Shown here piece by piece: positions 1 to 64,000 of a stretch of 64,000 bases of DNA. The notes beneath the pieces are model-generated. The model was given only the letters and a program-made list of their open reading frames with translations, had not been told where the DNA came from and made no database searches. The stretch is from Rhodobacterales bacterium. Its GTDB lineage: Bacteria > Pseudomonadota > Alphaproteobacteria > Rhodobacterales > Rhodobacteraceae. The stretch covers positions 1 to 64,000 of the forward strand of contig PDRY01000021.1 in NCBI GenBank assembly GCA_002748265.1, read 5' to 3'. The translations under genes were made by a program, and so were the position numbers. Numbering within the stretch: position 1 is the first letter of the stretch; each line of letters starts with the position of its first letter.

Positions 1-2
1 TG

Positions 3-107
3 GAATTTGCAGCGAAAATTAACATGGACAAACTGGCCGTGTACGGCCACCAAACCCAAGGACTCTACGTGAGATGGAAGAAACTTGAGGCTCAGGTCAG
101 GCTGTGA
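3..107 (+). CDS. Possible 3' end of an unrecognised gene
   Basis: An open frame enters from the left edge and ends at a TGA at 105-107, giving 34 residues that close with WKKLEAQVRL. The tail has no motif I recognise, and only the last part of any protein would be visible. It would converge on the minus-strand hydrolase that ends at 310. Such a short frame can occur by chance, so this is only a possibility. The remaining bases, 108-309, show no gene. Confidence 0.22.
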   Translation, partial: EFAAKINMDKLAVYGHQTQGLYVRWKKLEAQVRL

Positions 108-309
108 CCGCTGCATCTTGCCCCATCCAAGGTTTGCCGTTGGCCATCGATGAAGATGTCCCTGCGAATCATGGTGATTGATTGAGATAGTGGTGCTCAA
201 ACCACGCTGATCGTCAGCGCGTCTGTCAGCCCCAAAACACCAGACATGTCGCCGCTCGTATTTCAAACCGTGAGTCATGCCGCAGGGCGGAAACCATTGG
301 ATCCTGGCT

Positions 310-1608
310 CTAGAACTCACTCCGTAAATCTGGCCACTGGTTGCTAAACGTTGCTCTGAGTTGACCGTCCTCCCATGTGACAGTCGCGCTAAGCGGCTGG
401 TCCGCGCAATCCACATAACGGCCAAAACGGGTTGGCTGTGCGGGATCGGACAGGTGGATATACCCCTCCATCCGCGGCATCGCATCAAGTTTGCCGCGCC
501 CTCCGGACGCCCAATCCAGGAGCATGGGCATAATCTGCGTCGAGCTGGTAAGCCCCTGCTCCACCCCGGGCTCTAGTTCGGGCGCCCGGATCATCAAGGG
601 CACGCGCCACGCGGGGTCGAGAATGCTGTCCTTCCCCCAGAGCCCGGCATCGCCCAGCATCTCTCCGTGATCGCCGGTCACGATCACCGTGGTACTGCCC
701 GCCTGTCCCGTGTCGTCAAGCCAATCCAGAAGGCGCCCAAGGTGGTGATCGCATTCCGCAACGAGGCCCAGATAGACTGCCCGCAGGTCCGCGATCTGCG
801 CAGGGCGCAAAGCGCGCGCACGTCCATCGAACCCGTGAAAGAGCGCGCCGTTGGACAGCTCGTGGTGCCAGGCGTCAAAGAAAGGATGATCCTCGGGGCA
901 CGGCGTAGGCGCAGGCATAGCCGCGGCATCGACCATCCCGTTCCACGGCGCGGGCGCCACAAAGGGCGGGTGCGGGCGGATATAGGTCACCATGGCGAAC
1001 CATGGATGATCGCGGCGCGCCTCCAGCCCCTCCAGCACCCGGTCCGTCAGATAGGCCGTATCGCTCTGCGCCGCGTCATATGGTGGCACGCCCCGGATCC
1101 CGCCGGTATCGCTGCGGTAAAGGTCAAAGAACCGCTCTGGCCACGGGCGGGGCAGTTCCACGCCTTGCCGCGCAAGCCAGCCGGGCCATTCAGAGCCCGT
1201 CTCCCACCGCATCTCGACGACTTCGCGAAAGCCCGCCGCAACGCCCTCATAGGAGCGCAGGTCGGGATCGCTGGGGTGCAGCAGGGCCGGGTCGCCCGCG
1301 AAATCGGTGTAGCCAAAGAGCAGCGGCTCCACCCCATGTTTGCGCAGCTCGGTACCCAGCGTGGGCGTGCCGGTTTTGACCGGAAAGCCGTTCATCACCG
1401 CACCATGTTCCGGCCCCGCAAGCCCGGTCAGAAGGCTGGCGCGTGAGGGGCCGCAAGGCACCATGGCGGTGCGGTGCTGCTCATAGACCCGCGACTGCGC
1501 CGCGAGGCGGTCGAAATTCGGCGTCGGCACATGCGCGGCAAGCGCCCCGCGCAGCACATCGGCGCGCAGCTGGTCATAGACCAGGAAGAGCGTGTTGCGG
1601 GCGCTCAT
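310..1608 (-). CDS. Sulfatase-superfamily hydrolase, phosphonate monoester hydrolase-like
   Basis: A 432-residue member of the alkaline phosphatase/sulfatase superfamily. Cys52 sits in CGPSRASLLTG, the C-x-P-S-R formylglycine signature, so a matured formylglycine nucleophile is expected. Metal-ligand motifs are visible at the N-terminus (VYDQLRAD) and late in the protein (VTGDHGEMLGD). The stretch RPHPPFVAPAPW and the general layout match phosphonate monoester hydrolases such as Rhizobium PehA better than choline or aryl sulfatases. It is shorter than PehA (about 510 residues), lacking much of the C-terminal part. Its ATG overlaps the phnX stop (ATGA), so it is translated with phnX and phnW. 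The inferred job is releasing 2-aminoethylphosphonate from an ester before PhnW acts. A plain sulfatase is the alternative. It has no signal peptide, so it should act in the cytoplasm. Confidence 0.8.
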   Translation of the reverse strand: MSARNTLFLVYDQLRADVLRGALAAHVPTPNFDRLAAQSRVYEQHRTAMVPCGPSRASLLTGLAGPEHGAVMNGFPVKTGTPTLGTELRKHGVEPLLFGYTDFAGDPALLHPSDPDLRSYEGVAAGFREVVEMRWETGSEWPGWLARQGVELPRPWPERFFDLYRSDTGGIRGVPPYDAAQSDTAYLTDRVLEGLEARRDHPWFAMVTYIRPHPPFVAPAPWNGMVDAAAMPAPTPCPEDHPFFDAWHHELSNGALFHGFDGRARALRPAQIADLRAVYLGLVAECDHHLGRLLDWLDDTGQAGSTTVIVTGDHGEMLGDAGLWGKDSILDPAWRVPLMIRAPELEPGVEQGLTSSTQIMPMLLDWASGGRGKLDAMPRMEGYIHLSDPAQPTRFGRYVDCADQPLSATVTWEDGQLRATFSNQWPDLRSEF

Positions 1609-2384
1609 GCCTCAAGCCGCTCAATGAGCGCGGGCAGATCGGCCACGCTGTCGATCAGGTGATCGGCCCCGGCGGCGCTCAGCTCTGGCCCGACCCGGTC
1701 GCGGATCGCTTGCTTCTCGGCCTCGCTCAGGGCGGCGGCCTCTTCGACCGTGAGCCCAGCCGCATTGCCCGTCAGCAAAAGCCCAACGGTAACGCAGCCC
1801 GCCGACGCCCCTTCGGCGATGCCGGGCGCGGTGTCGTCGACCTTCAGGATCGCAGCGGGCGGATAGGCGACCAGATCCACCATGGTCTGGTAGATGCCCA
1901 GCGGGCCCGGGCGCCCCTCGGGCAGATCATCCGAGCAGATCAGATTGTCGGGCGCGTAGCCCTGCGCCGCTGCCACTGGCAAGACCCGTTCCATGATCGA
2001 GCGCGTGTAGCCCGTGGTGGAGCCGATCTTGATCCCGCGCTCGCGCAGATAGTGGACCGTCTCCAGAGCGCCGGGGATCAGGTCGGCATAGTCGGCCACG
2101 ACCTCTTCGTTCATCGGCACGAAGACTTCATAGACCTTGTCCACATCCGCATCCGTTGGCGCAGCGCCGTATTTGGCTTCCCATTGGGCTGCGATCTCCG
2201 GGTTATCCATCATGGCGCGGATGTGGTCCCATTTCGCGGCCCCCATCGGCGCGCGGGCTTGGGCGATCGTAGCCGTGATGCCAAAACGCTCAAAGGCTTT
2301 GACGAAGACCCCCATGGGCGCGAAGGAGCCAAAGTCGATCATCGTCCCGGCCCAGTCGAAAATCGCGGCTTTGAACTGGCTCAT
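1605..2384 (-). CDS. phnX: Phosphonoacetaldehyde hydrolase (phosphonatase)
   Basis: This 259-residue HAD-superfamily enzyme splits phosphonoacetaldehyde into acetaldehyde and phosphate. The N-terminal FDWAGTMIDFG carries the nucleophile Asp10. GAAKWDHIRAM carries Lys51, matching the Schiff-base lysine that sets phosphonatases apart from other HAD enzymes. A late DDTAPGIAEG element fits the Mg-binding loop. I chose the ATG at 2384 because AGGAGGT lies just upstream and the start overlaps the phnW stop as ATGA; the longer open frame upstream is read-through of phnW. The stop overlaps the start of the sulfatase-type hydrolase. It forms the second step of AEP breakdown after PhnW. Confidence 0.95.
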   Translation of the reverse strand: MSQFKAAIFDWAGTMIDFGSFAPMGVFVKAFERFGITATIAQARAPMGAAKWDHIRAMMDNPEIAAQWEAKYGAAPTDADVDKVYEVFVPMNEEVVADYADLIPGALETVHYLRERGIKIGSTTGYTRSIMERVLPVAAAQGYAPDNLICSDDLPEGRPGPLGIYQTMVDLVAYPPAAILKVDDTAPGIAEGASAGCVTVGLLLTGNAAGLTVEEAAALSEAEKQAIRDRVGPELSAAGADHLIDSVADLPALIERLEA

Positions 2385-3556
2385 GCGAGCACCTCCTGAA
2401 TACGGCGGCTCTGCGCCAGAACGTCGGGGGATGGCGCGCCCGAGGCGACGCCCATCTCGGAGAGGGTGACGCTGATGGCCGACAGGACCTCGCCCATCAC
2501 GGCGCTGTCGATCTGCCCGATGCACCCGATGCGGAAGCTCTCGGCCTCGGTCAGTTTGCCGGGGTAGATGATGAACCCCCTGCCCTTCAGCGCGTCGTAG
2601 AACCGGTTGAAATCGAACGCCGGATCGGCGGGCGAAAAGAACGTCACGATGATCGGCGAGAGCCACGGATCGGGCAGCAGGGTCTCAAATCCCAGATCCC
2701 GCATCCCGGCGACCAGCAGGTCGCGGTTCGCGGTATAGCGCGCGCCGCGAGCCGCCACGCCGCCTTCGGCCTCATGCTGGCGCAGCGCCTCAAGGAAGGC
2801 CGCAACCACATGGGTCGGCGGGGTGAAGCGCCACTGGCCGTTCGCCTCCATCGCTCGCCATTGCGCGTGCACGTCGAGGCTGAGCGAGAGGCTGTTGCCC
2901 TCGGCGGCGGAAATCTCATCGCGCGGCGCCAGCACAAAGCCAAAACCCGGCACGCCTTCGATGCACTTGTTGGCCGAAGACACCATGGCGGCAAAGCGGA
3001 TCTGACCAGGCTCCACCGGGATCGCGCCAAAGGCGGACATGCTGTCGATCAGCAGTTTGCGCCCGGCGGCCTCCGTCGCGGCTGCGATCTCGGCCAGCGG
3101 GTTGAGGATGCCCGAGGAGGTCTCGCAATGGATCGCGAGCACATGGGTGATGGCGGGATCGGCGGCCAGGGCCTCGGCCACCTCCGGCCCGCGCGGCGGC
3201 AGGTAGTCGCCCTTGTCGATCACCGTCAGCGCCCGCCCCATCTGGCGCAAGGTCTGTGCCGCGCGTTTGCCATAGGCCCCATTGGCCAGCACCAGAACCT
3301 TGCCGTCACGGGGGACAAAGCTGCCCAGCATCGCCTCGACCAGATAGCTGCCCGAGCCCTGCATGGGCACGCAGTCAAACCCCTCTGCCCGTGGCCCAAG
3401 CAGTGCAATCAGCCCCTGCCGGAGAGCCGCCGTCATGGCGCGGAAATCGCCGTCCCAACTGCCCCAGTCCCGCAGCATCGCCTCTTTGGTCGCGGGCGAC
3501 GTGGTCAGCGGGCCGGGGGTGAGCAGATAGGGGTCTGCAATGCGGGGCATGTCCAT
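2381..3556 (-). CDS. phnW: 2-aminoethylphosphonate-pyruvate transaminase
   Basis: A 391-residue fold-type I PLP aminotransferase that converts 2-aminoethylphosphonate and pyruvate to phosphonoacetaldehyde and alanine. The N-terminal LLTPGPLTTS is typical of PhnW. The PLP lysine is Lys197 in SSANKCIEGVPGFGF, with Asp171 of LLIDSMSAFG likely contacting the pyridine nitrogen. The start at 3556 has AAAGGAG seven bases upstream. It is the first gene of the phnW-phnX-hydrolase group, each overlapping the next by four bases. The 111 bases upstream, up to the ABC ATPase gene, contain an ATAG-N7-CTAT inverted repeat that also occurs before the transporter operon. Confidence 0.95.
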   Translation of the reverse strand: MDMPRIADPYLLTPGPLTTSPATKEAMLRDWGSWDGDFRAMTAALRQGLIALLGPRAEGFDCVPMQGSGSYLVEAMLGSFVPRDGKVLVLANGAYGKRAAQTLRQMGRALTVIDKGDYLPPRGPEVAEALAADPAITHVLAIHCETSSGILNPLAEIAAATEAAGRKLLIDSMSAFGAIPVEPGQIRFAAMVSSANKCIEGVPGFGFVLAPRDEISAAEGNSLSLSLDVHAQWRAMEANGQWRFTPPTHVVAAFLEALRQHEAEGGVAARGARYTANRDLLVAGMRDLGFETLLPDPWLSPIIVTFFSPADPAFDFNRFYDALKGRGFIIYPGKLTEAESFRIGCIGQIDSAVMGEVLSAISVTLSEMGVASGAPSPDVLAQSRRIQEVLA

Positions 3557-3619
3557 CAGGCGGCTCCTTTATAATGCCAAGGCCCGGCTATACGAAAAAT
3601 CTACACCCTGAACTCACTC

Positions 3620-3634
3620 ATAGCATTTCGCTAT
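3620..3634. promoter_or_regulatory. Candidate LysR-type operator upstream of phnW
   Basis: ATAGCATTTCGCTAT is an inverted repeat of ATAG around seven bases. It fits the T-N11-A pattern of LysR-type regulators. It lies about 64-78 bases before the phnW start, and a TATAGC-like -10 on the minus strand follows near 3588-3593. The same half-sites with the same spacing occur at 9992-10006 before the transporter operon. The assignment to the LysR protein at 10003-10911 is inference. Confidence 0.5.
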
Positions 3635-3667
3635 ATCGTATGGGCGGGGGTGCCCTCACGCCGAGCC

Positions 3668-5359
3668 CTACTCAGCGGGCTCCATGATGGTCGGTGTCTC
3701 GTGGCCGCCCGGCCCTCCACGCCGCTCCAGCAGCGGGATCGCGCCAATCAGCTTCTTGGTGTACTCCTGCTGCGGGTTGAGGAAAATCTCCTGCACCGTG
3801 CCCTCTTCGACCAGATCACCATGTTTGATGACGACGACGCGGTCGCACAGGTTGGCGATCACGCTGAGGTCATGGGAGATGAACAGGAAGGTGATCCCCA
3901 GATCGTCGCGCAGTTCCTTGAGAAGTTTGAGGATCTCGGACTGCGTGGACACATCGAGCGCCGCAACGGATTCGTCGGCCACGATGAATTTCGGCTCAGA
4001 AATCAGCGCCCGCGCAATGCAGATCCGCTGGCGCTGCCCGCCCGAGAACGCGTGCGGGAAGCGGCGCAGATGGGTGATGTCGATCTTGCAGCGCTCGGCC
4101 ACGCGCTTCACCCGCGCGTCGATCTCCTTCTTGTCCTTGACGAGGCCCGTGGCGATCAGCGGCTCGGCGATGATGTCGCGCACGGTGAGGCGCGGGTTCA
4201 GCGAGGCATGGGGGTCCTGGAAGATCATCTGCGCCATCTGCGCAAACTTGCGGCGCTTGATCTGGCGGGGATGGGTGAATTTCACCGGCGGATCGGTGAA
4301 GAACTCCACCTCACCGCTCGCAATCGGGGTGGCGCCGAGGATGCATTTCCCAAGCGTCGTCTTGCCCGACCCGGACTCGCCCACCAGCCCGATGATACGC
4401 CCCTTGGGCAGGGTCAGGTTGGCGTTCTTAACGGCATGAAAGACGCTCTGATCCCGGCGCCCGCCGGTGTTCATCGGGAACTCGATATTGATCCCGCGCA
4501 CCTCCAGCAACGGCTCGGGCGTCTCCGCGGGCGGGGGCGGCAGCTCGTCCAGATGCGGCAGAGCCTCGATCAGCTCGCGGGTATAGGCGTGGCGCGGGTC
4601 GTAGAGGACGTCATCCGCGAAACCGGCCTCGACCACCTCACCCTTCTTCAGCACCGTCACGCGGTCGGCGATCTTGCCGATGACGCCGAGGTCGTGGGTG
4701 ATGAAGACCATGGACATGCCCATCTGTTCGCGCAGCTCCAGCAGCAGGTCGAGCACCTGCGCCTGAATGGTCACGTCCAGAGCGGTGGTCGGCTCGTCCG
4801 CGATCAGCAGCTTGGGCTGGGTGGACAGGGCCATGGCGATCATCGCCCGCTGGCGCATCCCACCGGAGAGCTCGAACACATACTGATCGAAGCGCACGTC
4901 GGGCATCGGAATGCCCACGCGGTCGAAGAGCTCAATCCCGATCTTGCGAGCCTCCTCGCGCGAGAGGCCGCGATGGATGCGGATGGTCTCGACGATCTGA
5001 TCGCCCAGCCGGATCGCCGGGGCGAAACTGGCCATGGGCTCCTGGAAGATCATGGACACGACGCCCCCATGGACCATCTTCAGCCCCCGGCCCTTCAGCT
5101 TGAGCACGTCGTGATCCGCGCCATCATGGTGCAGCGTCACACGACTGGCCGGGTCGATCACAGCGTTGCCGGGCATCAGCCGCATGATCGTCTTCGAAGT
5201 CACGGATTTGCCGGAGCCACTCTCGCCCACCAGCCCCATGACTTCGCCCTGTTCGACGTTCATGTTGAAATCGCGCACCGCGCTGACCACGCCGCTTTCG
5301 GTGCGAAAGCCGACCGACAGGTTGCGGACATCCAGAATGGGTTTCTTCAGCAGCGCCAT
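3668..5359 (-). CDS. Peptide-type ABC transporter ATPase, two fused nucleotide-binding domains
   Basis: At 563 residues this joins DppD-like and DppF-like domains in one chain. The first half has Walker [10 protein letters not shown], signature LSGGMRQRA and Walker [14 protein letters not shown]. The second has [20 protein letters not shown] and [13 protein letters not shown]. Oligopeptide-type C-terminal extensions follow each domain. I chose the ATG at 5359 (MALLKKPIL), four bases after the upstream permease stop; the longer reading frame would overlap the permease by some 60 bases. It powers the importer formed with the two permeases and the binding protein upstream. Its position directly before phnW suggests a phosphonate-containing substrate rather than ordinary peptides. 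Confidence 0.9.
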
Positions 5360-5363
5360 CGGG

Positions 5364-6593
5364 TCAGCCCTTCCGCTCGGAGTAAGGATCAGCCGCGTCG
5401 CGCAGCGCGTCGCCGACAAAGACAAAGGCGAGGATCAGCATGATGAACACACCCACCGGGATGAACTGCCACGCCATGTTCTGCAAAATGTCCGGGTCCT
5501 GCGCCTTTTGCAGCAGCACGCCCAGAGAGTTGACCGGCTCGGTCAGGCCAAGGCCGAGGAAGCTGAGCGAGGTTTCAGCGAGGATCATGTAGGGGAAGTT
5601 GATGATCGTATCGACGATGATGTAGCTGGTGAAGCTTGGGATCAGGTGGCGGAAGATGATGCGCAGGTTCGAGGAGCCAGCCAGCTTCGCCGCCAGCACG
5701 TAGTCTTGCGTGCGTTCGGTCAGGATATGGGTCCTGAGCCGTCGGCCCAGAGCCGCGAAATCCAGCACCCCGATAAAGACCGCAATGGCGAAGTAGCGCT
5801 GCACCGGGGTCAGGTCGAATTGCGACAGCGCCACCGCACAGGCGAGGTAAATCGGGATCGACGGCACTACGCGCACCGCTTCGGTGATCGACATGATGAT
5901 GCTGTCCACCCGGCCGCCGAAATAGCCCGACACGCCGCCCACCAGAAGCGAGGCCATCAGCTTGAAGAACAGCGCCACAATGGCGATGGAGACCGTTACC
6001 CAGATCGCATGCAGCGTGCGGGCGAAGACGTCTTTGCCGTCTTCATCGGTGCCGAAAAGGTGCAGCTTGCCCTCTTCGGTTACCATGAAATGCCGGTCCC
6101 AGGTGATCTTGAAGACCCCTAGGTTCAACAGCGTATAGTCCCAGCCCTTGCCAAAGAAGGTGATGTAGCGCCGGGCGTCCATGTCCACGTTGAACTTGTT
6201 CTGCCCCGAAGAGCTAAGCGCATCGCCCGAGGTCAGCGCATCGAGCGCGTCCAGATTGCCGCCGCCAAGCGCGCCCAGATCCAGCTTCGCCTCCTCCTTG
6301 GAGTAGGTGTAGACGAAGGGCTGTAGCGAGAAACCGTTTTCGTCCCAGAACCGGATCAGCTGCGGCGCGCCGCGTTTGTAGTCCGGGTCAGCTCCGCGGA
6401 TCGTCGGATCCACCGGTGAGAAGAACGGCGCAAAGAGCCCCATCACCACAGTGATGATCAGCACCCACATGGCGACCACGCCGATGATGTTCTTCATGAA
6501 CCGGCGGCGGATCAGGGTGATCTGACCAGCGGTGTAATAGTCGTCGTCATGCTCTTTCTGGCCCGTGGCCAGAGCGCTCGTCGCATCGGTCAT
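5364..6593 (-). CDS. Peptide-type ABC transporter permease (DppC-like)
   Basis: A 409-residue inner-membrane permease. One transmembrane segment lies at about residues 35-57. A periplasmic stretch of roughly 130 residues follows, long for a DppC protein, then the five-helix core. The transporter-ATPase coupling loop is visible as DYVLAAKLAGSS about 110 residues from the end. TSLSFLGLGL near the C-terminus is characteristic of the DppC/OppC branch. It begins three bases after the stop of the preceding permease and ends four bases before the ATPase start, so the three are co-translated. Confidence 0.88.
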   Translation of the reverse strand: MTDATSALATGQKEHDDDYYTAGQITLIRRRFMKNIIGVVAMWVLIITVVMGLFAPFFSPVDPTIRGADPDYKRGAPQLIRFWDENGFSLQPFVYTYSKEEAKLDLGALGGGNLDALDALTSGDALSSSGQNKFNVDMDARRYITFFGKGWDYTLLNLGVFKITWDRHFMVTEEGKLHLFGTDEDGKDVFARTLHAIWVTVSIAIVALFFKLMASLLVGGVSGYFGGRVDSIIMSITEAVRVVPSIPIYLACAVALSQFDLTPVQRYFAIAVFIGVLDFAALGRRLRTHILTERTQDYVLAAKLAGSSNLRIIFRHLIPSFTSYIIVDTIINFPYMILAETSLSFLGLGLTEPVNSLGVLLQKAQDPDILQNMAWQFIPVGVFIMLILAFVFVGDALRDAADPYSERKG

Positions 6594-6596
6594 GGA

Positions 6597-7784
6597 TCAG
6601 TTCCCCAGAACAGAGCGGCGCACGCGCGGGTCGATCGCCGCCAGCACCACATCGGTGAAAAAGTTGAAGGCGATGACCACCAACGCCACGAGGAAGAGGA
6701 TCGCAGCGGCCAGCTGTTGGTCATTGGTCTGGGCCAGAGCCTCGATCAGAAGGGCGGCGGCATCGGTCAGCCCGATCACCACGGCCACAATCGGCAGGTC
6801 GTTGAAGATCCGCTGCCAGTCGAACCCCACCGAGTTGAACAGCGGCGAGATCGAGTGGCGCACCGGGTATTTCGCCCAAAGCGCCGCGCCCGAGACGCCG
6901 CGCGCACGGGCCGCTTCGACGTAGAGCTTGTTGCTTTCATCGGTGACGAGCGCCCGCACGGTCTGCAATTGCAGCGCGGTGGCGGCCCAGCCGATGACGA
7001 AGATCGGGATCCAGATATGCGCCGCCAGATCCCAGAGCTTGCCGAACTGGAAGCCGCCTTCGAACCAGCCGACATTTTTCCATTCATCCGAGAAGAAGCC
7101 CGACGGAGTCGGCAGTCCCGCCCAGATCAGTGCAAGGATCACGATCAGCGCCAGCAGGAAGTTCGGGATCGCGAGGCCAAGGTAAGAGATCACCCGCAAC
7201 ACCGAATCCAACGCCTTGCGCAGGATCAGACCGAGCGAGCCGAGGATGTTCTGCGCGTCGCTCTTGGCCGGATCTTTGCGCACCCAAGGTTGCGAAATCA
7301 TGTTGGCCGAGAAAATCCCGAAGGGCACGGCGATGAGATAGGACAGCAAGAGGCCGATGATGCAGAACATGAAGCTGACCCAGAACCGGTCGCCCAGAGC
7401 CTGCCCCACCGATTGCCGCTTTGAACAGCTGAACCCCAGATCGCCCTTTAGCGTCAGGTTCGTCGCCCAATTGGCCCAGCGTTGCACCACGCCCTTGTCG
7501 AGCCCCATCCGGGCACGTTCGGCATTAATGTCAGCCTGCGTGATCGTTTCGCCTTGCGAGGTCTTATAGGCGATCATCTTCTCGGCGCAGTCACCGGGGA
7601 TGGTTTCCATCAGTCCAAAGACAATGGCGCTTACCAGCAGCAGCGTCACAAGCGCCATGATGTAGCGGTTGAACACATAGTTCCAATATTGGCTGTGCAG
7701 CGCACGGGCGTAGAGCAGCCCACCAATGATGACGATGACCCAGAGTAGCCAGGTATTCGCCAGAAATCCGGTGATCGCGCCCAT
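6597..7784 (-). CDS. Peptide-type ABC transporter permease (DppB-like)
   Basis: This 395-residue membrane protein is the DppB-type partner. After two N-terminal membrane segments it has RMGLDKGVVQRWANWATN, the usual DppB motif between helices, and a coupling loop YVEAARARGVSG around residue 280. I took the ATG at 7784 because GGAAGGAG lies eight bases upstream; the longer frame runs into the preceding intergenic region. An extra hydrophobic helix before the usual DppB start makes it longer than typical (about 340 residues). It follows the binding-protein gene after 62 bases that hold a strong hairpin. Confidence 0.88.
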   Translation of the reverse strand: MGAITGFLANTWLLWVIVIIGGLLYARALHSQYWNYVFNRYIMALVTLLLVSAIVFGLMETIPGDCAEKMIAYKTSQGETITQADINAERARMGLDKGVVQRWANWATNLTLKGDLGFSCSKRQSVGQALGDRFWVSFMFCIIGLLLSYLIAVPFGIFSANMISQPWVRKDPAKSDAQNILGSLGLILRKALDSVLRVISYLGLAIPNFLLALIVILALIWAGLPTPSGFFSDEWKNVGWFEGGFQFGKLWDLAAHIWIPIFVIGWAATALQLQTVRALVTDESNKLYVEAARARGVSGAALWAKYPVRHSISPLFNSVGFDWQRIFNDLPIVAVVIGLTDAAALLIEALAQTNDQQLAAAILFLVALVVIAFNFFTDVVLAAIDPRVRRSVLGN

Positions 7785-7805
7785 ATCTGCACTCCTTCCA
7801 AAAGA

Positions 7806-7835
7806 GACCCGGGCAGCAGCTCTGCCGCCCGGGTC
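7806..7835 (-). terminator. Strong intercistronic stem-loop between binding protein and permease genes
   Basis: GACCCGGGC at 7806-7814 pairs perfectly with GCCCGGGTC at 7827-7835. There is no T-run. The position, just after the binding-protein stop and before the first permease, is classic for a partial terminator or mRNA-stabilising hairpin that keeps binding protein more abundant than the membrane parts. Confidence 0.6.
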
Positions 7836-7846
7836 GGATTGCAGGG

Positions 7847-9892
7847 TTACTGCTTCAGGAACCACTGGGTCGGGATGTAGGGATAGACCCGGTAGTATTC
7901 GTAGGAAGAGGTCTTCGGCGTGGCGAAGTTCCCCAGCCCGTTGCTGACATAGATCGGGGACACGCCTTTGACGGTGCCGATCATCAGCAACTGGTCGAGC
8001 CACTTGTCCACGATCTGGGTGCCCAGCTCGTTCGAGGCGTCGGAGCCCGCCTCAAGCTGCGTGAACTGGTCAGCCATTTCGCCGATCTCGGTGAAGACGG
8101 CGGGCGGCATCACACCCTCAGCGCCATCGCTGTCGATATACTGCGACCACAGCATCCCGTTGCGCAGCGAGAAGAAGTTGCCAAACGGCGGCTTCAGCGT
8201 GCTGACATCGTTGGACATCACAGCGAGCGGCTGGCCGGAGGTCCAAGCGCCGATGCTCAGGCCGTTGGCGGACTGAGTGCTGCGATACTCGTCAGAGGTA
8301 ACCTCTTTCATCGTCACCTTGATGCCGATGTCGGTCAGGTTGTTGGAGACGATCTCGACCACCTCAGTGGAGATACCCTGAGTGGAGAACTGGAACACCA
8401 GCTCGAACTTCTCCCCATTGGGCAGCTCGCGCACGCCGTCGCCATCGCTGTCGGTCAGGCCCATCTCATCAAGCAGAGCGGCGGATTTGGCCGGATCAAA
8501 CTCGGTGAAGGCGGTGCGCTGTTCCTCGGTGACGAAGGGCGAGGTATCGGCGTCGAACGCGGTGAACTGCGACGGCTGGCCGAGGTTCAGGAACGCAATC
8601 TCGTTGATCTTGTTGCGGTCCAGAGCGTGGGAGGCCGCCTGACGGAAGCGCACGTCGTTGAAGACTTCGCGCAGGACTTCGTTCTTGTCAGTGGCGTTGA
8701 AGGTGATGGTCATCATGCCCACGTTGGGGCGCAGCGCGATGGCGTAGTCGCCCTTTTCGCGGTTCTCCAGCAGCACCGGCGCGGAGGGCAGGTTCACCGC
8801 CTGCGCCTTGTAGTCCACCTCGCCCGCGATCAGCTTCGCGGTCTGGATGTCCTCGTCACCGATGAAGACTTCCTTGATCTCGTTGATGTAGGGAAGCTGG
8901 TTCCCGGCGGTGTCGATCTGGAAGAAATAGGGGTTGGCGACCAGACGGCGGCCTTCGACGCTGTCTTCGATGACGATGAAGCTTTCCAGCGTCGGCGCGG
9001 TGGCGGGGTACCCTGCTTCGACCATCGCTGCGGTCTGATCGACGGATTTGTTGATCGGGGTCGGGATGTCTTTCCAGTCGGACTGGCCGTAGTAGTGGAT
9101 AACCGCCTCGTAGCCATTGGCAAAACCAAGGCTCTGAGCCAGCGCATCGGCGTCGGCGTTCACCGCGGGGTGGAACTGGCCGATCACGTGCTTGGGCTGG
9201 AAGGGTTGGGCATAGTCGGTGGCGAACATCGACAGCAGGCCGGGGGTCGGCGCCGCAAGGGTGATGGTCAGCTCGGTCGGGCTGGTCACCTCGATCTGCC
9301 AGGGCTCACCGCCGGACAGGAAGCGGTCCTTCGGCTTGGCCGTCACGTTGGTGTCCATGACCAGGTTGTCATACCAGAACTTCACGTCCTCGGCGGTAAA
9401 GGGCTCTCCGTCGGACCACTTGTGGCCTTCGCGCAGCTCAACCTTCAGCTCGGTGAAATCTTCGTTGAACGCAAAGCTTTTGGCGACGTTCGGCACGATC
9501 TGGGTCAGATCATCATTGTAGCGGGTCAGGTTGACGTGGCGCACGGACAGGAGGTCAGAGGTGCCCGCTTCGGTCGCCTTAGAGATCCCGTCGAACACGC
9601 CGCCATAGGTGCCGATTTCGGCATAAGGCGCGATGACCAGAGGCTCTGCAGGCAGGCGGTCGGCAACGCCCGGCAGATCAGCGGGGTTGCCAGCAATGCG
9701 CGCGTTCAGCGCGGCGATCTCGGGGTTATCCTGAAACGTCAGCTCACAGCTGTTGGCGGCCTCGAATTCCGCTTTCTCGAAGAGGTGCGGATAAGCGCCG
9801 CCAGCGTCCGGGCCGGTAACGGTCGGGCAGTCAGCCGCAAAAGCGACAGAACAGGTCAGAGCCAGCAGGCTCGTGGAGAGAAATAGTTTCAT
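7847..9892 (-). CDS. ABC transporter periplasmic binding protein, family 5 (peptide/opine type)
   Basis: A 681-residue secreted protein with a signal peptide (MKLFLSTSLLALTCSVAFA, cleavage near residue 20). The mature part carries SBP_bac_5 family features: LREGHKWSDGEPFTAEDVKF near residue 155 and a later DVRFRQAASHALDRNKI. It is longer than typical DppA (about 530), as in family-5 proteins that bind larger or unusual ligands. It leads the transporter operon, with GAGGGACC just before the ATG. The ligand is not shown by sequence. The phnW-phnX-hydrolase genes downstream suggest an AEP ester or AEP-containing compound. It is not a PhnD- or AepX-type phosphonate binding protein. Confidence 0.88.
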   Translation of the reverse strand: MKLFLSTSLLALTCSVAFAADCPTVTGPDAGGAYPHLFEKAEFEAANSCELTFQDNPEIAALNARIAGNPADLPGVADRLPAEPLVIAPYAEIGTYGGVFDGISKATEAGTSDLLSVRHVNLTRYNDDLTQIVPNVAKSFAFNEDFTELKVELREGHKWSDGEPFTAEDVKFWYDNLVMDTNVTAKPKDRFLSGGEPWQIEVTSPTELTITLAAPTPGLLSMFATDYAQPFQPKHVIGQFHPAVNADADALAQSLGFANGYEAVIHYYGQSDWKDIPTPINKSVDQTAAMVEAGYPATAPTLESFIVIEDSVEGRRLVANPYFFQIDTAGNQLPYINEIKEVFIGDEDIQTAKLIAGEVDYKAQAVNLPSAPVLLENREKGDYAIALRPNVGMMTITFNATDKNEVLREVFNDVRFRQAASHALDRNKINEIAFLNLGQPSQFTAFDADTSPFVTEEQRTAFTEFDPAKSAALLDEMGLTDSDGDGVRELPNGEKFELVFQFSTQGISTEVVEIVSNNLTDIGIKVTMKEVTSDEYRSTQSANGLSIGAWTSGQPLAVMSNDVSTLKPPFGNFFSLRNGMLWSQYIDSDGAEGVMPPAVFTEIGEMADQFTQLEAGSDASNELGTQIVDKWLDQLLMIGTVKGVSPIYVSNGLGNFATPKTSSYEYYRVYPYIPTQWFLKQ

Positions 9893-9941
9893 GGGAGGTC
9901 CCTCTGGGATGGCAATCGCGCAAACCCTAAGCCCACGAACC

Positions 9942-9959
9942 GTAACAGTTTCACGTCAG
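9942..9959 (-). promoter_or_regulatory. Possible Pho box upstream of the binding-protein gene
   Basis: Read on the minus strand, CTGACGT-GAAA-CTGTTAC resembles the PhoB pattern of two CTGTCAT-like heptamers spaced by four bases (about five of seven matches each). It lies about 50-67 bases before the start codon, a fitting place for a phosphate-starvation promoter. The match is imperfect and was found by eye. Confidence 0.3.
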
Positions 9960-9991
9960 ACCCACCGCAAACCCATGAAGCGAGGCGCGAT

Positions 9992-10006
9992 ATAGTAAAA
10001 AGCTAT
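9992..10006. promoter_or_regulatory. Candidate LysR-type operator upstream of the transporter operon
   Basis: ATAGTAAAAAGCTAT has the same ATAG-N7-CTAT half-sites and T-N11-A layout as the element at 3620-3634. It lies about 100 bases before the binding-protein start and overlaps the stop codon of the LysR gene. This is a plausible spot for an activator site serving the transporter promoter. Confidence 0.5.
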
Positions 10007-10911
10007 GAAAAATCGTCCGAGGCGGAGGCGTCTTTCCGCGCCTCAACGCGGTCGAACATGGCGCGTACCGGAGCGACATGCTTCATCGCGGGCAAGGTGA
10101 CCAGATAGTGATTGGCCCGCAGGTTCCTGTCGCGGATCGGGCGAAACAGCAGATCGGGCTCTTGTCCGCACTCCGCCTCCAGTGCGATGCCGAGCCCCGC
10201 ACCTCCTCTGACCAGCGCCGCGATAGAGCCCCAGGAACCAAGCCCAAGGATGGTGGTAACATCTGCCTGAGCGATCCGCGCCGCAGCCTCAAAGAGCCGC
10301 CGCGTGCCAGAGCTATGCTCGCGTTGCAGCAGCTTTTCGCCCGCGATATCTGACCAGTTCAGAGCGGATTTAGCAGCAAGCGGATGGCTCTGAGGCAGGA
10401 CCACGCCGATCTGATTTGGGGTCACCAGGGTCCCAAACAGCCCCTCAGGACATTCAAGTGCCGTCACGAAGCCCAGATCAAGCTCGCCTGATCGGATAAG
10501 AGGAAGCAAATCATGGGTCGCCATGGCCCGCGCCTCCAGATCAACTCCGGGATGGATCTGGGCGAATTCGGCGACATAGGGGATCGCGATTTGATAGGTC
10601 GTATAGCCCAACCGCAAGGTCGTCTGCTTCAAATCCCGGTGACCGGCCAACGTGTCTTCGATCTCCGCGCTGAGCGCCAACAGGGCAACAACCTGCCCCC
10701 GAATTGCGTCGTAGAGCGGCGTTCCTTTCACCCGCGCGCCCTCTTTCTCGACGAGCTTGCAACTGAAATGGCTTTCCGCCGCCAAGACGAGGTTCGAAAC
10801 GGTTGGCTGCGACACCCCCAAAGCTTGCGCACCGGCAGTATAGCCTCCGTGGCGGACAACGAGCTCAACCGCCTGAAGCTGTTTCAATGAAATCTGAACG
10901 CCCTTTGACAT
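10003..10911 (-). CDS. LysR-family transcriptional regulator of the phosphonate/transporter locus
   Basis: A 302-residue protein with an N-terminal winged helix-turn-helix (residues about 8-65, with GGYTAGAQALGVSQPTVSNL) and a LysR substrate-binding domain from about residue 95. GGGGAGAGG precedes the ATG at 10911. It lies on the same strand just upstream of the transporter genes, not divergent as many LysR regulators are. The ATAG-N7-CTAT elements at its 3' end and before phnW are natural candidate targets. The inducer is unknown, possibly AEP or the imported ester. The 194 bases between it and the MATE gene hold no further gene. Confidence 0.88.
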   Translation of the reverse strand: MSKGVQISLKQLQAVELVVRHGGYTAGAQALGVSQPTVSNLVLAAESHFSCKLVEKEGARVKGTPLYDAIRGQVVALLALSAEIEDTLAGHRDLKQTTLRLGYTTYQIAIPYVAEFAQIHPGVDLEARAMATHDLLPLIRSGELDLGFVTALECPEGLFGTLVTPNQIGVVLPQSHPLAAKSALNWSDIAGEKLLQREHSSGTRRLFEAAARIAQADVTTILGLGSWGSIAALVRGGAGLGIALEAECGQEPDLLFRPIRDRNLRANHYLVTLPAMKHVAPVRAMFDRVEARKDASASDDFS

Positions 10912-11105
10912 GCCTCTCCCCGTTGATGGCGGTCACCGACCAAGACACGGCACCACTATTGGTGCGCACCATGCGCGCGATATCGCCAGAGCGAAAGCGC
11001 CTCTAACGTCGGGGCGCCTAAACAACCAAGAAACTGGGGCCAATGCAGTCTCCCAGCCCTGCGAAAGGGTCTCTCCACCCAACCGTGGGATCACACACCT
11101 GATGC

Positions 11106-12506
11106 CTACCAGCCCCGTCGCCCGGTGACGACGTGTTCACGCCTTTGCGCGGCAAAGGCATCTGTCGGCGCGGCAGCGGGAGACGCACGGACCAAACGCT
11201 GCACCATCATCCAGGCAATAAGACCAAAGACCACCCCACCCAATGCCTGTCCGATCAGTACTCCGGCGGCGCCCATCACCTGCGCGCCGATGACCGCAGG
11301 CACCCAGGTGCCGATGCTGTGGCGCCCCCAGTTCACCCAGGTCGAGTAGATCGGGTGGCCCAGATTGTTAAAGCTGGCATTGGCGACGAAAATCAGCCCG
11401 TTGAAAAACGACAGCAGTGCCAGCGGGCCGCAGAACAGATAGATCAGCGCCCGTGTCTGGCCCTGGGCGTCAAACAACGCAGCGATAGGCGCGCGCAACA
11501 CGAAGAGCAGCGCCGAGACCAGCAGCACATAGACCCCGGTAAAGAGCACCCCGGCCACGAACGCTCCACGCACTCGGTCAGGCCGTCCGGCACCGAAGTT
11601 CTGGCCGATGATCGGGCCGATCGCGCCCGATAGCGCGAAGATCGCGGCAAAGGCCACCGGCATCAGCCGCCCGATCACCGCCATGCCCGCCACGGCATCG
11701 GTGCCGAACTGGGCGATCTGGCGGGTCACAATGGCATTGCCCACCGGGGTGGCGATATTGGTCAGAACCGCTGGCAGGGCAATGGCCGAAATGGCCGCGA
11801 AATTTGCCATAATTCCCGCCAGCGAGGGGCGCGCAAATCCCTGATGCACGCGCATGGCGGGCGCCAGCGCCAATGCTGCCATGGTCAACCGCGCCAAAAC
11901 CGAAGCGATCGCCGCCCCATCCAGCCCAAGCCCAAAGGCGAAAATCAACAGGGGGTCCAGCACGGCGTTCACCCCGCCGCCATAGAGGGTGCACATCATC
12001 GAACGTCGCGCGTCGCCGTGAGCACGCAGAACCGCCATGGCGGTCATGGCAATCCCCATCACCGCCATTGAGGGCAGGATAAAGCTGACATAGCGCGCAG
12101 CCAGGTCCAGAACGGCGCCCTCGGCACCGAACAAGGCCAGCACGGCATCGCGGTTGATCAGAAGCCCCACCGGCACGACCACGCCAGTGATCACGGCGAA
12201 CCCGACCACGCTGGTGGCGTAGTCCCCGGCCTTGCCGCGATCCCCTGCCCCAATGGAGCGCGCAACAAGCGAGCCCGCGGCGATCGACAGGCCGATGTTG
12301 ATGGCGTTGGTAAAAAACAACAGCGTCGCGGCATACCCGACAGCAGCGGCCAAAGCATCGTTCCCGAGCATGGAAATAAACACCATATCAACGAAATCGA
12401 CAGCAAAAATCGCCAGCAGCCCGACGCTGGCCGTAAGCGACATGCGCATGACATGACCCATCAGGCTGCCCGTCAAGAAGACGGCGTCATTCGATGCATC
12501 GGCCAT
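11106..12506 (-). CDS. MATE-family efflux protein
   Basis: A 466-residue membrane protein with about 12 hydrophobic segments in two similar halves. Typical MATE elements are visible, such as MVFISMLGNDALAAAVGYA in the first helices and IGRLMPVAFAAIFALSGAIG, followed by GQNFGAG, in the second half. Members export organic cations or drugs using Na+ or H+ gradients; the substrate cannot be told from sequence. AGGAG six bases before the ATG supports the start. It follows the Kef-type antiporter gene after 12 bases, so the two are probably co-transcribed. Confidence 0.88.
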   Translation of the reverse strand: MADASNDAVFLTGSLMGHVMRMSLTASVGLLAIFAVDFVDMVFISMLGNDALAAAVGYAATLLFFTNAINIGLSIAAGSLVARSIGAGDRGKAGDYATSVVGFAVITGVVVPVGLLINRDAVLALFGAEGAVLDLAARYVSFILPSMAVMGIAMTAMAVLRAHGDARRSMMCTLYGGGVNAVLDPLLIFAFGLGLDGAAIASVLARLTMAALALAPAMRVHQGFARPSLAGIMANFAAISAIALPAVLTNIATPVGNAIVTRQIAQFGTDAVAGMAVIGRLMPVAFAAIFALSGAIGPIIGQNFGAGRPDRVRGAFVAGVLFTGVYVLLVSALLFVLRAPIAALFDAQGQTRALIYLFCGPLALLSFFNGLIFVANASFNNLGHPIYSTWVNWGRHSIGTWVPAVIGAQVMGAAGVLIGQALGGVVFGLIAWMMVQRLVRASPAAAPTDAFAAQRREHVVTGRRGW

Positions 12507-12518
12507 AGCGCGCTCCTG

Positions 12519-14399
12519 TTAGCTGTGGTCGTTGTCCCGAGCTGAGCGCATCCGCGTGTTGAGTTGCTCCTCCCAAGAATCCATCATCTCTTCGAATTTG
12601 GCCATATAGGGTTTGTTCTCGACCGCGGGCGTATCAATGTCCCAAAGGTCGGCCACCTCGACCATGATCGCACGATCCATCGCTTCAAACTCCTCAGTCA
12701 TCCGCTGCGCCGTTTCGCGATCATGTCCCAAAGCCTCGAGCGTCGAGCGCGCCGTGCGCAGCGAACCGTCGTAGGTCTCGCGGATGATGTCACGGCAACC
12801 AACCGACCAAAGGTCATAGACATGATTGCGGTCGTAGGCGCGGGCGATGACATGCACGTCAGGGAAGTGCTTGCACACATATCGCGTCAATTCTGTCGTC
12901 GCCTCTTTGCCGTCAATCGCGACGACCAGGATCTTTGCATCCTTGATGCCTGCGGCATCAAGCAGATCAGGCCGCGTGACGTCACCGAAATAGACCTTGA
13001 GCCCAAAGCGGCGCAGCATGGCCAGTTGTTCCTGGCTATAGTCGATCACCGTGGTGGGATAACCCGCGCCGCGCAGCGCCCGGTTTACGATGCCGCCAAA
13101 ACGGCCGTGCCCGGCAACAATGACCCCACCCGGCTCCTGGATCGTGTCGGCCTCCAGCTCTTGTTCTTCCGAGTATCGGGGCGCCACTAGGCGGTCGTAG
13201 ACGATGAACAGCGCAGGGGTCAGCAGCATGGAAATCGCCACGACCAGCAGCAGCACATCTGCGACCTCAGACGGGATAACCGCATTGGCGACGGTAAAGC
13301 TCAGCAGCACAAAGCCAAACTCCCCCGCTTGCGCCAGCCCAAGGGCAAACAACCAGCGGTCTGCTCCGGTCAGCTTGAACACCCGCGCAAGCCCGTAAAG
13401 CACCGCGCATTTGATCGCCATCAGCCCCAGCACCAGCCCGGCCACCATGGCGAAATGCGCGCCCAGCAGAGCAAAGTCGATGCTGGCGCCGACGGTGATG
13501 AAAAAGATACCCAGGAAAATGCCTTTAAAGGGGGCAATGTCGCTTTCCAGCTCATGGCGATATTCGCTGCCCGCCAAGACAACGCCAGCCAAAAAGGTGC
13601 CCAAAGCTGGGGACAGCCCCACCATTGTCATCAGCAGCGCAATGCCCAGCACCATCATCAGGGCGGTGGACACGAATAGCTCGCGCAAACGCGCACGAGC
13701 GACAAAGCGGAAGATCGGCGTGGTCAGATAGTTACCCATGAACACCACAGTGCCTATCGCCGCCAACGTCACCAGCGCGGTCTGCCAGCCGCTCAATCCC
13801 TCGACGAGGCTCAGATTGAGCCCGCCACCATGATCCCCTCCATGGGCTGAGTCAGCGCCATGGTGGAGCGCTTCGGTCAGCTCGGGCAAAGCCAGAAGCG
13901 GCACCAGCGCAAGGATCGGGATCACGGCGATATCCTGAAACAGCAGCACCGAGAAGCTCGCTTGCCCGCCATCGGAGCGCAGCAATCCCTTTTCACCCAG
14001 CGTCTGCTGCACGATCGCGGTCGAGGACAGAGCGAAGACCAACCCAATGGCCAACGCCACGCTCCACGGCTGACCCAGAGCCATAGCCGTGGCCATCACC
14101 ACCAACGCGGTGACCCCCACTTGCGCGCCTCCCAGAAGAAAGATCCGCGTGCGCATCTCCCACAAAGCGCGCGGGTTCATCTCAAGCCCGATCAGGAACA
14201 GCATCATGACCACGCCGAATTCAGAAAAATGCTGCAGCGCCACCACATCGGCTCCGGCCCACAACAACAGCGGGCTGATCGCCACCCCCGCGATCAGGTA
14301 GCCCAGCACCGAGCCCAAGCCAAACCGCGTGGCAATGGGCACGGCGATCCCGCCAGCCAGAAACAGTGTGAAGGTGATGAGCATGAATTCTGCGGTCAT
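12519..14399 (-). CDS. Kef-type monovalent cation/proton antiporter with RCK domain
   Basis: A 626-residue antiporter of the CPA2 family. The N-terminal ~400 residues are a 12-13 helix Na+/H+ exchanger domain, including LSSTAIVQQTLGEKG and LLFQDIAVIPIL. The C-terminal part begins a TrkA-N/RCK Rossmann domain at about residue 425 with GGVIVAGHGRFGGIVNRAL and an acidic residue ending the second strand (VIDYS). This fits KefB/KefC-like, nucleotide-gated potassium efflux. A histidine/glycine-rich loop (HHGADSAHGGDHGGG, about residue 180) may bind metal or sense pH. No KefF/KefG partner lies nearby. The start has AAGGA seven bases upstream. Confidence 0.87.
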   Translation of the reverse strand: MTAEFMLITFTLFLAGGIAVPIATRFGLGSVLGYLIAGVAISPLLLWAGADVVALQHFSEFGVVMMLFLIGLEMNPRALWEMRTRIFLLGGAQVGVTALVVMATAMALGQPWSVALAIGLVFALSSTAIVQQTLGEKGLLRSDGGQASFSVLLFQDIAVIPILALVPLLALPELTEALHHGADSAHGGDHGGGLNLSLVEGLSGWQTALVTLAAIGTVVFMGNYLTTPIFRFVARARLRELFVSTALMMVLGIALLMTMVGLSPALGTFLAGVVLAGSEYRHELESDIAPFKGIFLGIFFITVGASIDFALLGAHFAMVAGLVLGLMAIKCAVLYGLARVFKLTGADRWLFALGLAQAGEFGFVLLSFTVANAVIPSEVADVLLLVVAISMLLTPALFIVYDRLVAPRYSEEQELEADTIQEPGGVIVAGHGRFGGIVNRALRGAGYPTTVIDYSQEQLAMLRRFGLKVYFGDVTRPDLLDAAGIKDAKILVVAIDGKEATTELTRYVCKHFPDVHVIARAYDRNHVYDLWSVGCRDIIRETYDGSLRTARSTLEALGHDRETAQRMTEEFEAMDRAIMVEVADLWDIDTPAVENKPYMAKFEEMMDSWEEQLNTRMRSARDNDHS

Positions 14400-14525
14400 T
14401 AGCTGTCCTTTCTGGCTGTTGAGCCCAGACGGAGCGTATCACAGCAAAGCCGACCTACAGAGTTTCATCACGCCCTGTAAATGCGCTCGGGACGATCCCG
14501 GGATAATCAGCCCCGTCAGAGGAGC

Positions 14526-15233
14526 TCAGCAATCTGCGTCCGGCGCGACTTTGACCGATTTCCCGCGCAACAACCTGATATTTCGAAGCACCAAGTTGTT
14601 CCAAACCAAGTTTGGCAAACCACGTAGGAAATCCGGCAAGGAGCCCTCACCCCCCGCTCCCAGCGTTCTCAGACTGACCGAAGGCGGCACCGGCTTGAAC
14701 CAAGCCTTTAGGTTCGCGGGTTTGCCGTCCTTCAACAGGGCCAGTGCCCGGCCCGTTGTTGTCGGGTTATTCCAGTCGGAGGCGTAGACCACACAGCCGT
14801 TCCGATTGATAATAAAGACCGAATTCGGATACCCGCCATAAGCCTGATGCGCGGTTCCGTCGATGTCATCGACAAAGATCTGTCGGTTCTCGCCATCGGT
14901 GGCCAGCTGCGAGGCGCAGCCACGCTTGTCGTTGTTTGAGTTGTGCGCGGGGATATTTGCGCCTGGGTGGGCCTCCCGGACATAGAGGACGGCGAAGCTG
15001 ATGTCGGGATGTTGCTGATGAAGACTGGTCATCGGCTTGCGGCGCCCTTGAAACAGTGGGCAAGTCAGGCTGCCCATCTCCAGCACAAGAAAATCGCCCT
15101 CGAAGTCCAGGAGGTGACCGGTTGTCCCATCGACTCGCGCCAACTCGAAATCCGGCGCGGGCGTGCCGGGCCGGGGTCCGCGGAAGTTCACCAAATCGTA
15201 GTCCTTGGCGCTGAACTGGCTGTAGTTGTACAT
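14526..15233 (-). CDS. Thioredoxin-fold protein resembling iodothyronine deiodinases, Cys form
   Basis: A 235-residue protein with a thioredoxin-like core. FLVLEMGSLTCPLF (about residues 48-61) matches the deiodinase active-site block, where vertebrate enzymes read NFGSCTUPPF. Here Cys58, codon TGC, occupies the selenocysteine place, and the preceding Cys of the animal motif is Leu. The later AVLYVREAHPG matches the deiodinase VIYIEEAH segment. There is no signal peptide. The N-terminal part (GTPAPDFELARVDG) also resembles peroxiredoxin/TlpA starts, so a peroxiredoxin-like or reductive dehalogenation role is possible. GAGAGGG precedes the ATG. It stands alone, with 126 bases to the Kef gene downstream. 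Confidence 0.65.
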   Translation of the reverse strand: MYNYSQFSAKDYDLVNFRGPRPGTPAPDFELARVDGTTGHLLDFEGDFLVLEMGSLTCPLFQGRRKPMTSLHQQHPDISFAVLYVREAHPGANIPAHNSNNDKRGCASQLATDGENRQIFVDDIDGTAHQAYGGYPNSVFIINRNGCVVYASDWNNPTTTGRALALLKDGKPANLKAWFKPVPPSVSLRTLGAGGEGSLPDFLRGLPNLVWNNLVLRNIRLLRGKSVKVAPDADC

Positions 15234-15799
15234 CTTCTACCCTCTCAATAACTGCGAGGTTGCGGAGTAGTTTTGCTGCGATCGTATCATAGAATGATCT
15301 CGTTGCCGCATTTGCGTCCGGGTGCACCGGCGCGAGGATCAGGATCCATTGATTTCCATCTGGTAGCGCGCTTCGCAGCTCGTAAAACGAGCGGCTAGCC
15401 TGACCGATCTGTTCTGACTGACAGATGCGTAAATTGCGCGCCTTGGATCCCTCTTTCCTAAGTCACACTGGAAGTCTTAGAAACTCTACGTTCGTCGGAA
15501 AAGACAGAATGACAAGGGCATTTTTGGCGCAGACACTGGTGGGACTGACGGCCCATCGTGAGGGGGGAAAGACGTCTAGACTGATGCGACATATCTCACG
15601 GCCCATCCATCCCACGGCATCCAGCCTCGCGGTCAATAAAGGGGGACGTGGGCGCCCGATCGGCCGAGCCAAGGGATTCGAGTGGAAACGAAATCGTGCA
15701 GAAGACGATTCCTAGAGAAAACCGAAAACAAAACCACACACCTTGCTGATATAGCAAAGAAGGCCCGCTGTACCTGACAAACAACTCGCAAAGAATAAC
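15234..15799. other. 566-bp stretch without a convincing gene
   Basis: This lies downstream of tRNA-Gln and upstream of the deiodinase-like gene, both on the minus strand. A weak TTGCT/AGCAA stem followed on the minus strand by T-rich sequence near 15721-15758 could end the tRNA transcript. A 96-codon open frame on the plus strand (15425-15715) has no recognisable content and I do not call it a gene. Confidence 0.5.
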
Positions 15800-15874
15800 T
15801 GGCTGGGGTGGTAGGATTCGAACCTACGATACACGGTACCAAAAACCGCTGCCTTACCACTTGGCTACACCCCA
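15800..15874 (-). tRNA. tRNA-Gln (anticodon TTG)
   Basis: Read on the minus strand the sequence folds as a full cloverleaf. The acceptor TGGGGTG pairs with CACCCCA, followed by a G discriminator and an encoded CCA. The T arm contains GGTTCGAATCC. The anticodon loop TTTTGGT sits between GCGGT and ACCGT, giving TTG for glutamine codon CAA. Confidence 0.96.
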
Positions 15875-15933
15875 GCAGCGACGCGCTGGATACGCAAAGC
15901 CTGACCGGGGCGCAAGCCCCTTGGGGCGAAAAA

Positions 15934-17247
15934 TCACTCCTTGAGCGCGTCTTCGTCCAAAAGGTCCGGCGTTGCCTCTTCCTGCCGCTCCTTCTCGACG
16001 ATCCGTTCCAACGAGCGGTCCGCCTCGGCCGAGACATCCTCCGGGTGGGCCGGATCGGCCTTCGCATGTGCGGGGGGCTCGGCTGGGCCATGTTGCGCGG
16101 GCAAAGGCGCGGGCGCGCCGCCCAGCAGCTGGATGCGATAGGTGGTGTCGGGGACTTCGACATCCTCTGCCTCGATTGCAGCTTTCACCTGGCGCAGGGC
16201 TTCGCCGCGCGCGCCGGTCATCGCCGTCTCCTGCTGGTCGATCCATGCCGTGACCTGCAGCAGGATCGCCCCGTCTCCGATCCGGTCGATCCAGACGTCG
16301 GGGGCGGGCTCGCGCAACACGAAAGGCAGGCGGTGCAGCGTGTCTTCCGCAAGGTGGATGACATGGGCCAGATCGGCATCCGAGGCGACGCCGATTTCGA
16401 ACTGGAAACGGCGCTCCGGGTTGCGGGAATAGTTCACGATGCGCGACTTGAACACCGTCGCATTCGGGATGCGGATGTGGTTGCCGTCGAGCGACAAGAG
16501 GATCGTGGCGCGGCTGGTCAGGCGTATGACCTTGCCGATATCGCCGTTGATCTCAATCGTATCATTGGGCGCGAAGGGCTGACGGATCGACAGCAGGACC
16601 GAGGCGATGAAGTTCTCAACGGTGTCGCGGATGGCAAAGCCCACGGCCAGACCGATGATCCCCGCCGCGCCCAATATGGTGGACAGCAGCGCCGTCGCAT
16701 TGAGAATGTCGAGCGCCACCACGACCCCAATGACAAAGAATGACAACCGGACGAGCTGGCGGAACAGATTGGCGATAAAGGCATTCGGAGCCATCCGGTC
16801 CCAGGGCCTGCGCCAACTGGCAATCCACAGCCCGAAAAGCTGGATCACAGCAAAGACGACCAGGGCAATCAACACGATGGGCAGCGCAATCAGCGCTTGC
16901 TCTGCCCGTTTGGAGAACCGCTCAAGCGCGGGGTTGAGCCTGCGCGCCAGATCGGTGGTCTCGGTCACGTCATTGGTGACGGCCACCACCCCTTCGATCC
17001 GCTGCGCCAAGGCGTTCAGGTCGTTCACCTCCGCCAGAGAGGTCGCGGTGCCGTAAAGATGAACAACGCCGTCTTCGACTTCGACGCGGATGTCTTCATA
17101 CCCTCCCAGCTCGCTCAGAATGTCGCGCAGCCGGGTGGTGATCTGCGCATCCGTGGCCGCCGTGGCCTGCGTGGATATGGTGCTCTGCTGAGCGGTGGCG
17201 CCAAGCGATGCGAGGACCAGAGCGAGGGCAAGAAGAATGCGCGACAT
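15934..17247 (-). CDS. MscS-family mechanosensitive channel with BON domain
   Basis: A 437-residue protein with a signal-like N-terminus (LLALALVLASLGATAQ). A BON domain spans about residues 35-95 (VEVEDGVVHLYGTATSL). A membrane region runs from about 115 to 215, and an MscS core follows. The pore-lining helix and beta domain are visible in AAGIIGLAVGFAIRDTVENF and in the following PFAPNDTIEINGDIGKV. The charged tail from about 390 is low-complexity. BON domains usually bind membranes or envelope partners, so this is likely an envelope-linked osmotic safety valve. It is encoded next to tRNA-Gln on the same strand. Confidence 0.88.
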   Translation of the reverse strand: MSRILLALALVLASLGATAQQSTISTQATAATDAQITTRLRDILSELGGYEDIRVEVEDGVVHLYGTATSLAEVNDLNALAQRIEGVVAVTNDVTETTDLARRLNPALERFSKRAEQALIALPIVLIALVVFAVIQLFGLWIASWRRPWDRMAPNAFIANLFRQLVRLSFFVIGVVVALDILNATALLSTILGAAGIIGLAVGFAIRDTVENFIASVLLSIRQPFAPNDTIEINGDIGKVIRLTSRATILLSLDGNHIRIPNATVFKSRIVNYSRNPERRFQFEIGVASDADLAHVIHLAEDTLHRLPFVLREPAPDVWIDRIGDGAILLQVTAWIDQQETAMTGARGEALRQVKAAIEAEDVEVPDTTYRIQLLGGAPAPLPAQHGPAEPPAHAKADPAHPEDVSAEADRSLERIVEKERQEEATPDLLDEDALKE

Positions 17248-17723
17248 GAAAAAGGCTCCGAAGATGAAATCGGGCGGAGCCTATGGGCCATGTATACCCC
17301 GGGCAAGCCTTAGGATCAGGTCTTCGGTGACCAACACCCTCGGGACGAACGCGGGGAAAAAGGCCTAGGGCATCCGCCGTAATGCTTGGCGCCGGGTGCC
17401 CCGCTCTGTCGCCATGGCGGCGACGAAACGCATTGTCACCAGGGGCAGTCAGCCGAGCGCTGCCTTGAATGGTGTAGAAACCCGCTAGTCGACCCGGCAG
17501 AGACGGTCTAGAAATCGCCTGAACCCTATCAAGCTCCTCTGCCACTTCTTGAGGACAAAAGACGCTAATCGGCAGATCCCAGAAATACGCTCCGCGTCAC
17601 TGTCCTCACCCGCCAAACCGCTCCTGGCCCCTCGGCTGCGGAGCCCCTGGAACAACCCCGCAGGAAACGGCGCAGTCTGCTCGCAACCCGATTTGAGCGG
17701 CAAAGCCCTTTCCCACCCGAAAG
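17248..17723. other. 476-bp divergent intergenic region
   Basis: This separates the MscS gene (leftward) from the pyruvyltransferase/FrhB fusion gene (rightward) and must hold both promoters. I see no convincing open frame, no tRNA and no clear inverted repeat. The bases just before the fusion gene carry no strong ribosome-binding site. Confidence 0.4.
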
Positions 17724-20700
17724 ATGAGATCAGCAATGAGCCCCAAGTCACTCGACACACTACTTGATGCGCTTCGGACATCTCTCCGAGAGCAGGACTT
17801 GGAAAGAAGCGTTGTCAAAACCTGGGTGTTCCAAGACATCTGCTGCGTTGCTGAGTTTTCTCACAAGGGAGCACGGATTGGGTTTGACCTGACCCCCAGC
17901 AAGAGCGGGGTGACACTGGACGTGGTTCCGCGCGATGGCCTTGAGACAGCCGCGCGTTTCAACGCTCAGTTTCCGTCCAAAACCCGCCTTCTGACCAACG
18001 CATCCCTTCCCGCCGCGACACAGAAAATGTCAGACATCTTTGAAGATCTCTCCAAGGAGCTCGATGCCGTCCGCAAAAAGCAGCGCTTGAAGGTCGGGGT
18101 TCTCACTCTGCCGCTGAGCAACAATTACGGGAACAATCTTCAGGCCTTCGCGTTGATCGATACCGTGCGCGGCCTGGGCCACGAAGCCATCTTGATCAAT
18201 CGCCGCACCGCTTTCAAAGAGCCAAGCGCAAGCAAAGCCCAGCCAAGCAAGAAGGCGAAAGCGCCCCTCACGACAAAAAATATTGATATTGAAAGCGAAT
18301 TTTCTGACAGAGCCGCGTTCATCAATGAGCATATCGGCCCGGTTTCCGTACAATTTGAAGATTCCAAGCAGCTCGCGGAGAGTATTGATCGGTATGGCTT
18401 CGATGCGATCATCGTCGGCAGTGATCAGGTTTGGAGACCAAAGTTTGCCAAGCCGATGCTCGGAGACTTCCTGCTCACATTCCTTAAGGATGACTCCCCC
18501 ACACGGCGCATCAGCTACGCCGCATCCTTTGGCACCGAGAAATGGGAATACCCCACGTGGCTGACAAATCAGTCCAAGCCATTCATCGCGAAATTCGACG
18601 CCGTATCGGTGCGAGAGGACTCCGCCGTCGCGCTCTGCCGCGAACACTTTGACCGACATGCACAGCATGTCCTGGATCCCACATTGTTGGTCCCGCGCGA
18701 GCGCTACATTGAGGTGTTTCGCGCGAAGGTTCCCCCGCAATTGGATCCGCGCATCGTCACCTACATCCTGGATCCATCGCCCGACAAAACCGCCTTGCTC
18801 AACGCGCTGTCGGGGACGCTCGATCTTCCCGTGCACGGTGTAGATGGCCAGCGGTATGAATCCTTGGATCCCCTGGCGGGCGCGCCTGAAGCACCAAATG
18901 AACACTGGCTCTCGGAGATTCACTCCGCATCATTCGTTGTGACGGATTCCTTTCACGGAATGGTCTTTTCTATTTTGTTCCAAAGGCCCTTTATCGTTTA
19001 CGCCAATCGCTCTCGGGGGATGGCGCGATTTACGTCCCTGCTGACAGCACTCGGCCTGCGCGACCGGCTCGTGGAATCTTTCTCGCCCGAGGTCAGTCAG
19101 CGCGCGATGGCCCCCATCGATTGGGAAGCGGTCCAGGAACGTTTGGACCACATGCGCAGCGTGTCCATGACGTTCCTGCAAGAGGGATTGACCGGCGAAT
19201 CTAAAGACGCGGGAAAGCCGATCGCGCCAAGCACGCTCTCCGCAGCACCTGTCCTCTCCTCCGTGCCCCATGCGTTGGGTGTGCACTGCACCGGCTGCGG
19301 CGTTTGCGTCTCGGAGGCGCGCGGCACCCTGGAGATGGCGTGGAACACCGACGGCTTCCGAGTGCCTGTCGCCGTGTCGAAAAAGGTGGACATGCAGGCA
19401 CGCCGCGTCTGCCCGTTCAATCCATCTCCGGAGCCGGAGGTCGCCAATGAGGACGTCATCGGTCGGACACTGTTCGGAGACGCCAGAAACTACGAGGCGG
19501 ATGCCGGCCACTATGAGCGTGCCTATATTGGCTACAGCAACGCGTTTCGCAGCAGCTCATCCTCCGGTGGGATGGCGACCTATCTCTTCGAGCGCATACT
19601 AACGCTTGGGCTCGTCGATTGTCTGTTCGTGGTGCGCGGTGATGCCGCTGGCGGGTATAGCTATGCCCGCTTTGACAAGTCCGAAGACATTCGCACCATG
19701 TCGAAAACGCGCTACGTCCCTGTTTCGATGGAGCAGCTTTTCGAGATCATCGACAACACGACCGACCGGATTGCAATCTCAGGCGTTGCCTGCTTCATCA
19801 AAGCAATCCGATTGAAGCAGCACTATAACCCAGAGCTGAAACAGCGCATTCCATTTCTGATCGGCATTGTGTGCGGCGGTCTGAAGAGCAAGCACTACAC
19901 AGATTTTCTCGCCAGCAGCGCCGGGGTTTCGGGGCATTGGAGCAGCGCGGAATACCGGGTCAAGAACCCAAAGCGCAATGCCAGCGACTACAGCTTTTCC
20001 GTTTCAGACGAGCAGCAAAAGCAACATCACCTCCGCATGAGAAACCTAGGAGACATGTGGGGTGCAGGTTTGTTCAAATCGAAGGCCTGCGACTATTGCA
20101 CCGATGTTCTGACCGAGCTTGCGGATGTGTCTCTTGGGGACGCGTGGCTTCCTGCCTACAATCGCGACGGCTTGGGAAACAGCGTTGTCGTCACGCGCAG
20201 CCTACTGGCGGACAGCCTGATCCAATCGGGGATGCTGGCGGGAGAGCTGACCCTCGCCGAGACCCCGATCAGTGAGGTTGTGCGCTCTCAGCAAGGGGGG
20301 CTGGACCACAAACAAAAAGGCCTCAAGTTTCGAAAATTTCTCGCAGCGCAGAACGAAGGCGTATCAGCCCCAAATGTCCGGCCGCGCGTGCTCTGCGATG
20401 TGACCGCAGGCTATATGTTGGTGCAGATCCTCAGAGAACGCGTTCGCAGCAAGAGCATTCGTCACTGGAATGAGACCGGCATTGCGCAGCCGTTCTCCCG
20501 GCGCATGATGGCGTCGCGGCGGCTGCTGGATGACGTGACCGTCCTGCGCAAGCAGCATGCGCAGACCATCACCGAACTCGCGCGCACCGCGCTCGCGAAC
20601 CCGTACGCTTTGCCGCAAACTGAATTCGCATCAGCACGCCTCATGTTGCGGTGGTTCCGTCTCAAAGTGCACACGGGCGAAATCTCCGTCGACAACTTGC

Positions 20701-20768
20701 GGGATATCCTACCGGAAGAGCTGTTAACGAGCCTCCCGCCCAAGCGGCGACGGCGGCGAGCGAAGTAG
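17724..20768 (+). CDS. Polysaccharide pyruvyltransferase / FrhB-type Fe-S flavoprotein fusion
   Basis: A single 1014-residue protein. Residues 1-122 form a small domain I do not recognise. Residues about 123-480 are a polysaccharide pyruvyltransferase: GVLTLPLSNNYGNNLQAFAL, AIIVGSDQVWRP, then VVTDSFHGMVFSI. Residues about 515-870 are an FrhB/FdhB-type domain: a CTGCGVC iron-sulfur motif (Cys522, 525, 528) with Cys563, then SGVACFIKAIR, GIVCGGLKS and CDYCTDVLTELADVSLGDAW, the usual C-terminal signature. The two families are often encoded side by side in surface-glycan loci. Here they are joined, with no glycosyltransferase or export genes nearby. Base composition is clearly less GC-biased than the neighbours, suggesting transfer. 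Start at 17724 or 17736 is unresolved. Confidence 0.82.
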   Translation: MRSAMSPKSLDTLLDALRTSLREQDLERSVVKTWVFQDICCVAEFSHKGARIGFDLTPSKSGVTLDVVPRDGLETAARFNAQFPSKTRLLTNASLPAATQKMSDIFEDLSKELDAVRKKQRLKVGVLTLPLSNNYGNNLQAFALIDTVRGLGHEAILINRRTAFKEPSASKAQPSKKAKAPLTTKNIDIESEFSDRAAFINEHIGPVSVQFEDSKQLAESIDRYGFDAIIVGSDQVWRPKFAKPMLGDFLLTFLKDDSPTRRISYAASFGTEKWEYPTWLTNQSKPFIAKFDAVSVREDSAVALCREHFDRHAQHVLDPTLLVPRERYIEVFRAKVPPQLDPRIVTYILDPSPDKTALLNALSGTLDLPVHGVDGQRYESLDPLAGAPEAPNEHWLSEIHSASFVVTDSFHGMVFSILFQRPFIVYANRSRGMARFTSLLTALGLRDRLVESFSPEVSQRAMAPIDWEAVQERLDHMRSVSMTFLQEGLTGESKDAGKPIAPSTLSAAPVLSSVPHALGVHCTGCGVCVSEARGTLEMAWNTDGFRVPVAVSKKVDMQARRVCPFNPSPEPEVANEDVIGRTLFGDARNYEADAGHYERAYIGYSNAFRSSSSSGGMATYLFERILTLGLVDCLFVVRGDAAGGYSYARFDKSEDIRTMSKTRYVPVSMEQLFEIIDNTTDRIAISGVACFIKAIRLKQHYNPELKQRIPFLIGIVCGGLKSKHYTDFLASSAGVSGHWSSAEYRVKNPKRNASDYSFSVSDEQQKQHHLRMRNLGDMWGAGLFKSKACDYCTDVLTELADVSLGDAWLPAYNRDGLGNSVVVTRSLLADSLIQSGMLAGELTLAETPISEVVRSQQGGLDHKQKGLKFRKFLAAQNEGVSAPNVRPRVLCDVTAGYMLVQILRERVRSKSIRHWNETGIAQPFSRRMMASRRLLDDVTVLRKQHAQTITELARTALANPYALPQTEFASARLMLRWFRLKVHTGEISVDNLRDILPEELLTSLPPKRRRRRAK

Positions 20769-21103
20769 TCGCCTTCCCGCCCCGGGGAGATCGTTAACGT
20801 GGTGGGCATCGGACGGCTTTGCGCATAGGAGTGACGGGCCCGCCCGCTCACCCATTGCTCTTAGCGTGCGGTTCCCCCCAACCGCGCGCATCCCGCCAGA
20901 CGAGCCAAGCAGCATTCCGGGGTGCGCTCTGGTCTGGTCTCGCCCGCTTGGAGGGCCTGCCCGGATTGACCCCGGAACGGCACCTTGCACGGCCCAAACG
21001 CGCGCCACTCCGATGAGAGCAGCCCATCTTGATACCGCGAGTTGTTGCCGCGTCGGGTCGGACGTGATCATCTAAAGACATCAACGACAGAGAGATGCGA
21101 GGC
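20769..21103. other. 335-bp intergenic region before the lipid/oxidative-stress cluster
   Basis: There is no convincing gene. It should hold the promoter of the rightward cluster starting at 21104. I looked for an RpoE-type TGATCC plus -10 arrangement and found only partial matches (TGATAC near 21031, TGATCA near 21065) without a suitable partner. Confidence 0.35.
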
Positions 21104-22381
21104 ATGACAGGAACACCCAGGCGTATCGCCATTGTCGGAAGCGGCATCTCCGGACTTGGCACGGCCTTTTTGCTCGACCCGCATCACGACGTCACAGTAT
21201 TCGAAGCCGCGCCGCGTTTTGGCGGACATGCCCGCACCGTGAGCGCTGAGGGCGTGCGGGTCGATACAGGCTTCATCGTGTGCAACCGCCGCACCTACCC
21301 GTTGTTCATTCCGCTCCTGGAGCATCTGGGCGTGCCGCTTGAGGCAAGCGACATGTCTTTCTCGGCCAGCTTCGGCAATGGGGCCTATGAATACGGCACA
21401 TTCTCGACCAGGGCGATGTTCGCCCAGCTCTCCACCCTGGCCAGCCCCGCGCATTGGCGGCTTATCCGGGACATCCTGAAATTCTTCCGCGAGGCCCCCG
21501 CCTATCGCGACGCCCCCTGCTCCATCGGAGAGCTGATCAATCAGCTTGGGCTGGGCTCCGCGTTCCGGGACAGGTTCCTGTTGCCGATTTCGGGGGCGAT
21601 CTGGTCCACCCCCACGTCGGATATGCTGGATTTCCCGGCCTCCGCCTTCATCACCTTTTTCGACAATCACGGACTGTTGTCGGTCAACGGCCAGCCCGAA
21701 TGGCTGACGGTGACCGGCGGTGCCGACACCTATGTGCAAGCCATCCTGTCCCGACTGCGCGGTGAGACGCGCGCGGCCTGCCCCGTCCACGCCGTTCAGC
21801 GCGACGATCTCGGCCTTGTCGTGCAGAGCCCCCGCGGGGCCGAGCGGTTCGACCACGTGATCTTTGCCACCGACGCTCCGCAAGCGCTCCGCCTGTTGGA
21901 TCAGCCGGACAACGATGAACGCGCGATCCTCGGTGCCATGCGCACGGCCCCCAACCGGATGGTGCTCCATTCCGACGCGCGGCTCATGCCCCGCAGGCGC
22001 GCGGCATGGGCCTCCTGGAACTACGTCACGCAAGGGGCAAGCACCCCGACAGATCGCCCGATCAGCCTGTCCTATTGGATGAACCGACTTCAGAACCTGC
22101 AAACGCCGCGCGATCTGATCGTGACCCTGAACCCCGAGATCGAGCCGGACCACATCCATGACGAGACGCAGTTCGCGCATCCTCAGTTCGATGCCCCTGC
22201 CGTTGCCGCACAGGCGCGGCTGCCCGAAATTCAGGGACGCGGCGGTGTATCCTATGCGGGCGCCTGGACCCGCTACGGTTTCCATGAAGACGGGCTCTTG
22301 TCCGCGCTGCGTGTCGCGCAATCATTCGGCATCGACTGGCCGCTCGGCGCGGATCCCTGGGCTCTGGAGGCGGCGGAATGA
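21104..22381 (+). CDS. FAD-dependent amine-oxidase-like oxidoreductase (COG2907 type)
   Basis: A protein of about 425 residues opening with the dinucleotide-binding motif IAIVGSGISGLGTAFLL and the FAD contact FEAAPRFGGHART. It fits the COG2907 branch of flavin amine oxidases that is regularly found with DUF1365 and a cyclopropane-synthase-like methyltransferase. In Rhodobacter sphaeroides the equivalent genes belong to the RpoE/ChrR singlet-oxygen regulon and are linked to furan fatty acid synthesis (UfaD/UfaO). Which of those two roles this one has I cannot say. It overlaps the next gene by four bases (ATGA). The start could also be the ATG at 21095; 21104 has GAGAG at better spacing. Confidence 0.83.
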   Translation: MTGTPRRIAIVGSGISGLGTAFLLDPHHDVTVFEAAPRFGGHARTVSAEGVRVDTGFIVCNRRTYPLFIPLLEHLGVPLEASDMSFSASFGNGAYEYGTFSTRAMFAQLSTLASPAHWRLIRDILKFFREAPAYRDAPCSIGELINQLGLGSAFRDRFLLPISGAIWSTPTSDMLDFPASAFITFFDNHGLLSVNGQPEWLTVTGGADTYVQAILSRLRGETRAACPVHAVQRDDLGLVVQSPRGAERFDHVIFATDAPQALRLLDQPDNDERAILGAMRTAPNRMVLHSDARLMPRRRAAWASWNYVTQGASTPTDRPISLSYWMNRLQNLQTPRDLIVTLNPEIEPDHIHDETQFAHPQFDAPAVAAQARLPEIQGRGGVSYAGAWTRYGFHEDGLLSALRVAQSFGIDWPLGADPWALEAAE

Positions 22382-23181
22382 CCGATCTGTGGGACGGCGC
22401 GCTGATTGACACGGGCATCTGGCACGGCCGCTCCGGAGATATCGCACGGCAGTTTCGCTACCGCTCCACCTACCTCGCCCTGCCGCTTGGCCCGCTGGAG
22501 GCTGGCGCCCTCGCGATCAAGCCCGACCGGCGCGGTGTCTGGTCACTGCGCACACGCGATTACGGCGCGCGCGACGGGCAATCTCTGTCGTCCTTCATCG
22601 CGCAGCAGCTCGCCCCGATCGGGTTGGAGACGGCCGACGTCACGCTGGTCACGCTGCCGCGCACCCTCGGCTATGGGTTCAATCCTGTCAGCTTCTGGCT
22701 GGCGCGCGATGCCGAAGGCCTGCGCGCGGTTCTTGCCGAGGTGTCGAACACCTTCGGTGAGCGACATCTCTATCTTTGCCGCCACGAGGATGGGCGGGTC
22801 ATCTCTCCCTCAGACAGGCTGAGCGGTGAAAAGCTGTTCCATGTCTCGCCCTTTTTGCCGCGCGAAGGCCGCTATGTCTTTCGGTTCGACACCCGGCCAG
22901 GCCGGTTCGGCGCGTGGGTGGACTGGATCGGCACGGATGAAACCGTGAAGCTCCAAACAGCCATGACCGGACGGACCCACCGGCTGTCCCGCGCCCGATT
23001 GCGCATGGCGCAGCTTCGCGCGCCCATGGCCGCCCAAAAAGTTATCGGCCTGATTCACTGGCAAGCTGTGAAACTTTTGCGCCGCGGGATCGTTTACAGA
23101 ACGAAACCCGAGCAATTGGATCGCACAAGGTCCGACGCAACAACGGAGCACAGCGATGTTCGAAACCAGAATTCGGGATGA
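22378..23181 (+). CDS. DUF1365 family protein
   Basis: A 267-residue protein with typical DUF1365 blocks: RYRSTYLALPL near the N-terminus, LVTLPRTLGYGFNPVSFW (about residues 91-108) and EKLFHVSPFLPREG (about 147-160). Its biochemical role is not settled. In alphaproteobacteria it accompanies the COG2907 flavoprotein and the cyclopropane-synthase-like methyltransferase and is a candidate for a step in methylated or furan fatty acid formation. It starts within the stop of the preceding gene and overlaps the following gene by 26 bases, indicating tight coupling. Confidence 0.88.
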   Translation: MTDLWDGALIDTGIWHGRSGDIARQFRYRSTYLALPLGPLEAGALAIKPDRRGVWSLRTRDYGARDGQSLSSFIAQQLAPIGLETADVTLVTLPRTLGYGFNPVSFWLARDAEGLRAVLAEVSNTFGERHLYLCRHEDGRVISPSDRLSGEKLFHVSPFLPREGRYVFRFDTRPGRFGAWVDWIGTDETVKLQTAMTGRTHRLSRARLRMAQLRAPMAAQKVIGLIHWQAVKLLRRGIVYRTKPEQLDRTRSDATTEHSDVRNQNSG

Positions 23182-24313
23182 ATTCCTCCGCACTCTGGAC
23201 GCCGTACGATATGGCCGCCTGACCCTCACCACGCCGGACGGGCAGGTCTCCGTCTACGAAGGCGCGGAGCCCGGCCCCGATGCGTCCCTGGACATTCATG
23301 ACTGGCGCATGGTCCCCGCACTGGCAGCCAAGGGCGATATTGGCCTCACCGAAGCCTACCGTGACGGATGGTGCGACACCCCCGACCTTGAGACGCTGCT
23401 GACCTTCGGCCTGCGGAACGAAGACGCCCTGGACCGCTATCTTTACGGTCATCCACTGCAGGCCCTGGCGATGCGCGCGCTCTATTTGCTGAACCGCAAT
23501 ACCCGTGCGGGATCGCGGCGCAATATTTCGGCGCATTACGATCTGGGGAATGATTTCTACCGCCTGTGGCTGGACGACACCATGACCTACTCTTCGGCCC
23601 TGTTTGCCGACGGCGACGATCTGGCCCGGGCGCAGACGCGAAAATATGACCGCATCCTTGACGGGCTCAACGGCGCGTCGGGACGGATGCTCGAAGTGGG
23701 CTGCGGATGGGGCGGGTTCGCGGAACGGGCTCTTGAGCGCGGGGATTTCGCCTCCAAGGGACTCACGCTGTCAACGGAACAGGCCGAGTTTGCGCGCAAC
23801 CGGCTTGGGACGGGGGCGGAGATCGCGTTGCAGGACTACCGGGACGAGACCGGGCGCTATGATCACATCGTCTCCATCGAGATGTTCGAGGCGGTCGGCG
23901 AAAAGTTCTGGCCAACCTATTTCGGGCAGCTCTCAAACCTGTTGTCCAACAAGGGCACCGCGATGATCCAGACGATTACCGTCGCAGATCGCTATTTCGA
24001 CCGCTACCGCAAGGGCGGCGACATGATCCGCAGCTTCATCTTCCCGGGCGGGATGCTGCCCTCCCCGACCCGCTTTCGACAGGAAGCCGAGCGCGCGGGC
24101 CTGACCATCACGGACCGTTTTGGCTTTGGCCAAGACTACGCCCGCACACTGCGCGACTGGCTGAACCGGTTTGACACAAAGCGGGCTGAAATCCTGGCGA
24201 TGGGCTTTGACGAGCCATTCATCCGCGTCTGGCGTTTCTACCTCGCGGCCTGCGCCGCCAGCTTCACCGTTGGGCGCACGGACGTCATGCAACTGCGGCT
24301 CGCCCATGCCTGA
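23156..24313 (+). CDS. Cyclopropane-fatty-acid-synthase-like SAM methyltransferase
   Basis: A 385-residue SAM-dependent methyltransferase acting on unsaturated chains of phospholipids. Visible family features are SAHYDLGNDFYRLWLDDTMT (about residues 124-143), the SAM-binding MLEVGCGWGGFAERAL, and the IFPGGMLPSPTRF block. Members either make cyclopropane rings or, in the UfaM branch, add a methyl group to cis-vaccenoyl chains as the first step to furan fatty acids. The flanking COG2907 and DUF1365 genes favour the second option, by inference. GGAG eleven bases before the ATG supports the start inside the DUF1365 gene. Confidence 0.9.
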   Translation: MFETRIRDEFLRTLDAVRYGRLTLTTPDGQVSVYEGAEPGPDASLDIHDWRMVPALAAKGDIGLTEAYRDGWCDTPDLETLLTFGLRNEDALDRYLYGHPLQALAMRALYLLNRNTRAGSRRNISAHYDLGNDFYRLWLDDTMTYSSALFADGDDLARAQTRKYDRILDGLNGASGRMLEVGCGWGGFAERALERGDFASKGLTLSTEQAEFARNRLGTGAEIALQDYRDETGRYDHIVSIEMFEAVGEKFWPTYFGQLSNLLSNKGTAMIQTITVADRYFDRYRKGGDMIRSFIFPGGMLPSPTRFRQEAERAGLTITDRFGFGQDYARTLRDWLNRFDTKRAEILAMGFDEPFIRVWRFYLAACAASFTVGRTDVMQLRLAHA

Positions 24314-25031
24314 GCGCATCTGGATCATGGGCGGCAGCGACGGGATAGGTGCCGCCCTCGCCCGCGCTTATGCCGCGCGCGGGGCGCAGGTGATCGTGTC
24401 CGCCAGATCCGAGGCACCGCTGCGTGCCCTCGCGCAAGAGATCGGCGCCACGGCCCTGCCCTGCGACGTGACCGATCCTGACAGCCTCGCAGCCGCCGCC
24501 GCGCATGTCGCCGAGGGCGCGGCGCTTGATCGCGCGATCACGCTTGCCGCGCTCTACGATCCCGGCAAGGTCATGGATGTCGATCCCGGCAAAGCGGCCC
24601 AGATTGTGACGGTCAATCTCACGGGCAGCTTCAATTTCGCCCGCGCGGCGCAACCGCTTCTGCGCGCGCAGGGGCAACTGGTGCTGACCGGGTCCGTCGC
24701 GGGCTATTTCGGGCTGCCTCAAGGGCAGATCTACTCCGCCACCAAAGCGGGCGTGACCAACCTAGCGGAGACCTTGCGCGCGGAGCTGGCGGGTCAGATC
24801 GACACGCGCCTGATCAGCCCCGGTTTCGTCGACACACGCATGACCCGCGAGAACGCCTTTGACATGCCGTTCATCCTGCAACCCCAAGAGGCGGCGGCGG
24901 CGATCCTGAAGGGGCTCGATGGCGCACGGTTCGAAATTCACTTCCCCAAACGCCTGACTTTGGCGCTGAAACTGCTGCGCGCCCTGCCGTATTGGGCCGC
25001 TTTGCCCCTGACCAAAAGGCTGGTGCAATGA
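24306..25031 (+). CDS. Short-chain dehydrogenase/reductase
   Basis: A 241-residue classical SDR. The cofactor motif IMGGSDGIGAAL begins at residue 7. NLTGSFNFARAAQ, the catalytic Ser of LTGSVAGYFG and the YSATKAG catalytic Tyr/Lys (about residues 143-147) are present. I chose the ATG at 24306, which overlaps the methyltransferase stop by eight bases. Its place in the cluster suggests an accessory redox step or aldehyde handling for modified lipids, as with the SDR in the Rhodobacter RpoE regulon. The substrate is unknown. Confidence 0.85.
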   Translation: MPERIWIMGGSDGIGAALARAYAARGAQVIVSARSEAPLRALAQEIGATALPCDVTDPDSLAAAAAHVAEGAALDRAITLAALYDPGKVMDVDPGKAAQIVTVNLTGSFNFARAAQPLLRAQGQLVLTGSVAGYFGLPQGQIYSATKAGVTNLAETLRAELAGQIDTRLISPGFVDTRMTRENAFDMPFILQPQEAAAAILKGLDGARFEIHFPKRLTLALKLLRALPYWAALPLTKRLVQ

Positions 25032-25720
25032 TCCGGGCCTGGATGGTCGCAGCGCTCACGCTGGCCTTTGCCGCCTCGCCCATCCTGACACGCGGCTTTG
25101 CAGGGTTTGACAAGGACCAGTTCCCAATCCCGCTGGAGCACTGGCCCGCTCAACCCGCGGGCTGGGCATTTTCCATCTGGGGCGTGATCTATCTGTGGCT
25201 CATCGCCAGCGGGGTCAAAGGCCTGAAGGAAAACGGCGCTCTCTGGCGGGCGATGCGCCCTGCGCTGAGCGTCAGCCTGACGGTGGGCGTCTTCTGGATC
25301 TCGGTCGCCAATACCGCCCCCATTGCGGCTACGGTCATGATCGTGGTGATGGCGGCGACCGCCATCGCGGCCCTGCTGCGCACGCGCGGCGCCGATCCAG
25401 GGTGGCTCGCTGGTCCAGTCGGGCTCTATGCCGGATGGCTCACGGCAGCGAGCGGGGTCGCCTGCGCGGTCATGCTGTCCGGCTATGGCGTGCTCAGCCC
25501 GCGCATCGCGGCTGTGGTGCTGTTGTCCCTGGTGCTGATCGTTGCGCTGATCGTCACAGGCCGGGCACGGACGCACAGCTATCCCATTGCGGTCTGCTGG
25601 GCGCTCAGCGGGGTCATCGCCGCGAACGCGAGTGCCGCGCATTGGCCTGTGGCCGCCCTCGCCGGAGTGGGGATCGTTTTGATTGCAACGCGGGCGCTCT
25701 TGCAGCGCCCCCTTCGCTAG
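25028..25720 (+). CDS. TspO/MBR-like membrane protein
   Basis: A 230-residue integral membrane protein with six or seven hydrophobic segments. The motif QPAGWAFSIWGVIYLWL (about residues 42-58) matches the tryptophan-rich TspO/MBR-related family. It is longer than classic five-helix TspO (about 160 residues) and lacks much of its tryptophan pattern, so it belongs to the larger relatives. TspO proteins bind tetrapyrroles and respond to oxidative stress, which fits the neighbourhood. It starts inside the SDR stop (ATGA) and ends ten bases before the convergent SDR. Confidence 0.72.
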   Translation: MIRAWMVAALTLAFAASPILTRGFAGFDKDQFPIPLEHWPAQPAGWAFSIWGVIYLWLIASGVKGLKENGALWRAMRPALSVSLTVGVFWISVANTAPIAATVMIVVMAATAIAALLRTRGADPGWLAGPVGLYAGWLTAASGVACAVMLSGYGVLSPRIAAVVLLSLVLIVALIVTGRARTHSYPIAVCWALSGVIAANASAAHWPVAALAGVGIVLIATRALLQRPLR

Positions 25721-25730
25721 AGCGGTCGGC

Positions 25731-26393
25731 TCACCACTCCACCCGCGTCCCCTTCCAATCCCAAAAGCTGCCCGTGTCTTCGGGCGTGCGCGCCGCGATC
25801 ACCTTCAGCAGGGCACGCGCCGCGCGCTCGGGCGTTATGGTGGGGTAGCTGGCCGCATATTCTGCCGTGAGCGGGGTGCTCACCGTGCCGGGATGCAGCG
25901 CCAGAACGATGGCCTCGGGGCGTTTGCGAGCGATTTCGATCGCAGCAGTCCGGGTGATCTGGTTTTGCGCGGCCTTGGCCGCACGGTAGCTGATCCAGCC
26001 GCCCAGCCGATTGTCCCCGATTGACCCCACCCGGGCCGACAGCGTGGCAAAGACCGACCGTCCCGTGCGAGGCAGAAGTGGCGCGAAGTCCCGCAGCGCC
26101 AGAGCGGCGCCAATCGCATTCAGCGCAAACTGCGCGGCCATGGCGTCGGCATCGATCCTGGCGATACTCTTCTCCGGCTGGGCCCCATCAATCACCAACG
26201 CGCCGGTTGCGTTGATGATCAGATCAAACGGCGCCGTAAGCCCCGCCGCCGTCCGCGCAACGCTGCTCTGGTCCGTCAGGTCCAGCCCATCCGCCCGGCT
26301 CAGCCCGGTCACGTCTGCACCGTCTTCGCGCAGAACGTCGCAAAGCGCGGCGCCAATCCCGCCCGTCGCTCCGAGGATCAGAGCCCGGGTCAC
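25731..26393 (-). CDS. Short-chain dehydrogenase/reductase
   Basis: A 220-residue SDR starting TRALILGATGGIGAAL after the initiator. INATGAL and the YRAAKAAQNQ catalytic pair are visible, with the Ser in ATLSARVGSIGD. I chose the GTG at 26393 because it overlaps the stop of the DUF2177 gene as GTGA; the longer frame lies within that gene. It resembles the small CsgA-like or C-factor SDRs. Two SDRs in one neighbourhood, on opposite strands, suggest related functions. Confidence 0.83.
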   Translation of the reverse strand: MTRALILGATGGIGAALCDVLREDGADVTGLSRADGLDLTDQSSVARTAAGLTAPFDLIINATGALVIDGAQPEKSIARIDADAMAAQFALNAIGAALALRDFAPLLPRTGRSVFATLSARVGSIGDNRLGGWISYRAAKAAQNQITRTAAIEIARKRPEAIVLALHPGTVSTPLTAEYAASYPTITPERAARALLKVIAARTPEDTGSFWDWKGTRVEW

Positions 26394-26788
26394 GTCACGG
26401 CGCGGGTGATGGCGACGCCCGCCCAAGCGGACACTCCGGTCAGAAACCCGCCCCAGAGCGTGTCGATGGCGACCTGCTCCCAGGACCAGGCTTTGAGCGT
26501 GGCGAGGTTGGTGAACTCATACGTGCCGTAGCACATCAGCCCGATCAGCGCGCCGCCCAACAGCGCTTTGACAGGGGCGCCTTCGGCCAGTGCGGGCACC
26601 GACACGAAGTAGAGCACCCCGGCAATATATGCGCCGTAGAACGCGGCAGCGGGGCCCAATCGGAACGGATCGGCCAACAGAGCGCCCACGTGACGTTCAA
26701 AAACCGGGCGGATGATCTGGGTGATGCCGATGATGTCGAGCACCAGGAAAACGCCCAAGGTGACGGCGTAGAGTATGACAGTCATCAT
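26390..26788 (-). CDS. DUF2177 family membrane protein
   Basis: A 132-residue protein with four hydrophobic segments. It has DUF2177 features: a first helix ending FLVLDIIGITQ, then AAFYGAYIAGVLYFV, GALIGLMCYGTYEFTNLATLK and a last helix after DTLWGGFLTG. The function is unknown. It is translated together with the SDR that follows (GTGA overlap). AGAGGT lies before the ATG. Members often sit near lipid-modification or stress genes, as here. Confidence 0.88.
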   Translation of the reverse strand: MMTVILYAVTLGVFLVLDIIGITQIIRPVFERHVGALLADPFRLGPAAAFYGAYIAGVLYFVSVPALAEGAPVKALLGGALIGLMCYGTYEFTNLATLKAWSWEQVAIDTLWGGFLTGVSAWAGVAITRAVT

Positions 26789-27154
26789 GGCGACCTCTTC
26801 TTTCTGGCCATTCGAGCAGCGCGAGGGGCTGCATCCATGCTCGGGCGAAGGCGATCCGGCCGCGAGCCCTCCGAAAGGCTACCCCAGGACCAAGGAGCAC
26901 GCAATTTCTGTGCCCACTTCAATACATGGCTCACAACCGCCTCAGCCCGCCGCTCGACAGGTGCGGCGCCCCTTGAAACGGATTGGCGGTCAACAGGAAC
27001 GGAGCGCCCCCGGGGCAGGATAGCGCCAGAAGCTCCTCACACTCTGGGGCTTGGCGCTGCAGGGAATCCCCGCTATCGAAACGTCATGGGAAGCGCACCA
27101 CGCCGCAACACTGACGGCCCACGCGGGCCGCACGGGCAGAAGCATCTGCACGCA
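26789..27154. other. 366-bp intergenic region
   Basis: This lies between the leftward DUF2177 gene and the rightward DUF2946-like gene. A long frame stays open on the plus strand but shows no protein-like pattern, and I see no RNA gene. It must hold promoters for both sides. Confidence 0.35.
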
Positions 27155-27523
27155 ATGATGATATTGCGGGCCGGTCTCTGGCCTTTGGTTCTGGCTGCGC
27201 TTTTGCTCATGGCCACCGTCCCCCAAGGGATGATGCGCGTCGGCGGCGAAGAGGGCACCCGCCTTGTTCTGTGTACCGGCAACGGACCCACCGAAATCTG
27301 GCTCGGCCCCGATGGGGAGCCGATTGCACCCGAGGATGACGCCCAAGACGCGCCGCATTGTGTGCAGGTACAAGGCGCCGAGCTTCCGCCTCTGATCTAT
27401 GCGCAGGCCTTGCGGGATGCGGAGCGGTCTTATGAGGTCGTTGTCAAATGGCGCGACCAGATCGCGGCCATCACGCCGCTGGTCACACAGGTCGGCCCCA
27501 GGGCTCCACCTGCCTTCGTTTGA
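27155..27523 (+). CDS. Small DUF2946-like protein
   Basis: About 122 residues, with a single N-terminal hydrophobic segment (LWPLVLAALLLMATVPQG) and a periplasmic part. RLVLCTGNGPTEIWLGPDGEP and a later HCVQV give two cysteines and one histidine, as in DUF2946 proteins linked to copper or iron uptake. The next gene, a PepSY membrane protein 53 bases on, is a usual partner. The start is uncertain: two ATGs at 27155 and 27158, and a further in-frame ATG at 27086, without a clear ribosome-binding site. Confidence 0.55.
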   Translation: MMILRAGLWPLVLAALLLMATVPQGMMRVGGEEGTRLVLCTGNGPTEIWLGPDGEPIAPEDDAQDAPHCVQVQGAELPPLIYAQALRDAERSYEVVVKWRDQIAAITPLVTQVGPRAPPAFV

Positions 27524-27576
27524 TTTCACGCCGGGCATCAGCCCGACCCGAAAAATCAAACGTAAGGACATATCCA

Positions 27577-29001
27577 ATGAATACGACTGAAACCGGCGGG
27601 ACAGCCCCCGCCGAGAGCGCGCAGCGCTTCTACTTCGCGGCATGGCGGTGGCATTTCTATGCGGGCCTCTTTGTCATTCCCTTCCTCCTGATGCTGACCA
27701 TCACCGGCTTTATCATGCAGGTCGACAATGGCCTGTCGAACCAGCTGGGTTACGCCCCGCGCGTCGAAGTAAAAGGCGAGCCCCTGCCCCCCTCCACGCT
27801 TGGCAAAGCGGCGCTTGAAGAAGTCCCGGGGCAGATGATCCAATATGTCACCCCTGAAGCCGACAACCGCGCGGCCTTCTTCGTGATCCGCAACCCCGCC
27901 GATGCCAAACCCGGCATGAAGCCATGGGAAATCCCGGCCAAGACCGTCGCCGTCGATCCCTATACCGCCGAGATCGTTTCGGTGAACGACAAGACCAAGA
28001 CCGTCTACGCCTGGGCCAATGACATCCACGGCACGCTCCTGCTGGGCACGACCGGCGATCGGATCATCGAGGCCGCTGTGTCGCTCACGCTTCTGCTGAT
28101 CGCGACCGGGCTCTACATGTGGTGGCCGCGGGACCGCGGCGCGCTGTCGGCCCTTGTGCCGAACCTGACCAAACGCGGGCGCGCGCTGTTCAAGGAACTG
28201 CACGTGATCGGCGGCGTCTGGGTGTCGGTCTTCCTGTTGCTGTTCGTGCTCTCCGGGCTGGCCTGGGCCGGCGTTTGGGGCGGCAAGTTCGTGCAGCCCT
28301 GGTCGTCTTTCCCGGCCGAGAAGAAGGCCAAGGCGTGGTCGTCCGACATCACCCATGCCAGCCTCAACCAGGGCCCGCTGGACGAGGTGCCTTGGGGGCT
28401 GGAACTGACACCGATGCCTGTCTCGGGCACGAGCGAAGGCGACGCCGCGATCCCGCAGCCGGTGACGCTCGACACGGTGGTGATGTGGGCGCAGGCCAAT
28501 GGCTTTGAGGGGCAGTATAAGGTCGCACTGCCCACCGGCGATACCGGCGTTTACACGGTGATGCGGTCGTCTCAGTCCGAAGACAGCGTGGCCCCGTCGC
28601 AAGACCGCACGGTGCATTTCGACCGCTACACCGGCAATCGGCTCGCCGATATCGGCTATGCGGATTACAGCCTGATGGCCAAAGCCATGGCGCAGGGCAT
28701 CGCGCTGCACAAAGGGTTGGCTGGCACGTGGAACTACGTGCTGAACCTGGTGCTGCTGGCGGTGATCTTCATGGTGAATGTCACGGGCGTCATCATGTGG
28801 TGGAAACGTCGGCCGACGGGCGCCATGCGTCTTGCCGCGCCGCCGCTGCCGCGTGATCTGCCGATGTGGAAAGGCGCGATCCTAGTCGCGCTCGCGCTGT
28901 CGATGGCCTTCCCGATGGCCGGGATATCGCTCCTGGCGGTGATCGCCATCGACACCTTGATCCTGGTGCGCGTCCCCGCGCTCAAACGCGCGTTCTCGTG
29001 A
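27577..29001 (+). CDS. PepSY-associated membrane protein (PiuB-like)
   Basis: A 474-residue inner-membrane protein with four membrane helices: about residues 28-50, 165-188, 215-238 and 385-410, plus a C-terminal hydrophobic tail. The first has FYAGLFVIPFLLMLTITGF, then DIHGTLLLGTTGDRIIE, a GLYMWWPRD turn and a periplasmic PepSY part. This is the iron-regulated membrane protein family often paired with TonB receptors for siderophores or copper. AAGGA eight bases before the ATG at 27577 fixes the start. No TonB receptor gene lies in the window, so its partner is elsewhere or absent. Confidence 0.85.
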   Translation: MNTTETGGTAPAESAQRFYFAAWRWHFYAGLFVIPFLLMLTITGFIMQVDNGLSNQLGYAPRVEVKGEPLPPSTLGKAALEEVPGQMIQYVTPEADNRAAFFVIRNPADAKPGMKPWEIPAKTVAVDPYTAEIVSVNDKTKTVYAWANDIHGTLLLGTTGDRIIEAAVSLTLLLIATGLYMWWPRDRGALSALVPNLTKRGRALFKELHVIGGVWVSVFLLLFVLSGLAWAGVWGGKFVQPWSSFPAEKKAKAWSSDITHASLNQGPLDEVPWGLELTPMPVSGTSEGDAAIPQPVTLDTVVMWAQANGFEGQYKVALPTGDTGVYTVMRSSQSEDSVAPSQDRTVHFDRYTGNRLADIGYADYSLMAKAMAQGIALHKGLAGTWNYVLNLVLLAVIFMVNVTGVIMWWKRRPTGAMRLAAPPLPRDLPMWKGAILVALALSMAFPMAGISLLAVIAIDTLILVRVPALKRAFS

Positions 29002-29007
29002 CGCAAA

Positions 29008-29035
29008 GCCCGCCGCGCCAACATGCGCGGCGGGC
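29008..29035. terminator. Bidirectional stem-loop between convergent genes
   Basis: GCCCGCCGCGC (29008-29018) pairs perfectly with GCGCGGCGGGC (29025-29035) around a six-base loop. It lies between the PepSY gene (rightward) and the Lrp gene (leftward). It has no T-run but the position and an 11-bp stem fit a terminator. Confidence 0.65.
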
Positions 29036-29045
29036 CCCGCGCCCC

Positions 29046-29522
29046 TCAGAAGGGCAGCGGGCCGTTATCCTTCACCTCTTTCATCACGAAGAACGTCCGC
29101 AGCTGCCGCACGCCGGGCAGCGCGATCAGATGTTTGCCGTGGAGCTTGTTGAAATCTGACATGTCGCGCACGCGAAGCTTGAGCAGATAGTCGAAATCCC
29201 CCGCCACCAGATTGCAGTCGAGCACTTCCTTCAGCCGGATGGCGGCGTCCTCGAAGGCAGCAAAGCTCTCTGGCGTGGAGCGGTCCAACACGATCCCCAC
29301 CATGACCACCGCGCCCAGCCCGACCGGCTCGGGCGCAATTTGAGCATGAACCCCGGTGATAAACCCGGCGTCAAACAGTCTTTGCGTGCGACGATGACAT
29401 GTCGCGGGGCTGACATTCACGCGGGTTGCCAGCTCTGCATTGGTGAGCCGCCCATTGGCCTGCAGAGCCCGCAAGATGTTGAGATCGATTCGGTCGAGAT
29501 CACCCATGGAAGAATCTTTCAC
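29046..29522 (-). CDS. acdR: Lrp/AsnC-family regulator, AcdR-like
   Basis: A 158-residue regulator with an N-terminal helix-turn-helix ([19 protein letters not shown], then [12 protein letters not shown]) and an AsnC ligand-binding domain after about residue 75 ([11 protein letters not shown]). It is divergent from the ACC deaminase gene, as AcdR is from acdS in other bacteria, so it probably activates it. A GTG start at 29522 is favoured because AGGAGAGG lies six bases upstream; the ATG at 29507 is too far from it. The symbol rests on context. Confidence 0.8.
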
Positions 29523-29598
29523 TATTCACCTCTCCTCATAGCAAAACCACCACTGAATATCCACAGACCACCCCATACAATCACTCAATGCACCCAAT

Positions 29599-29615
29599 TC
29601 GAAAGCACCTTTCGA
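29599..29615. promoter_or_regulatory. 17-bp palindrome in the acdR-acdS intergenic region
   Basis: TCGAAAG-CAC-CTTTCGA is a perfect inverted repeat located 49 bases before the acdS start and 77 bases from the regulator start. It is the best candidate binding site for the Lrp-family protein encoded next door. Confidence 0.5.
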
Positions 29616-29663
29616 TCCAGATTGACTAGCATGATGAGCGGATATCAAGCCAGGAGACGCTCC

Positions 29664-30683
29664 ATGTCGTTGCTCGAAAAATTCGAACGCTACCCCCTCA
29701 CCTTCGGCAAAACGCCGATCGAACACCTGCCCCGCCTGTCCGAAGAACTGGGCGGCAAGGTGGAAATCTACGCCAAGCGCGAAGACTGTAACTCCGGCCT
29801 CGCCCTGGGCGGCAACAAGCTGCGCAAGCTGGAATACATCGTCCCCGACGCCATCGCTGAGGGCGCGGACACGCTCGTGTCCATCGGCGGCGTGCAGTCC
29901 AACCACACCCGCATGGTCGCCGCCACCGCTGCGAAACTGGGCATGAACTGCGTCGTCATCCAGGAGAAATGGGTGCCCCACTATGACGCTGTCTATGACC
30001 GCGTCGGCAACATCCAGATGACCCGCCTGATGGGCGCCGACAGCCGTCTGGTCGATGATGGCTTCGACATCGGCATCCGCAAGAGCTGGGAAGACGCGAT
30101 CCAGTCCGTCAAGGATGCAGGCGGCAAGCCCTACGCCATCCCCGCTGGGGCTTCGGTGCACAAATACGGCGCGCTTGGCTATGTCGGCTTTGCCGAGGAA
30201 GTGGCCGAGCAGGAAAAAGAGCTGGGCTTCAAATTCGACTACATCGTCGTGTGCGTTGTGACCGGTTCGACCCAAGGCGGGATGATCGTGGGCTTTGCCG
30301 CTCAGGATCGCGCGGACCGCGTCATCGGCATCGACGCCTCGGGCACCCCGGAGCAAACCCGCTCGCAGGTGCGCGGCATCGTTGACAACACCGCAGAGCT
30401 TCTGGGTCTGGGCCGCGAGATCCGCGAAGACGAGATCGTGATCAACAACGATTACGCCTACCCGGCCTATGGCGTCCCGTCGGAGGAAACCAACGACGCG
30501 ATCCGCCTGGCCGCTCGCACCGAAGCGATGATCACGGACCCGGTCTATGAAGGCAAATCCATGCAGGGCCTGATCGACCTGACCCGGAAAGGCTTCTTCC
30601 CGGAAGGGTCCAAAGTGCTCTACGCTCACCTGGGCGGCGCCCCGGCGCTGAACGGCTACAGCTATCACTACAAGGACGGCTGA
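29664..30683 (+). CDS. acdS: 1-aminocyclopropane-1-carboxylate deaminase
   Basis: A 339-residue PLP enzyme that opens the plant ethylene precursor ACC to 2-oxobutyrate and ammonia. The PLP lysine is Lys52 in [20 protein letters not shown] near residue 295 keeps the Tyr-Glu pair, and YAHLGG the Leu, that separate true ACC deaminases from D-cysteine desulfhydrases. AGGAG sits before the ATG at 29664. The divergent Lrp regulator and the 2-oxoacid dehydrogenase E1 gene downstream make a catabolic unit. It could be used on ACC from algae or plants. Confidence 0.93.
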
Positions 30684-30706
30684 TCCCGGCCTTCCCTGTT
30701 AACCTT

Positions 30707-30728
30707 GCTGCGCGCTTCGGCGCGCAGC
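30707..30728 (+). terminator. Intercistronic stem-loop after acdS
   Basis: GCTGCGCGC pairs perfectly with GCGCGCAGC around a TTCG tetraloop, 24 bases after the acdS stop and 30 bases before the next start. There is no T-run. It probably reduces read-through or protects the acdS transcript. Confidence 0.6.
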
Positions 30729-30758
30729 ACCTCCCTATCTTGATTGAGAGTTCCGACC

Positions 30759-33155
30759 ATGCCCGCCGATCTGACCCATCTGAAGACCGTAGAGCAGCGT
30801 CTGCTGTGGCTGTCCCACTGGATGATCCACCACGCCAACCACGTTCGCCCGAAGGTCGACGGCATCAAGGTTGGCGGCCATCAGGCCTCCTCCGCGTCCA
30901 TGGTATCGATCATGACGGCGCTCTACTTCTCGGCGCTCAAGCCCGAGGACCGCGTGGCGGTGAAACCCCACGCCTCTCCGATTTTTCATGCCATTCAGTA
31001 CCTGATGGGCAACCAGACCCGCGAGAAGATGGAAAACTTCCGCGGCTATGGCGGGGTTCAATCCTACCCCAGCCGTACCAAGGATATTGACGACGTAGAT
31101 TTCTCCACCGGCTCCGTGGGACTGGGCGTGGCGATCACCTCCTTTGCCTCCATCGTGCAGGACTACATTACCGCCAAGAGCTGGGGCCAAGACGCCCCCA
31201 TGGGCCGCATGGTGGCGCTTGTCGGCGACGCCGAGCTTGACGAAGGCAACGTCTATGAGGCCCTGCAAGAGGGCTGGAAAAACGATCTGCGCAACACCTG
31301 GTGGATCATCGACTACAACCGCCAGTCCCTGGACGGCATCGTTCGCGAAGGCCTGTTCGAGCGGATCGAAAAGATCTTCGACGCGTTCGGCTGGGACGTG
31401 GTGCGGATCAAATACGGCGCCCTGCAACGCGCGGCCTTTGACGAGCCCGGCGGCGACGCGCTGCGCGACTGGATCGACGCCTGCCCCAACCAGGATTACT
31501 CCGCGCTGACCTTCATGGGTGGTGCCGTCTGGCGCAAACGGCTGATGGATGATCTGGGCGATCAAGGCGACGTGACCGCTCTGATCGAGCGGCGCAGCGA
31601 TGACGAACTCGCCGCCCTGATGGAAAACCTTGGCGGCAACTGCGTGGAAACGATGGCCGAGACCTTCGACGCAATCGACCACGACCGCCCGACCTGTTTC
31701 CTCGCCTATACGATCAAGGGCTGGGGCACGCCGATTGCCGGTCACAAGGACAACCATGGCGGGCTAATGAACTCCACCCAGTTTGCCCAATGGCAGGCGC
31801 ATATGGGCGTCGCCGAGGGCGATGAATGGGAGCCCATGGCAACGGTGAAAGACACGGGCGCACTGCGCGATTTCCTGTCCAACGCCCCGTTCTTTGCCCG
31901 AGGCACCCGCCGCTATGACGATGCCAAGCTGGACGTCCCTGCCATCGACATCGACACCTCGCGCGAGACCTCGACGCAGATGGCCTTTGGCAAGATCCTC
32001 GACGATCTGAGCAAAGGCGACAGCACCCTGGCCGAACGGATCGTCACCACATCCCCCGATGTGACCGGCACGACCAACCTTGGCCCCTGGGTCAACCGCC
32101 GCAAGCTCTTTGCCCGCGCCGCCCAGGCCGATGCCTTCATCGAGCACCGGATCCCATCCACCGCAAAGTGGGAATTCACGCCGCAGGGCCAGCATATCGA
32201 ACTGGGCATCGCCGAGATGAACCTGATGCTGCTGCTCGCCGCGGCGGGGCTGTCACACAGCCTGTTCGGCAAACGTGTCATCCCCATCGGGACGGTCTAT
32301 GACCCGTTCGTGGCCCGCGGGCTCGATGCGCTCAACTACGCGTGCTACCAGGATGCCCGCTTCCTGCTGGTCGGGACGCCCTCCGGCGTGACGCTGGCCC
32401 CGGAAGGCGGCGCGCACCAGTCTGTCGGCTCGCCCCTGATCGGGATGAGCCAGGACGGGCTGGCCGCGTTCGAGCCCGCCTTCGCGGATGAACTCGCCGT
32501 CATCATGGAATGGGCCTTCGACTACCTGCAGCGCGACGGCGCGGGCGATCCCGATGAGCGCACATGGCTGCGCGATGAGACCGGCGGATCGGTCTATCTG
32601 CGCCTGACGACGAACCCGATCGAGCAGCCCGGCAAACGCGTCGATGACGACTTCCGTCAGGGCGCGATCGACGGGGCCTACTGGCTCCGCAAACCCGGCC
32701 CGAACTGCGACGTGGTGATCGCCTATCAGGGCGCCGTCGCCCCCGAGGCGATCAAGGCTGCCGGTATGATCGGAGAGAACCGCCGGGAGATCGGCATCCT
32801 CGCCGTCACCTCGGCGGACCGTCTCAACGCCGGATGGACCGCCGCCCAGCGCGCACGCTCTCGCGGGAATGCCAACGCGCAATCCCATATCGAGACGCTC
32901 ATGTCCGGGCTGCCGCGTCACTGCAAGATCATCACCGTGATCGACGGCCACCCCGCCACGCTGGCCTGGCTGGGATCGGTGGTCGGGCATCAGACGATTT
33001 CCCTGGGGGTCGAGCATTTCGGGCAGACGGGCACCATCGGCGATCTCTACCGCCACCACGGCATCGACGCCGCCGCCATCGTCGAAAAGGTGAACGGCCT
33101 GACCGATGGCAAGCATGTCAGCCGAGGCCTGCTGGGGTCGGTAAGCTACGGCTAA
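30759..33155 (+). CDS. Homodimeric-type 2-oxoacid dehydrogenase E1 (AceE/MdeB-like)
   Basis: A 798-residue thiamine-diphosphate enzyme of the single-chain E1 type (AceE is about 887). The cofactor motif is LVGDAELDEGNVYEAL (about residues 153-168), with GDA in place of GDG. KGWGTPIAGHKDNHGGLM and the later QHIELGIAEMNLMLLL are typical of AceE. No E2 or E3 genes are near. It follows acdS, whose product is 2-oxobutyrate. In Pseudomonas a similar E1 (MdeB) acts on 2-oxobutyrate from methionine gamma-lyase and is likewise tied to a Lrp-family regulator. I therefore infer a 2-oxobutyrate dehydrogenase E1. A general pyruvate role, or the transketolase label often given, is less likely. An upstream in-frame TTG at 30744 is less likely than the ATG. 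Confidence 0.85.
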   Translation: MPADLTHLKTVEQRLLWLSHWMIHHANHVRPKVDGIKVGGHQASSASMVSIMTALYFSALKPEDRVAVKPHASPIFHAIQYLMGNQTREKMENFRGYGGVQSYPSRTKDIDDVDFSTGSVGLGVAITSFASIVQDYITAKSWGQDAPMGRMVALVGDAELDEGNVYEALQEGWKNDLRNTWWIIDYNRQSLDGIVREGLFERIEKIFDAFGWDVVRIKYGALQRAAFDEPGGDALRDWIDACPNQDYSALTFMGGAVWRKRLMDDLGDQGDVTALIERRSDDELAALMENLGGNCVETMAETFDAIDHDRPTCFLAYTIKGWGTPIAGHKDNHGGLMNSTQFAQWQAHMGVAEGDEWEPMATVKDTGALRDFLSNAPFFARGTRRYDDAKLDVPAIDIDTSRETSTQMAFGKILDDLSKGDSTLAERIVTTSPDVTGTTNLGPWVNRRKLFARAAQADAFIEHRIPSTAKWEFTPQGQHIELGIAEMNLMLLLAAAGLSHSLFGKRVIPIGTVYDPFVARGLDALNYACYQDARFLLVGTPSGVTLAPEGGAHQSVGSPLIGMSQDGLAAFEPAFADELAVIMEWAFDYLQRDGAGDPDERTWLRDETGGSVYLRLTTNPIEQPGKRVDDDFRQGAIDGAYWLRKPGPNCDVVIAYQGAVAPEAIKAAGMIGENRREIGILAVTSADRLNAGWTAAQRARSRGNANAQSHIETLMSGLPRHCKIITVIDGHPATLAWLGSVVGHQTISLGVEHFGQTGTIGDLYRHHGIDAAAIVEKVNGLTDGKHVSRGLLGSVSYG

Positions 33156-33169
33156 CACCAGAGCCCGCC

Positions 33170-33193
33170 GCGCGCCGACACGAGTTGGCGCGC
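33170..33193 (+). terminator. Possible terminator after the E1 gene
   Basis: GCGCGCC (33170-33176) pairs with GGCGCGC (33187-33193) across ten bases, 14 bases after the E1 stop. A second short stem, CGGGGG/CCCCCG, follows near 33220-33237. Neither has a T-run. The remaining bases to the arsenic operon show no gene. Confidence 0.4.
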
Positions 33194-33488
33194 GCCACAC
33201 ATCGGGGCGCTTGGCACGGGGGTGTCACGCCCCCGCCACCTGCCTCACCCAGTGGCGCGCGCGGCCAAGTTTCCGCCGAACAAGCCCCACTGCAGCACAG
33301 AAACAGCTCCAACTCATCCACCATATCGTTGGATTCGACAGGGATCGGCTTCCGAAGCGCAAGCGACGCGGGGGTGGATAGGTTCGGAGGACAGTTCATC
33401 GTCCCGCACGCCATTCATTACAAAATTCCCGGCCCACTGGATGGACACGACCCCCAATCGCCAAGGTATAGGGGTTGCATTGCTTTTT

Positions 33489-33508
33489 AATTCGTATATT
33501 CACGAATT
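33489..33508 (+). promoter_or_regulatory. ArsR-type operator abutting the start codon
   Basis: AATTCGT-N6-ACGAATT is a perfect inverted repeat whose last base directly precedes the ATG at 33509. An AT-rich promoter-like stretch (TTGCAT at 33475-33480, TATTCA about 16 bases on) overlaps it. There is no ribosome-binding site. A regulator bound here would block its own promoter, and the mRNA may be leaderless. Confidence 0.6.
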
Positions 33509-34342
33509 ATGGAATTATTGAGCATCCCCCCGCGCCTCAGCACCCTGGGCCACCCGCAAAGACTGGCGGTCTTCCGGCTGCTCATGCGCCGCTACCCCGA
33601 CCGGGTTCCCGCGACCGAAATCGCGCGGGCGCTCGATCTCAAGCCCAACACGCTGTCGAGCTATCTCAACGCCCTGACCCAGGTCGGGCTTATCGTTCAG
33701 GAGCGGATGGGCACCTCCCTGCGCTACGGGATTGAGATCAACGCCGTGCGCGACACGCTGGACTATCTGGTCCTGGACTGCTGCCTTGGCCGCCCGGACA
33801 TCTGCGCCTTCCCGCTTCCGCAGGACCGCGCCCCCGCCCGCCCGAAGATCAACGTGCTGTTCATCTGCACCGGCAACTCCGCCCGCTCGATTTTCGCGGA
33901 AGCGATCTTGCGGGACATGGGCGGGGAACGGTTCAACGTCTACTCCGCCGGAACGCACCCCTATTCGGAACTGAACCCCCTTGCGGTCGCCCTGCTGGAG
34001 GCCAAAGGCCATGACGTCCGCCCGCTGCGGGCGAAACATGTGTCTGATTTCCAAGGTGAGGACGCCCCACACATGGATTTCGTCTTCACCGTCTGTGATC
34101 GCGCGGCGAATGAAGACTGCCCCGCCTGGCATGGCCAACCGGTCCACGGGCATTTCAGCACACCGGACCCGGTGGCCGTCGATGGCAGCGACGCCGAGAA
34201 GGCGCTCGCCTTTCAACACGCCTATGGATCGCTGTGGAACCGCATCACGCTCTTCGTGGAGCGCATCGACGCCTCAATGAAACGCACCGACCGGCAACGC
34301 ATCGCGGATGACGTTGCCCGCCTGAAGGAGACCGACACATGA
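33509..34342 (+). CDS. ArsR regulator fused to arsenate reductase (ArsC, LMW phosphatase type)
   Basis: A 277-residue two-domain protein. Residues about 5-95 form an ArsR winged helix ([20 protein letters not shown]). Residues about 113-265 form a low-molecular-weight phosphatase-like arsenate reductase with the P-loop CTGNSARS (Cys120 and Arg126). Cysteines 91, 92 and 99 at the end of the regulator part ([10 protein letters not shown]) are candidate arsenite sensors. It leads an operon with a dedicated GAPDH and ArsJ. The fused form would couple sensing and reduction, although the ArsJ route consumes arsenate directly. The next gene starts within its stop (ATGA). Confidence 0.9.
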
Positions 34343-35337
34343 CCACCTATGCCCTCAACGGGCTTGGCCGCATGGGCAAGCTGGCGCTGAAACCACTGCT
34401 GGAGCGGGGCGCAAAGATCGCCTGGATCAACGATGCCGTAGGCGATCCGGCGATGCACGCGCATCTGCTGGAGTTCGACACCGTGCATGGCCGCTGGGAG
34501 GCCGCGTTTTCGTCCGATGATGACAGCGTGACCATCAATGGCACCCGGCTCCCCTTCATTGGCACCCGCGATTTGTCCGCCCTGCCGCTGGACGGGGTCG
34601 ATGTGGTGATCGACTGCACCGGGGTCTTCAAATCCGAAGAGAAGCTCGCCCCGTATTTCGCGGCCGGGGTCAAGAAGGTCGTCGTCTCCGCCCCCGTCAA
34701 AGACGGCCCGACCGCGAATATCGTGATCGGCGTCAATGACGACACCTATGACCCCTCTGCGCACCGGATCGTCACCGCGGCCAGTTGCACGACCAACTGC
34801 CTCGCCCCGGTTGTGAAAGTGCTCCAGGATGGGATCGGGATCCGCCACGGCTCCATGACCACGATCCACGACGTGACCAACACGCAGACCATCGTGGACC
34901 GCCCGGCCAAGGATCTGCGCCGCGCCCGATCGGCGCTCAATTCGCTGATCCCGACGACGACCGGATCGGCCAAGGCGATCACCATGATCTTCCCCGAACT
35001 CGCGGGCAAACTGGATGGCCATGCCGTGCGCGTGCCACTGCTGAACGCCTCGCTGACCGATTGCGTGTTTGAAATGGCGCGCGAGACCAGCGTGGAAGAG
35101 GTCAACTCCCTGTTCAAAGCCGCCTCGGAAGGGCCGCTCAAAGGCATCCTGGGCTATGAAGAGCGCCCGCTGGTGTCCACCGATTACACCAATGATCCGC
35201 GCTCCAGCATCGTGGACGCGCCCTCGACCATGGTGGTGAACGGCACGCAGCTGAAGGTCTACGCCTGGTATGACAATGAGATGGGCTATGCGCACCGGCT
35301 GGTGGACGTCGCCCTGATGGTCGGAGCATCGCTTTGA
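34339..35337 (+). CDS. ArsJ-associated glyceraldehyde-3-phosphate dehydrogenase
   Basis: A 332-residue GAPDH. It starts with [12 protein letters not shown], a variant of the usual GFGRIGR. The catalytic Cys150 sits in [11 protein letters not shown], and [11 protein letters not shown] lies near the end. In ars operons this enzyme makes 1-arseno-3-phosphoglycerate from glyceraldehyde-3-phosphate and arsenate, which ArsJ then exports. Start and stop both overlap neighbours by four bases, which argues for this special role rather than the glycolytic enzyme. Confidence 0.92.
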
Positions 35338-36596
35338 CGGGCCCCCGCCCCGAGGGGCTGTCGGCCTATATCGCGGTGACTGCGGCCTACTGGGCCTTCA
35401 TGCTCACCGATGGCGCGCTGCGGATGCTGGTGCTGCTGCATTTCCACACGCTGGGCTTTTCGCCGGTGCAGCTCGCCTATCTCTTCGTGCTCTACGAGAT
35501 CGCGGGGATGGTGACCAACCTCACCGCCGGATGGATCGCGGCGCGGTTCGGGCTGACTTCGACGCTCTATGCCGGGCTGGGGATCCAGGTGCTGGCGCTG
35601 CTGGCGCTCACGCAGCTCGATCCGGCCTGGTCGCTGGGCGCGTCGGTGATCTTTGTGATGGCCGTGCAGGGCGCCTCCGGCGTGGCCAAGGACCTGGCCA
35701 AGATGTCGTCGAAATCGGCCGTGAAGCTGCTCGCCCCCGAAGGACAGGGTGGGTTGTTTCGCTGGGTGGCGGTGCTGACCGGATCGAAGAATGCCGTCAA
35801 AGGGCTGGGCTTCCTGCTGGGCGCGGCGCTGCTGGCCACGCTGGGCTTTGTGTGGTCCGTCGGGATCATGGCATTGGTGCTGGCCGTCATTCTCGCGGCG
35901 GTGCTGCTGGCCATGCCCTCAGGGTTGCCAAAGGGGCGCAAAGGGGCGAAGTTTTCGGAGCTCTTCTCAAAGTCTTCCAATGTGAACTGGCTCAGCGCCG
36001 CACGGGTCTTCCTGTTCGGCGCGCGGGACGTGTGGTTCGTGGTTGGCATCCCGATCTACTTCTACGCCGTGCTCTCGGACGGGTCCGAGGCCGGAAACCG
36101 CGCGGCGTTCTTCACCATCGGCAGCTTCATGGCCGTCTGGATCATCCTTTACGGCGCCGTCCAGGCCGCCGCGCCGCGCCTGCTGGGCGCCGCCAAACGG
36201 CCCGAATCCGATCTGGTCGGCGCCGCCCGGCAGTGGGGCTGGGCGCTCACCATCGTGCCCGCTCTGCTGACACTGGCCGCCTTGACAGCCAGCGGACCGC
36301 AGCCTTGGTTGACGGTCACGCTTGTCATCGGGCTACTCGCCTTTGGCGCACTATTTGCGGTGAACTCGTCGCTGCATTCCTACCTCATCCTGGCCTTCAC
36401 GAAGGCCGAGCGGGTGACGATGGATGTCGGGTTCTACTACATGGCGAATGCCGGCGGGCGGCTGCTGGGCACCGTGCTGTCCGGTCTGACCTACCAGCTG
36501 GGTGGGCTACCGCTCATGCTCGCCACGGCGACCGCAATGGTCGCTCTGTCCGCGCTCGCTGCGGGACGCTTGAGCGCGAACGCCGAAGCGGCGTGA
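35334..36596 (+). CDS. arsJ: ArsJ-type organoarsenical efflux permease
   Basis: A 420-residue major facilitator superfamily protein with about 12 membrane helices. [20 protein letters not shown] around residue 120, between helices, is typical of ArsJ. It exports 1-arseno-3-phosphoglycerate, which breaks down outside to arsenate and 3-phosphoglycerate, so it works only with the GAPDH upstream. Its start codon lies inside the GAPDH stop. A strong hairpin follows 12 bases after the stop. Confidence 0.92.
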
Positions 36597-36608
36597 CGGC
36601 CGCGCCCA

Positions 36609-36649
36609 CCGGTCTGCGCGGCGCCGGTGCCGGACATCGCGCAGACCGG
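36609..36649 (+). terminator. Stem-loop terminator after the arsenic operon
   Basis: CCGGTCTGCGCG (36609-36620) pairs perfectly with CGCGCAGACCGG (36638-36649) over a 17-base loop. There is no T-run, but the 12-bp stem directly after arsJ and before the opposing tRNA-Leu fits a transcription end. Confidence 0.6.
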
Positions 36650-36729
36650 GCATGTGCGCACCATACGTGACGATTCGCAGCGTTCAGCCACCTGAAGCCG
36701 CCGTGGTTTTCTATTTCAAAGGAAAGAGA

Positions 36730-36816
36730 TGGTGCGGTCGAGAAGACTCGAACTTCCACGGGAGTTACCCCACAGCGACCTCAACGCTGCGCGTCTACCA
36801 ATTCCGCCACGACCGC
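36730..36816 (-). tRNA. tRNA-Leu (anticodon GAG)
   Basis: Read on the minus strand, GCGGTCG...CGACCGC form the acceptor stem, followed by A and an encoded CCA. The anticodon arm is CAGCG-TTGAGGT-CGCTG, giving GAG. A long variable arm (TGTGGGGTAACTCCCGT) and the T arm with GTTCGAGTC confirm the class II leucine tRNA. Confidence 0.96.
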
Positions 36817-36981
36817 ACTGTCTTGACTTGGTGACGCGCGTCCTACCCGAGCCGCCACGGATTGTGAAGAGGAAAATCGCGCATTCTGCACTGTCACCCA
36901 AGCTTCACTTTTCTGTGCGTCGGACGTCACCTATACCGACCGGACAGCCGGAATTCAGGCGTGGAAGAAGGAGTTGCCATC

Positions 36982-38199
36982 ATGCGTATTGCCGTTCTGG
37001 GCGGAGACGGGTTCGTGGGATGGCCCACCGTCCTGCATCTTTCGAACGCAGGCCACGAGCTGCACATCATCGACAACCTCTCGCGTCGCTGGATCGACAC
37101 GGAGCTGGGCGTGCAATCCCTCACCCCGATGGACAGCATCCAGGAGCGTTGCCGCATCTGGAAAGACGTCACCGGAGAGACGCTCCATTTCCACCTGCTC
37201 GACCTTGCCAAGGAATTCGAGCGCCTCAAGCAGTGGCTGGCCGAATACAAGCCCGACGCGATCATCCACTTCGCCGAACAGCGCGCCGCGCCCTATTCGA
37301 TGAAGACCGACCGCCACAAGGTCTACACCGTCGATAACAACGTCTCGGCCACGCATAACCTGCTGGCCGCGATGGTCGAAACCGGCATCGACGCGCATCT
37401 GGTCCATCTGGGGACCATGGGCGTTTACGGCTATTCCAGCGTCGGCGCCCCGATCCCCGAAGGCTATCTGGACATCGAAATCGACACGCCCACCGGAAAG
37501 AAGGCGCAGCAGGTGCTGTATCCGACCCGGCCCGGTTCGGTCTATCACATGACCAAGTCGCTCGATCAGATCATGTTCCAGTTCTATGCTCAGAATGACG
37601 GGCTGCGGATCACCGACCTGCATCAGGGGATCGTCTGGGGCACCCATACCGATCAGACCCGGCGGCATGAGCAGCTCATCAACCGGTTCGATTATGACGG
37701 CGACTATGGCACCGTTCTGAACCGGTTCCTGATCCAGGCCGCGATTGACCACCCGCTGACGGTGCATGGCACCGGCGGACAGACCCGCGCCTTCATCCAC
37801 CTTCAGGACTGCGTGCGCTGCGTGGAACTGGCCTTGGGCGACGCGCCCGAGCGGGGCGAGCGGGTGCGCATCTTTAACCAGATGACCGAAACCCACCGCG
37901 TGCGCGATCTGGCCGAGATGATCGCCAAGATGACTGGCGCCGAAGTGGCCTATCTGCCCAATCCGCGCAAGGAAGCCGCCGAAAACGACCTGATCGTGAA
38001 GAACGACCAGTTCCTGGCGCTTGGCCTGAACCCGATCACCCTGGCCGAAGGCCTGCTGTCCGAAGTCGTCGACGTGGCGAAGAAATACGCCCACCGGATC
38101 GACCGCTCCCGCGTCCCCGCGATCAGCGCCTGGACCAAGGACATTGCCCCCACCGTCATCAAGGACGTGGAAGGCAAGGGGCTCAAGTCGGTCTCGTAA
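36982..38199 (+). CDS. sqdB: UDP-sulfoquinovose synthase
   Basis: A 405-residue extended SDR that makes UDP-sulfoquinovose from UDP-glucose and sulfite, committing to the sulfolipid SQDG. The NAD motif is GGDGFVGWPT at residues 8-17. HFAEQRAAPYSM and the YHMTKSLDQIMF catalytic Tyr/Lys stretch are the family signature. The ATG at 36982 has AAGGAG nine bases upstream, against the further upstream GTG at 36961. It heads the sqdB-sqdD-sqdC group in the order known from Rhodobacter. Confidence 0.95.
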   Translation: MRIAVLGGDGFVGWPTVLHLSNAGHELHIIDNLSRRWIDTELGVQSLTPMDSIQERCRIWKDVTGETLHFHLLDLAKEFERLKQWLAEYKPDAIIHFAEQRAAPYSMKTDRHKVYTVDNNVSATHNLLAAMVETGIDAHLVHLGTMGVYGYSSVGAPIPEGYLDIEIDTPTGKKAQQVLYPTRPGSVYHMTKSLDQIMFQFYAQNDGLRITDLHQGIVWGTHTDQTRRHEQLINRFDYDGDYGTVLNRFLIQAAIDHPLTVHGTGGQTRAFIHLQDCVRCVELALGDAPERGERVRIFNQMTETHRVRDLAEMIAKMTGAEVAYLPNPRKEAAENDLIVKNDQFLALGLNPITLAEGLLSEVVDVAKKYAHRIDRSRVPAISAWTKDIAPTVIKDVEGKGLKSVS

Positions 38200-38223
38200 C
38201 CCGATCGCCCGGGCGACCAGCCC

Positions 38224-38357
38224 GGGCGGCGCCCGACCCTCCCCCCGGGAGGGCGCTTTGGCGATGCCATGCACCGCACAGTCGTCCTTCGGGCTTGAGG
38301 AATAAATCGCTCAGTTCAGAGCGCCCGAGGCGCCCACCCAAGGGTCGGGCGCCGCCC
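38224..38357. repeat. Long inverted repeat between sqdB and sqdD
   Basis: GGGCGGCGCCCGACCCT (38224-38240) and its exact reverse complement (38341-38357) lie 100 bases apart in the 172-base gap after sqdB. The loop holds further small GC hairpins (CCCTCCCCCCGGGAGGG at 38237-38253). It could form an extended RNA stem that tunes expression between sqdB and sqdD, or be a decayed repeat. Confidence 0.6.
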
Positions 38358-38371
38358 TATCGGAGCCTCCC

Positions 38372-39205
38372 ATGCTTCCCACCGGTCTGACCGCATCCCA
38401 CCCTGCCCGATCCGAAACCGCCTTCGTCACCCTCGTGACCAATGCGGATTACGCGCTTGGGGCGCTTGCGCTCCTGCGCTCGCTCCGCCGCACCGGCACC
38501 GAGGCCGACATCGCAGTGATGCACACCGGGGCCGTTGCGCAGGACGATCTACAACCGCTGGCCTCAGAAGGCGCGCGGCTGATCGAAGTCGATCTGCTCC
38601 CCACCTCGGACGCTTTCAACGCGGCCCATGCGCGGGGGGCGCTCCATGGCGCGGCTCCGTTCACCAAAGGCGAAAAGCCCACCTTCCACACGCCTTTGGA
38701 CAATTTCGCCAAGCTCCGCCTGTGGCAGCTGGACTATAAGCGGGTCGTGTTCCTGGATGCCGACACGCTGGTGCTGCGGCCCATCGACCGGCTGTTCGAC
38801 TACCCCGAATTTTGCGCCGCCCCCAATGTCTATGAGAGCGTGGCGGATTTTCACCGGCTCAATTCCGGGGTCTTCACCGCCCGCCCCGCGCATGCCACCT
38901 TCGACGCTATGTTGGAGCGCCTGGACCAGCCCGGCGCCTTCTGGCGGCGCACGGACCAGACCTTCCTGGAGACCTGGTTCCCCGACTGGCACGGGCTACC
39001 CGTGTTCTACAACATGCTGCAATATGTGTGGTTCAACCTGCCGGGCCTATGGAAATGGGAGGACATCCACGTCCTGCATTTCCAATACGAAAAACCCTGG
39101 CAGGACCATGCCAAGGCCGACCAGTTGCGCCCGCTGATTGATCTGTGGCGCGCCTTTGCCGAAGGCGGAGAGGTGCCCGACATCGCCGCGCTGCCAAACC
39201 CGTGA
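38372..39205 (+). CDS. sqdD: Glycosyltransferase family 8, SqdD-like
   Basis: A 277-residue GT8 enzyme. VTLVTNADYALGALALLRSL opens the nucleotide-sugar domain. VVFLDADTLVLRP (about residues 125-137) carries the DxD metal motif and LHFQYEKPW is the later conserved block. In Rhodobacter SqdD is the proposed transferase moving sulfoquinovose to diacylglycerol or an intermediate. Its place after sqdB supports this. It overlaps the next gene by four bases (GTGA). Confidence 0.87.
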   Translation: MLPTGLTASHPARSETAFVTLVTNADYALGALALLRSLRRTGTEADIAVMHTGAVAQDDLQPLASEGARLIEVDLLPTSDAFNAAHARGALHGAAPFTKGEKPTFHTPLDNFAKLRLWQLDYKRVVFLDADTLVLRPIDRLFDYPEFCAAPNVYESVADFHRLNSGVFTARPAHATFDAMLERLDQPGAFWRRTDQTFLETWFPDWHGLPVFYNMLQYVWFNLPGLWKWEDIHVLHFQYEKPWQDHAKADQLRPLIDLWRAFAEGGEVPDIAALPNP

Positions 39206-40032
39206 GGGTCGCGCTGACAGGCGCCTCGGGGCTGGTGGGGCGGTTCCTTCTCTCCGGCCTACGCAGCGAAGGGCATGAGGTTTTCACGCTTGGGCGGCGC
39301 GGGGCGGATCTTCCGTTCGATCTGTCCGAAACTCCGCCGGAACTGGTCAATATCGACGCGCTGATCCACGCCGGCTTTGCCCACATCCCCGGCCGCTATC
39401 GCGGCGGAGAGGGCGATGACCCGGAGGGCTTCCGGCGGCGCAATGTGGACGGGACGCTGGCGCTGTTGGAGCGCGCGCGCAAGGATGGCGTTGGGCAGCT
39501 GATCTTCCTGTCCAGCCGCGCCGTCTATGGCGGCTACCCGCCCGGCACCCTCCTGCGAGAGGACATGCCCCCGCGCCCCGATACGCTCTACGGTCAGGTC
39601 AAACACGAGATCGAACAGGCCCTGCCCGACTACGCGCCGCACTCCGCCAGCCTGCGGGCCACGGGTGTCTACGGTCCGGGCGCGGGGCACAAATGGGAAG
39701 GGCTGTTTGCGGATTTCCTCAACGGCCAACCCATTGCCCCGCGCGTCGCCACCGAGGTGCACGGCGACGATCTGGCGCAAGCGGCGCTGATTGCGCTGTC
39801 GCAGGACGGGCACCACGTGTTCAACGTCTCGGACCTGATGCTGGACCGCCGCGCCCTGCTGTCCGAGGTTGCGGCGCTCACCCAATGCCCGCACACCCTG
39901 CCCGCCGCAGCGGATGCCTCTCTGGTCAGTGCGATGGACTGCACGGCGCTGCGCGCGCTTGGCTGGCACCCCGGCGGGATGGAGCGGCTGCGGCGCGATC
40001 TGCCCGCGCTGCTCAGAAGCGGTGATACATAA
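39202..40032 (+). CDS. sqdC: NAD-dependent epimerase/reductase, SqdC-like
   Basis: A 276-residue extended SDR opening with VALTGASGLVGRFLL. SSRAVYGGYP and the LYGQVKHEIE catalytic Tyr/Lys region are present. In Rhodobacter sphaeroides the sqdBDC operon ends with a reductase-like gene, sqdC, whose loss alters sulfolipid products; this gene has the matching place. It starts with a GTG that overlaps the sqdD stop. Its 3' end overlaps the convergent GNAT gene by 20 bases. Confidence 0.78.
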   Translation: MRVALTGASGLVGRFLLSGLRSEGHEVFTLGRRGADLPFDLSETPPELVNIDALIHAGFAHIPGRYRGGEGDDPEGFRRRNVDGTLALLERARKDGVGQLIFLSSRAVYGGYPPGTLLREDMPPRPDTLYGQVKHEIEQALPDYAPHSASLRATGVYGPGAGHKWEGLFADFLNGQPIAPRVATEVHGDDLAQAALIALSQDGHHVFNVSDLMLDRRALLSEVAALTQCPHTLPAAADASLVSAMDCTALRALGWHPGGMERLRRDLPALLRSGDT

Positions 40033-40507
40033 TATGTAGCCCGACCGGGCCTTCGCCCGGGTGATCGAAGCCGTCGGGGATCGTCCCGATCAGATCGAAT
40101 CCCAGATCGCGATAGAGCCGGACGGCCCCCCGGTTGCTTTCGGCCACCGCGTTGAACTGCACCCCGCGATAGCCCTGCGCCTTGGCCCAGCTCAGACTGT
40201 CTTCGACCAGAGCGCGCCCCACCCCACGGCCACGAGCCGCCGCACCGACCATGTAGCTGCCATTGGCAATACGCGCACCGGGGCCTTGCTGGTTCGGGCC
40301 GGTCTTGCCCGTGCCCAGGATCTGCCCGTCGAGCTCGGCCACCACGACCCGCCACGGCGCGGAACGCTCCCAATAGGCGCGGGCGTCGGCTTCGTTCATC
40401 TCCACCGGCAGGGTGTAGGTGTCCCCGGCACGGATCACCGGACGGATGATCTGATCCCACAGCGTGGGCCAGTCCTCCGCCTGCATCGGGCGCAAGATCA
40501 CCGCCAT
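40013..40507 (-). CDS. GNAT-family N-acetyltransferase
   Basis: A 164-residue acetyltransferase. The acetyl-CoA site is VGAAARGRGVGRALVEDSL (about residues 86-104), followed by FNAVAESNRGAVRLYRDLGF, the usual end of the fold. The substrate is unknown; the sequence resembles L-amino acid or phosphinothricin-type acetyltransferases. It follows the small AsnC-like gene with no gap. Confidence 0.87.
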   Translation of the reverse strand: MAVILRPMQAEDWPTLWDQIIRPVIRAGDTYTLPVEMNEADARAYWERSAPWRVVVAELDGQILGTGKTGPNQQGPGARIANGSYMVGAAARGRGVGRALVEDSLSWAKAQGYRGVQFNAVAESNRGAVRLYRDLGFDLIGTIPDGFDHPGEGPVGLHIMYHRF

Positions 40508-40747
40508 CTAGAAAGCCTTGAAGGTCATTGTCGTCAGGGACCGCTCGATCCCCGGCACGGTCAGCAGCTCTTCGTTGATCCAGTGGCCGACATCGGCCCC
40601 TTCGGGCACGTAGAGCTTCACCAGCAGATCCCATTCGCCCGATGTGGAATAGAGCTCGGAATGCAGCTCCCGCAGGGCGATCTCATTGGCCACGACATAG
40701 GTCTGGCCGGGCTTGCAGCGCAATTGCACGAAGACACAGGTGGTCAT
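40508..40747 (-). CDS. Stand-alone AsnC/Lrp ligand-binding domain protein
   Basis: A 79-residue protein consisting only of the RAM/AsnC ligand-binding fold ([14 protein letters not shown]...[11 protein letters not shown]...[12 protein letters not shown]), with no DNA-binding part. Such proteins bind amino acids and may assemble with full Lrp regulators. GGGAGGG precedes the ATG at 40747; longer frames upstream have no such site. It is co-transcribed with the GNAT gene and divergent from hisB. Confidence 0.85.
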
Positions 40748-40865
40748 GGCACCCTCCCTTGTTCGCGGCGAAAGTGACACGGGGGGGACGTCCCGGCAAG
40801 ACCGGCCCTTCCCTGCGCGCGCCCGGCCCGCTAATCCTGCGGCAACAACCAGGAAGGAGCGGCCC

Positions 40866-41453
40866 ATGCGCAGCGCCCGCATCACCCGCAAGACGAATGA
40901 AACCGACATCTCCGTCGAGCTCAATCTCGACGGCACCGGGGTCTATGACAACCAGACCGGGGTCGGCTTCTTTGATCACATGCTGGACCAGCTCTCGCGT
41001 CATTCGATGATCGACATGACCATCCGCGCGACGGGCGACCTGCACATTGACGATCACCACACGGTCGAAGACACCGGCATCGCCCTGGGTCAGGCCCTGC
41101 GCGAGGCCCTGGGCGACAAGGCCGGGATCCGCCGCTATGGCGATTGCCACCTGGCGATGGACGATGCGCAGGTGCGCTGCGCGCTCGATCTGTCCGGGCG
41201 GGCGTATCTTGTGTGCAATCTTGATATTCCGACCCAGAAGATCGGCGGTTTCGACACCGAGCTGGTGCGCGAATTCTTCCAGGCGTTCAGCAGCGCGGGC
41301 GGGATCACCCTGCATCTGGACCGCCTGCACGGGTTCAACAGTCACCACATCGTGGAAGCCGCGTTCAAGGCCACCGCCCGCGCCCTGCGCACCGCGGTAG
41401 AGCCCGATCCCCGCGCCAATGGCGCGCTGCCCTCGACCAAAGGGGCGCTGTGA
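40866..41453 (+). CDS. hisB: Imidazoleglycerol-phosphate dehydratase
   Basis: A 195-residue enzyme for the sixth step group of histidine synthesis. It has the two metal-binding repeats: [14 protein letters not shown] plus [11 protein letters not shown] in the first half, and [15 protein letters not shown] in the second. It is the single-function form, without the phosphatase found in enterobacteria. AAGGAG precedes the ATG. hisH begins two bases after its stop codon. Confidence 0.96.
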
Positions 41454-41454
41454 T

Positions 41455-42084
41455 ATGCTCACCGCGCTGATCGACTATGACAGCGGCAACCTGCATTCGG
41501 CGCAAAAGGCGTTCGAGCGCATGGCCCGCGAAACCGATGGCGGCACCATCGTCGTGACCCGCGACGCCGATGTGGTGGCCAAAGCCGACCGCATCGTCCT
41601 GCCCGGAGACGGCGCGTTTCCCCATTGCCGGGCGCAACTGGCGGCCTCCGGGCTCGAAGACGCCCTGCGCGAAGCCGTGGAACAGCGCGCCGTGCCCTTC
41701 ATGGGGATCTGCGTGGGGATGCAGCTTCTGGCCACGACCGGCTGGGAATACGAAGAAACGCCCGGCCTGGGCTGGGTGCCCGGCGAAATCCGGGGCATCG
41801 ACGCGCCGGGGCTCAAGGTGCCGCATATGGGGTGGAACGATCTGGTGATCGACCAGCCGCACCCGGTGCTGGAGGGGATCGCCACGGGCGATCACGCCTA
41901 TTTCGTCCATTCCTACGCGATGACGGTGACCGATCCGGCGCATCTTCTGGCGCATTGCGACTATGGCGGGGCGGTGACCGCTCTGGTGGGCACGGGCAAC
42001 ATCGTCGGCGCCCAGTTCCATCCAGAGAAAAGCCAGCACACCGGCCTGCGGATGATCTCCAATTTCCTGGGCTGGCGCCCCTGA
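41455..42084 (+). CDS. hisH: Imidazole glycerol phosphate synthase, glutaminase subunit
   Basis: A 209-residue class I glutamine amidotransferase feeding ammonia to HisF. The nucleophile Cys is in FMGICVGMQLL (about residue 84), and the His/Glu pair is in AQFHPEKS near the end. IDYDSGNLHSAQKAFER is the usual HisH opening. The start at 41455 lies one base after the hisB stop. A perfect stem-loop ends the hisBH pair. Confidence 0.96.
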   Translation: MLTALIDYDSGNLHSAQKAFERMARETDGGTIVVTRDADVVAKADRIVLPGDGAFPHCRAQLAASGLEDALREAVEQRAVPFMGICVGMQLLATTGWEYEETPGLGWVPGEIRGIDAPGLKVPHMGWNDLVIDQPHPVLEGIATGDHAYFVHSYAMTVTDPAHLLAHCDYGGAVTALVGTGNIVGAQFHPEKSQHTGLRMISNFLGWRP

Positions 42085-42089
42085 ACGCA

Positions 42090-42119
42090 AAAGCGCGCCC
42101 CGTCTCAGAGGCGCGCTTT
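42090..42119. terminator. Bidirectional terminator between hisH and the DUF2147 gene
   Basis: AAAGCGCGCC (42090-42099) pairs perfectly with GGCGCGCTTT (42110-42119). A-rich bases on one side and T on the other give a terminator for both convergent genes. Confidence 0.75.
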
Positions 42120-42136
42120 CAGCTTACCCTCGGCGC

Positions 42137-42502
42137 TTAGCGGCTGAAGGTTTCGCCGCGGCAGATGCCCAGAACGCAGCCTTCCACCTTGAGCGAATTG
42201 CCACTCATGGTCAGCTTGCCGTTATAGGTCTTGTCTTGGTCCGGGGCCCAGATCTTGCCGCCGGAATAGCGCCCGCCGCCCTGCGGCTGCATGCCCCAGA
42301 TCATGGTCTTGCCGACGATGCTGGCATCGCCACCGCTCACCGAACGGATGACCCCGCAGATGCCGCTGTCGCAGGCCACCACGTTCACGGTGATCGACGC
42401 ACCCTCATCATTGGTCGGGGACCGCCACACGCCCTCAACGGGATCCGCGCTCGCAACGGTGCCGGTGATCGCCAGAACGGCGGCTGCAATGAGTTTCTTC
42501 AT
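42137..42502 (-). CDS. DUF2147 family secreted protein
   Basis: A 121-residue protein with a signal peptide (KKLIAAAVLAITGTVASA, cleavage before DPVEG). The mature part begins VEGVWRSPTNDEGASI and includes GKIWAPDQDKTYNGKLTMSG, both typical of DUF2147. Four cysteines (about residues 44, 49, 111, 116) likely form disulfides in the periplasm. The function is unknown. GGGAGGAG before the ATG at 42502 sets the start. It sits between hisH and hisA on the opposite strand. Confidence 0.88.
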   Translation of the reverse strand: MKKLIAAAVLAITGTVASADPVEGVWRSPTNDEGASITVNVVACDSGICGVIRSVSGGDASIVGKTMIWGMQPQGGGRYSGGKIWAPDQDKTYNGKLTMSGNSLKVEGCVLGICRGETFSR

Positions 42503-42634
42503 GGATAGCTCCTCCCTGTTAGCTGTAAAAATCCTGCGCGCAATGGTCGCGCCGATCAAGGTTGACGTGAGGGCGCGTTGCGCTTCCACGGCAGACATGG
42601 CAAGGGCTTGCCGACTGCAAGCAGGAGCCGCGCC

Positions 42635-43351
42635 ATGATCCTCTACCCCGCCATCGACCTCAAAGACGGCCAGGCCGTGCGCCTCTTGCGCGGCGACATG
42701 GACAAGGCGACCGTGTTCAACGACGACCCCGCCGCGCAGGCCAAAGCGTTTCAGGACGCGGGCGCGCAATGGCTGCACCTCGTCGATCTGAACGGCGCCT
42801 TTGCCGGGGAGCCTGTCAACGCCGCCCCAGTTGATGCGATCCTGAAGGAATGCTCGATCCCCGCCCAGCTCGGCGGCGGCATCCGGGACATGGCCACCAT
42901 TGAGGCCTGGCTCTCCAAAGGGCTCGCCCGCGTGATTCTGGGCACTGTAGCCGTGGAAAACCCGGATCTGGTGCGCGAAGCCGCCCGCGCCTTCCCCGGC
43001 AAGGTCGCCGTGGGCATCGACGCCCGCAAGGGCTTCGTCGCCACCAAAGGCTGGGCCGAAGAAACCGAGGTCCAGGCCACCGATCTGGCCAAATCCTTCG
43101 AAGACGCCGGGGTCGCCGCGATCATCTACACCGATATCGACCGCGACGGCGCCATGCAGGGGCCGAACGTGGCGGCCACCGAAAGCCTCGCCCGCGCCGT
43201 GTCGATCCCGGTCATCGCATCGGGCGGCGTCTCCTCTCTGGGCGACCTAATCGCTCTGCGCGACACGGGGACCATCGCCGGCGCGATCTCGGGCCGCGCG
43301 CTCTATGACGGCGCGCTCGACCTGAATGACGCCCTGGCGGCGCTCAAGTGA
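42635..43351 (+). CDS. hisA: ProFAR isomerase
   Basis: A 238-residue TIM-barrel enzyme (phosphoribosylformimino-AICAR-phosphate isomerase). [20 protein letters not shown] carries the catalytic Asp8, and [16 protein letters not shown] carries the second Asp. The two phosphate loops, QLGGGIRD and IASGGVSS, are clear. AGGAG precedes the ATG. A small membrane-protein gene begins inside its stop codon. Confidence 0.96.
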
Positions 43352-43641
43352 CACGGCGGCGCGCGCCCGGGCTGGTGCTTCTGGCGCTCGGCCTGATGCC
43401 CATCGGCCTGCCGCTGATGGCCACCGCGATTTCCCACGCCCTGCCCGGCTGCGCCGCCAACGAACTCGGCGCCACGGGCTGTAGCTTCGCGGGGCACGAC
43501 CTGAACGAAGCGCTCGCCGCGCCGTTCCGGCTCCTGCCCTGGATCGCCCCTGGCTTCGCGCTCGCCCTGGCCGGAGCCCTCTGGACCCTCTCCGCCTGGA
43601 GCGCCCAACGGGCCCAGACCCGCCGCGCCAAGCACCGCTAA
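43348..43641 (+). CDS. Small two-helix membrane protein between hisA and hisF
   Basis: A 97-residue protein with hydrophobic helices at about residues 9-30 and 62-84 and positively charged ends. The loop between them ([20 protein letters not shown]) has two cysteines that could form a disulfide outside. It starts with a GTG overlapping the hisA stop (GTGA), which supports translation. I recognise no domain. Its position within the histidine genes looks conserved in roseobacters, but a link to histidine synthesis is unproven. Confidence 0.75.
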
Positions 43642-43700
43642 CGGTTTGACCACAAAACCGGGCATTCCGGTCAAAACGTCCCTCTTCCCCGCCCCGCTCT

Positions 43701-43747
43701 TCTTATTTGTCCAAATACCTCGGGGGTGTGGGGGCAGCGCCCCCACC
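43701..43747. repeat. REP-like GC hairpin element
   Basis: TCTTATTTGTCCAAATACC followed by CGGGGGTGTGGGGGCAGC and its complement. The core GTGGGGGC (43728-43735) pairs with GCCCCCAC (43739-43746) over three bases. This TTTGTCCAAATA-CGGGGG layout recalls an intergenic repeat common in Rhodobacteraceae genomes. It lies between the small membrane protein gene and hisF. Confidence 0.55.
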
Positions 43748-43803
43748 CGCTTCCCCTTGGCGCGCGGGTCGGGCATAACGCGGCCAAGCCCCAAGAGGAT
43801 CCC

Positions 43804-44562
43804 ATGCTGAAAACCCGCATCATCCCCTGCCTGGACGTCGCCGATGGTCGCGTCGTGAAAGGCGTGAACTTCGTCGATCTGATCGACGCCGGAGACCCGG
43901 TCGAAGCCGCCATCGCCTATGACGCCGCAGGCGCGGATGAGCTGTGCTTCCTCGACATCCACGCCACCCATGAAAACCGCGGCACCATGTTCGATCTGGT
44001 GACCCGCACCGCCGAACACTGCTTCATGCCGCTCACCATCGGCGGCGGCGTGCGCACACCTGAGGATGTGCGCGCCCTGCTGCTTGCGGGGGCGGACAAG
44101 GTGTCCTTCAACTCCGCCGCCGTGGCCAACCCCGATGTCGTGACCGACAGCGCCCTGCGCTTTGGCAGCCAGTGCATCGTGGTCGCCATCGACGCCAAGA
44201 CGGTCGCGCCGGGCCGCTGGGAAATCTTCACCCATGGCGGCCGCAAGCCCACCGGCATCGACGCCGTAGAATTCGCCCGCACCGTTGCGGAGAAAGGCGC
44301 CGGAGAGATCCTGCTTACCTCCATGGACCGCGACGGCACGAAAGCGGGGTTCAACCTGCCCCTGACCCGCGCCATCGCGGATGCCGTGGACATTCCCGTG
44401 ATCGCAAGCGGCGGCGTCGGCACGCTCGACCACCTTGTCGAAGGCGTCACCGAGGGCCACGCGAGCGCCGTTTTGGCCGCGTCGATCTTTCATTTCGGCA
44501 CCTACACCATTGGCGAGGCCAAGGCCCACATGGCCGCCGCCGGTATCCCCGTGAGGCTCTGA
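43804..44562 (+). CDS. hisF: Imidazole glycerol phosphate synthase, cyclase subunit
   Basis: A 252-residue TIM barrel paired with HisH. It opens [20 protein letters not shown] with the catalytic Asp11; the second Asp lies in [22 protein letters not shown] and IASGGVGT bind phosphate. I chose the ATG at 43804, where the family begins, rather than the upstream frame. hisE follows one base after its stop. Confidence 0.96.
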
Positions 44563-44563
44563 C

Positions 44564-44872
44564 ATGTCGCTCAAACAACTCGCCGCCACCATCGAATCCC
44601 GCAAATCCGCCGACCCATCGGAAAGCTGGACCGCAAAACTGCTGGCCAAGGGCCCGGAGAAATGCGCCGAGAAGTTCGGTGAAGAGGCAATCGAGGCCGT
44701 GATCGAAGCCGTCAAGGGGGACCGCGCCCGGCTGACCTCTGAGGCGGCGGATGTTCTGTTTCACCTGCTGGTGATGTGCGCCGCGCGCGATGTGTCTTTG
44801 GATGACATCGAAGCCGAACTGGCCCGCCGTGAGGGCACATCCGGCATCGCGGAGAAAGCCGCGCGGGGCTGA
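44564..44872 (+). CDS. hisE: Phosphoribosyl-ATP pyrophosphatase
   Basis: A 102-residue single-domain enzyme for the second step of histidine synthesis. KFGEEAIEAVIEAVKGD and SEAADVLFHLLVM carry the paired acidic metal ligands of the MazG-like fold. HisI is separate and not in the window. It closes the hisA-hisF-hisE run. Confidence 0.95.
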   Translation: MSLKQLAATIESRKSADPSESWTAKLLAKGPEKCAEKFGEEAIEAVIEAVKGDRARLTSEAADVLFHLLVMCAARDVSLDDIEAELARREGTSGIAEKAARG

Positions 44873-44959
44873 GCAAGGCTCCGCTGGCACGGAATAGCCC
44901 CGCTAGGCGCCCGCGCCGCGCGCCGTTAGGGTGGCGACACGCAACCCGGAGCCGCGCCC

Positions 44960-46102
44960 ATGTTCACCCGACGCAGTTTTGCCCTGACCCTCGCCGCGAC
45001 CACGCTGACGGCGTGCGGAGGCACCCCTCGCCCGGCCTCGGCTCCGCGCCCGACCGGGCTGCCAGCCGATCTGCGCCCCGTCGCCAATAGCGGCTATGAC
45101 GCCTGGCGCGCCGGGTTCTTTGCGCGGGCTAGCTCCAAAGGCGTGTCGGACAGCACTCTGCAACGCGCCTTCCGCACGGCGGGTTATACGCCGGGCGTTC
45201 TGACCCGCAGCCGCAACCAGATCGAGACCCGCCGCAGCTTCGAGGATTACCTCTCCATCGCCGCATCGGACGAGCGCGTGTCCCAGGGCCGCGCCGCGCT
45301 CGCGCGCCACCGCAGCACCTTGCAGGCCATTGAGGCGCGCTTTGGCGTCGATGCCCGGATCGTCACCGCGATCTGGGGGCTGGAGAGCCGCTACGGCACC
45401 CGCCGGGGCGAGATCCCCGTGATCTCGGCCACCTCGACTCTGGCCTATGCCGGACGGCGCAAAGCGTTCTACGAAAGCCAGCTCATCGCCGCGCTGAAGA
45501 TCCTTCAAAACGGCGACATCACGCCCGAGCGGATGACCGGAAGCTGGGCCGGGGCCATGGGGCACACGCAGTTCATCCCGACCTCTTATCAGGCGTATGC
45601 CGTTGATTTCACGGGCGACGGACGGCGTGACATCTGGTCGGACGATCCCACCGACGCGCTCGCCTCAACGGCGGCGTACCTGTCCCGAAATGGCTGGAAA
45701 GCCGGGCTGCCCTGGGGGGCGGAAGCCGGATCCGGCGCGCCTGCGGGGCGCACGATCCGCCCGCAGCCGGGGGGGCCCAGCTTCGTGGTGACGCAAAACT
45801 TCAATGCCATCAAACGCTACAACGCGTCTGACAGCTACGCGATTGGCATTGGTCACCTGGCGGATCGGATCGGTGGGGCCGGTCCCTTGCGCGGCAGCTT
45901 CCCGCCCGATGCCAATGGGCTGACCAAGGCTGACCGCCAGGCCATCCAGAGGCGGCTGAACGCGGCAGGCTTCGATGCCGGAGAGCCCGACGGCGTGATC
46001 GGCTCGGGCACCCAAGCCGCGATCAGCGCCTTCCAGACCCGCCGCGGCCTGCCGATCACCGGCCAGCCCTCGCGCGCGCTGTTGCAGGCGCTTGGCGGCT
46101 AA
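44960..46102 (+). CDS. MltB-like lytic murein transglycosylase, lipoprotein
   Basis: A 380-residue envelope enzyme. The N-terminus ends in a lipobox (LTAC, Cys19), so it is probably lipid-anchored. The transglycosylase domain spans about residues 40-310, with catalytic Glu in [10 protein letters not shown] and the stretch [17 protein letters not shown] typical of MltB. A C-terminal peptidoglycan-binding repeat ([20 protein letters not shown]) follows. It cleaves glycan strands during wall growth. Its stop overlaps the stop of the convergent copper ATPase gene. Confidence 0.92.
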
Positions 46103-48543
46103 AACGGCGCGCGGAGCCCCCGCAAGCGCAGGGCGTTGGTCAGCACCAGCACCGACGACAGCGCCATGGCGCCCGCCGCCAGCATTGGCGACAGCAAGAG
46201 CCCAAACGCCGGGTAGAGCACCCCTGCCGCCACCGGGATCAGCAGCACGTTATAGCCAAAGGCCCAAAGCAGGTTCTGGCGGATATTGCGCATGGTCCGG
46301 CGCGAGACATGCAGCGCCGTTGCCACCCCGCGTGGATCCCCCGACATCAGCACGACGTCAGCCGCGTCAATCGCAACATCGGTGCCGGTGCCAATCGCAA
46401 CCCCGACATCGGCCGCTGCAAGCGCGGGCGCGTCATTGATCCCATCACCCACGAAGGCGACCTTGGACTCGGCCTGCAACTCTTTGAGAGAATCAACTTT
46501 CTGCCCGGGCAAAAGACCCGCCCGCAGATGCTTGATCCCCAGTTCACCCGCAATGGCCTGCGCAGCGGCAGGGCTGTCCCCCGTCAGCATCACACAGCGC
46601 AGCCCGGCGCGATGAAGCGCCGCCACGGCGGCAGGCGCCTCGGGCTTGATCGGGTCCGCGACCGAGATCAGCCCCGCAAGCGCTCCGTCCACGGCGATGT
46701 AGACGAGCGTGCGTCCAAGCGCCGCCTGCTCCGCTGCGGGCTGCGCCAGGGCGTCGGTTGCGATCCCGTGCTGTTCCAGAAGCCTCGCGGTTCCCAGAAG
46801 CAGCGCGTGCCCCTCTGCGCGGGCCTGGACGCCCAGGCCGGTGAGCGACTGGAATTCGGTCACCTCTGGCACAGACGCGTTGTCTTCGGTGGCGGCGCGT
46901 CGGATTGCAGCGGCCACCGGGTGTTCCGAGCTGTGCTCCGCCGCGCCCGCCAGCCGCAAGAGCGCGGCGCGGTCGTGGCCGGGCAGTGCGATCAGCTCCG
47001 TCAGGGCGGGACGGCCAGCGGTCAGCGTGCCGGTCTTGTCAAAGGCCACCACCCCCACGCCTTGCAGCGATTGCAGCGCATCGCCCCGGCGAAACAGCAC
47101 CCCCAGTTGCGCCGCGCGCCCCGTGGCGACCGTGATTGAGGTCGGCGTGGCCAGCCCCATCGCGCAGGGGCAGGCAATGATGAGCACGGACACCCCGGCG
47201 ACCAGGGCGTGAGGAAGACGGGGATCAGGGCCCCAGATCAACCAGGCGAGGATCGTCACCGCGGCCACGGCGAGGACTGCGGGAACGAAAATGGCGGTGA
47301 TCTTGTCCACGGCACCCTGGATCGGGAGCTTCGCCCCCTGCGCCTGTTCGACAAGCCTAATAATCTGCGAGAGCACGGTTTCGGACCCAACCCGCTCCGC
47401 GCGCACCCGCAGAGCGCCGCGCCCGTTGACCGTGGCGCCGGTGACGGCGGCACCGGGGGTCTTGGAGATGGGAATTGGCTCCCCGGAGATCATGCTTTCA
47501 TCCACGAAGCTTTCACCACTCAGAACGGTGCCGTCGGTGGCGATCCGCTCCCCGGGACGGACGAGGAAAACGTCGCCCTGCGTGAGGTGTTCGCGCGGCA
47601 GTTCGATCACCTCGGTGCCACGCTCCACCCGCGCGGTGTCGGGCTGAAGCCCCACCAACCGCGCAATCGCGGCGCCCGTGCGGCCCTTGGCGCGGGCTTC
47701 GAGCCAGCGGCCAATAAGGATCAGCGTCACGATGACAGCCGCCGCTTCGAAGTAGACGTGGCCCGCGCCATCCGGGAGCAAGCTCGGAATGAGCGTGGCC
47801 ACCACGGAATAGGCGAAGGCCGCGCTTGTGCCGAGCGCCACGAGCGCGTTCATGTCCGGCGCGGCGCGGAGCAAACCGGGTACGCCCTTGACGAAGAAGC
47901 GCCGGCCCGGCCCGATCAGCACAAGAGCCGTGAGGACCATCTGCACAAGGTTGCTGAAGCGCGCGCCGAAGTTGGACGACAAGAATGCATCGAAGCCGGG
48001 AAAGATGTGGCCGCCCATCGCAAGAATCACGACGGGAAGCGTCAGAAGTGCCGCTGCGATCGTGTCGCGGCGCAGGGCGCCAAGTTCTGCGGCCCGCCGA
48101 TCCTCCACCGGCGCGGAGTGATCCCGAACGCTGGCCGGGTAGCCCGCCGCGGTGGCCACGCGCGCCAGCTCCTCCGGATCGCTCGCCCCAACCGCGTATC
48201 GGATCCACGCGGTTTCAGCCGCGAGATTGACAGACACATCCACAACGCCCGGCGCGGCCAAAAGCGCCTTCTCGACCCGGCCGAGGCAGCTGGCGCAGTT
48301 CATGTTTTCAACGATGAGGGTCGTTGTCGCGGTGATCGCGGGGTAGCCAGCGGTCTCTAAGGCGGTCACCACCTGCGCGGCGGTCGCGGGCGCGCTGTAG
48401 GTAATCTCTGCGCGCTCCGTCGCCAGGTTGACTTGCGCCGTCGAGACCCCTTCGACACCAAGCAGCGCCTGCTGCGCCCGCGCCACGCAAGAGGCGCAGG
48501 AGAGGCCTTCCAAAGTGACCGTAAGCTCTCGGACATCGGACAT
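46099..48543 (-). CDS. copA: Copper-exporting P-type ATPase
   Basis: An 814-residue P1B ATPase. Two N-terminal metal-binding domains carry GLSCASC (Cys16, 19) and NMNCASC (Cys83, 86). The core has SGEPIPISK, the membrane CPC in [20 protein letters not shown] with the phosphorylated Asp, and [10 protein letters not shown]. The helix pattern and the CPC motif indicate Cu+ export. AAAGGAT before the ATG at 48543 makes this start better than the one at 48564. No CueR-type regulator gene is adjacent. About 140 bases upstream hold an imperfect GC stem (48599-48613 with 48653-48668). Confidence 0.93.
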
Positions 48544-48682
48544 GCTGGGTATCCTTTCTGGCATTTCGCGCGAGGCGCGAGCCTTTCAGGACTATGTGGC
48601 GGGCTTTTTCGGGAGGGTAAAGGCGGTGACGGGTCCGCGCGGGTCAGTCACGCCCGAAAAGGCCCCGCCGCTCCGGCGCAGA

Positions 48683-49318
48683 TCACGAAGGCGTGCCCAT
48701 GACCAGCGTCAATCCGGGCACGACCGCGTGGCCAGATTTGGGATCCAGGTTGGGACGCACCTTCCCGCAACGACTGGCCCGCAGCACCGTACCAGCGGGT
48801 CTTTGCCGCGCCTCGCTCAGGACACTGCTTGCGCATTGCAGGCTTTCGGAGACGGGATCATCCGCCATCCGCCAGATCCATCCGACGCGCAGCTCAGCCG
48901 GATCGCCGGGCCAAGCCTCCTGCCCCGCGCGCAGCATCCGCTCCGCCAGCGACGCCCCTGCAACCGGCCCGGCCCCGTCAAAGAAAACGACCAGAACCCG
49001 CCGCCCGACACGCCCGGTGACATCGCCGCGGCGGCATTGCGCGCGCATCGCTGTTTCGACGGCTGCGGCCGCATCGCTCCGCGAAAGATGAAGGAGCAAC
49101 AACACCCCATCGCGCCCGCCAATGGCATCGACCAGCAAGGGCGGACGTTCCGGCGGTTTCCGGGCGAGCCGGGGACGCAAGACCAAGGCAGCAACGCAGC
49201 CGAGCGCTGCCGCCAGGGCGGAGGCGATCCCGGTGGCTTCCGCGAGGGCAGCGACAAGGATCGCAGTGCCGATAACGGTGAGCTCAGCCGGGGCGATATG
49301 GTTGGTCAATCGTGACAT
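48683..49318 (-). CDS. Membrane protein with degenerate GGDEF-like domain
   Basis: A 211-residue protein with two N-terminal hydrophobic helices (about residues 13-47). The rest follows the outline of a diguanylate cyclase domain: DVTGRVGRRVLVVFFDGAG where active enzymes have a GGDEF loop, then ASLAERMLRAGQ, LRVGWIWRMADD in place of the usual SIGVA strand, and ASSVLSEARQRPAG. The GGDEF and metal-binding residues are missing, so it cannot be an active cyclase. It may be a structural or effector remnant. The match is by eye. Confidence 0.6.
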   Translation of the reverse strand: MSRLTNHIAPAELTVIGTAILVAALAEATGIASALAAALGCVAALVLRPRLARKPPERPPLLVDAIGGRDGVLLLLHLSRSDAAAAVETAMRAQCRRGDVTGRVGRRVLVVFFDGAGPVAGASLAERMLRAGQEAWPGDPAELRVGWIWRMADDPVSESLQCASSVLSEARQRPAGTVLRASRCGKVRPNLDPKSGHAVVPGLTLVMGTPS

Positions 49319-49353
49319 GACCGCACCCTAGCCCCGCGTCCCTTAAGGCCAGG

Positions 49354-49818
49354 TTACCGCAGATCGCCAATCGGGCCGTCAAGGCGTTCCTCGGACAGGA
49401 GCACATTGGCCTCGACATGACCGACGCCGGGTAAGGTCATCAAGCGCCGCCTCAAAACACGTTCGAAATCGCCCAGATCGCGCGCCACTACCCGCAAACG
49501 GTAATCGAACAGGCCCAGCACGTGTTCCACCAGCTGGACCTCAGGAATGGCACAGACCGCGCGTTCGAAGTCCTCCAAGGAGGTCCGCCCCTTGGTTGCC
49601 AGTTTGACCCCCAGGAACACCGTGACGCCAAAGCCCAGTTGCGCGCCGTCCAGCTCCAGCCGCGCGCGGTTGAGCACCCCGGCGTCGCGCAGGCGTTTGA
49701 GCCGCCGCCAGGTGGCGGGCTGGCTCAGGCCAATGCGGCGGCCCAGCTCTCCGGCGGACAGCCCGGCGTCGCGGGTCACCGCCCGCAGGATCGCGAAATC
49801 GGTCTCATCCAACGTCAT
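49354..49818 (-). CDS. Lrp/AsnC-family regulator
   Basis: A 154-residue regulator with helix-turn-helix (ILRAVTRDAGLSAGELGRRI, then QPATWRRLKRL) and an AsnC domain (LGLFDYRLRVVARDL). It is the second of a tandem pair; its ATG overlaps the stop of the first (ATGA). The pair is divergent from ilvC, so control of branched-chain amino acid synthesis is plausible. The effector amino acid is unknown. Confidence 0.88.
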   Translation of the reverse strand: MTLDETDFAILRAVTRDAGLSAGELGRRIGLSQPATWRRLKRLRDAGVLNRARLELDGAQLGFGVTVFLGVKLATKGRTSLEDFERAVCAIPEVQLVEHVLGLFDYRLRVVARDLGDFERVLRRRLMTLPGVGHVEANVLLSEERLDGPIGDLR

Positions 49819-50270
49819 ACCGGCAGCCCCGGATCGTCCTTCAATGTGGTCACGGTCATCAGCCCCTCGATGTCCGAGATATGAGGCAATGCCAGAAGCT
49901 GGTCGCGCCAGATCGCCTGGTAATGCGCCATGTCGCGCGCGATCACCGACAACCGCAGATCGACGCGGCCCAGGAACGTCTGGATCTCGATCACCTCGGG
50001 CACTTTGCGGGCCGCTTCGGTGAAATCCTCAAACGCACGCGGGCGGGTCTTGTCGAGCGTGATACGCAGACTGACGGTGACCTCATAGCCCAAAGCGCGC
50101 CAGTCAATCACAGCCCTGCGCCCCCGAAACACACCCTGCTCGCGCAGACGCTCAATGCGGCGCGCGGCGCGCGATGCGGTCATGCCCGCCTGATCGGCCA
50201 GATCGGCGATGCTGAGATCGGGATCGCTCTGCCAGAGCCGGAGAAGCCGACGGTCCATATCATCAAGCAT
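49815..50270 (-). CDS. Lrp/AsnC-family regulator
   Basis: A 151-residue regulator: MDRRLLRLWQSDPDLSIADLA and MTASRAARRIERLRE form the DNA-binding part, followed by an AsnC domain (FLGRVDLRLSVIARDM). I placed the start at the ATG at 50270; the frame extends to 50309 without a typical Lrp beginning, and the Met at 50258 is also possible. It is first in a two-gene Lrp operon divergent from ilvC by 134 bases. The two paralogues may form mixed oligomers. Confidence 0.85.
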   Translation of the reverse strand: MLDDMDRRLLRLWQSDPDLSIADLADQAGMTASRAARRIERLREQGVFRGRRAVIDWRALGYEVTVSLRITLDKTRPRAFEDFTEAARKVPEVIEIQTFLGRVDLRLSVIARDMAHYQAIWRDQLLALPHISDIEGLMTVTTLKDDPGLPV

Positions 50271-50272
50271 GA

Positions 50273-51427
<1,155 letters not shown>

Positions 51428-51444
51428 GCAGACAACACTGCCAG

Positions 51445-51478
51445 AAGGGCGGTCCGGACACCCCGGGCCGCCCTTTTT
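51445..51478 (+). terminator. Rho-independent terminator of ilvC
   Basis: AAGGGCGG-TCCGG pairs with CCGG-GCCGCCCTT over a short loop, ending in five Ts. It starts 18 bases after the ilvC stop. Confidence 0.88.
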
Positions 51479-51497
51479 CGTTTCAGGAGCCCGCATC

Positions 51498-51890
51498 ATG
51501 GACCAGCAAGAGCTTGATCGTATCCACGCCGAGCGCCACGGCTACTTCACTCCGAAGTGGTTCGGGCGGCTAATGCGCGGAGAACTGTCTCTGGGTGACA
51601 CATTCTGGATCGGCAATTACGGCGTGGCGCTTGTCACGGTCCCGGCGGCCTTCCTGATCGCGATGCTCGCGAAAATCGTGTCAGAACAAACCTATCTGAC
51701 CACGATGATGGTCGTTGCCGTTGCCTTTGCGCTCTACCATCTGGCGCTGACGCGAGCGGTCTGGATCACTGCGCGGCGCGCACCGGGGCGCGGAGGCTGG
51801 CGATGGGTCGGACTGTTCATCACCGCACTCAACGCGGCTTTAGCGATCGTCCTGCTGGGCGGCTGGGCCGAGACTTTGGGACTGATCTAG
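51498..51890 (+). CDS. Small membrane protein of unknown function
   Basis: A 130-residue protein with three hydrophobic segments, about residues 41-61, 66-86 and 103-124. The N-terminal HGYFTPKWFGRLMRGELSLGDTFW resembles the start of small roseobacter membrane proteins of unknown role. CAGGAG ten bases before the ATG supports translation. It precedes the DMT exporter by four bases, so the two are co-transcribed. Confidence 0.75.
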   Translation: MDQQELDRIHAERHGYFTPKWFGRLMRGELSLGDTFWIGNYGVALVTVPAAFLIAMLAKIVSEQTYLTTMMVVAVAFALYHLALTRAVWITARRAPGRGGWRWVGLFITALNAALAIVLLGGWAETLGLI

Positions 51891-51894
51891 CCCC

Positions 51895-52791
51895 ATGGCG
51901 CAAGCCCCGACCCGAGCAAACTGGATCTCCATCGCCCTGCTGGGCGTGATCTGGGGCGGCACCTTCATGGTGACGACCGTGGCGCTGCGCGGCTATGGCC
52001 CGCTCACCGTCGCCTGTGCACGCACGACACTGGGCGCAGTTGCTACGCTGGCCCTGATGATTGCCATGCGGAGGCCGCTGCCGAAAGGCGCACAGGCATG
52101 GCAGCAACTGGCCATCATCGGGATCATCAACACGGCCCTGCCCTTCGTGCTGCTGTCCTGGGGATTGCAGCATGTGCCATCGGCCTTTGCGGGCATTTCC
52201 ATGTCTGCGCTGCCGCTGTTCGTGCTGCCGCTGGCCCATGTCTTCACCGATGAAAAGATGCACCTGCGCCGCCTGATCGGGGTGATCATCGGCTTTTGCG
52301 GCGCGCTTGTACTGATCGGACCGGGGCTGGCTCAACTTGGCCAAGGGAGCGAGCCTCTGGCCCAGCTCGCCTGCCTTGCGTCCACAGTCAGCTATGCCAT
52401 CGCGTCGATCATGACCCGGCGCGCGCCGCCGATGGATCCGATCGCGCTCACCGCGATGACGCTGGTTGCCGGGTCCGTCGTGCTGGTGCCCATCACGCTC
52501 GCCGTTGAGGGCGTCCCCCACTGGGCAGGGCGCGAGGCCGGTCTGGCCATCCTGTTCCTGGGGTTGGTGCCGACCGGGCTGGCGGCGCTGCTGCGCACGT
52601 TGGTGATCCGCTCCGCCGGGTCGGTGTTCATGACGCTGGTCAACTACCAGGTCCCGCTCTGGTCGGTCGTGTTCGGCGCGCTGTTCCTAAACGAGGCGCT
52701 GCCGCTGCGGTTCTTCGTGGCGCTCGGCCTGATCCTGACCGGGATCGCGGTCAGCCAATGGCGCAGCCTGATGGGCGTGCTGCGGCGCTAG
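51895..52791 (+). CDS. EamA/DMT-family transporter
   Basis: A 298-residue exporter of the drug/metabolite superfamily with ten helices in two EamA repeats ([19 protein letters not shown] at the start, then the second repeat from about residue 160). Substrates of such proteins are usually amino acids or other metabolites; none can be named here. Its stop shares the palindrome CTAG with the stop of the convergent glmM gene. Confidence 0.87.
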
Positions 52792-54134
52792 GCGCCTTCG
52801 CGCTCGATCAGCGCGGCCAGATCGCCCACCACCTGTTTAAGCAGAACGTCATCTTCGCATTCGGCCATGACGCGGATCAGCGGCTCGGTCCCCGATTTGC
52901 GGATCAAGAGACGCCCCTGCCCGTCCAGAGTTTGCTCCGCCTGTGAAATCGCGGCCTTCACGCTGGCCAGCTCAAGCGGCGCCTTGCCATCCGCGTAGCG
53001 CACATTCTGCAAGAGCTGCGGGACCGGGGTGAACTGGCGCGCCAGCTCGGACGCCTTGCGCCCGGTTTCCGCCATCGCCGCCAGGAACTGCAGCCCCGCC
53101 AGCATCCCGTCGCCGGTGGTGGCATAGTCAGTCATTACGATATGGCCGGACTGCTCTCCGCCCAGCACCCAGCCGTTCTGGCGCATGGCCTCAACGACAT
53201 AGCGATCCCCGACCTTGGTGCGGTGCAGATCCATGCCGCGCTCCTTCAGGAAACGCTCCAGCCCGAGATTGGACATGACGGTGGCGACAAGCGTGTCTCC
53301 GGCCAGTTTCCCGGCCTTGTGCCAACGGTCAGCCATCAACGCCATGATCTGGTCGCCATCGGCGAGCGCGCCGGTTTCGTCGAGGATCAGGACACGGTCC
53401 GCATCGCCATCCAGGCAGATCCCCACATCGGCGCCGTGATCGCGCACCGCCTGTGCGGCGGTGTCGGGCTTGGTCGAGCCGCAGTTTTCGTTGATGTTCC
53501 GACCATCCGGCGCGACACCGACGGGGATCACTTCGGCACCCAGCTCCCACAGGATTTCGGGCGCAACGCGGTAGGCGGCCCCGTTGGCACAGTCGATCAC
53601 CACCTTCAGCCCGGCGAGCCCGCGCTGCGACGGGAACGCCGCCTTGAGCCGTTCGGCATAGCGGAACCGGCCATCGTCAATCCGCTTGGCGCGGCCAATG
53701 TTCTGCGCCTGAGACGGCTCGACGCCCTCTTCGATCAGGGCTTCGATCTCAAGCTCGGCCTCATCCGACAGCTTGAACCCGTCAGGGCCGAAGAACTTGA
53801 TCCCATTGTCATAATGCGGGTTGTGGCTGGCCGAGATCATGATCCCCAGATCGGCCCGCATGGACTGCGTGAGCATCCCGACCGCCGGGGTCGGGACCGG
53901 CCCCAGCAGCAGCACATTCATCCCCGTCGAGGTCAGCCCCGCCGTCAGCGCGTTTTCAAACATATAGCCCGAGAGCCGCGTGTCCTTGCCGATCACGACC
54001 CGGTGCCCGTTCGATCCGTCATTGCGGAAATAGCGCCCGGCAGCCGCCCCGATGCGCAGCGCCATTTCGGCGGTCATCGGGTAGGTATTCGCGCGCCCCC
54101 GCACGCCATCGGTTCCGAAAAATTTGCGGCTCAT
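52788..54134 (-). CDS. glmM: Phosphoglucosamine mutase
   Basis: A 448-residue enzyme making glucosamine-1-phosphate for peptidoglycan and [16 protein letters not shown] opens the protein. [12 protein letters not shown] carries the phosphoserine (Ser103). [12 protein letters not shown] is the metal loop and [12 protein letters not shown] the sugar-phosphate binding end. It begins inside the folP stop (ATGA). The folB-folP-glmM order is common in proteobacteria. Confidence 0.97.
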
Positions 54135-55105
54135 GGCTCACCTCTTTCCATTGCGCGCCAAAGGCGCAGGGCCTGGGCGGTCTGCGCCGCATCATGGACC
54201 CGGATCATCTGCATGCCTTGGGAGGCACCCCAAAGCGCCGCCGCGAGCGATCCCGGCATCCGCGCCTGCGGATCGGGCTCATTTGCGACTGCACCAATGA
54301 AGCTCTTGCGGGAGGCGCCCAGCAAGACCCCAACGCCGAGCCCGTGAAAAACGGCCAAATCCCGCATAAGCTCAAGGCAGTGCGTGACCGTCTTGCCAAA
54401 TCCGATCCCCGGATCGACCAGGATCGCAGAGCGCGCGATCCCCTTGTCTTCGCAAAAGGCGATGCGGGCCTCAAGATAGCGGTAGACCTCGCTCACCACG
54501 TCGCCGTAGCGGGGGTTGTCCTGCATGTGCTCGGGCAGGCCCTGGGCATGCATGATGCAAACCGGCGCGCCGCGCTCTGCGGCAAGATCGGCCATCTCGG
54601 GATCGAACTCAAAGGCCGCGACATCGTTGATCAGGTCGGCCCCGGCGTTAAGCGCTGCCTCCGCCACCTTCGCCTTGCGGGTGTCGATGCTGATCGGCGT
54701 GGTGATCCCCGCCGCGCGGATCGCGGCAATCACGGGGGCGGTGCGGGCGATTTCCTCATCCACGGGCACCTCATGTGCGCCCGGACGCGTGCTTTCGCCG
54801 CCAATGTCGATCATGTCGCAGACCTCGGCAAGCGCCCTTGCGCGCGTCAGGGCCGCATCGGGCGCATCGAAGCTGCCGCCATCGGAGAAACTGTCCGGCG
54901 TCACGTTCAGGATGCCCATCACATGGGGGCGGTCCATCGGCAGACCGCAGATCGGGGCGCGCGGCGTGATGAACGGGCTCAGGTCACGGTTGCTCAGATC
55001 GCTGAGCACCTCCGCGCCCTGAGCAACTTCCGAGAACCACAGGTCCTGACCGGCAAGCCGGTTCCCCCCCGGTACGGCGCGCAGAAGCGGGCGCAGCGGC
55101 GTCAT
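54131..55105 (-). CDS. folP: Dihydropteroate synthase
   Basis: A 324-residue folate enzyme joining p-aminobenzoate to the pterin diphosphate. [28 protein letters not shown] and the late GASRKSFIG are the signature segments. About 50 extra N-terminal residues precede the first strand. The ATG at 55105 overlaps the folB stop (ATGA), which sets the start. It is the target of sulfonamides in general. Confidence 0.96.
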
Positions 55106-56034
55106 GTCAGGGTCTCCGCGTCGAGATCCAGACTGCGGTGCCGCAAGTCGAGACCGTCCGGCGCCGCGCAGCCGAGGAAGACGAGCTCCTGCGCTTCCAT
55201 TTCGGTGGCGAACCACGTGGCCAGCAAGGCCGCGTCGCGCGGGTTGGCCGAGGGGCCGTCCACGGCATCCAGCACCATCTTTGGCGGCGCCCAGACGCTG
55301 ATGTGACCGTGCTTCATCGCCCAGTCGAGTTCGGTGCGGGTGCCGACAACGACGCAGCGGCGGTCCTTTGCCGCCAGAACCCAGGCGTTCTGCTCAAGCG
55401 CGAGCAGGTCAATCCGGCGCTGCGGCAGAGGGGCTCCGGCCTGAGGGCCGGGCTGGTCGGGGGCGCCGACACACAAGATCGCGGGGGCCTCATCGGCTTC
55501 GAGCTGGTCCAGCCAGTGCGGCAAGGCGGGCGCGTCCATGGCCGCGTTCGACAGCATCACCACACGCGGATGCGGAACCGACACATGGCCCTGATCGGGC
55601 GCGGTGGAGCGCCCGTCGCGGGCGCGGACGATCTCGACCCCAAGCGCGCCGGGGCCGCGATCCAGCTTTTCGATCCGCACGAAAACGCGCAGTGCCTGCG
55701 GCTCTTGCAAGATGCGCTCCGCCACGCGGTCCGCGAGCGTCTCCAGAAGGTTGAGGCGTTCGTCGTGAAGCTCTGCCGCGATCGCCTCGGTCAGGCGGTC
55801 ATACGAGAGGATCTTATCCACGTCATCGGCCGCTTCTTCGGCCGAGGTGGTCACTTCGACCACGATGTTGAACCGGATCCGCTGGGTGGTGCCGCGCTCA
55901 AGCTGGAAGGCACCGATCTCGACTTCGGTGATGTAGTCGCGCAGGCTGATCCTGTCCCGGGGCCGCGCTGCATCGGCTGTCGCCTCCGCGCGCTCCACCG
56001 GATGCGCAAAAGCGTGGCGGATTTCATCATTCAT
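55102..56034 (-). CDS. folB: Dihydroneopterin aldolase with extra C-terminal domain
   Basis: A 310-residue protein, against about 120 for FolB. The aldolase part lies at about residues 28-140: ISLRDYITEVEIGAF, LSYDRLTEAIAAEL, LNLLETLADRVAERI and VRIEKLDRGPGALGVEI. A C-terminal ~165 residues with no domain I recognise follow; they read like an alpha/beta fold with LDWAMKHGHISVWAPPK. A partner folK is not visible, so the extension might hold another folate function. It overlaps folP by four bases. No intact HPPK motif was seen in the extension. Confidence 0.85.
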   Translation of the reverse strand: MNDEIRHAFAHPVERAEATADAARPRDRISLRDYITEVEIGAFQLERGTTQRIRFNIVVEVTTSAEEAADDVDKILSYDRLTEAIAAELHDERLNLLETLADRVAERILQEPQALRVFVRIEKLDRGPGALGVEIVRARDGRSTAPDQGHVSVPHPRVVMLSNAAMDAPALPHWLDQLEADEAPAILCVGAPDQPGPQAGAPLPQRRIDLLALEQNAWVLAAKDRRCVVVGTRTELDWAMKHGHISVWAPPKMVLDAVDGPSANPRDAALLATWFATEMEAQELVFLGCAAPDGLDLRHRSLDLDAETLT

Positions 56035-56095
56035 CGCAGACCCTCCGCTCGGATACGTCCCTCGCGGATAGCCCCGCCCCGCGCGGTACGCAAGC

Positions 56096-56755
56096 TCAGT
56101 TCGAGGCGACGCGGGTCGACTGACGGTAGAAGTAATGAACGCCGATATGGGCGGTGCGCGGGAAACGCCGGGCCCAGGAAGGGCTCACCGCGGTCGTGTG
56201 GTAATGCGTCGCGCCATCGGTCAGCGCGCGCGGTGCGCCGTCCAGCAGCAGGCGCGCGATCTTGCCGACACGGGCAAAGGCGGCGGGTTCCGAGATCACT
56301 TCGGCGCGGCCGTCGCAGGTATAGCTGAACTGGCAAGCGTGAAGGCGCCCGGTGCCCTGGTTCACCACCCCGCAGATCGAGCCCGGATAGGACCGGCTGT
56401 CGCGGCGATTAAGGATGACTTCGCCCACGGCAAAGATGCCCTTGGTGCTCTCGCCGCGCGCTTCGAAATAGAGCGCCTCGGACAGGCAACGCCACTCCGC
56501 GCCGCCACTGGCGGCAGGCTGGCTGGCCAGAAAGGCATTGCTGTATTCGACGGCGGCGGGAGATGTCGCGATCCCGCGGGCCTGAGCCGTCGGCACCGTG
56601 GTCAGCGCGTCGAGCCGGGCGGAGGGCACCATTGCGAGCGCTTGCTTCTCTTGTCCCAAAACGGCGCCAAGACGGCTTTCCAGAACTTCGTTGGCCAGGG
56701 TGGGGCCTGCAAGGAAAGCGGCAGCGGCGAGCGCGAGCGGGGCGAGAAAGCGCAT
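56096..56755 (-). CDS. SleB-type cell wall hydrolase
   Basis: A 219-residue secreted protein with a signal peptide (RFLAPLALAAAAFLAGPTLA). The C-terminal domain has CLSEALYFEARGES and GEVILNRRDSRSYPGSICGVV, the Hydrolase_2 (SleB) core with its catalytic Glu, and THYHTTAVSPSWA. In non-sporeformers these enzymes cut peptidoglycan during growth. The ATG at 56755, with TGAGGA upstream, is preferred to the longer frame from 56809. Confidence 0.9.
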   Translation of the reverse strand: MRFLAPLALAAAAFLAGPTLANEVLESRLGAVLGQEKQALAMVPSARLDALTTVPTAQARGIATSPAAVEYSNAFLASQPAASGGAEWRCLSEALYFEARGESTKGIFAVGEVILNRRDSRSYPGSICGVVNQGTGRLHACQFSYTCDGRAEVISEPAAFARVGKIARLLLDGAPRALTDGATHYHTTAVSPSWARRFPRTAHIGVHYFYRQSTRVASN

Positions 56756-56891
56756 GATGTCCTCATGGGTCGTTTCAGATGCTGCCGAAGGCCCTTGGCC
56801 GCACGACAAGCCGCGCTCTTAGCGCCTGATTCCCATTTGAGCAAGTTTTTCGCCAAATTTTACGGACCAGAGCGGATTCCTGCCGCCCCGC

Positions 56892-59432
56892 TCACAGCCC
56901 TTCGCGTCGATCCGCAATCGCCAGCTGCGCCGCCGACAGGCGCGCGCCCGGCACCCGGAACGGAGAGCAGGACACATAGTTGAACCCCAGAGCCCGGCAG
57001 AACTGGATCGCGGAGCGGCTCCCCCCATGCTCACCGCAGATGGACAGCGTGACCGCGTCATTCCCGGTCCGGCCCCGCTCAGCGCCGATCTGCAACAGCT
57101 CTCCGACGCCCTCCTCGTCAAGAGAATGGAACGGGTCTTCGGCATAGATGCCCTGCTGCACATAGGCCGACATGAACCGCCCTGCATCGTCGCGCGACAG
57201 GCCATAGGTCATCTGGGTCAAATCGTTCGTCCCGAAGGACAGGAAGGCACAGTGCTGGGCGATGTCCTGCGCCCGCAAAGCGGCGCGCGGGGTTTCGACC
57301 ATGACGCCAAGGCGGTAGCTGAAATCGGTCCCGGTCTCCATGCGCACAGCACTCGCGATGGCTTCGACACGGGTGGCGGCCAGCTCGACCTCGCGCATGG
57401 CAGAGACCAGCGGGATCATGATTTCAGGCACCACGGGCGCGCCCTTGCGGGCGGTTTCGGCGGTGGCCTCAAAAATCGCGCGGGCCTGCATGTCGATGAT
57501 TTCGGGATAGGTCAGCCCCAACCGCACGCCGCGCAGCCCCAGCATCGGGTTGTATTCCGTGATCCGCGCCACCTGCGCTTCCACATCGGCCAAAGGCAAG
57601 CCGAGCCCTTCGGCCAGATCGCGTAGCCCCGCCTTGTCCGACGGCAGGAATTCGTGCAGCGGCGGGTCGAACAGGCGGATGCAGACCGGCTTACCGGCCA
57701 TGATTTCGAACAGGGAGATAAAGTCCGCGCGCTGCATTGGCAGCAGCCGGTCGAGCCCCGCTTTGCGGGCCTCGCTGCTCTTGGCAAAGATCATCTCGCG
57801 CATGACGCCAAGGCGCTCGCCCTCGAAGAACATATGTTCCGTCCGGCACAGGCCGATGCCTTCCGCGGCAAAATTGCGCGCGGTTTCGGCATCTGCCGGA
57901 GTATCGGCATTGGCACGCACCCCGATGTCACGGGCCTGATCGGCCCAGCCCAGAAGAGTCTGGAACGCCTCGCCCAGCTCGGCCTCCAGCATCGGGGGCT
58001 CTCCGGCGAGGATCTGCCCGGTGGTGCCATCAACGGTAACCATGTCCCCCGCATTCAGAACCCGCCCGCCCGGGCCGGTCACGCGGCGCTTACGGCGGTC
58101 GATGGTCAGATCGGAGGCGCCGACCACACAGGGCAAACCGATCCCGCGCCCGATCACGGCGGCGTGGCTGGTCATCCCGCCGCGCACCGTGACCACGGCC
58201 CGGGCGGCGTGCATCCCGCGAATGTCCTCGGGCGAGGTTTCGGCGCGGATCAAAACGCAGGCGTCCCCGCGCGCGGCGGCAGCCTGCGCTTCGGTGGCAG
58301 AGAGCACGATCCGGCCGGATGCCGCCCCCGGGCTGGCCGCGATCCCGCGCGCGAACAGATCGCGCTTGGCCTCGGGGTCAACCTGGCGGTGGAGCAGCTC
58401 GGACAGGGTCTGCGCGTGAACGCGCATGACGGCCTCTTCGGTATCGATGATCCCATCCTGAGCGAGGTTCACAGCGATCCGCAGATCCGCACGGGCCGAC
58501 CGTACGACCCGCACCGCATCCAGCACGGCCAGATGGCCGTCTTCGAGCGTGAATTCGATCTGCATCTCTTCGCGCAGGCGGCTGCGGCACAGATCACCAT
58601 AGGCGATCAGCTGCGTAAATCCGTCTGGGCAGCGATCTTCGAAGGATGGCCCGCGCGGATCCCGCGTGAGATAGAGCGCACCGCCCTGCTCAAGCGCCTC
58701 ACGGCCCTGGCTCTGTTCCAGATAGCGGCCTTGAATGCCCGGCTGGCCGGTGGCTGCATTGACGAACTGGATCACGCCAGAGCCGCATTCACCGCGCCCG
58801 ATCCCCATCGCCATGCGCTGCACGACCAGCCCAAGCCCGGCATCCGCCGGCGCGCCTTTGGCCTGCCGCAGCAGCCGCGCGGTGGTACCTTCCCACGCGC
58901 GGGCCATGGAGCGCAGGGCCTCGCCCAGTTGCACCGCCGGATCTTGCGGAAACGGCTCGTCCATCTCGAACTCATAGGCGGCGCGCATCGCTTTGAGCGC
59001 CTCAGCCGTGGGCTCATCGGGAAGGTCAAACTCCTCCGGGTCGAGCCGGGCGACATGCACCGCGTAGGATTGGATGAACCGCAGATAAAGATCGGTGGCC
59101 GCGCTTTCCCCGATCTCGCCGCTCAGACGCTCATGGAGCGCGTCGCACATGCCGATATTGAGGATCGCGCCGGGGCCGCCCCAATCGGGGTCTTCACTGG
59201 ACGGGCGCACTGACAAAAGCGGATGATCGCCAAACGGCGCCAGCAGCTCCGACAGATCGACCGCGCGACCTTCGGCCAGGGCGCGCACCGCATCGAAGGA
59301 CAGCGCCATGGTTTCGGGCACGGGCAGATCCAGCCGGACCAGCCGTTGCAGGCATTTGGCCCGCCCGCCATGGCGGTTGGTCGCAATCGGCGCGGAGGGC
59401 GTGATGCGGTGAAAATCGACGTCTTGTTTCAT
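56892..59432 (-). CDS. Pyruvate-phosphate-dikinase-like protein with eroded ATP-grasp part
   Basis: An 846-residue relative of PPDK (usual length about 880). The phosphohistidine domain is intact: GGMTSHAAVIGRG with His423. So is the PEP/pyruvate barrel: LCRTEHMFF, FGTNDLTQMTYG and CGEHGG with Cys near 799. The N-terminal ATP-grasp part is changed: the nucleotide loop SxRSGAxxSMPGMM is replaced by SVRPSSEDPDWGGPG, and the LQTRNGKRT element by LDAVRVVRSARA. PPDK activity is therefore doubtful; a PEP-binding or phosphotransfer role is possible. It lies 72 bases downstream of glyS on the same strand. Confidence 0.8.
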   Translation of the reverse strand: MKQDVDFHRITPSAPIATNRHGGRAKCLQRLVRLDLPVPETMALSFDAVRALAEGRAVDLSELLAPFGDHPLLSVRPSSEDPDWGGPGAILNIGMCDALHERLSGEIGESAATDLYLRFIQSYAVHVARLDPEEFDLPDEPTAEALKAMRAAYEFEMDEPFPQDPAVQLGEALRSMARAWEGTTARLLRQAKGAPADAGLGLVVQRMAMGIGRGECGSGVIQFVNAATGQPGIQGRYLEQSQGREALEQGGALYLTRDPRGPSFEDRCPDGFTQLIAYGDLCRSRLREEMQIEFTLEDGHLAVLDAVRVVRSARADLRIAVNLAQDGIIDTEEAVMRVHAQTLSELLHRQVDPEAKRDLFARGIAASPGAASGRIVLSATEAQAAAARGDACVLIRAETSPEDIRGMHAARAVVTVRGGMTSHAAVIGRGIGLPCVVGASDLTIDRRKRRVTGPGGRVLNAGDMVTVDGTTGQILAGEPPMLEAELGEAFQTLLGWADQARDIGVRANADTPADAETARNFAAEGIGLCRTEHMFFEGERLGVMREMIFAKSSEARKAGLDRLLPMQRADFISLFEIMAGKPVCIRLFDPPLHEFLPSDKAGLRDLAEGLGLPLADVEAQVARITEYNPMLGLRGVRLGLTYPEIIDMQARAIFEATAETARKGAPVVPEIMIPLVSAMREVELAATRVEAIASAVRMETGTDFSYRLGVMVETPRAALRAQDIAQHCAFLSFGTNDLTQMTYGLSRDDAGRFMSAYVQQGIYAEDPFHSLDEEGVGELLQIGAERGRTGNDAVTLSICGEHGGSRSAIQFCRALGFNYVSCSPFRVPGARLSAAQLAIADRREGL

Positions 59433-59504
59433 GTCGGCCCCCTCTGTTGCAGCGCAGCATAGCGGTGCAGGCAAGGGGCCGACAGGGAAAAATGCCGAAG
59501 GGGA

Positions 59505-61706
59505 TCAGCCCTCGATACGGCCCAGATCGGCCACCTGAAGGCACAGCGATCGGATCTGAGACAGAAGGTTGAGCCGGTTGCGGCGCACCAGATCACTGTC
59601 GGTATTGACCTGAACCGCCTCGAAGAACGCATCAATCGGCGCGCGCAGGGCGGCAAGCGCCTGCATGACGGCGGCGAAATCTTCGGCCTCCATCGCCGGT
59701 TTGATCTGCCCCTCCGCCTGATCGAGCGCGGCAAAGAGCGCGCGTTCTTCATCGGTTTCGGCGAATTTCAGATCGGCGCCGTAGGAATACTCCACGCCAT
59801 CTTTCTCTTCGGCCTGGGTCAGGATGTTGTTCGCGCGCTTGAACCCCTGCACGAGGTTTCCGCCATCTTCAGTGGCGAGGAAGCCGCCAAGGGCTTCGGC
59901 CCGGCGCACCAGAAGCGCGAGATCGTCATTGCCCGGCATGGCAAGGCAGGCGTCGATCACATCATGACGCACGCCCTCGCTGCGCAGATGGACCTTGAGC
60001 CGGTCATGCAGGAACGACAGCAGATCATCCGAGATATCGGGCACCTTCTGCGCCGCTTCGGACCCGTCCTGCCCCAGCCGCTCGGCCACGGTGCGCAGCG
60101 CGGCGCCGAACACCCCGTGGGCGGCGATTTCTTCCAGGAGGTCCGGCAAGGCTGAATCGTCGGGGTTCAGCGCGATCTTGTGCCGCACAAGCTGCGCGTC
60201 GATGAACCGGTCGAGCCGCAGACGCAGCCCATTGCCCAGCACCAGCCGGATCACGCCAAGCGCGGCGCGGCGCAGGGCGAACGGGTCTTTCGATCCCGTC
60301 GGCTTTTCGTCGATGGCCCAGAACCCGGTCAGCGTGTCGAGCTTATCAGCCAAGGCGACGGCCACCGATACCGCCGCGCTCGGCACATCGTCAGACGGCC
60401 CAAGCGGTGCGTAGTGATCGCGTGCGGCATCAGCCACGGCATCCGGGTACCCCGCGGCCTTTGCGTAGTAGCGACCCATAACGCCCTGAAGTTCCGGAAA
60501 TTCATAGACCATCTCGGAGGCCAGATCGAGCTTGGCCAGCTTTGCGGCCTGCTCTGCCTGATCGGGATCGGCGCCGATCTGCGGCGCCAGCTCCCGCGCC
60601 AGTGCGGCGATGCGGTCGATCCGCGCGGCCTGACTGCCCAGCTTGTTGTGGAACGTCACATTGGTGAGCGATTGCGCCCAGGGCGCCATCCCGGCGTTCG
60701 CCACGCGCAGATCGTTCGTCCAGAAGAACTTCGCATCGGCCAGCCGCGCGGCCAGCACTTTCTGATTGCCCTTGAGGATCGTCGCGCCCTGATCGGCGGT
60801 TTCCACATTGGCGACGGTCACGAAGCGGGTGATCTGCCCGGATTTCGGATCGCGCAGGGAGAAGAACTTCTGATGTTCCTTCATCGACGTCTGCAGGACT
60901 TCGGGCGGCAGCTCCAGGAACTCCGCGCCGATCTCGCCCATCAGGGGCACGGGCCATTCGACCAGCCCGGCGACCTCGGCCAAAAGCCCGTCGTCGGGAA
61001 CCAACTCCAGCCCCTGCGCGAAGGCGAGGTTTTCGGCCTCCGAGCGGATGGTTTCGGCCCGGCGCTCGGAGCGCAGCACGACATGGGCACGGGCCAGATG
61101 GGATTCGTAGGCATCGAAGGAGGTGACCTCGAACGGCTCCGGCGCCATGAAGCGGTGGCCGCGCGTGGTGGCGCCCGCTTCGATCCCGTCGATGTTCAGC
61201 GGCACCGTTTGCGCACCGGCCTCATCGGCCAGGATGCACAGGATCGAATGCAGCGGGCGAACCCACCGAAGGCTCCCCGATCCCCACCGCATGGATTTGG
61301 GCCAGGGGAAGTTGCGGATCGCGGCTTCCAGCACCTCGGCGACGATCTCTTGCGCCGGGCGGCCCTTCTTTTCGATCACGGCGAAGTAGACTTCGCCCTT
61401 GCCGGTGTCGCGGACCTCCAGGTCTTCGCGCGCAACGCCTGCGCCGCGCAGGAAGCCCTCGACGGCCTTGTCCGGCGCGCCGACCTTGGGGCCCTTGCGC
61501 TCTTCGCGCGTGTCGGGGCTGGCGGCGAGCAGGCCTTCGACCGACAGCGCAAGGCGGCGCGGGGTCGCAAAGGCACCGGCGGCCGCGTAGGTCAGACCGG
61601 CCTCGACCAGACCATCTGTGACCAGACGTTTCAGATCGTCAGCGGCCCGCGCCTGCATCCGGGCGGGGATTTCTTCGGAGAAGAGTTCAATCAGAAGATC
61701 AGGCAT
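59505..61706 (-). CDS. glyS: Glycine-tRNA ligase, beta subunit
   Basis: A 733-residue subunit of the heterotetrameric bacterial enzyme. LLIELFSEEIPARMQ opens it. AFATPRRLALSV, MKEHQKFFSLRD and FATPRR-like segments fit GlyS, and the C-terminal region carries the anticodon-binding HD-like part. Its ATG overlaps the stop of the small membrane protein encoded between glyQ and glyS, so all three are one operon. Confidence 0.96.
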   Translation of the reverse strand: MPDLLIELFSEEIPARMQARAADDLKRLVTDGLVEAGLTYAAAGAFATPRRLALSVEGLLAASPDTREERKGPKVGAPDKAVEGFLRGAGVAREDLEVRDTGKGEVYFAVIEKKGRPAQEIVAEVLEAAIRNFPWPKSMRWGSGSLRWVRPLHSILCILADEAGAQTVPLNIDGIEAGATTRGHRFMAPEPFEVTSFDAYESHLARAHVVLRSERRAETIRSEAENLAFAQGLELVPDDGLLAEVAGLVEWPVPLMGEIGAEFLELPPEVLQTSMKEHQKFFSLRDPKSGQITRFVTVANVETADQGATILKGNQKVLAARLADAKFFWTNDLRVANAGMAPWAQSLTNVTFHNKLGSQAARIDRIAALARELAPQIGADPDQAEQAAKLAKLDLASEMVYEFPELQGVMGRYYAKAAGYPDAVADAARDHYAPLGPSDDVPSAAVSVAVALADKLDTLTGFWAIDEKPTGSKDPFALRRAALGVIRLVLGNGLRLRLDRFIDAQLVRHKIALNPDDSALPDLLEEIAAHGVFGAALRTVAERLGQDGSEAAQKVPDISDDLLSFLHDRLKVHLRSEGVRHDVIDACLAMPGNDDLALLVRRAEALGGFLATEDGGNLVQGFKRANNILTQAEEKDGVEYSYGADLKFAETDEERALFAALDQAEGQIKPAMEAEDFAAVMQALAALRAPIDAFFEAVQVNTDSDLVRRNRLNLLSQIRSLCLQVADLGRIEG

Positions 61707-62239
61707 CAGCGGGCGGTTCCTTCTGGCGGCGGCGGGCAGCCCTGGGGGAGCGGGTCTCCCTCGAACACGGCTTCGCCGCAGCGGTTGATCTGGTGCCAGG
61801 CATAGCCCCGGCCGGTGGCATCGACAGCGATCACGCGATCGACGCCGTAAGAGATGTTCTTGGTGCCCAGAAAGGCGATGGCTTCACCGCTTTCCAACCG
61901 CGCTCCGATGGTGCCCGCATCAAAGCAGTCGAACCAGCCGGGCGCGTTGAGCGGCACCGCATCGTCATAGATCTGGTAGGTCTCCGTCATCGTGGCCAGC
62001 GACGTGCCGCTGTCGAAACAGGCCCGGAAACGGATCGGGCTGCTATCGGCGTCAATCGCTTCGATATTGTCCGCGATGATCGGCTCCGCCTCTCCCGAGA
62101 GGATCGAGGTCATCTCAAGCTGCGTCAGCCGGTCGGCCGCGACCGGCTCGTAATAGGCGTAGACCTGCAGGTAATACATGGCCGCACCGGCAATCGTCGC
62201 GATCATGAGGATCCCTCCCAAGGCCCAGCGGGCGTTCAT
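61706..62239 (-). CDS. Membrane-anchored protein between glyQ and glyS (DUF6446-like)
   Basis: A 177-residue protein with one N-terminal membrane helix ([21 protein letters not shown]) and a periplasmic part with four cysteines (about residues 74, 104, 153, 166). [22 protein letters not shown] and CPPP near the end recall a Rhodobacteraceae family of unknown function found at this spot. Overlaps of four bases with both glyQ and glyS show it is made with the synthetase. A role in translation is not suggested by its location outside the membrane. Confidence 0.75.
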
Positions 62240-63159
62240 GCCTCTGCCCCGCCTGCGGGCGTTTCAAGAAACGCATCGGCGCAAGCTTTGGACAGGGCGC
62301 GCACGCGGCCAATATAGGCCTGACGTTCGGTCGGGGAGATCACCCCGCGCGCGTCGAGCAGGTTGAACAGATGCGAGGCCTTGAGCGCCTGATCATAGGC
62401 CGGGTGGGCCATGATGATGCGCTTACCGGTCTTCGGATCATCGGCGGGCGCCGCGAGGATGCGGGCGGCTTCGGCCTCGGCATCCTTGAAGTGCTGGAGC
62501 AGCGTATCCGTGTCGGCCAGATCGAAATTCCAGCGGGAATATTCCCGCTCCGTCTGGGCGAAGACATCGCCGTAGGTCAGCGGGATTTCGGTCTGCGGAT
62601 CGTTGAACGGCATGTCCATCACGTGATCGACGCCCAGCACGTACATCGCCAAACGCTCAAGCCCGTAGGTCAGCTCTCCCGAGACGGGGTGGCAGTCATG
62701 GCCGCCGACCTGCTGGAAATAGGTGAACTGGCTCACCTCCATGCCGTCGCACCAGACTTCCCAGCCCAGCCCCCAAGCGCCCAGCGTCGGGTTCTCCCAA
62801 TCGTCTTCCACAAAGCGGATGTCGTGGCGGTCCATCTGGATGCCGATGGCCTCCAGCGATCCCAGATACAGCTCCTGAAGATCCGGCGGGCTGGGTTTGA
62901 TGATGACCTGGTACTGGTAGTAGTGCTGCAGCCGGTTCGGGTTCTCGCCATAGCGCCCATCCGTAGGGCGGCGCGAGGGCTGCACATAGGCGGCCGACCA
63001 CGGCTTGGGCCCAAGCGAGCGCAGCATCGTCGCCGGGTGCGAGGTGCCCGCACCGACTTCCATGTCATAGGGCTGTAGAACGGCGCAGCCGCGCTTGGCC
63101 CAGTAGGCCTGCAGCCGCATCAGGATCTCTTGAAAACTGCGGGGTTGGTCCGGTGTCAT
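62236..63159 (-). CDS. glyQ: Glycine-tRNA ligase, alpha subunit
   Basis: A 307-residue catalytic subunit. [36 protein letters not shown] and [19 protein letters not shown] hold class II synthetase motif residues. The later [20 protein letters not shown] is unmistakable. It leads the glyQ-DUF-glyS operon. The next gene to the right is divergent, with about 164 bases between. Confidence 0.97.
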
Positions 63160-63277
63160 GGGCGCTCCTTCGGGCGGTCGCGCCTTGCATAGGCAAGCGG
63201 GGGCGAAGGGTCAATCAAAGCGCGGCTCTTGGTCCATTGCCGCCTGAGGGCCCCGCGACTATGGTGCGCCAAAATCG

Positions 63278-63295
63278 CGCCCCCAACCGGGGGCG
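63278..63295. repeat. Short GC hairpin in the glyQ / peptidoglycan-binding gene promoter region
   Basis: CGCCCCC (63278-63284) pairs with GGGGGCG (63289-63295) over AACC. It lies 28 bases before the start of the rightward gene and may be a leader hairpin or operator. No T-run follows. Confidence 0.35.
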
Positions 63296-63323
63296 TCATG
63301 AATTGAAGATTACTGGATACTCA

Positions 63324-64000
63324 ATGCGCCTGTTCACTCCCGGTTCCCTGTTCAGCCTTGCCCTTGCCTCGGCCCTTCCGCTCACCGCAACCGCACAGGA
63401 GCCCACCTGGGTGCAGATCGAGGCGCAGCCGTCCCTGGCCAAAGCGCAAGAACGTGCGCAGTCCTATGCGGGGCAGCGCCAGAACGTGAACGGCTTTGCG
63501 CTTGGCGCGGGGTGGTACGCGATCACGCTGGGCCCCTATGCCCCCGACGACGCAGCGCAGCTGCTGCGGGAGCTCAAATCACGCGGGGCGATCCCAGCCG
63601 ATTCCTATCTGACCGACAGTGGCCTCTACCGAAGCCGCTTCTGGCCGCTGGGCGCTGCTCAGGAGCCCGGTCCCCTGCGCCCCCTGCCCGGCGCGGCGCC
63701 CGCAGAAAACGCCCCCGAATCCGCGCCCATCCTGGAGACCGAAACCGCCCCAGCTGCCGAGGCCCCCGCTTCGGATACGGCCCCGGACGCCACCGCGGCC
63801 GACGCCCCCCCGCCCCTGCGCGACGCCGGAGAAAGCGCTGAAGAAGCCCGCGCCAGTGAAAAGGCGCTGTCCCGCGACGAGAAGCGCTACCTTCAGACCG
63901 CTCTGAAATGGGCTGGGTTCTACGACGGCGCGATTGACGGGCTTTATGGCCGTGGCACGCGGAATTCTATGGGGGCCTGGCAGGCCGCGAACCGCTACCC
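63324..64000 (+). CDS. Secreted peptidoglycan-binding protein, 5' part only
   Basis: The frame is open to the end of the window (225 codons). A signal peptide (FSLALASALPLTATA) precedes a mature part with WVQIEAQPSLAKAQERAQSY and FALGAGWYAITLGPY, an SPOR-like fold at about residues 28-105. An Ala/Pro-rich linker (about 120-185) follows, then a peptidoglycan-binding repeat (LQTALKWAGFYDGAIDGLYG). Related roseobacter proteins continue into a serine protease domain, which cannot be checked here. The ATG at 63324 is the first in the frame with a good signal peptide. Confidence 0.75.
   Translation, partial: MRLFTPGSLFSLALASALPLTATAQEPTWVQIEAQPSLAKAQERAQSYAGQRQNVNGFALGAGWYAITLGPYAPDDAAQLLRELKSRGAIPADSYLTDSGLYRSRFWPLGAAQEPGPLRPLPGAAPAENAPESAPILETETAPAAEAPASDTAPDATAADAPPPLRDAGESAEEARASEKALSRDEKRYLQTALKWAGFYDGAIDGLYGRGTRNSMGAWQAANRY

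Follow-up and report, generated by a model that had tools for sequence, protein, structure and literature searches.

An operon in a 64,000-nucleotide stretch of DNA from a Rhodobacterales bacterium (hereafter the window) probably scavenges a small ester of 2-aminoethylphosphonate (AEP), R-O-PO2-CH2CH2NH3+, in which a dedicated importer would take up the ester and a phosphonate monoester hydrolase (PMH) would free AEP for PhnW and PhnX; judged from sequence and gene context, we put the probability of this reading at about 0.7. In the proposed route, a family-5 solute-binding protein (SBP) and its ABC importer would bring the ester into the cytoplasm; a formylglycine nucleophile and metal, as active site and context suggest, would cut the P-O-R linkage to give AEP and the alcohol R-OH; finally PhnW would transaminate AEP to phosphonoacetaldehyde, and PhnX would cleave its C-P bond to yield acetaldehyde and phosphate, chemistry that is established for these two families. 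A LysR protein is the probable regulator of the operon. For R, glycerol or a sugar is the most plausible residue, such as phosphonolipid head groups or phosphonoglycans contain.

Gene content of the operon and identity of the hydrolase

Table 1. Genes of the operon, with positions in the window.
Feature	Position	Strand	Profile evidence
LysR-type regulator	10003-10911	-	Pfam HTH_1 + LysR_substrate
Family-5 periplasmic SBP, 681 aa	7847-9892	-	PF00496, 174 bits
ABC permease B, 395 aa, ATG 7784	6597-7784	-	PF00528/PF19300
ABC permease C, 409 aa	5364-6593	-	PF00528/PF12911
Fused two-domain ABC ATPase, 563 aa, ATG 5359	3668-5359	-	PF00005 (two stretches), oligo_HPY
phnW, 2-aminoethylphosphonate:pyruvate transaminase	2381-3556	-	PRK13479, TIGR02326, over cut-off
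phnX, phosphonoacetaldehyde hydrolase	1605-2384	-	TIGR01422, over cut-off
Predicted D-type PMH, CGPSR formylglycine site, Tyr/Asp signature	310-1608	-	

All eight genes have intact frames on one strand (Table 1; the starts of permease B, the ATPase and phnX are our choice), and frames and profiles bear out the gene list of the preliminary description (LysR, family-5 importer, phnW, phnX and a CGPSR hydrolase on a single strand), as well as the four-base overlaps it gave for the last three genes, located between phnW and phnX (2381-2384) and between phnX and the hydrolase (1605-1608). Against NCBIfam equivalogs, PhnW scores 541 bits with PRK13479 (cut-off 296) and 462 with TIGR02326 (cut-off 401), and PhnX 341 with TIGR01422 (cut-off 220); the two genes are adjacent within a single operon, which identifies a PhnW-PhnX pathway of AEP breakdown. 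An SBP_bac_5 protein, two permeases and two ATPase domains, both encoded by one gene and not two, make up a family-5 (Opp/Dpp-type) importer, and the N-terminus of the SBP looks signal-like when judged by eye. The LysR protein stays under the cut-off of TIGR03339, the model of the AEP-catabolism LysR subfamily (140 bits vs 341), of which it is only a distant relative, and a homologue over the threshold used occurs in 4 of the 48 family loci described below. Because the hydrolase gene ends 309 bases from the end of its contig (C20, 95,232 bases), there is no view of the operon downstream.

The hydrolase is, by predicted activity, a member of the PMH subgroup of the alkaline phosphatase superfamily. 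Its closest solved relatives are 4upk (296 bits), 2vqr (235) and 2w8s (224), and the deposited names of 4upk (SpPMH) and of 2w8s, presumably BcPMH, are phosphonate monoester hydrolases. The CxPxR motif is present as CGPSR and all eight catalytic residues compared are kept, including D12, N78, H218, D324, H325 and K337 (letters checked on the sequence), which we take to be the catalytic set in the numbering of RlPMH. According to the accessible part of one study, 2vqr is RlPMH, and PMHs have Tyr at its position 105 and Thr or Asp at 107 where related arylsulfatases have Lys/His (PMC5488252). The window hydrolase reads Tyr/Asp there and is thus a "D-PMH", as do 46 of 48 same-family matches above 200 bits, a split picked once the matches had been seen; Lys/His was found in 12 of 12 lower-scoring controls, a result known for these controls only, since 12 of 46 such places were sampled. 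These letters and the best PDB matches uphold the likeness to PMHs noticed earlier. The score against the PehA equivalog NF045661 is 286, under the cut-off of 900, which RlPMH passes (982) and SpPMH also fails to reach (443). The genome holds a gene for a formylglycine-generating enzyme (PF03781, 239 bits, contig C56), and no signal sequence was seen in the hydrolase.

Two other views of this enzyme have to be weighed. That it is a sulfatase (choline sulfatase or arylsulfatase) acting on amino-alkyl sulfates is highly improbable: there is a match to PF00884 (Sulfatase), with weak chol_sulfatase and arylsulfatase scores, but we reject this identity because the active-site letters are Tyr/Asp and not Lys/His, and moreover the top PDB matches are PMHs and the sulfatase equivalog cut-offs are unreached. 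The window's own copy is fast-evolving and C-terminally shortened, a point that the preliminary description did not contain, as it also lacked the ethanolamine-type sister loci treated below. In a quick PMH tree (66 rows, without bootstrap; L038, L039, L064 and L087 left out) its end branch is 1.1 against a median of 0.3, the alignment has a gap of 18 columns in it, and all 21 aligned relatives continue past its end, so that the C-terminal tail of the subgroup, their last roughly 40-60 residues, has no counterpart; a search of the other reading frames for a continuation of the hydrolase gave nothing recognisable. This tail contributes to oligomer contacts in PMHs, as far as the accessible part of PMC5870055 goes. 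The long branch, the shortened end and the position at the contig end would fit a decaying copy in a strain that uses AEP without ester cleavage, its relatives being users of esters, yet the intact 432-codon frame, the retained catalytic residues and the 4-base coupling to phnX make such decay decidedly unlikely.

Association of PMH with AEP breakdown and the importer

Co-occurrence of PMH-type hydrolases with phnWX and family-5 ABC genes had been proposed as a check on the ester reading, and it came out strongly positive. The sample comprised 248 genomes of the same family with distinct genus codes, the window's own genome included, with a PMH in 48, the importer SBP (SBP5; E <= 1e-100) in 43 and phnX in 19. 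AEP-breakdown genes (phnA or phnX) occur in 38/48 PMH-clade genomes and 15/200 others (table 38/10/15/185, odds ratio 47, p 2e-23), and the SBP in 35/48 and 8/200 (table 35/8/13/192, p 3e-24), p-values that overstate independence because the genomes are related. The first association remains strong after removal of genomes with neighbouring genes (21/10/15/185, p 4e-13). The PMH clade is absent from 15 of 53 AEP genomes, and the C-P lyase gene phnJ has no genome-level association with it (22/48 vs 96/200, p 0.87). Xsc was rejected as a matched control because it is too common, being over cut-off in 154 of 248 genomes; a strong match is present in about 35/48 PMH genomes by hand count, a mild excess at most.

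Gene neighbourhoods were called by tblastn with hand-set bit thresholds and a crude ORF caller, and some loci are truncated by contig ends. Of 20 phnX places (in 19 genomes, window included), 10 have a PMH within 10 kb, where 0.09 would be expected; of 35 phnA places (in 34 genomes), 7 have one at this distance. The 48 family loci are what remains of 50 places scoring above 200 bits once the window and a duplicate place are set aside, and two weak loci from a hydrolase search of the genome contigs were excluded from the counts. AEP genes are near the PMH in 17 of these loci, and 17 have no AEP, SBP5 or glutamine-synthetase (GS)-family gene nearby, two of them standing by C-P lyase. The partners of PMH are PhnWX; PhnW, PhnA and PhnY with PbfA; a TIGR03364 oxidase with PhnX; and, at two loci, C-P lyase genes. 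Near 12 control loci no SBP5, phnW, phnX, phnA or pbfA was found at the thresholds used; looser clustering grouped the class-III aminotransferases of three or one control loci with PbfA. Beyond the family, matches were obtained in 66 of 385 class genomes, and with the window genome and one family member set aside, the remaining 64 genomes gave 75 places, 7 with an AEP gene near the PMH and 68 without. The distribution of the AEP label over the PMH tree requires 10 changes, of which starred branches enforce at least 8.

The same operon is carried by a named plasmid of Rhodobacteraceae SC52 (CP049030.1); in 9 plasmid loci examined of 44 matching records, AEP genes are present in one and SBP5 in two. 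A plasmid search with the SBP returned 110 records, nearly all from Rhizobium, at about 30% identity among the matches listed. Around the gene for SpPMH in R. pomeroyi DSS-3, neither AEP genes nor SBP5 were found within 12 kb.

The imported substrate and its alternatives

Among the solved SBPs closest by sequence are proteins that bind pectin, alpha-galactoside and chitin oligosaccharides; the nearest chains are the pectin-binding protein SPH1118 and 5ipw, which like some other close relatives is named only as peptide-binding. The ligand contacts of SPH1118, as given in the accessible part of PMC9314435, look unconserved in an alignment read by eye, hence we do not claim a sugar ligand. A peptide ligand is disfavoured by the membership of the hydrolase in an ester-hydrolase family and by the oligosaccharide binders among the closest solved SBPs. 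The earlier proposal that AEP esters or AEP-containing lipid or peptide fragments are imported is supported in its ester part by co-occurrence and the PMH active-site letters, and finds no support for peptide fragments.

The importer and PMH might serve general phosphodiester scavenging (e.g., glycerophosphoethanolamine), with AEP genes adjacent through shared N/P regulation and no phosphonate ester as substrate, which we consider unlikely. PMHs have been reported active on phosphodiesters besides phosphonate monoesters (PMC5649143, in its accessible part). A GS-family gene is near the PMH in 6/48 family loci, and 4 of these 6 have at least one further Fe-ADH- or N-formylglutamate-amidohydrolase-like gene, as does Ruegeria conchae, a set resembling the gamma-glutamyl-ethanolamide route of Phaeobacter (PMC10132767, as far as its available text goes). 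DeoR/GlpR is near the PMH in 10/48, and a glpD homologue is in 1/48 and in Aureimonas sp. AU20, the latter with annotated glpK. Against this, AEP genes are commoner near PMH than GS-family genes (17 vs 6 of 48), no family locus was found to hold both kinds, phnX directly adjoins PMH in five loci (L035, L038, L043, L079 and L081) and overlaps it in the window, and the AEP association holds across genomes with an odds ratio of 47. Import of free AEP, with an unrelated or auxiliary role for the hydrolase, is very unlikely. Known users do have importers for free AEP, namely AepXVW, AepSTU and AepP (PMC8316502, accessible part), and the PMH stands 7-9 kb from phnX on the opposite strand in 3 of 10 linked phnX loci (L050, L052 and L054); but the SBP, of family 5 and 681 residues long, has oligosaccharide binders among its solved relatives by sequence, SBP5 and PMH coexist in 35 genomes (43 with SBP5, 48 with PMH), and 26 of 44 SBP5 places have the two within 10 kb of each other, some of them at loci that lack AEP genes.

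Scavenging of an AEP ester therefore remains our preferred reading for the window, and the presence of importer and hydrolase beside ethanolamine-type genes, without AEP genes, in sister loci suggests that there they handle the phosphodiester analogue. Tentatively, and at somewhat less than even odds, D-type PMH and the dedicated family-5 importer may form a widespread alphaproteobacterial module for 2-aminoethyl head-group esters with exchangeable downstream genes, in which phosphonate (AEP) heads would be served by PhnWX, PhnWAY with PbfA, PbfD-type with PhnX or C-P lyase, and phosphate (ethanolamine) heads by gamma-glutamyl-ethanolamide genes.

Significance and relation to known systems

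PMHs serve as a model family in the study of catalytic promiscuity. In the accessible parts of the literature they have been characterised through laboratory substrates (PMC5870055, PMC5488252), and the genome-wide link to AEP breakdown now makes their natural substrate directly testable. If the ester reading is true, lipid- or glycan-bound AEP, besides free AEP, would feed the phosphorus and nitrogen cycles via a defined importer and hydrolase; if the module is real, the PMH family would gain a natural role, and marine phosphorus cycling a so far unnamed AEP-ester route. In the openly searchable literature, to which subscription papers do not belong, no description of phnWX, PMH and a family-5 importer together was found.

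The operon shares phnW and phnX, both over curated cut-offs, with the PhnW-PhnX phosphonatase clusters that include PbfA/PbfD (PMC8154272, PMC10590968), and in relatives the PMH is also joined to PhnW-PhnA-PhnY with PbfA, or to a TIGR03364 oxidase with PhnX; what the operon has in addition, an ester hydrolase and a family-5 importer, is not named in the available text of these papers. With RlPMH (2vqr), SpPMH (4upk) and 2w8s the hydrolase shares the formylglycine motif, metal ligands and Tyr 105, and Asp 107 with the D-PMHs, whereas its short C-terminus, its phnWX operon and an identity of just 40% with the R. pomeroyi enzyme in the columns they share set it apart. The idea that a PMH/PEH releases phosphonates from esters is shared with work on Sulfitobacter (PMC5649143), where a PEH was suggested to act on marine polysaccharides that carry phosphonate esters; that PEH is linked to C-P lyase and to methyl- and hydroxyethylphosphonate esters, the accessible part of the paper mentioning neither importer nor phnWX linkage. 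AepXVW, AepSTU and AepP likewise provide uptake serving AEP catabolism; however, AepX and AepS belong to pfam13343 (PMC8316502, in its accessible part), whereas the SBP of the operon is a PF00496 protein with Opp-type permeases.

Operon layout and identity of the hydrolase

The preliminary description had placed a LysR regulator, a family-5 importer, phnW, phnX and a CGPSR hydrolase on one strand, with four-base overlaps among the last three genes, and all of these were found in open frames on the minus strand, with a family-5 solute-binding protein (SBP5), two permeases and a fused two-domain ATPase forming the importer and 4 bases shared at both phnW/phnX and phnX/hydrolase. PhnW and PhnX reach their equivalog cut-offs. 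The window covers bases 1-64,000 of contig C20 (95,232 bases). The source genome (2.79 Mb, 88% complete) encodes a formylglycine-generating enzyme, such as the CGPSR cysteine would need. This incomplete genome appears to hold no sign of phosphonate synthesis of its own, since the PEP mutase model TIGR02320 scored at best 38.7 bits against a cut-off of 319.55. Two PhnJ (C-P lyase) genes lie on its contig C28, so that 2-aminoethylphosphonate (AEP) released there could take another route too. Elsewhere in the window, a single open frame joins a polysaccharide pyruvyl transferase domain to an FrhB/FdhB C-terminal domain.

Positions of the operon genes and of the two-domain frame in the window
Feature	Positions	Strand
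LysR	10003-10911	minus
SBP5	7847-9892	minus
Permease	6597-7784	minus
Permease	5364-6593	minus
ATPase	3668-5359	minus
phnW	2381-3556	minus
phnX	1605-2384	minus
Hydrolase	310-1608	minus
Two-domain frame	17724-20768	

The proposed resemblance of the hydrolase to phosphonate monoester hydrolases (PMHs) is borne out by its active site and by its best solved relatives, 4upk, 2vqr and 2w8s; the 4upk sequence matches the PMH of Ruegeria pomeroyi DSS-3 (here SpPMH) across the aligned stretch. According to PMC5488252, 2vqr is RlPMH, and two positions discriminate PMHs from related arylsulfatases (Tyr105/Thr107 in RlPMH versus Lys101/His103 in SpAS1), D-PMHs having Asp at 107. In an alignment of 145 proteins, Tyr/Asp is found in the window hydrolase and in 46 of the 48 same-family (Rhodobacteraceae) matches above 200 bits (one His/Asp, one Tyr/Thr), versus Lys/His in all 12 lower-scoring same-family controls. 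Tyr/Asp also prevails among nine plasmid PMHs (7, with one Tyr/Thr and one Tyr/Ser) and 75 from outside the family (58, with 13 Tyr/Thr and 4 Tyr/Ser). In the alignment the window hydrolase keeps D12, C57, R61, N78, H218, D324, H325 and K337 (RlPMH numbering). It fails the curated PehA model (286 versus a cut-off of 900), below which SpPMH likewise falls (443).

Association of PMH with AEP and importer genes

The expected co-occurrence of PMH, AEP-breakdown and family-5 importer genes was upheld among 248 family genomes, each with its own genus code and one of them the window's genome, although related genomes among them are not independent samples. The PMH clade was defined by matches of at least 200 bits, a line set after the matches were seen, with which the active-site split (Tyr/Asp-type versus Lys/His) agrees. 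PMH occurred in 48 genomes, SBP5 in 43, phnA in 34 and phnX in 19, and none of the 248 carried phnA and phnX together (union, 53). PMH coincided with phnA or phnX in 38 genomes (10 PMH only, 15 AEP only, 185 neither; odds ratio 47, p = 2e-23), and SBP5 in 35 each with PMH (8 SBP5 only, 13 PMH only, 192 neither) and with AEP genes (8 SBP5 only, 18 AEP only, 187 neither). After removal of the 17 genomes with neighbouring PMH and AEP genes, AEP genes were present elsewhere in 21 of 31 PMH genomes (p = 4e-13); they occurred in 2/33 genomes with lower-scoring matches only and in 13/167 without any match. Since PMH tracks phnA/phnX while PhnJ (118 genomes) shows no association with it (22/48 versus 96/200), PMH at genome level goes with AEP-specific routes rather than with general phosphonate use.

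Around the 48 family PMH genes we found SBP5 in 25 loci, phnW in 15, phnX in 9, PhnA in 7, PbfA in 6, a Na/Pi cotransporter in 11 and a DeoR/GlpR regulator in 10 (PhnY in L058), with an AEP gene in 17 and an AEP gene plus SBP5 in 13. At the same thresholds the 12 control loci gave zero for all seven; looser clustering grouped class-III aminotransferases of three control loci, or in another run one, with PbfA. PMH lies within 10 kb of 10 of 20 phnX genes, the window's among them (0.09 expected from genome sizes), and of only 7 of 35 phnA genes. phnX is directly beside PMH in L035, L038, L043, L079 and L081, and 7-9 kb away in L050, L052 and L054. In L064 (genome G138; 7996-9429 and 11123-12823) an amidase gene stands between phnX and PMH, followed by another SBP_bac_5 protein, an arrangement that would suit the processing of an amide-bearing AEP ester. 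Plasmid pSC52_2 of Rhodobacteraceae SC52 (sea-cucumber intestine), alone with AEP genes among nine plasmid loci, carries the complete annotated operon in the window's order, with two ATPase genes where the window has a fused one.

Several observations count against reading the operon as one for AEP ester import and cleavage: the window hydrolase is long-branched on a quick PMH tree and short at its C-terminus, 17 of the 48 family loci have no AEP, SBP5 or glutamine-synthetase-family (GS) genes nearby, and SpPMH in R. pomeroyi sits away from AEP genes.

Spread of the pairing and related arrangements

Outside the family, an AEP gene lies within about 10 kb in 7/75 PMH loci, from six family codes, and an SBP5-type protein in 7/75 (one weak, without permeases). 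Mapped on this quick tree, the presence of a nearby AEP gene requires 10 changes, at least 8 forced by starred branches, so the pairing has arisen or been broken up repeatedly. In L079, L120 and L146 a TIGR03364 oxidoreductase gene precedes phnX and PMH; a PbfD2 and PhnX pathway without PhnW is described in the accessible part of PMC10590968, where TIGR03364 is named once, and these proteins are probably PbfD. PMH adjoins C-P lyase genes in L074 and L075 (PhnI in L074; PhnJ in both genomes), with a GntR/UTRA regulator gene immediately beside it in L074. In seven loci (L100, RlPMH itself, and L144, L160, L162, L167, L169, L171) PMH adjoins a different family-5 importer, of the RlPMH-neighbour kind; importer coupling therefore extends beyond loci linked to AEP. 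A gene for an MlaD-like lipid transport protein lies close to PMH in L047, L098, L101, L159, L164, L165, L168 and L172, divergently in two Ruegeria records, a possible lipid link.

A GS gene occurs without an AEP gene in 6/48 family loci, four of them with further members of an Fe-ADH/N-formylglutamate-amidohydrolase-like set, also found in Ruegeria conchae, and four with an orthologue of the AEP-linked importer nearby. This set resembles the gamma-glutamyl-ethanolamide route of Phaeobacter, as described in PMC10132767. The simplest cargo common to both arrangements would be R-O-PO2-CH2CH2NH3+ (phosphonate) or R-O-PO2-O-CH2CH2NH3+ (phosphate).

Proposed pathway and comparison with known systems

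The analysis establishes the order of the genes, the families of their products, the active-site residues and the co-occurrence; ligand, pathway direction and regulation of the operon are inferred. On this reading the SBP5/ABC importer would bring an AEP ester into the cell, the hydrolase would cut P-O-R in the cytoplasm, and PhnW, then PhnX, would act after ester cleavage. By profile, the window SBP5 comes closest among solved proteins to SPH1118, which binds pectin, and to 5ipw, oligopeptide-binding by name; binders of alpha-galactosides and chitin oligosaccharides come next, and this hints at a sugar-sized ligand. PMC5649143 had already proposed that a PMH/PEH might act before C-P lyase, releasing phosphonates that are ester-bound in marine polysaccharides. 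In the partly available literature searched, no description was found of PMH together with phnW/phnX and a family-5 importer; the operon can be seen as an AEP catabolic one with predicted ester import and ester cleavage added.
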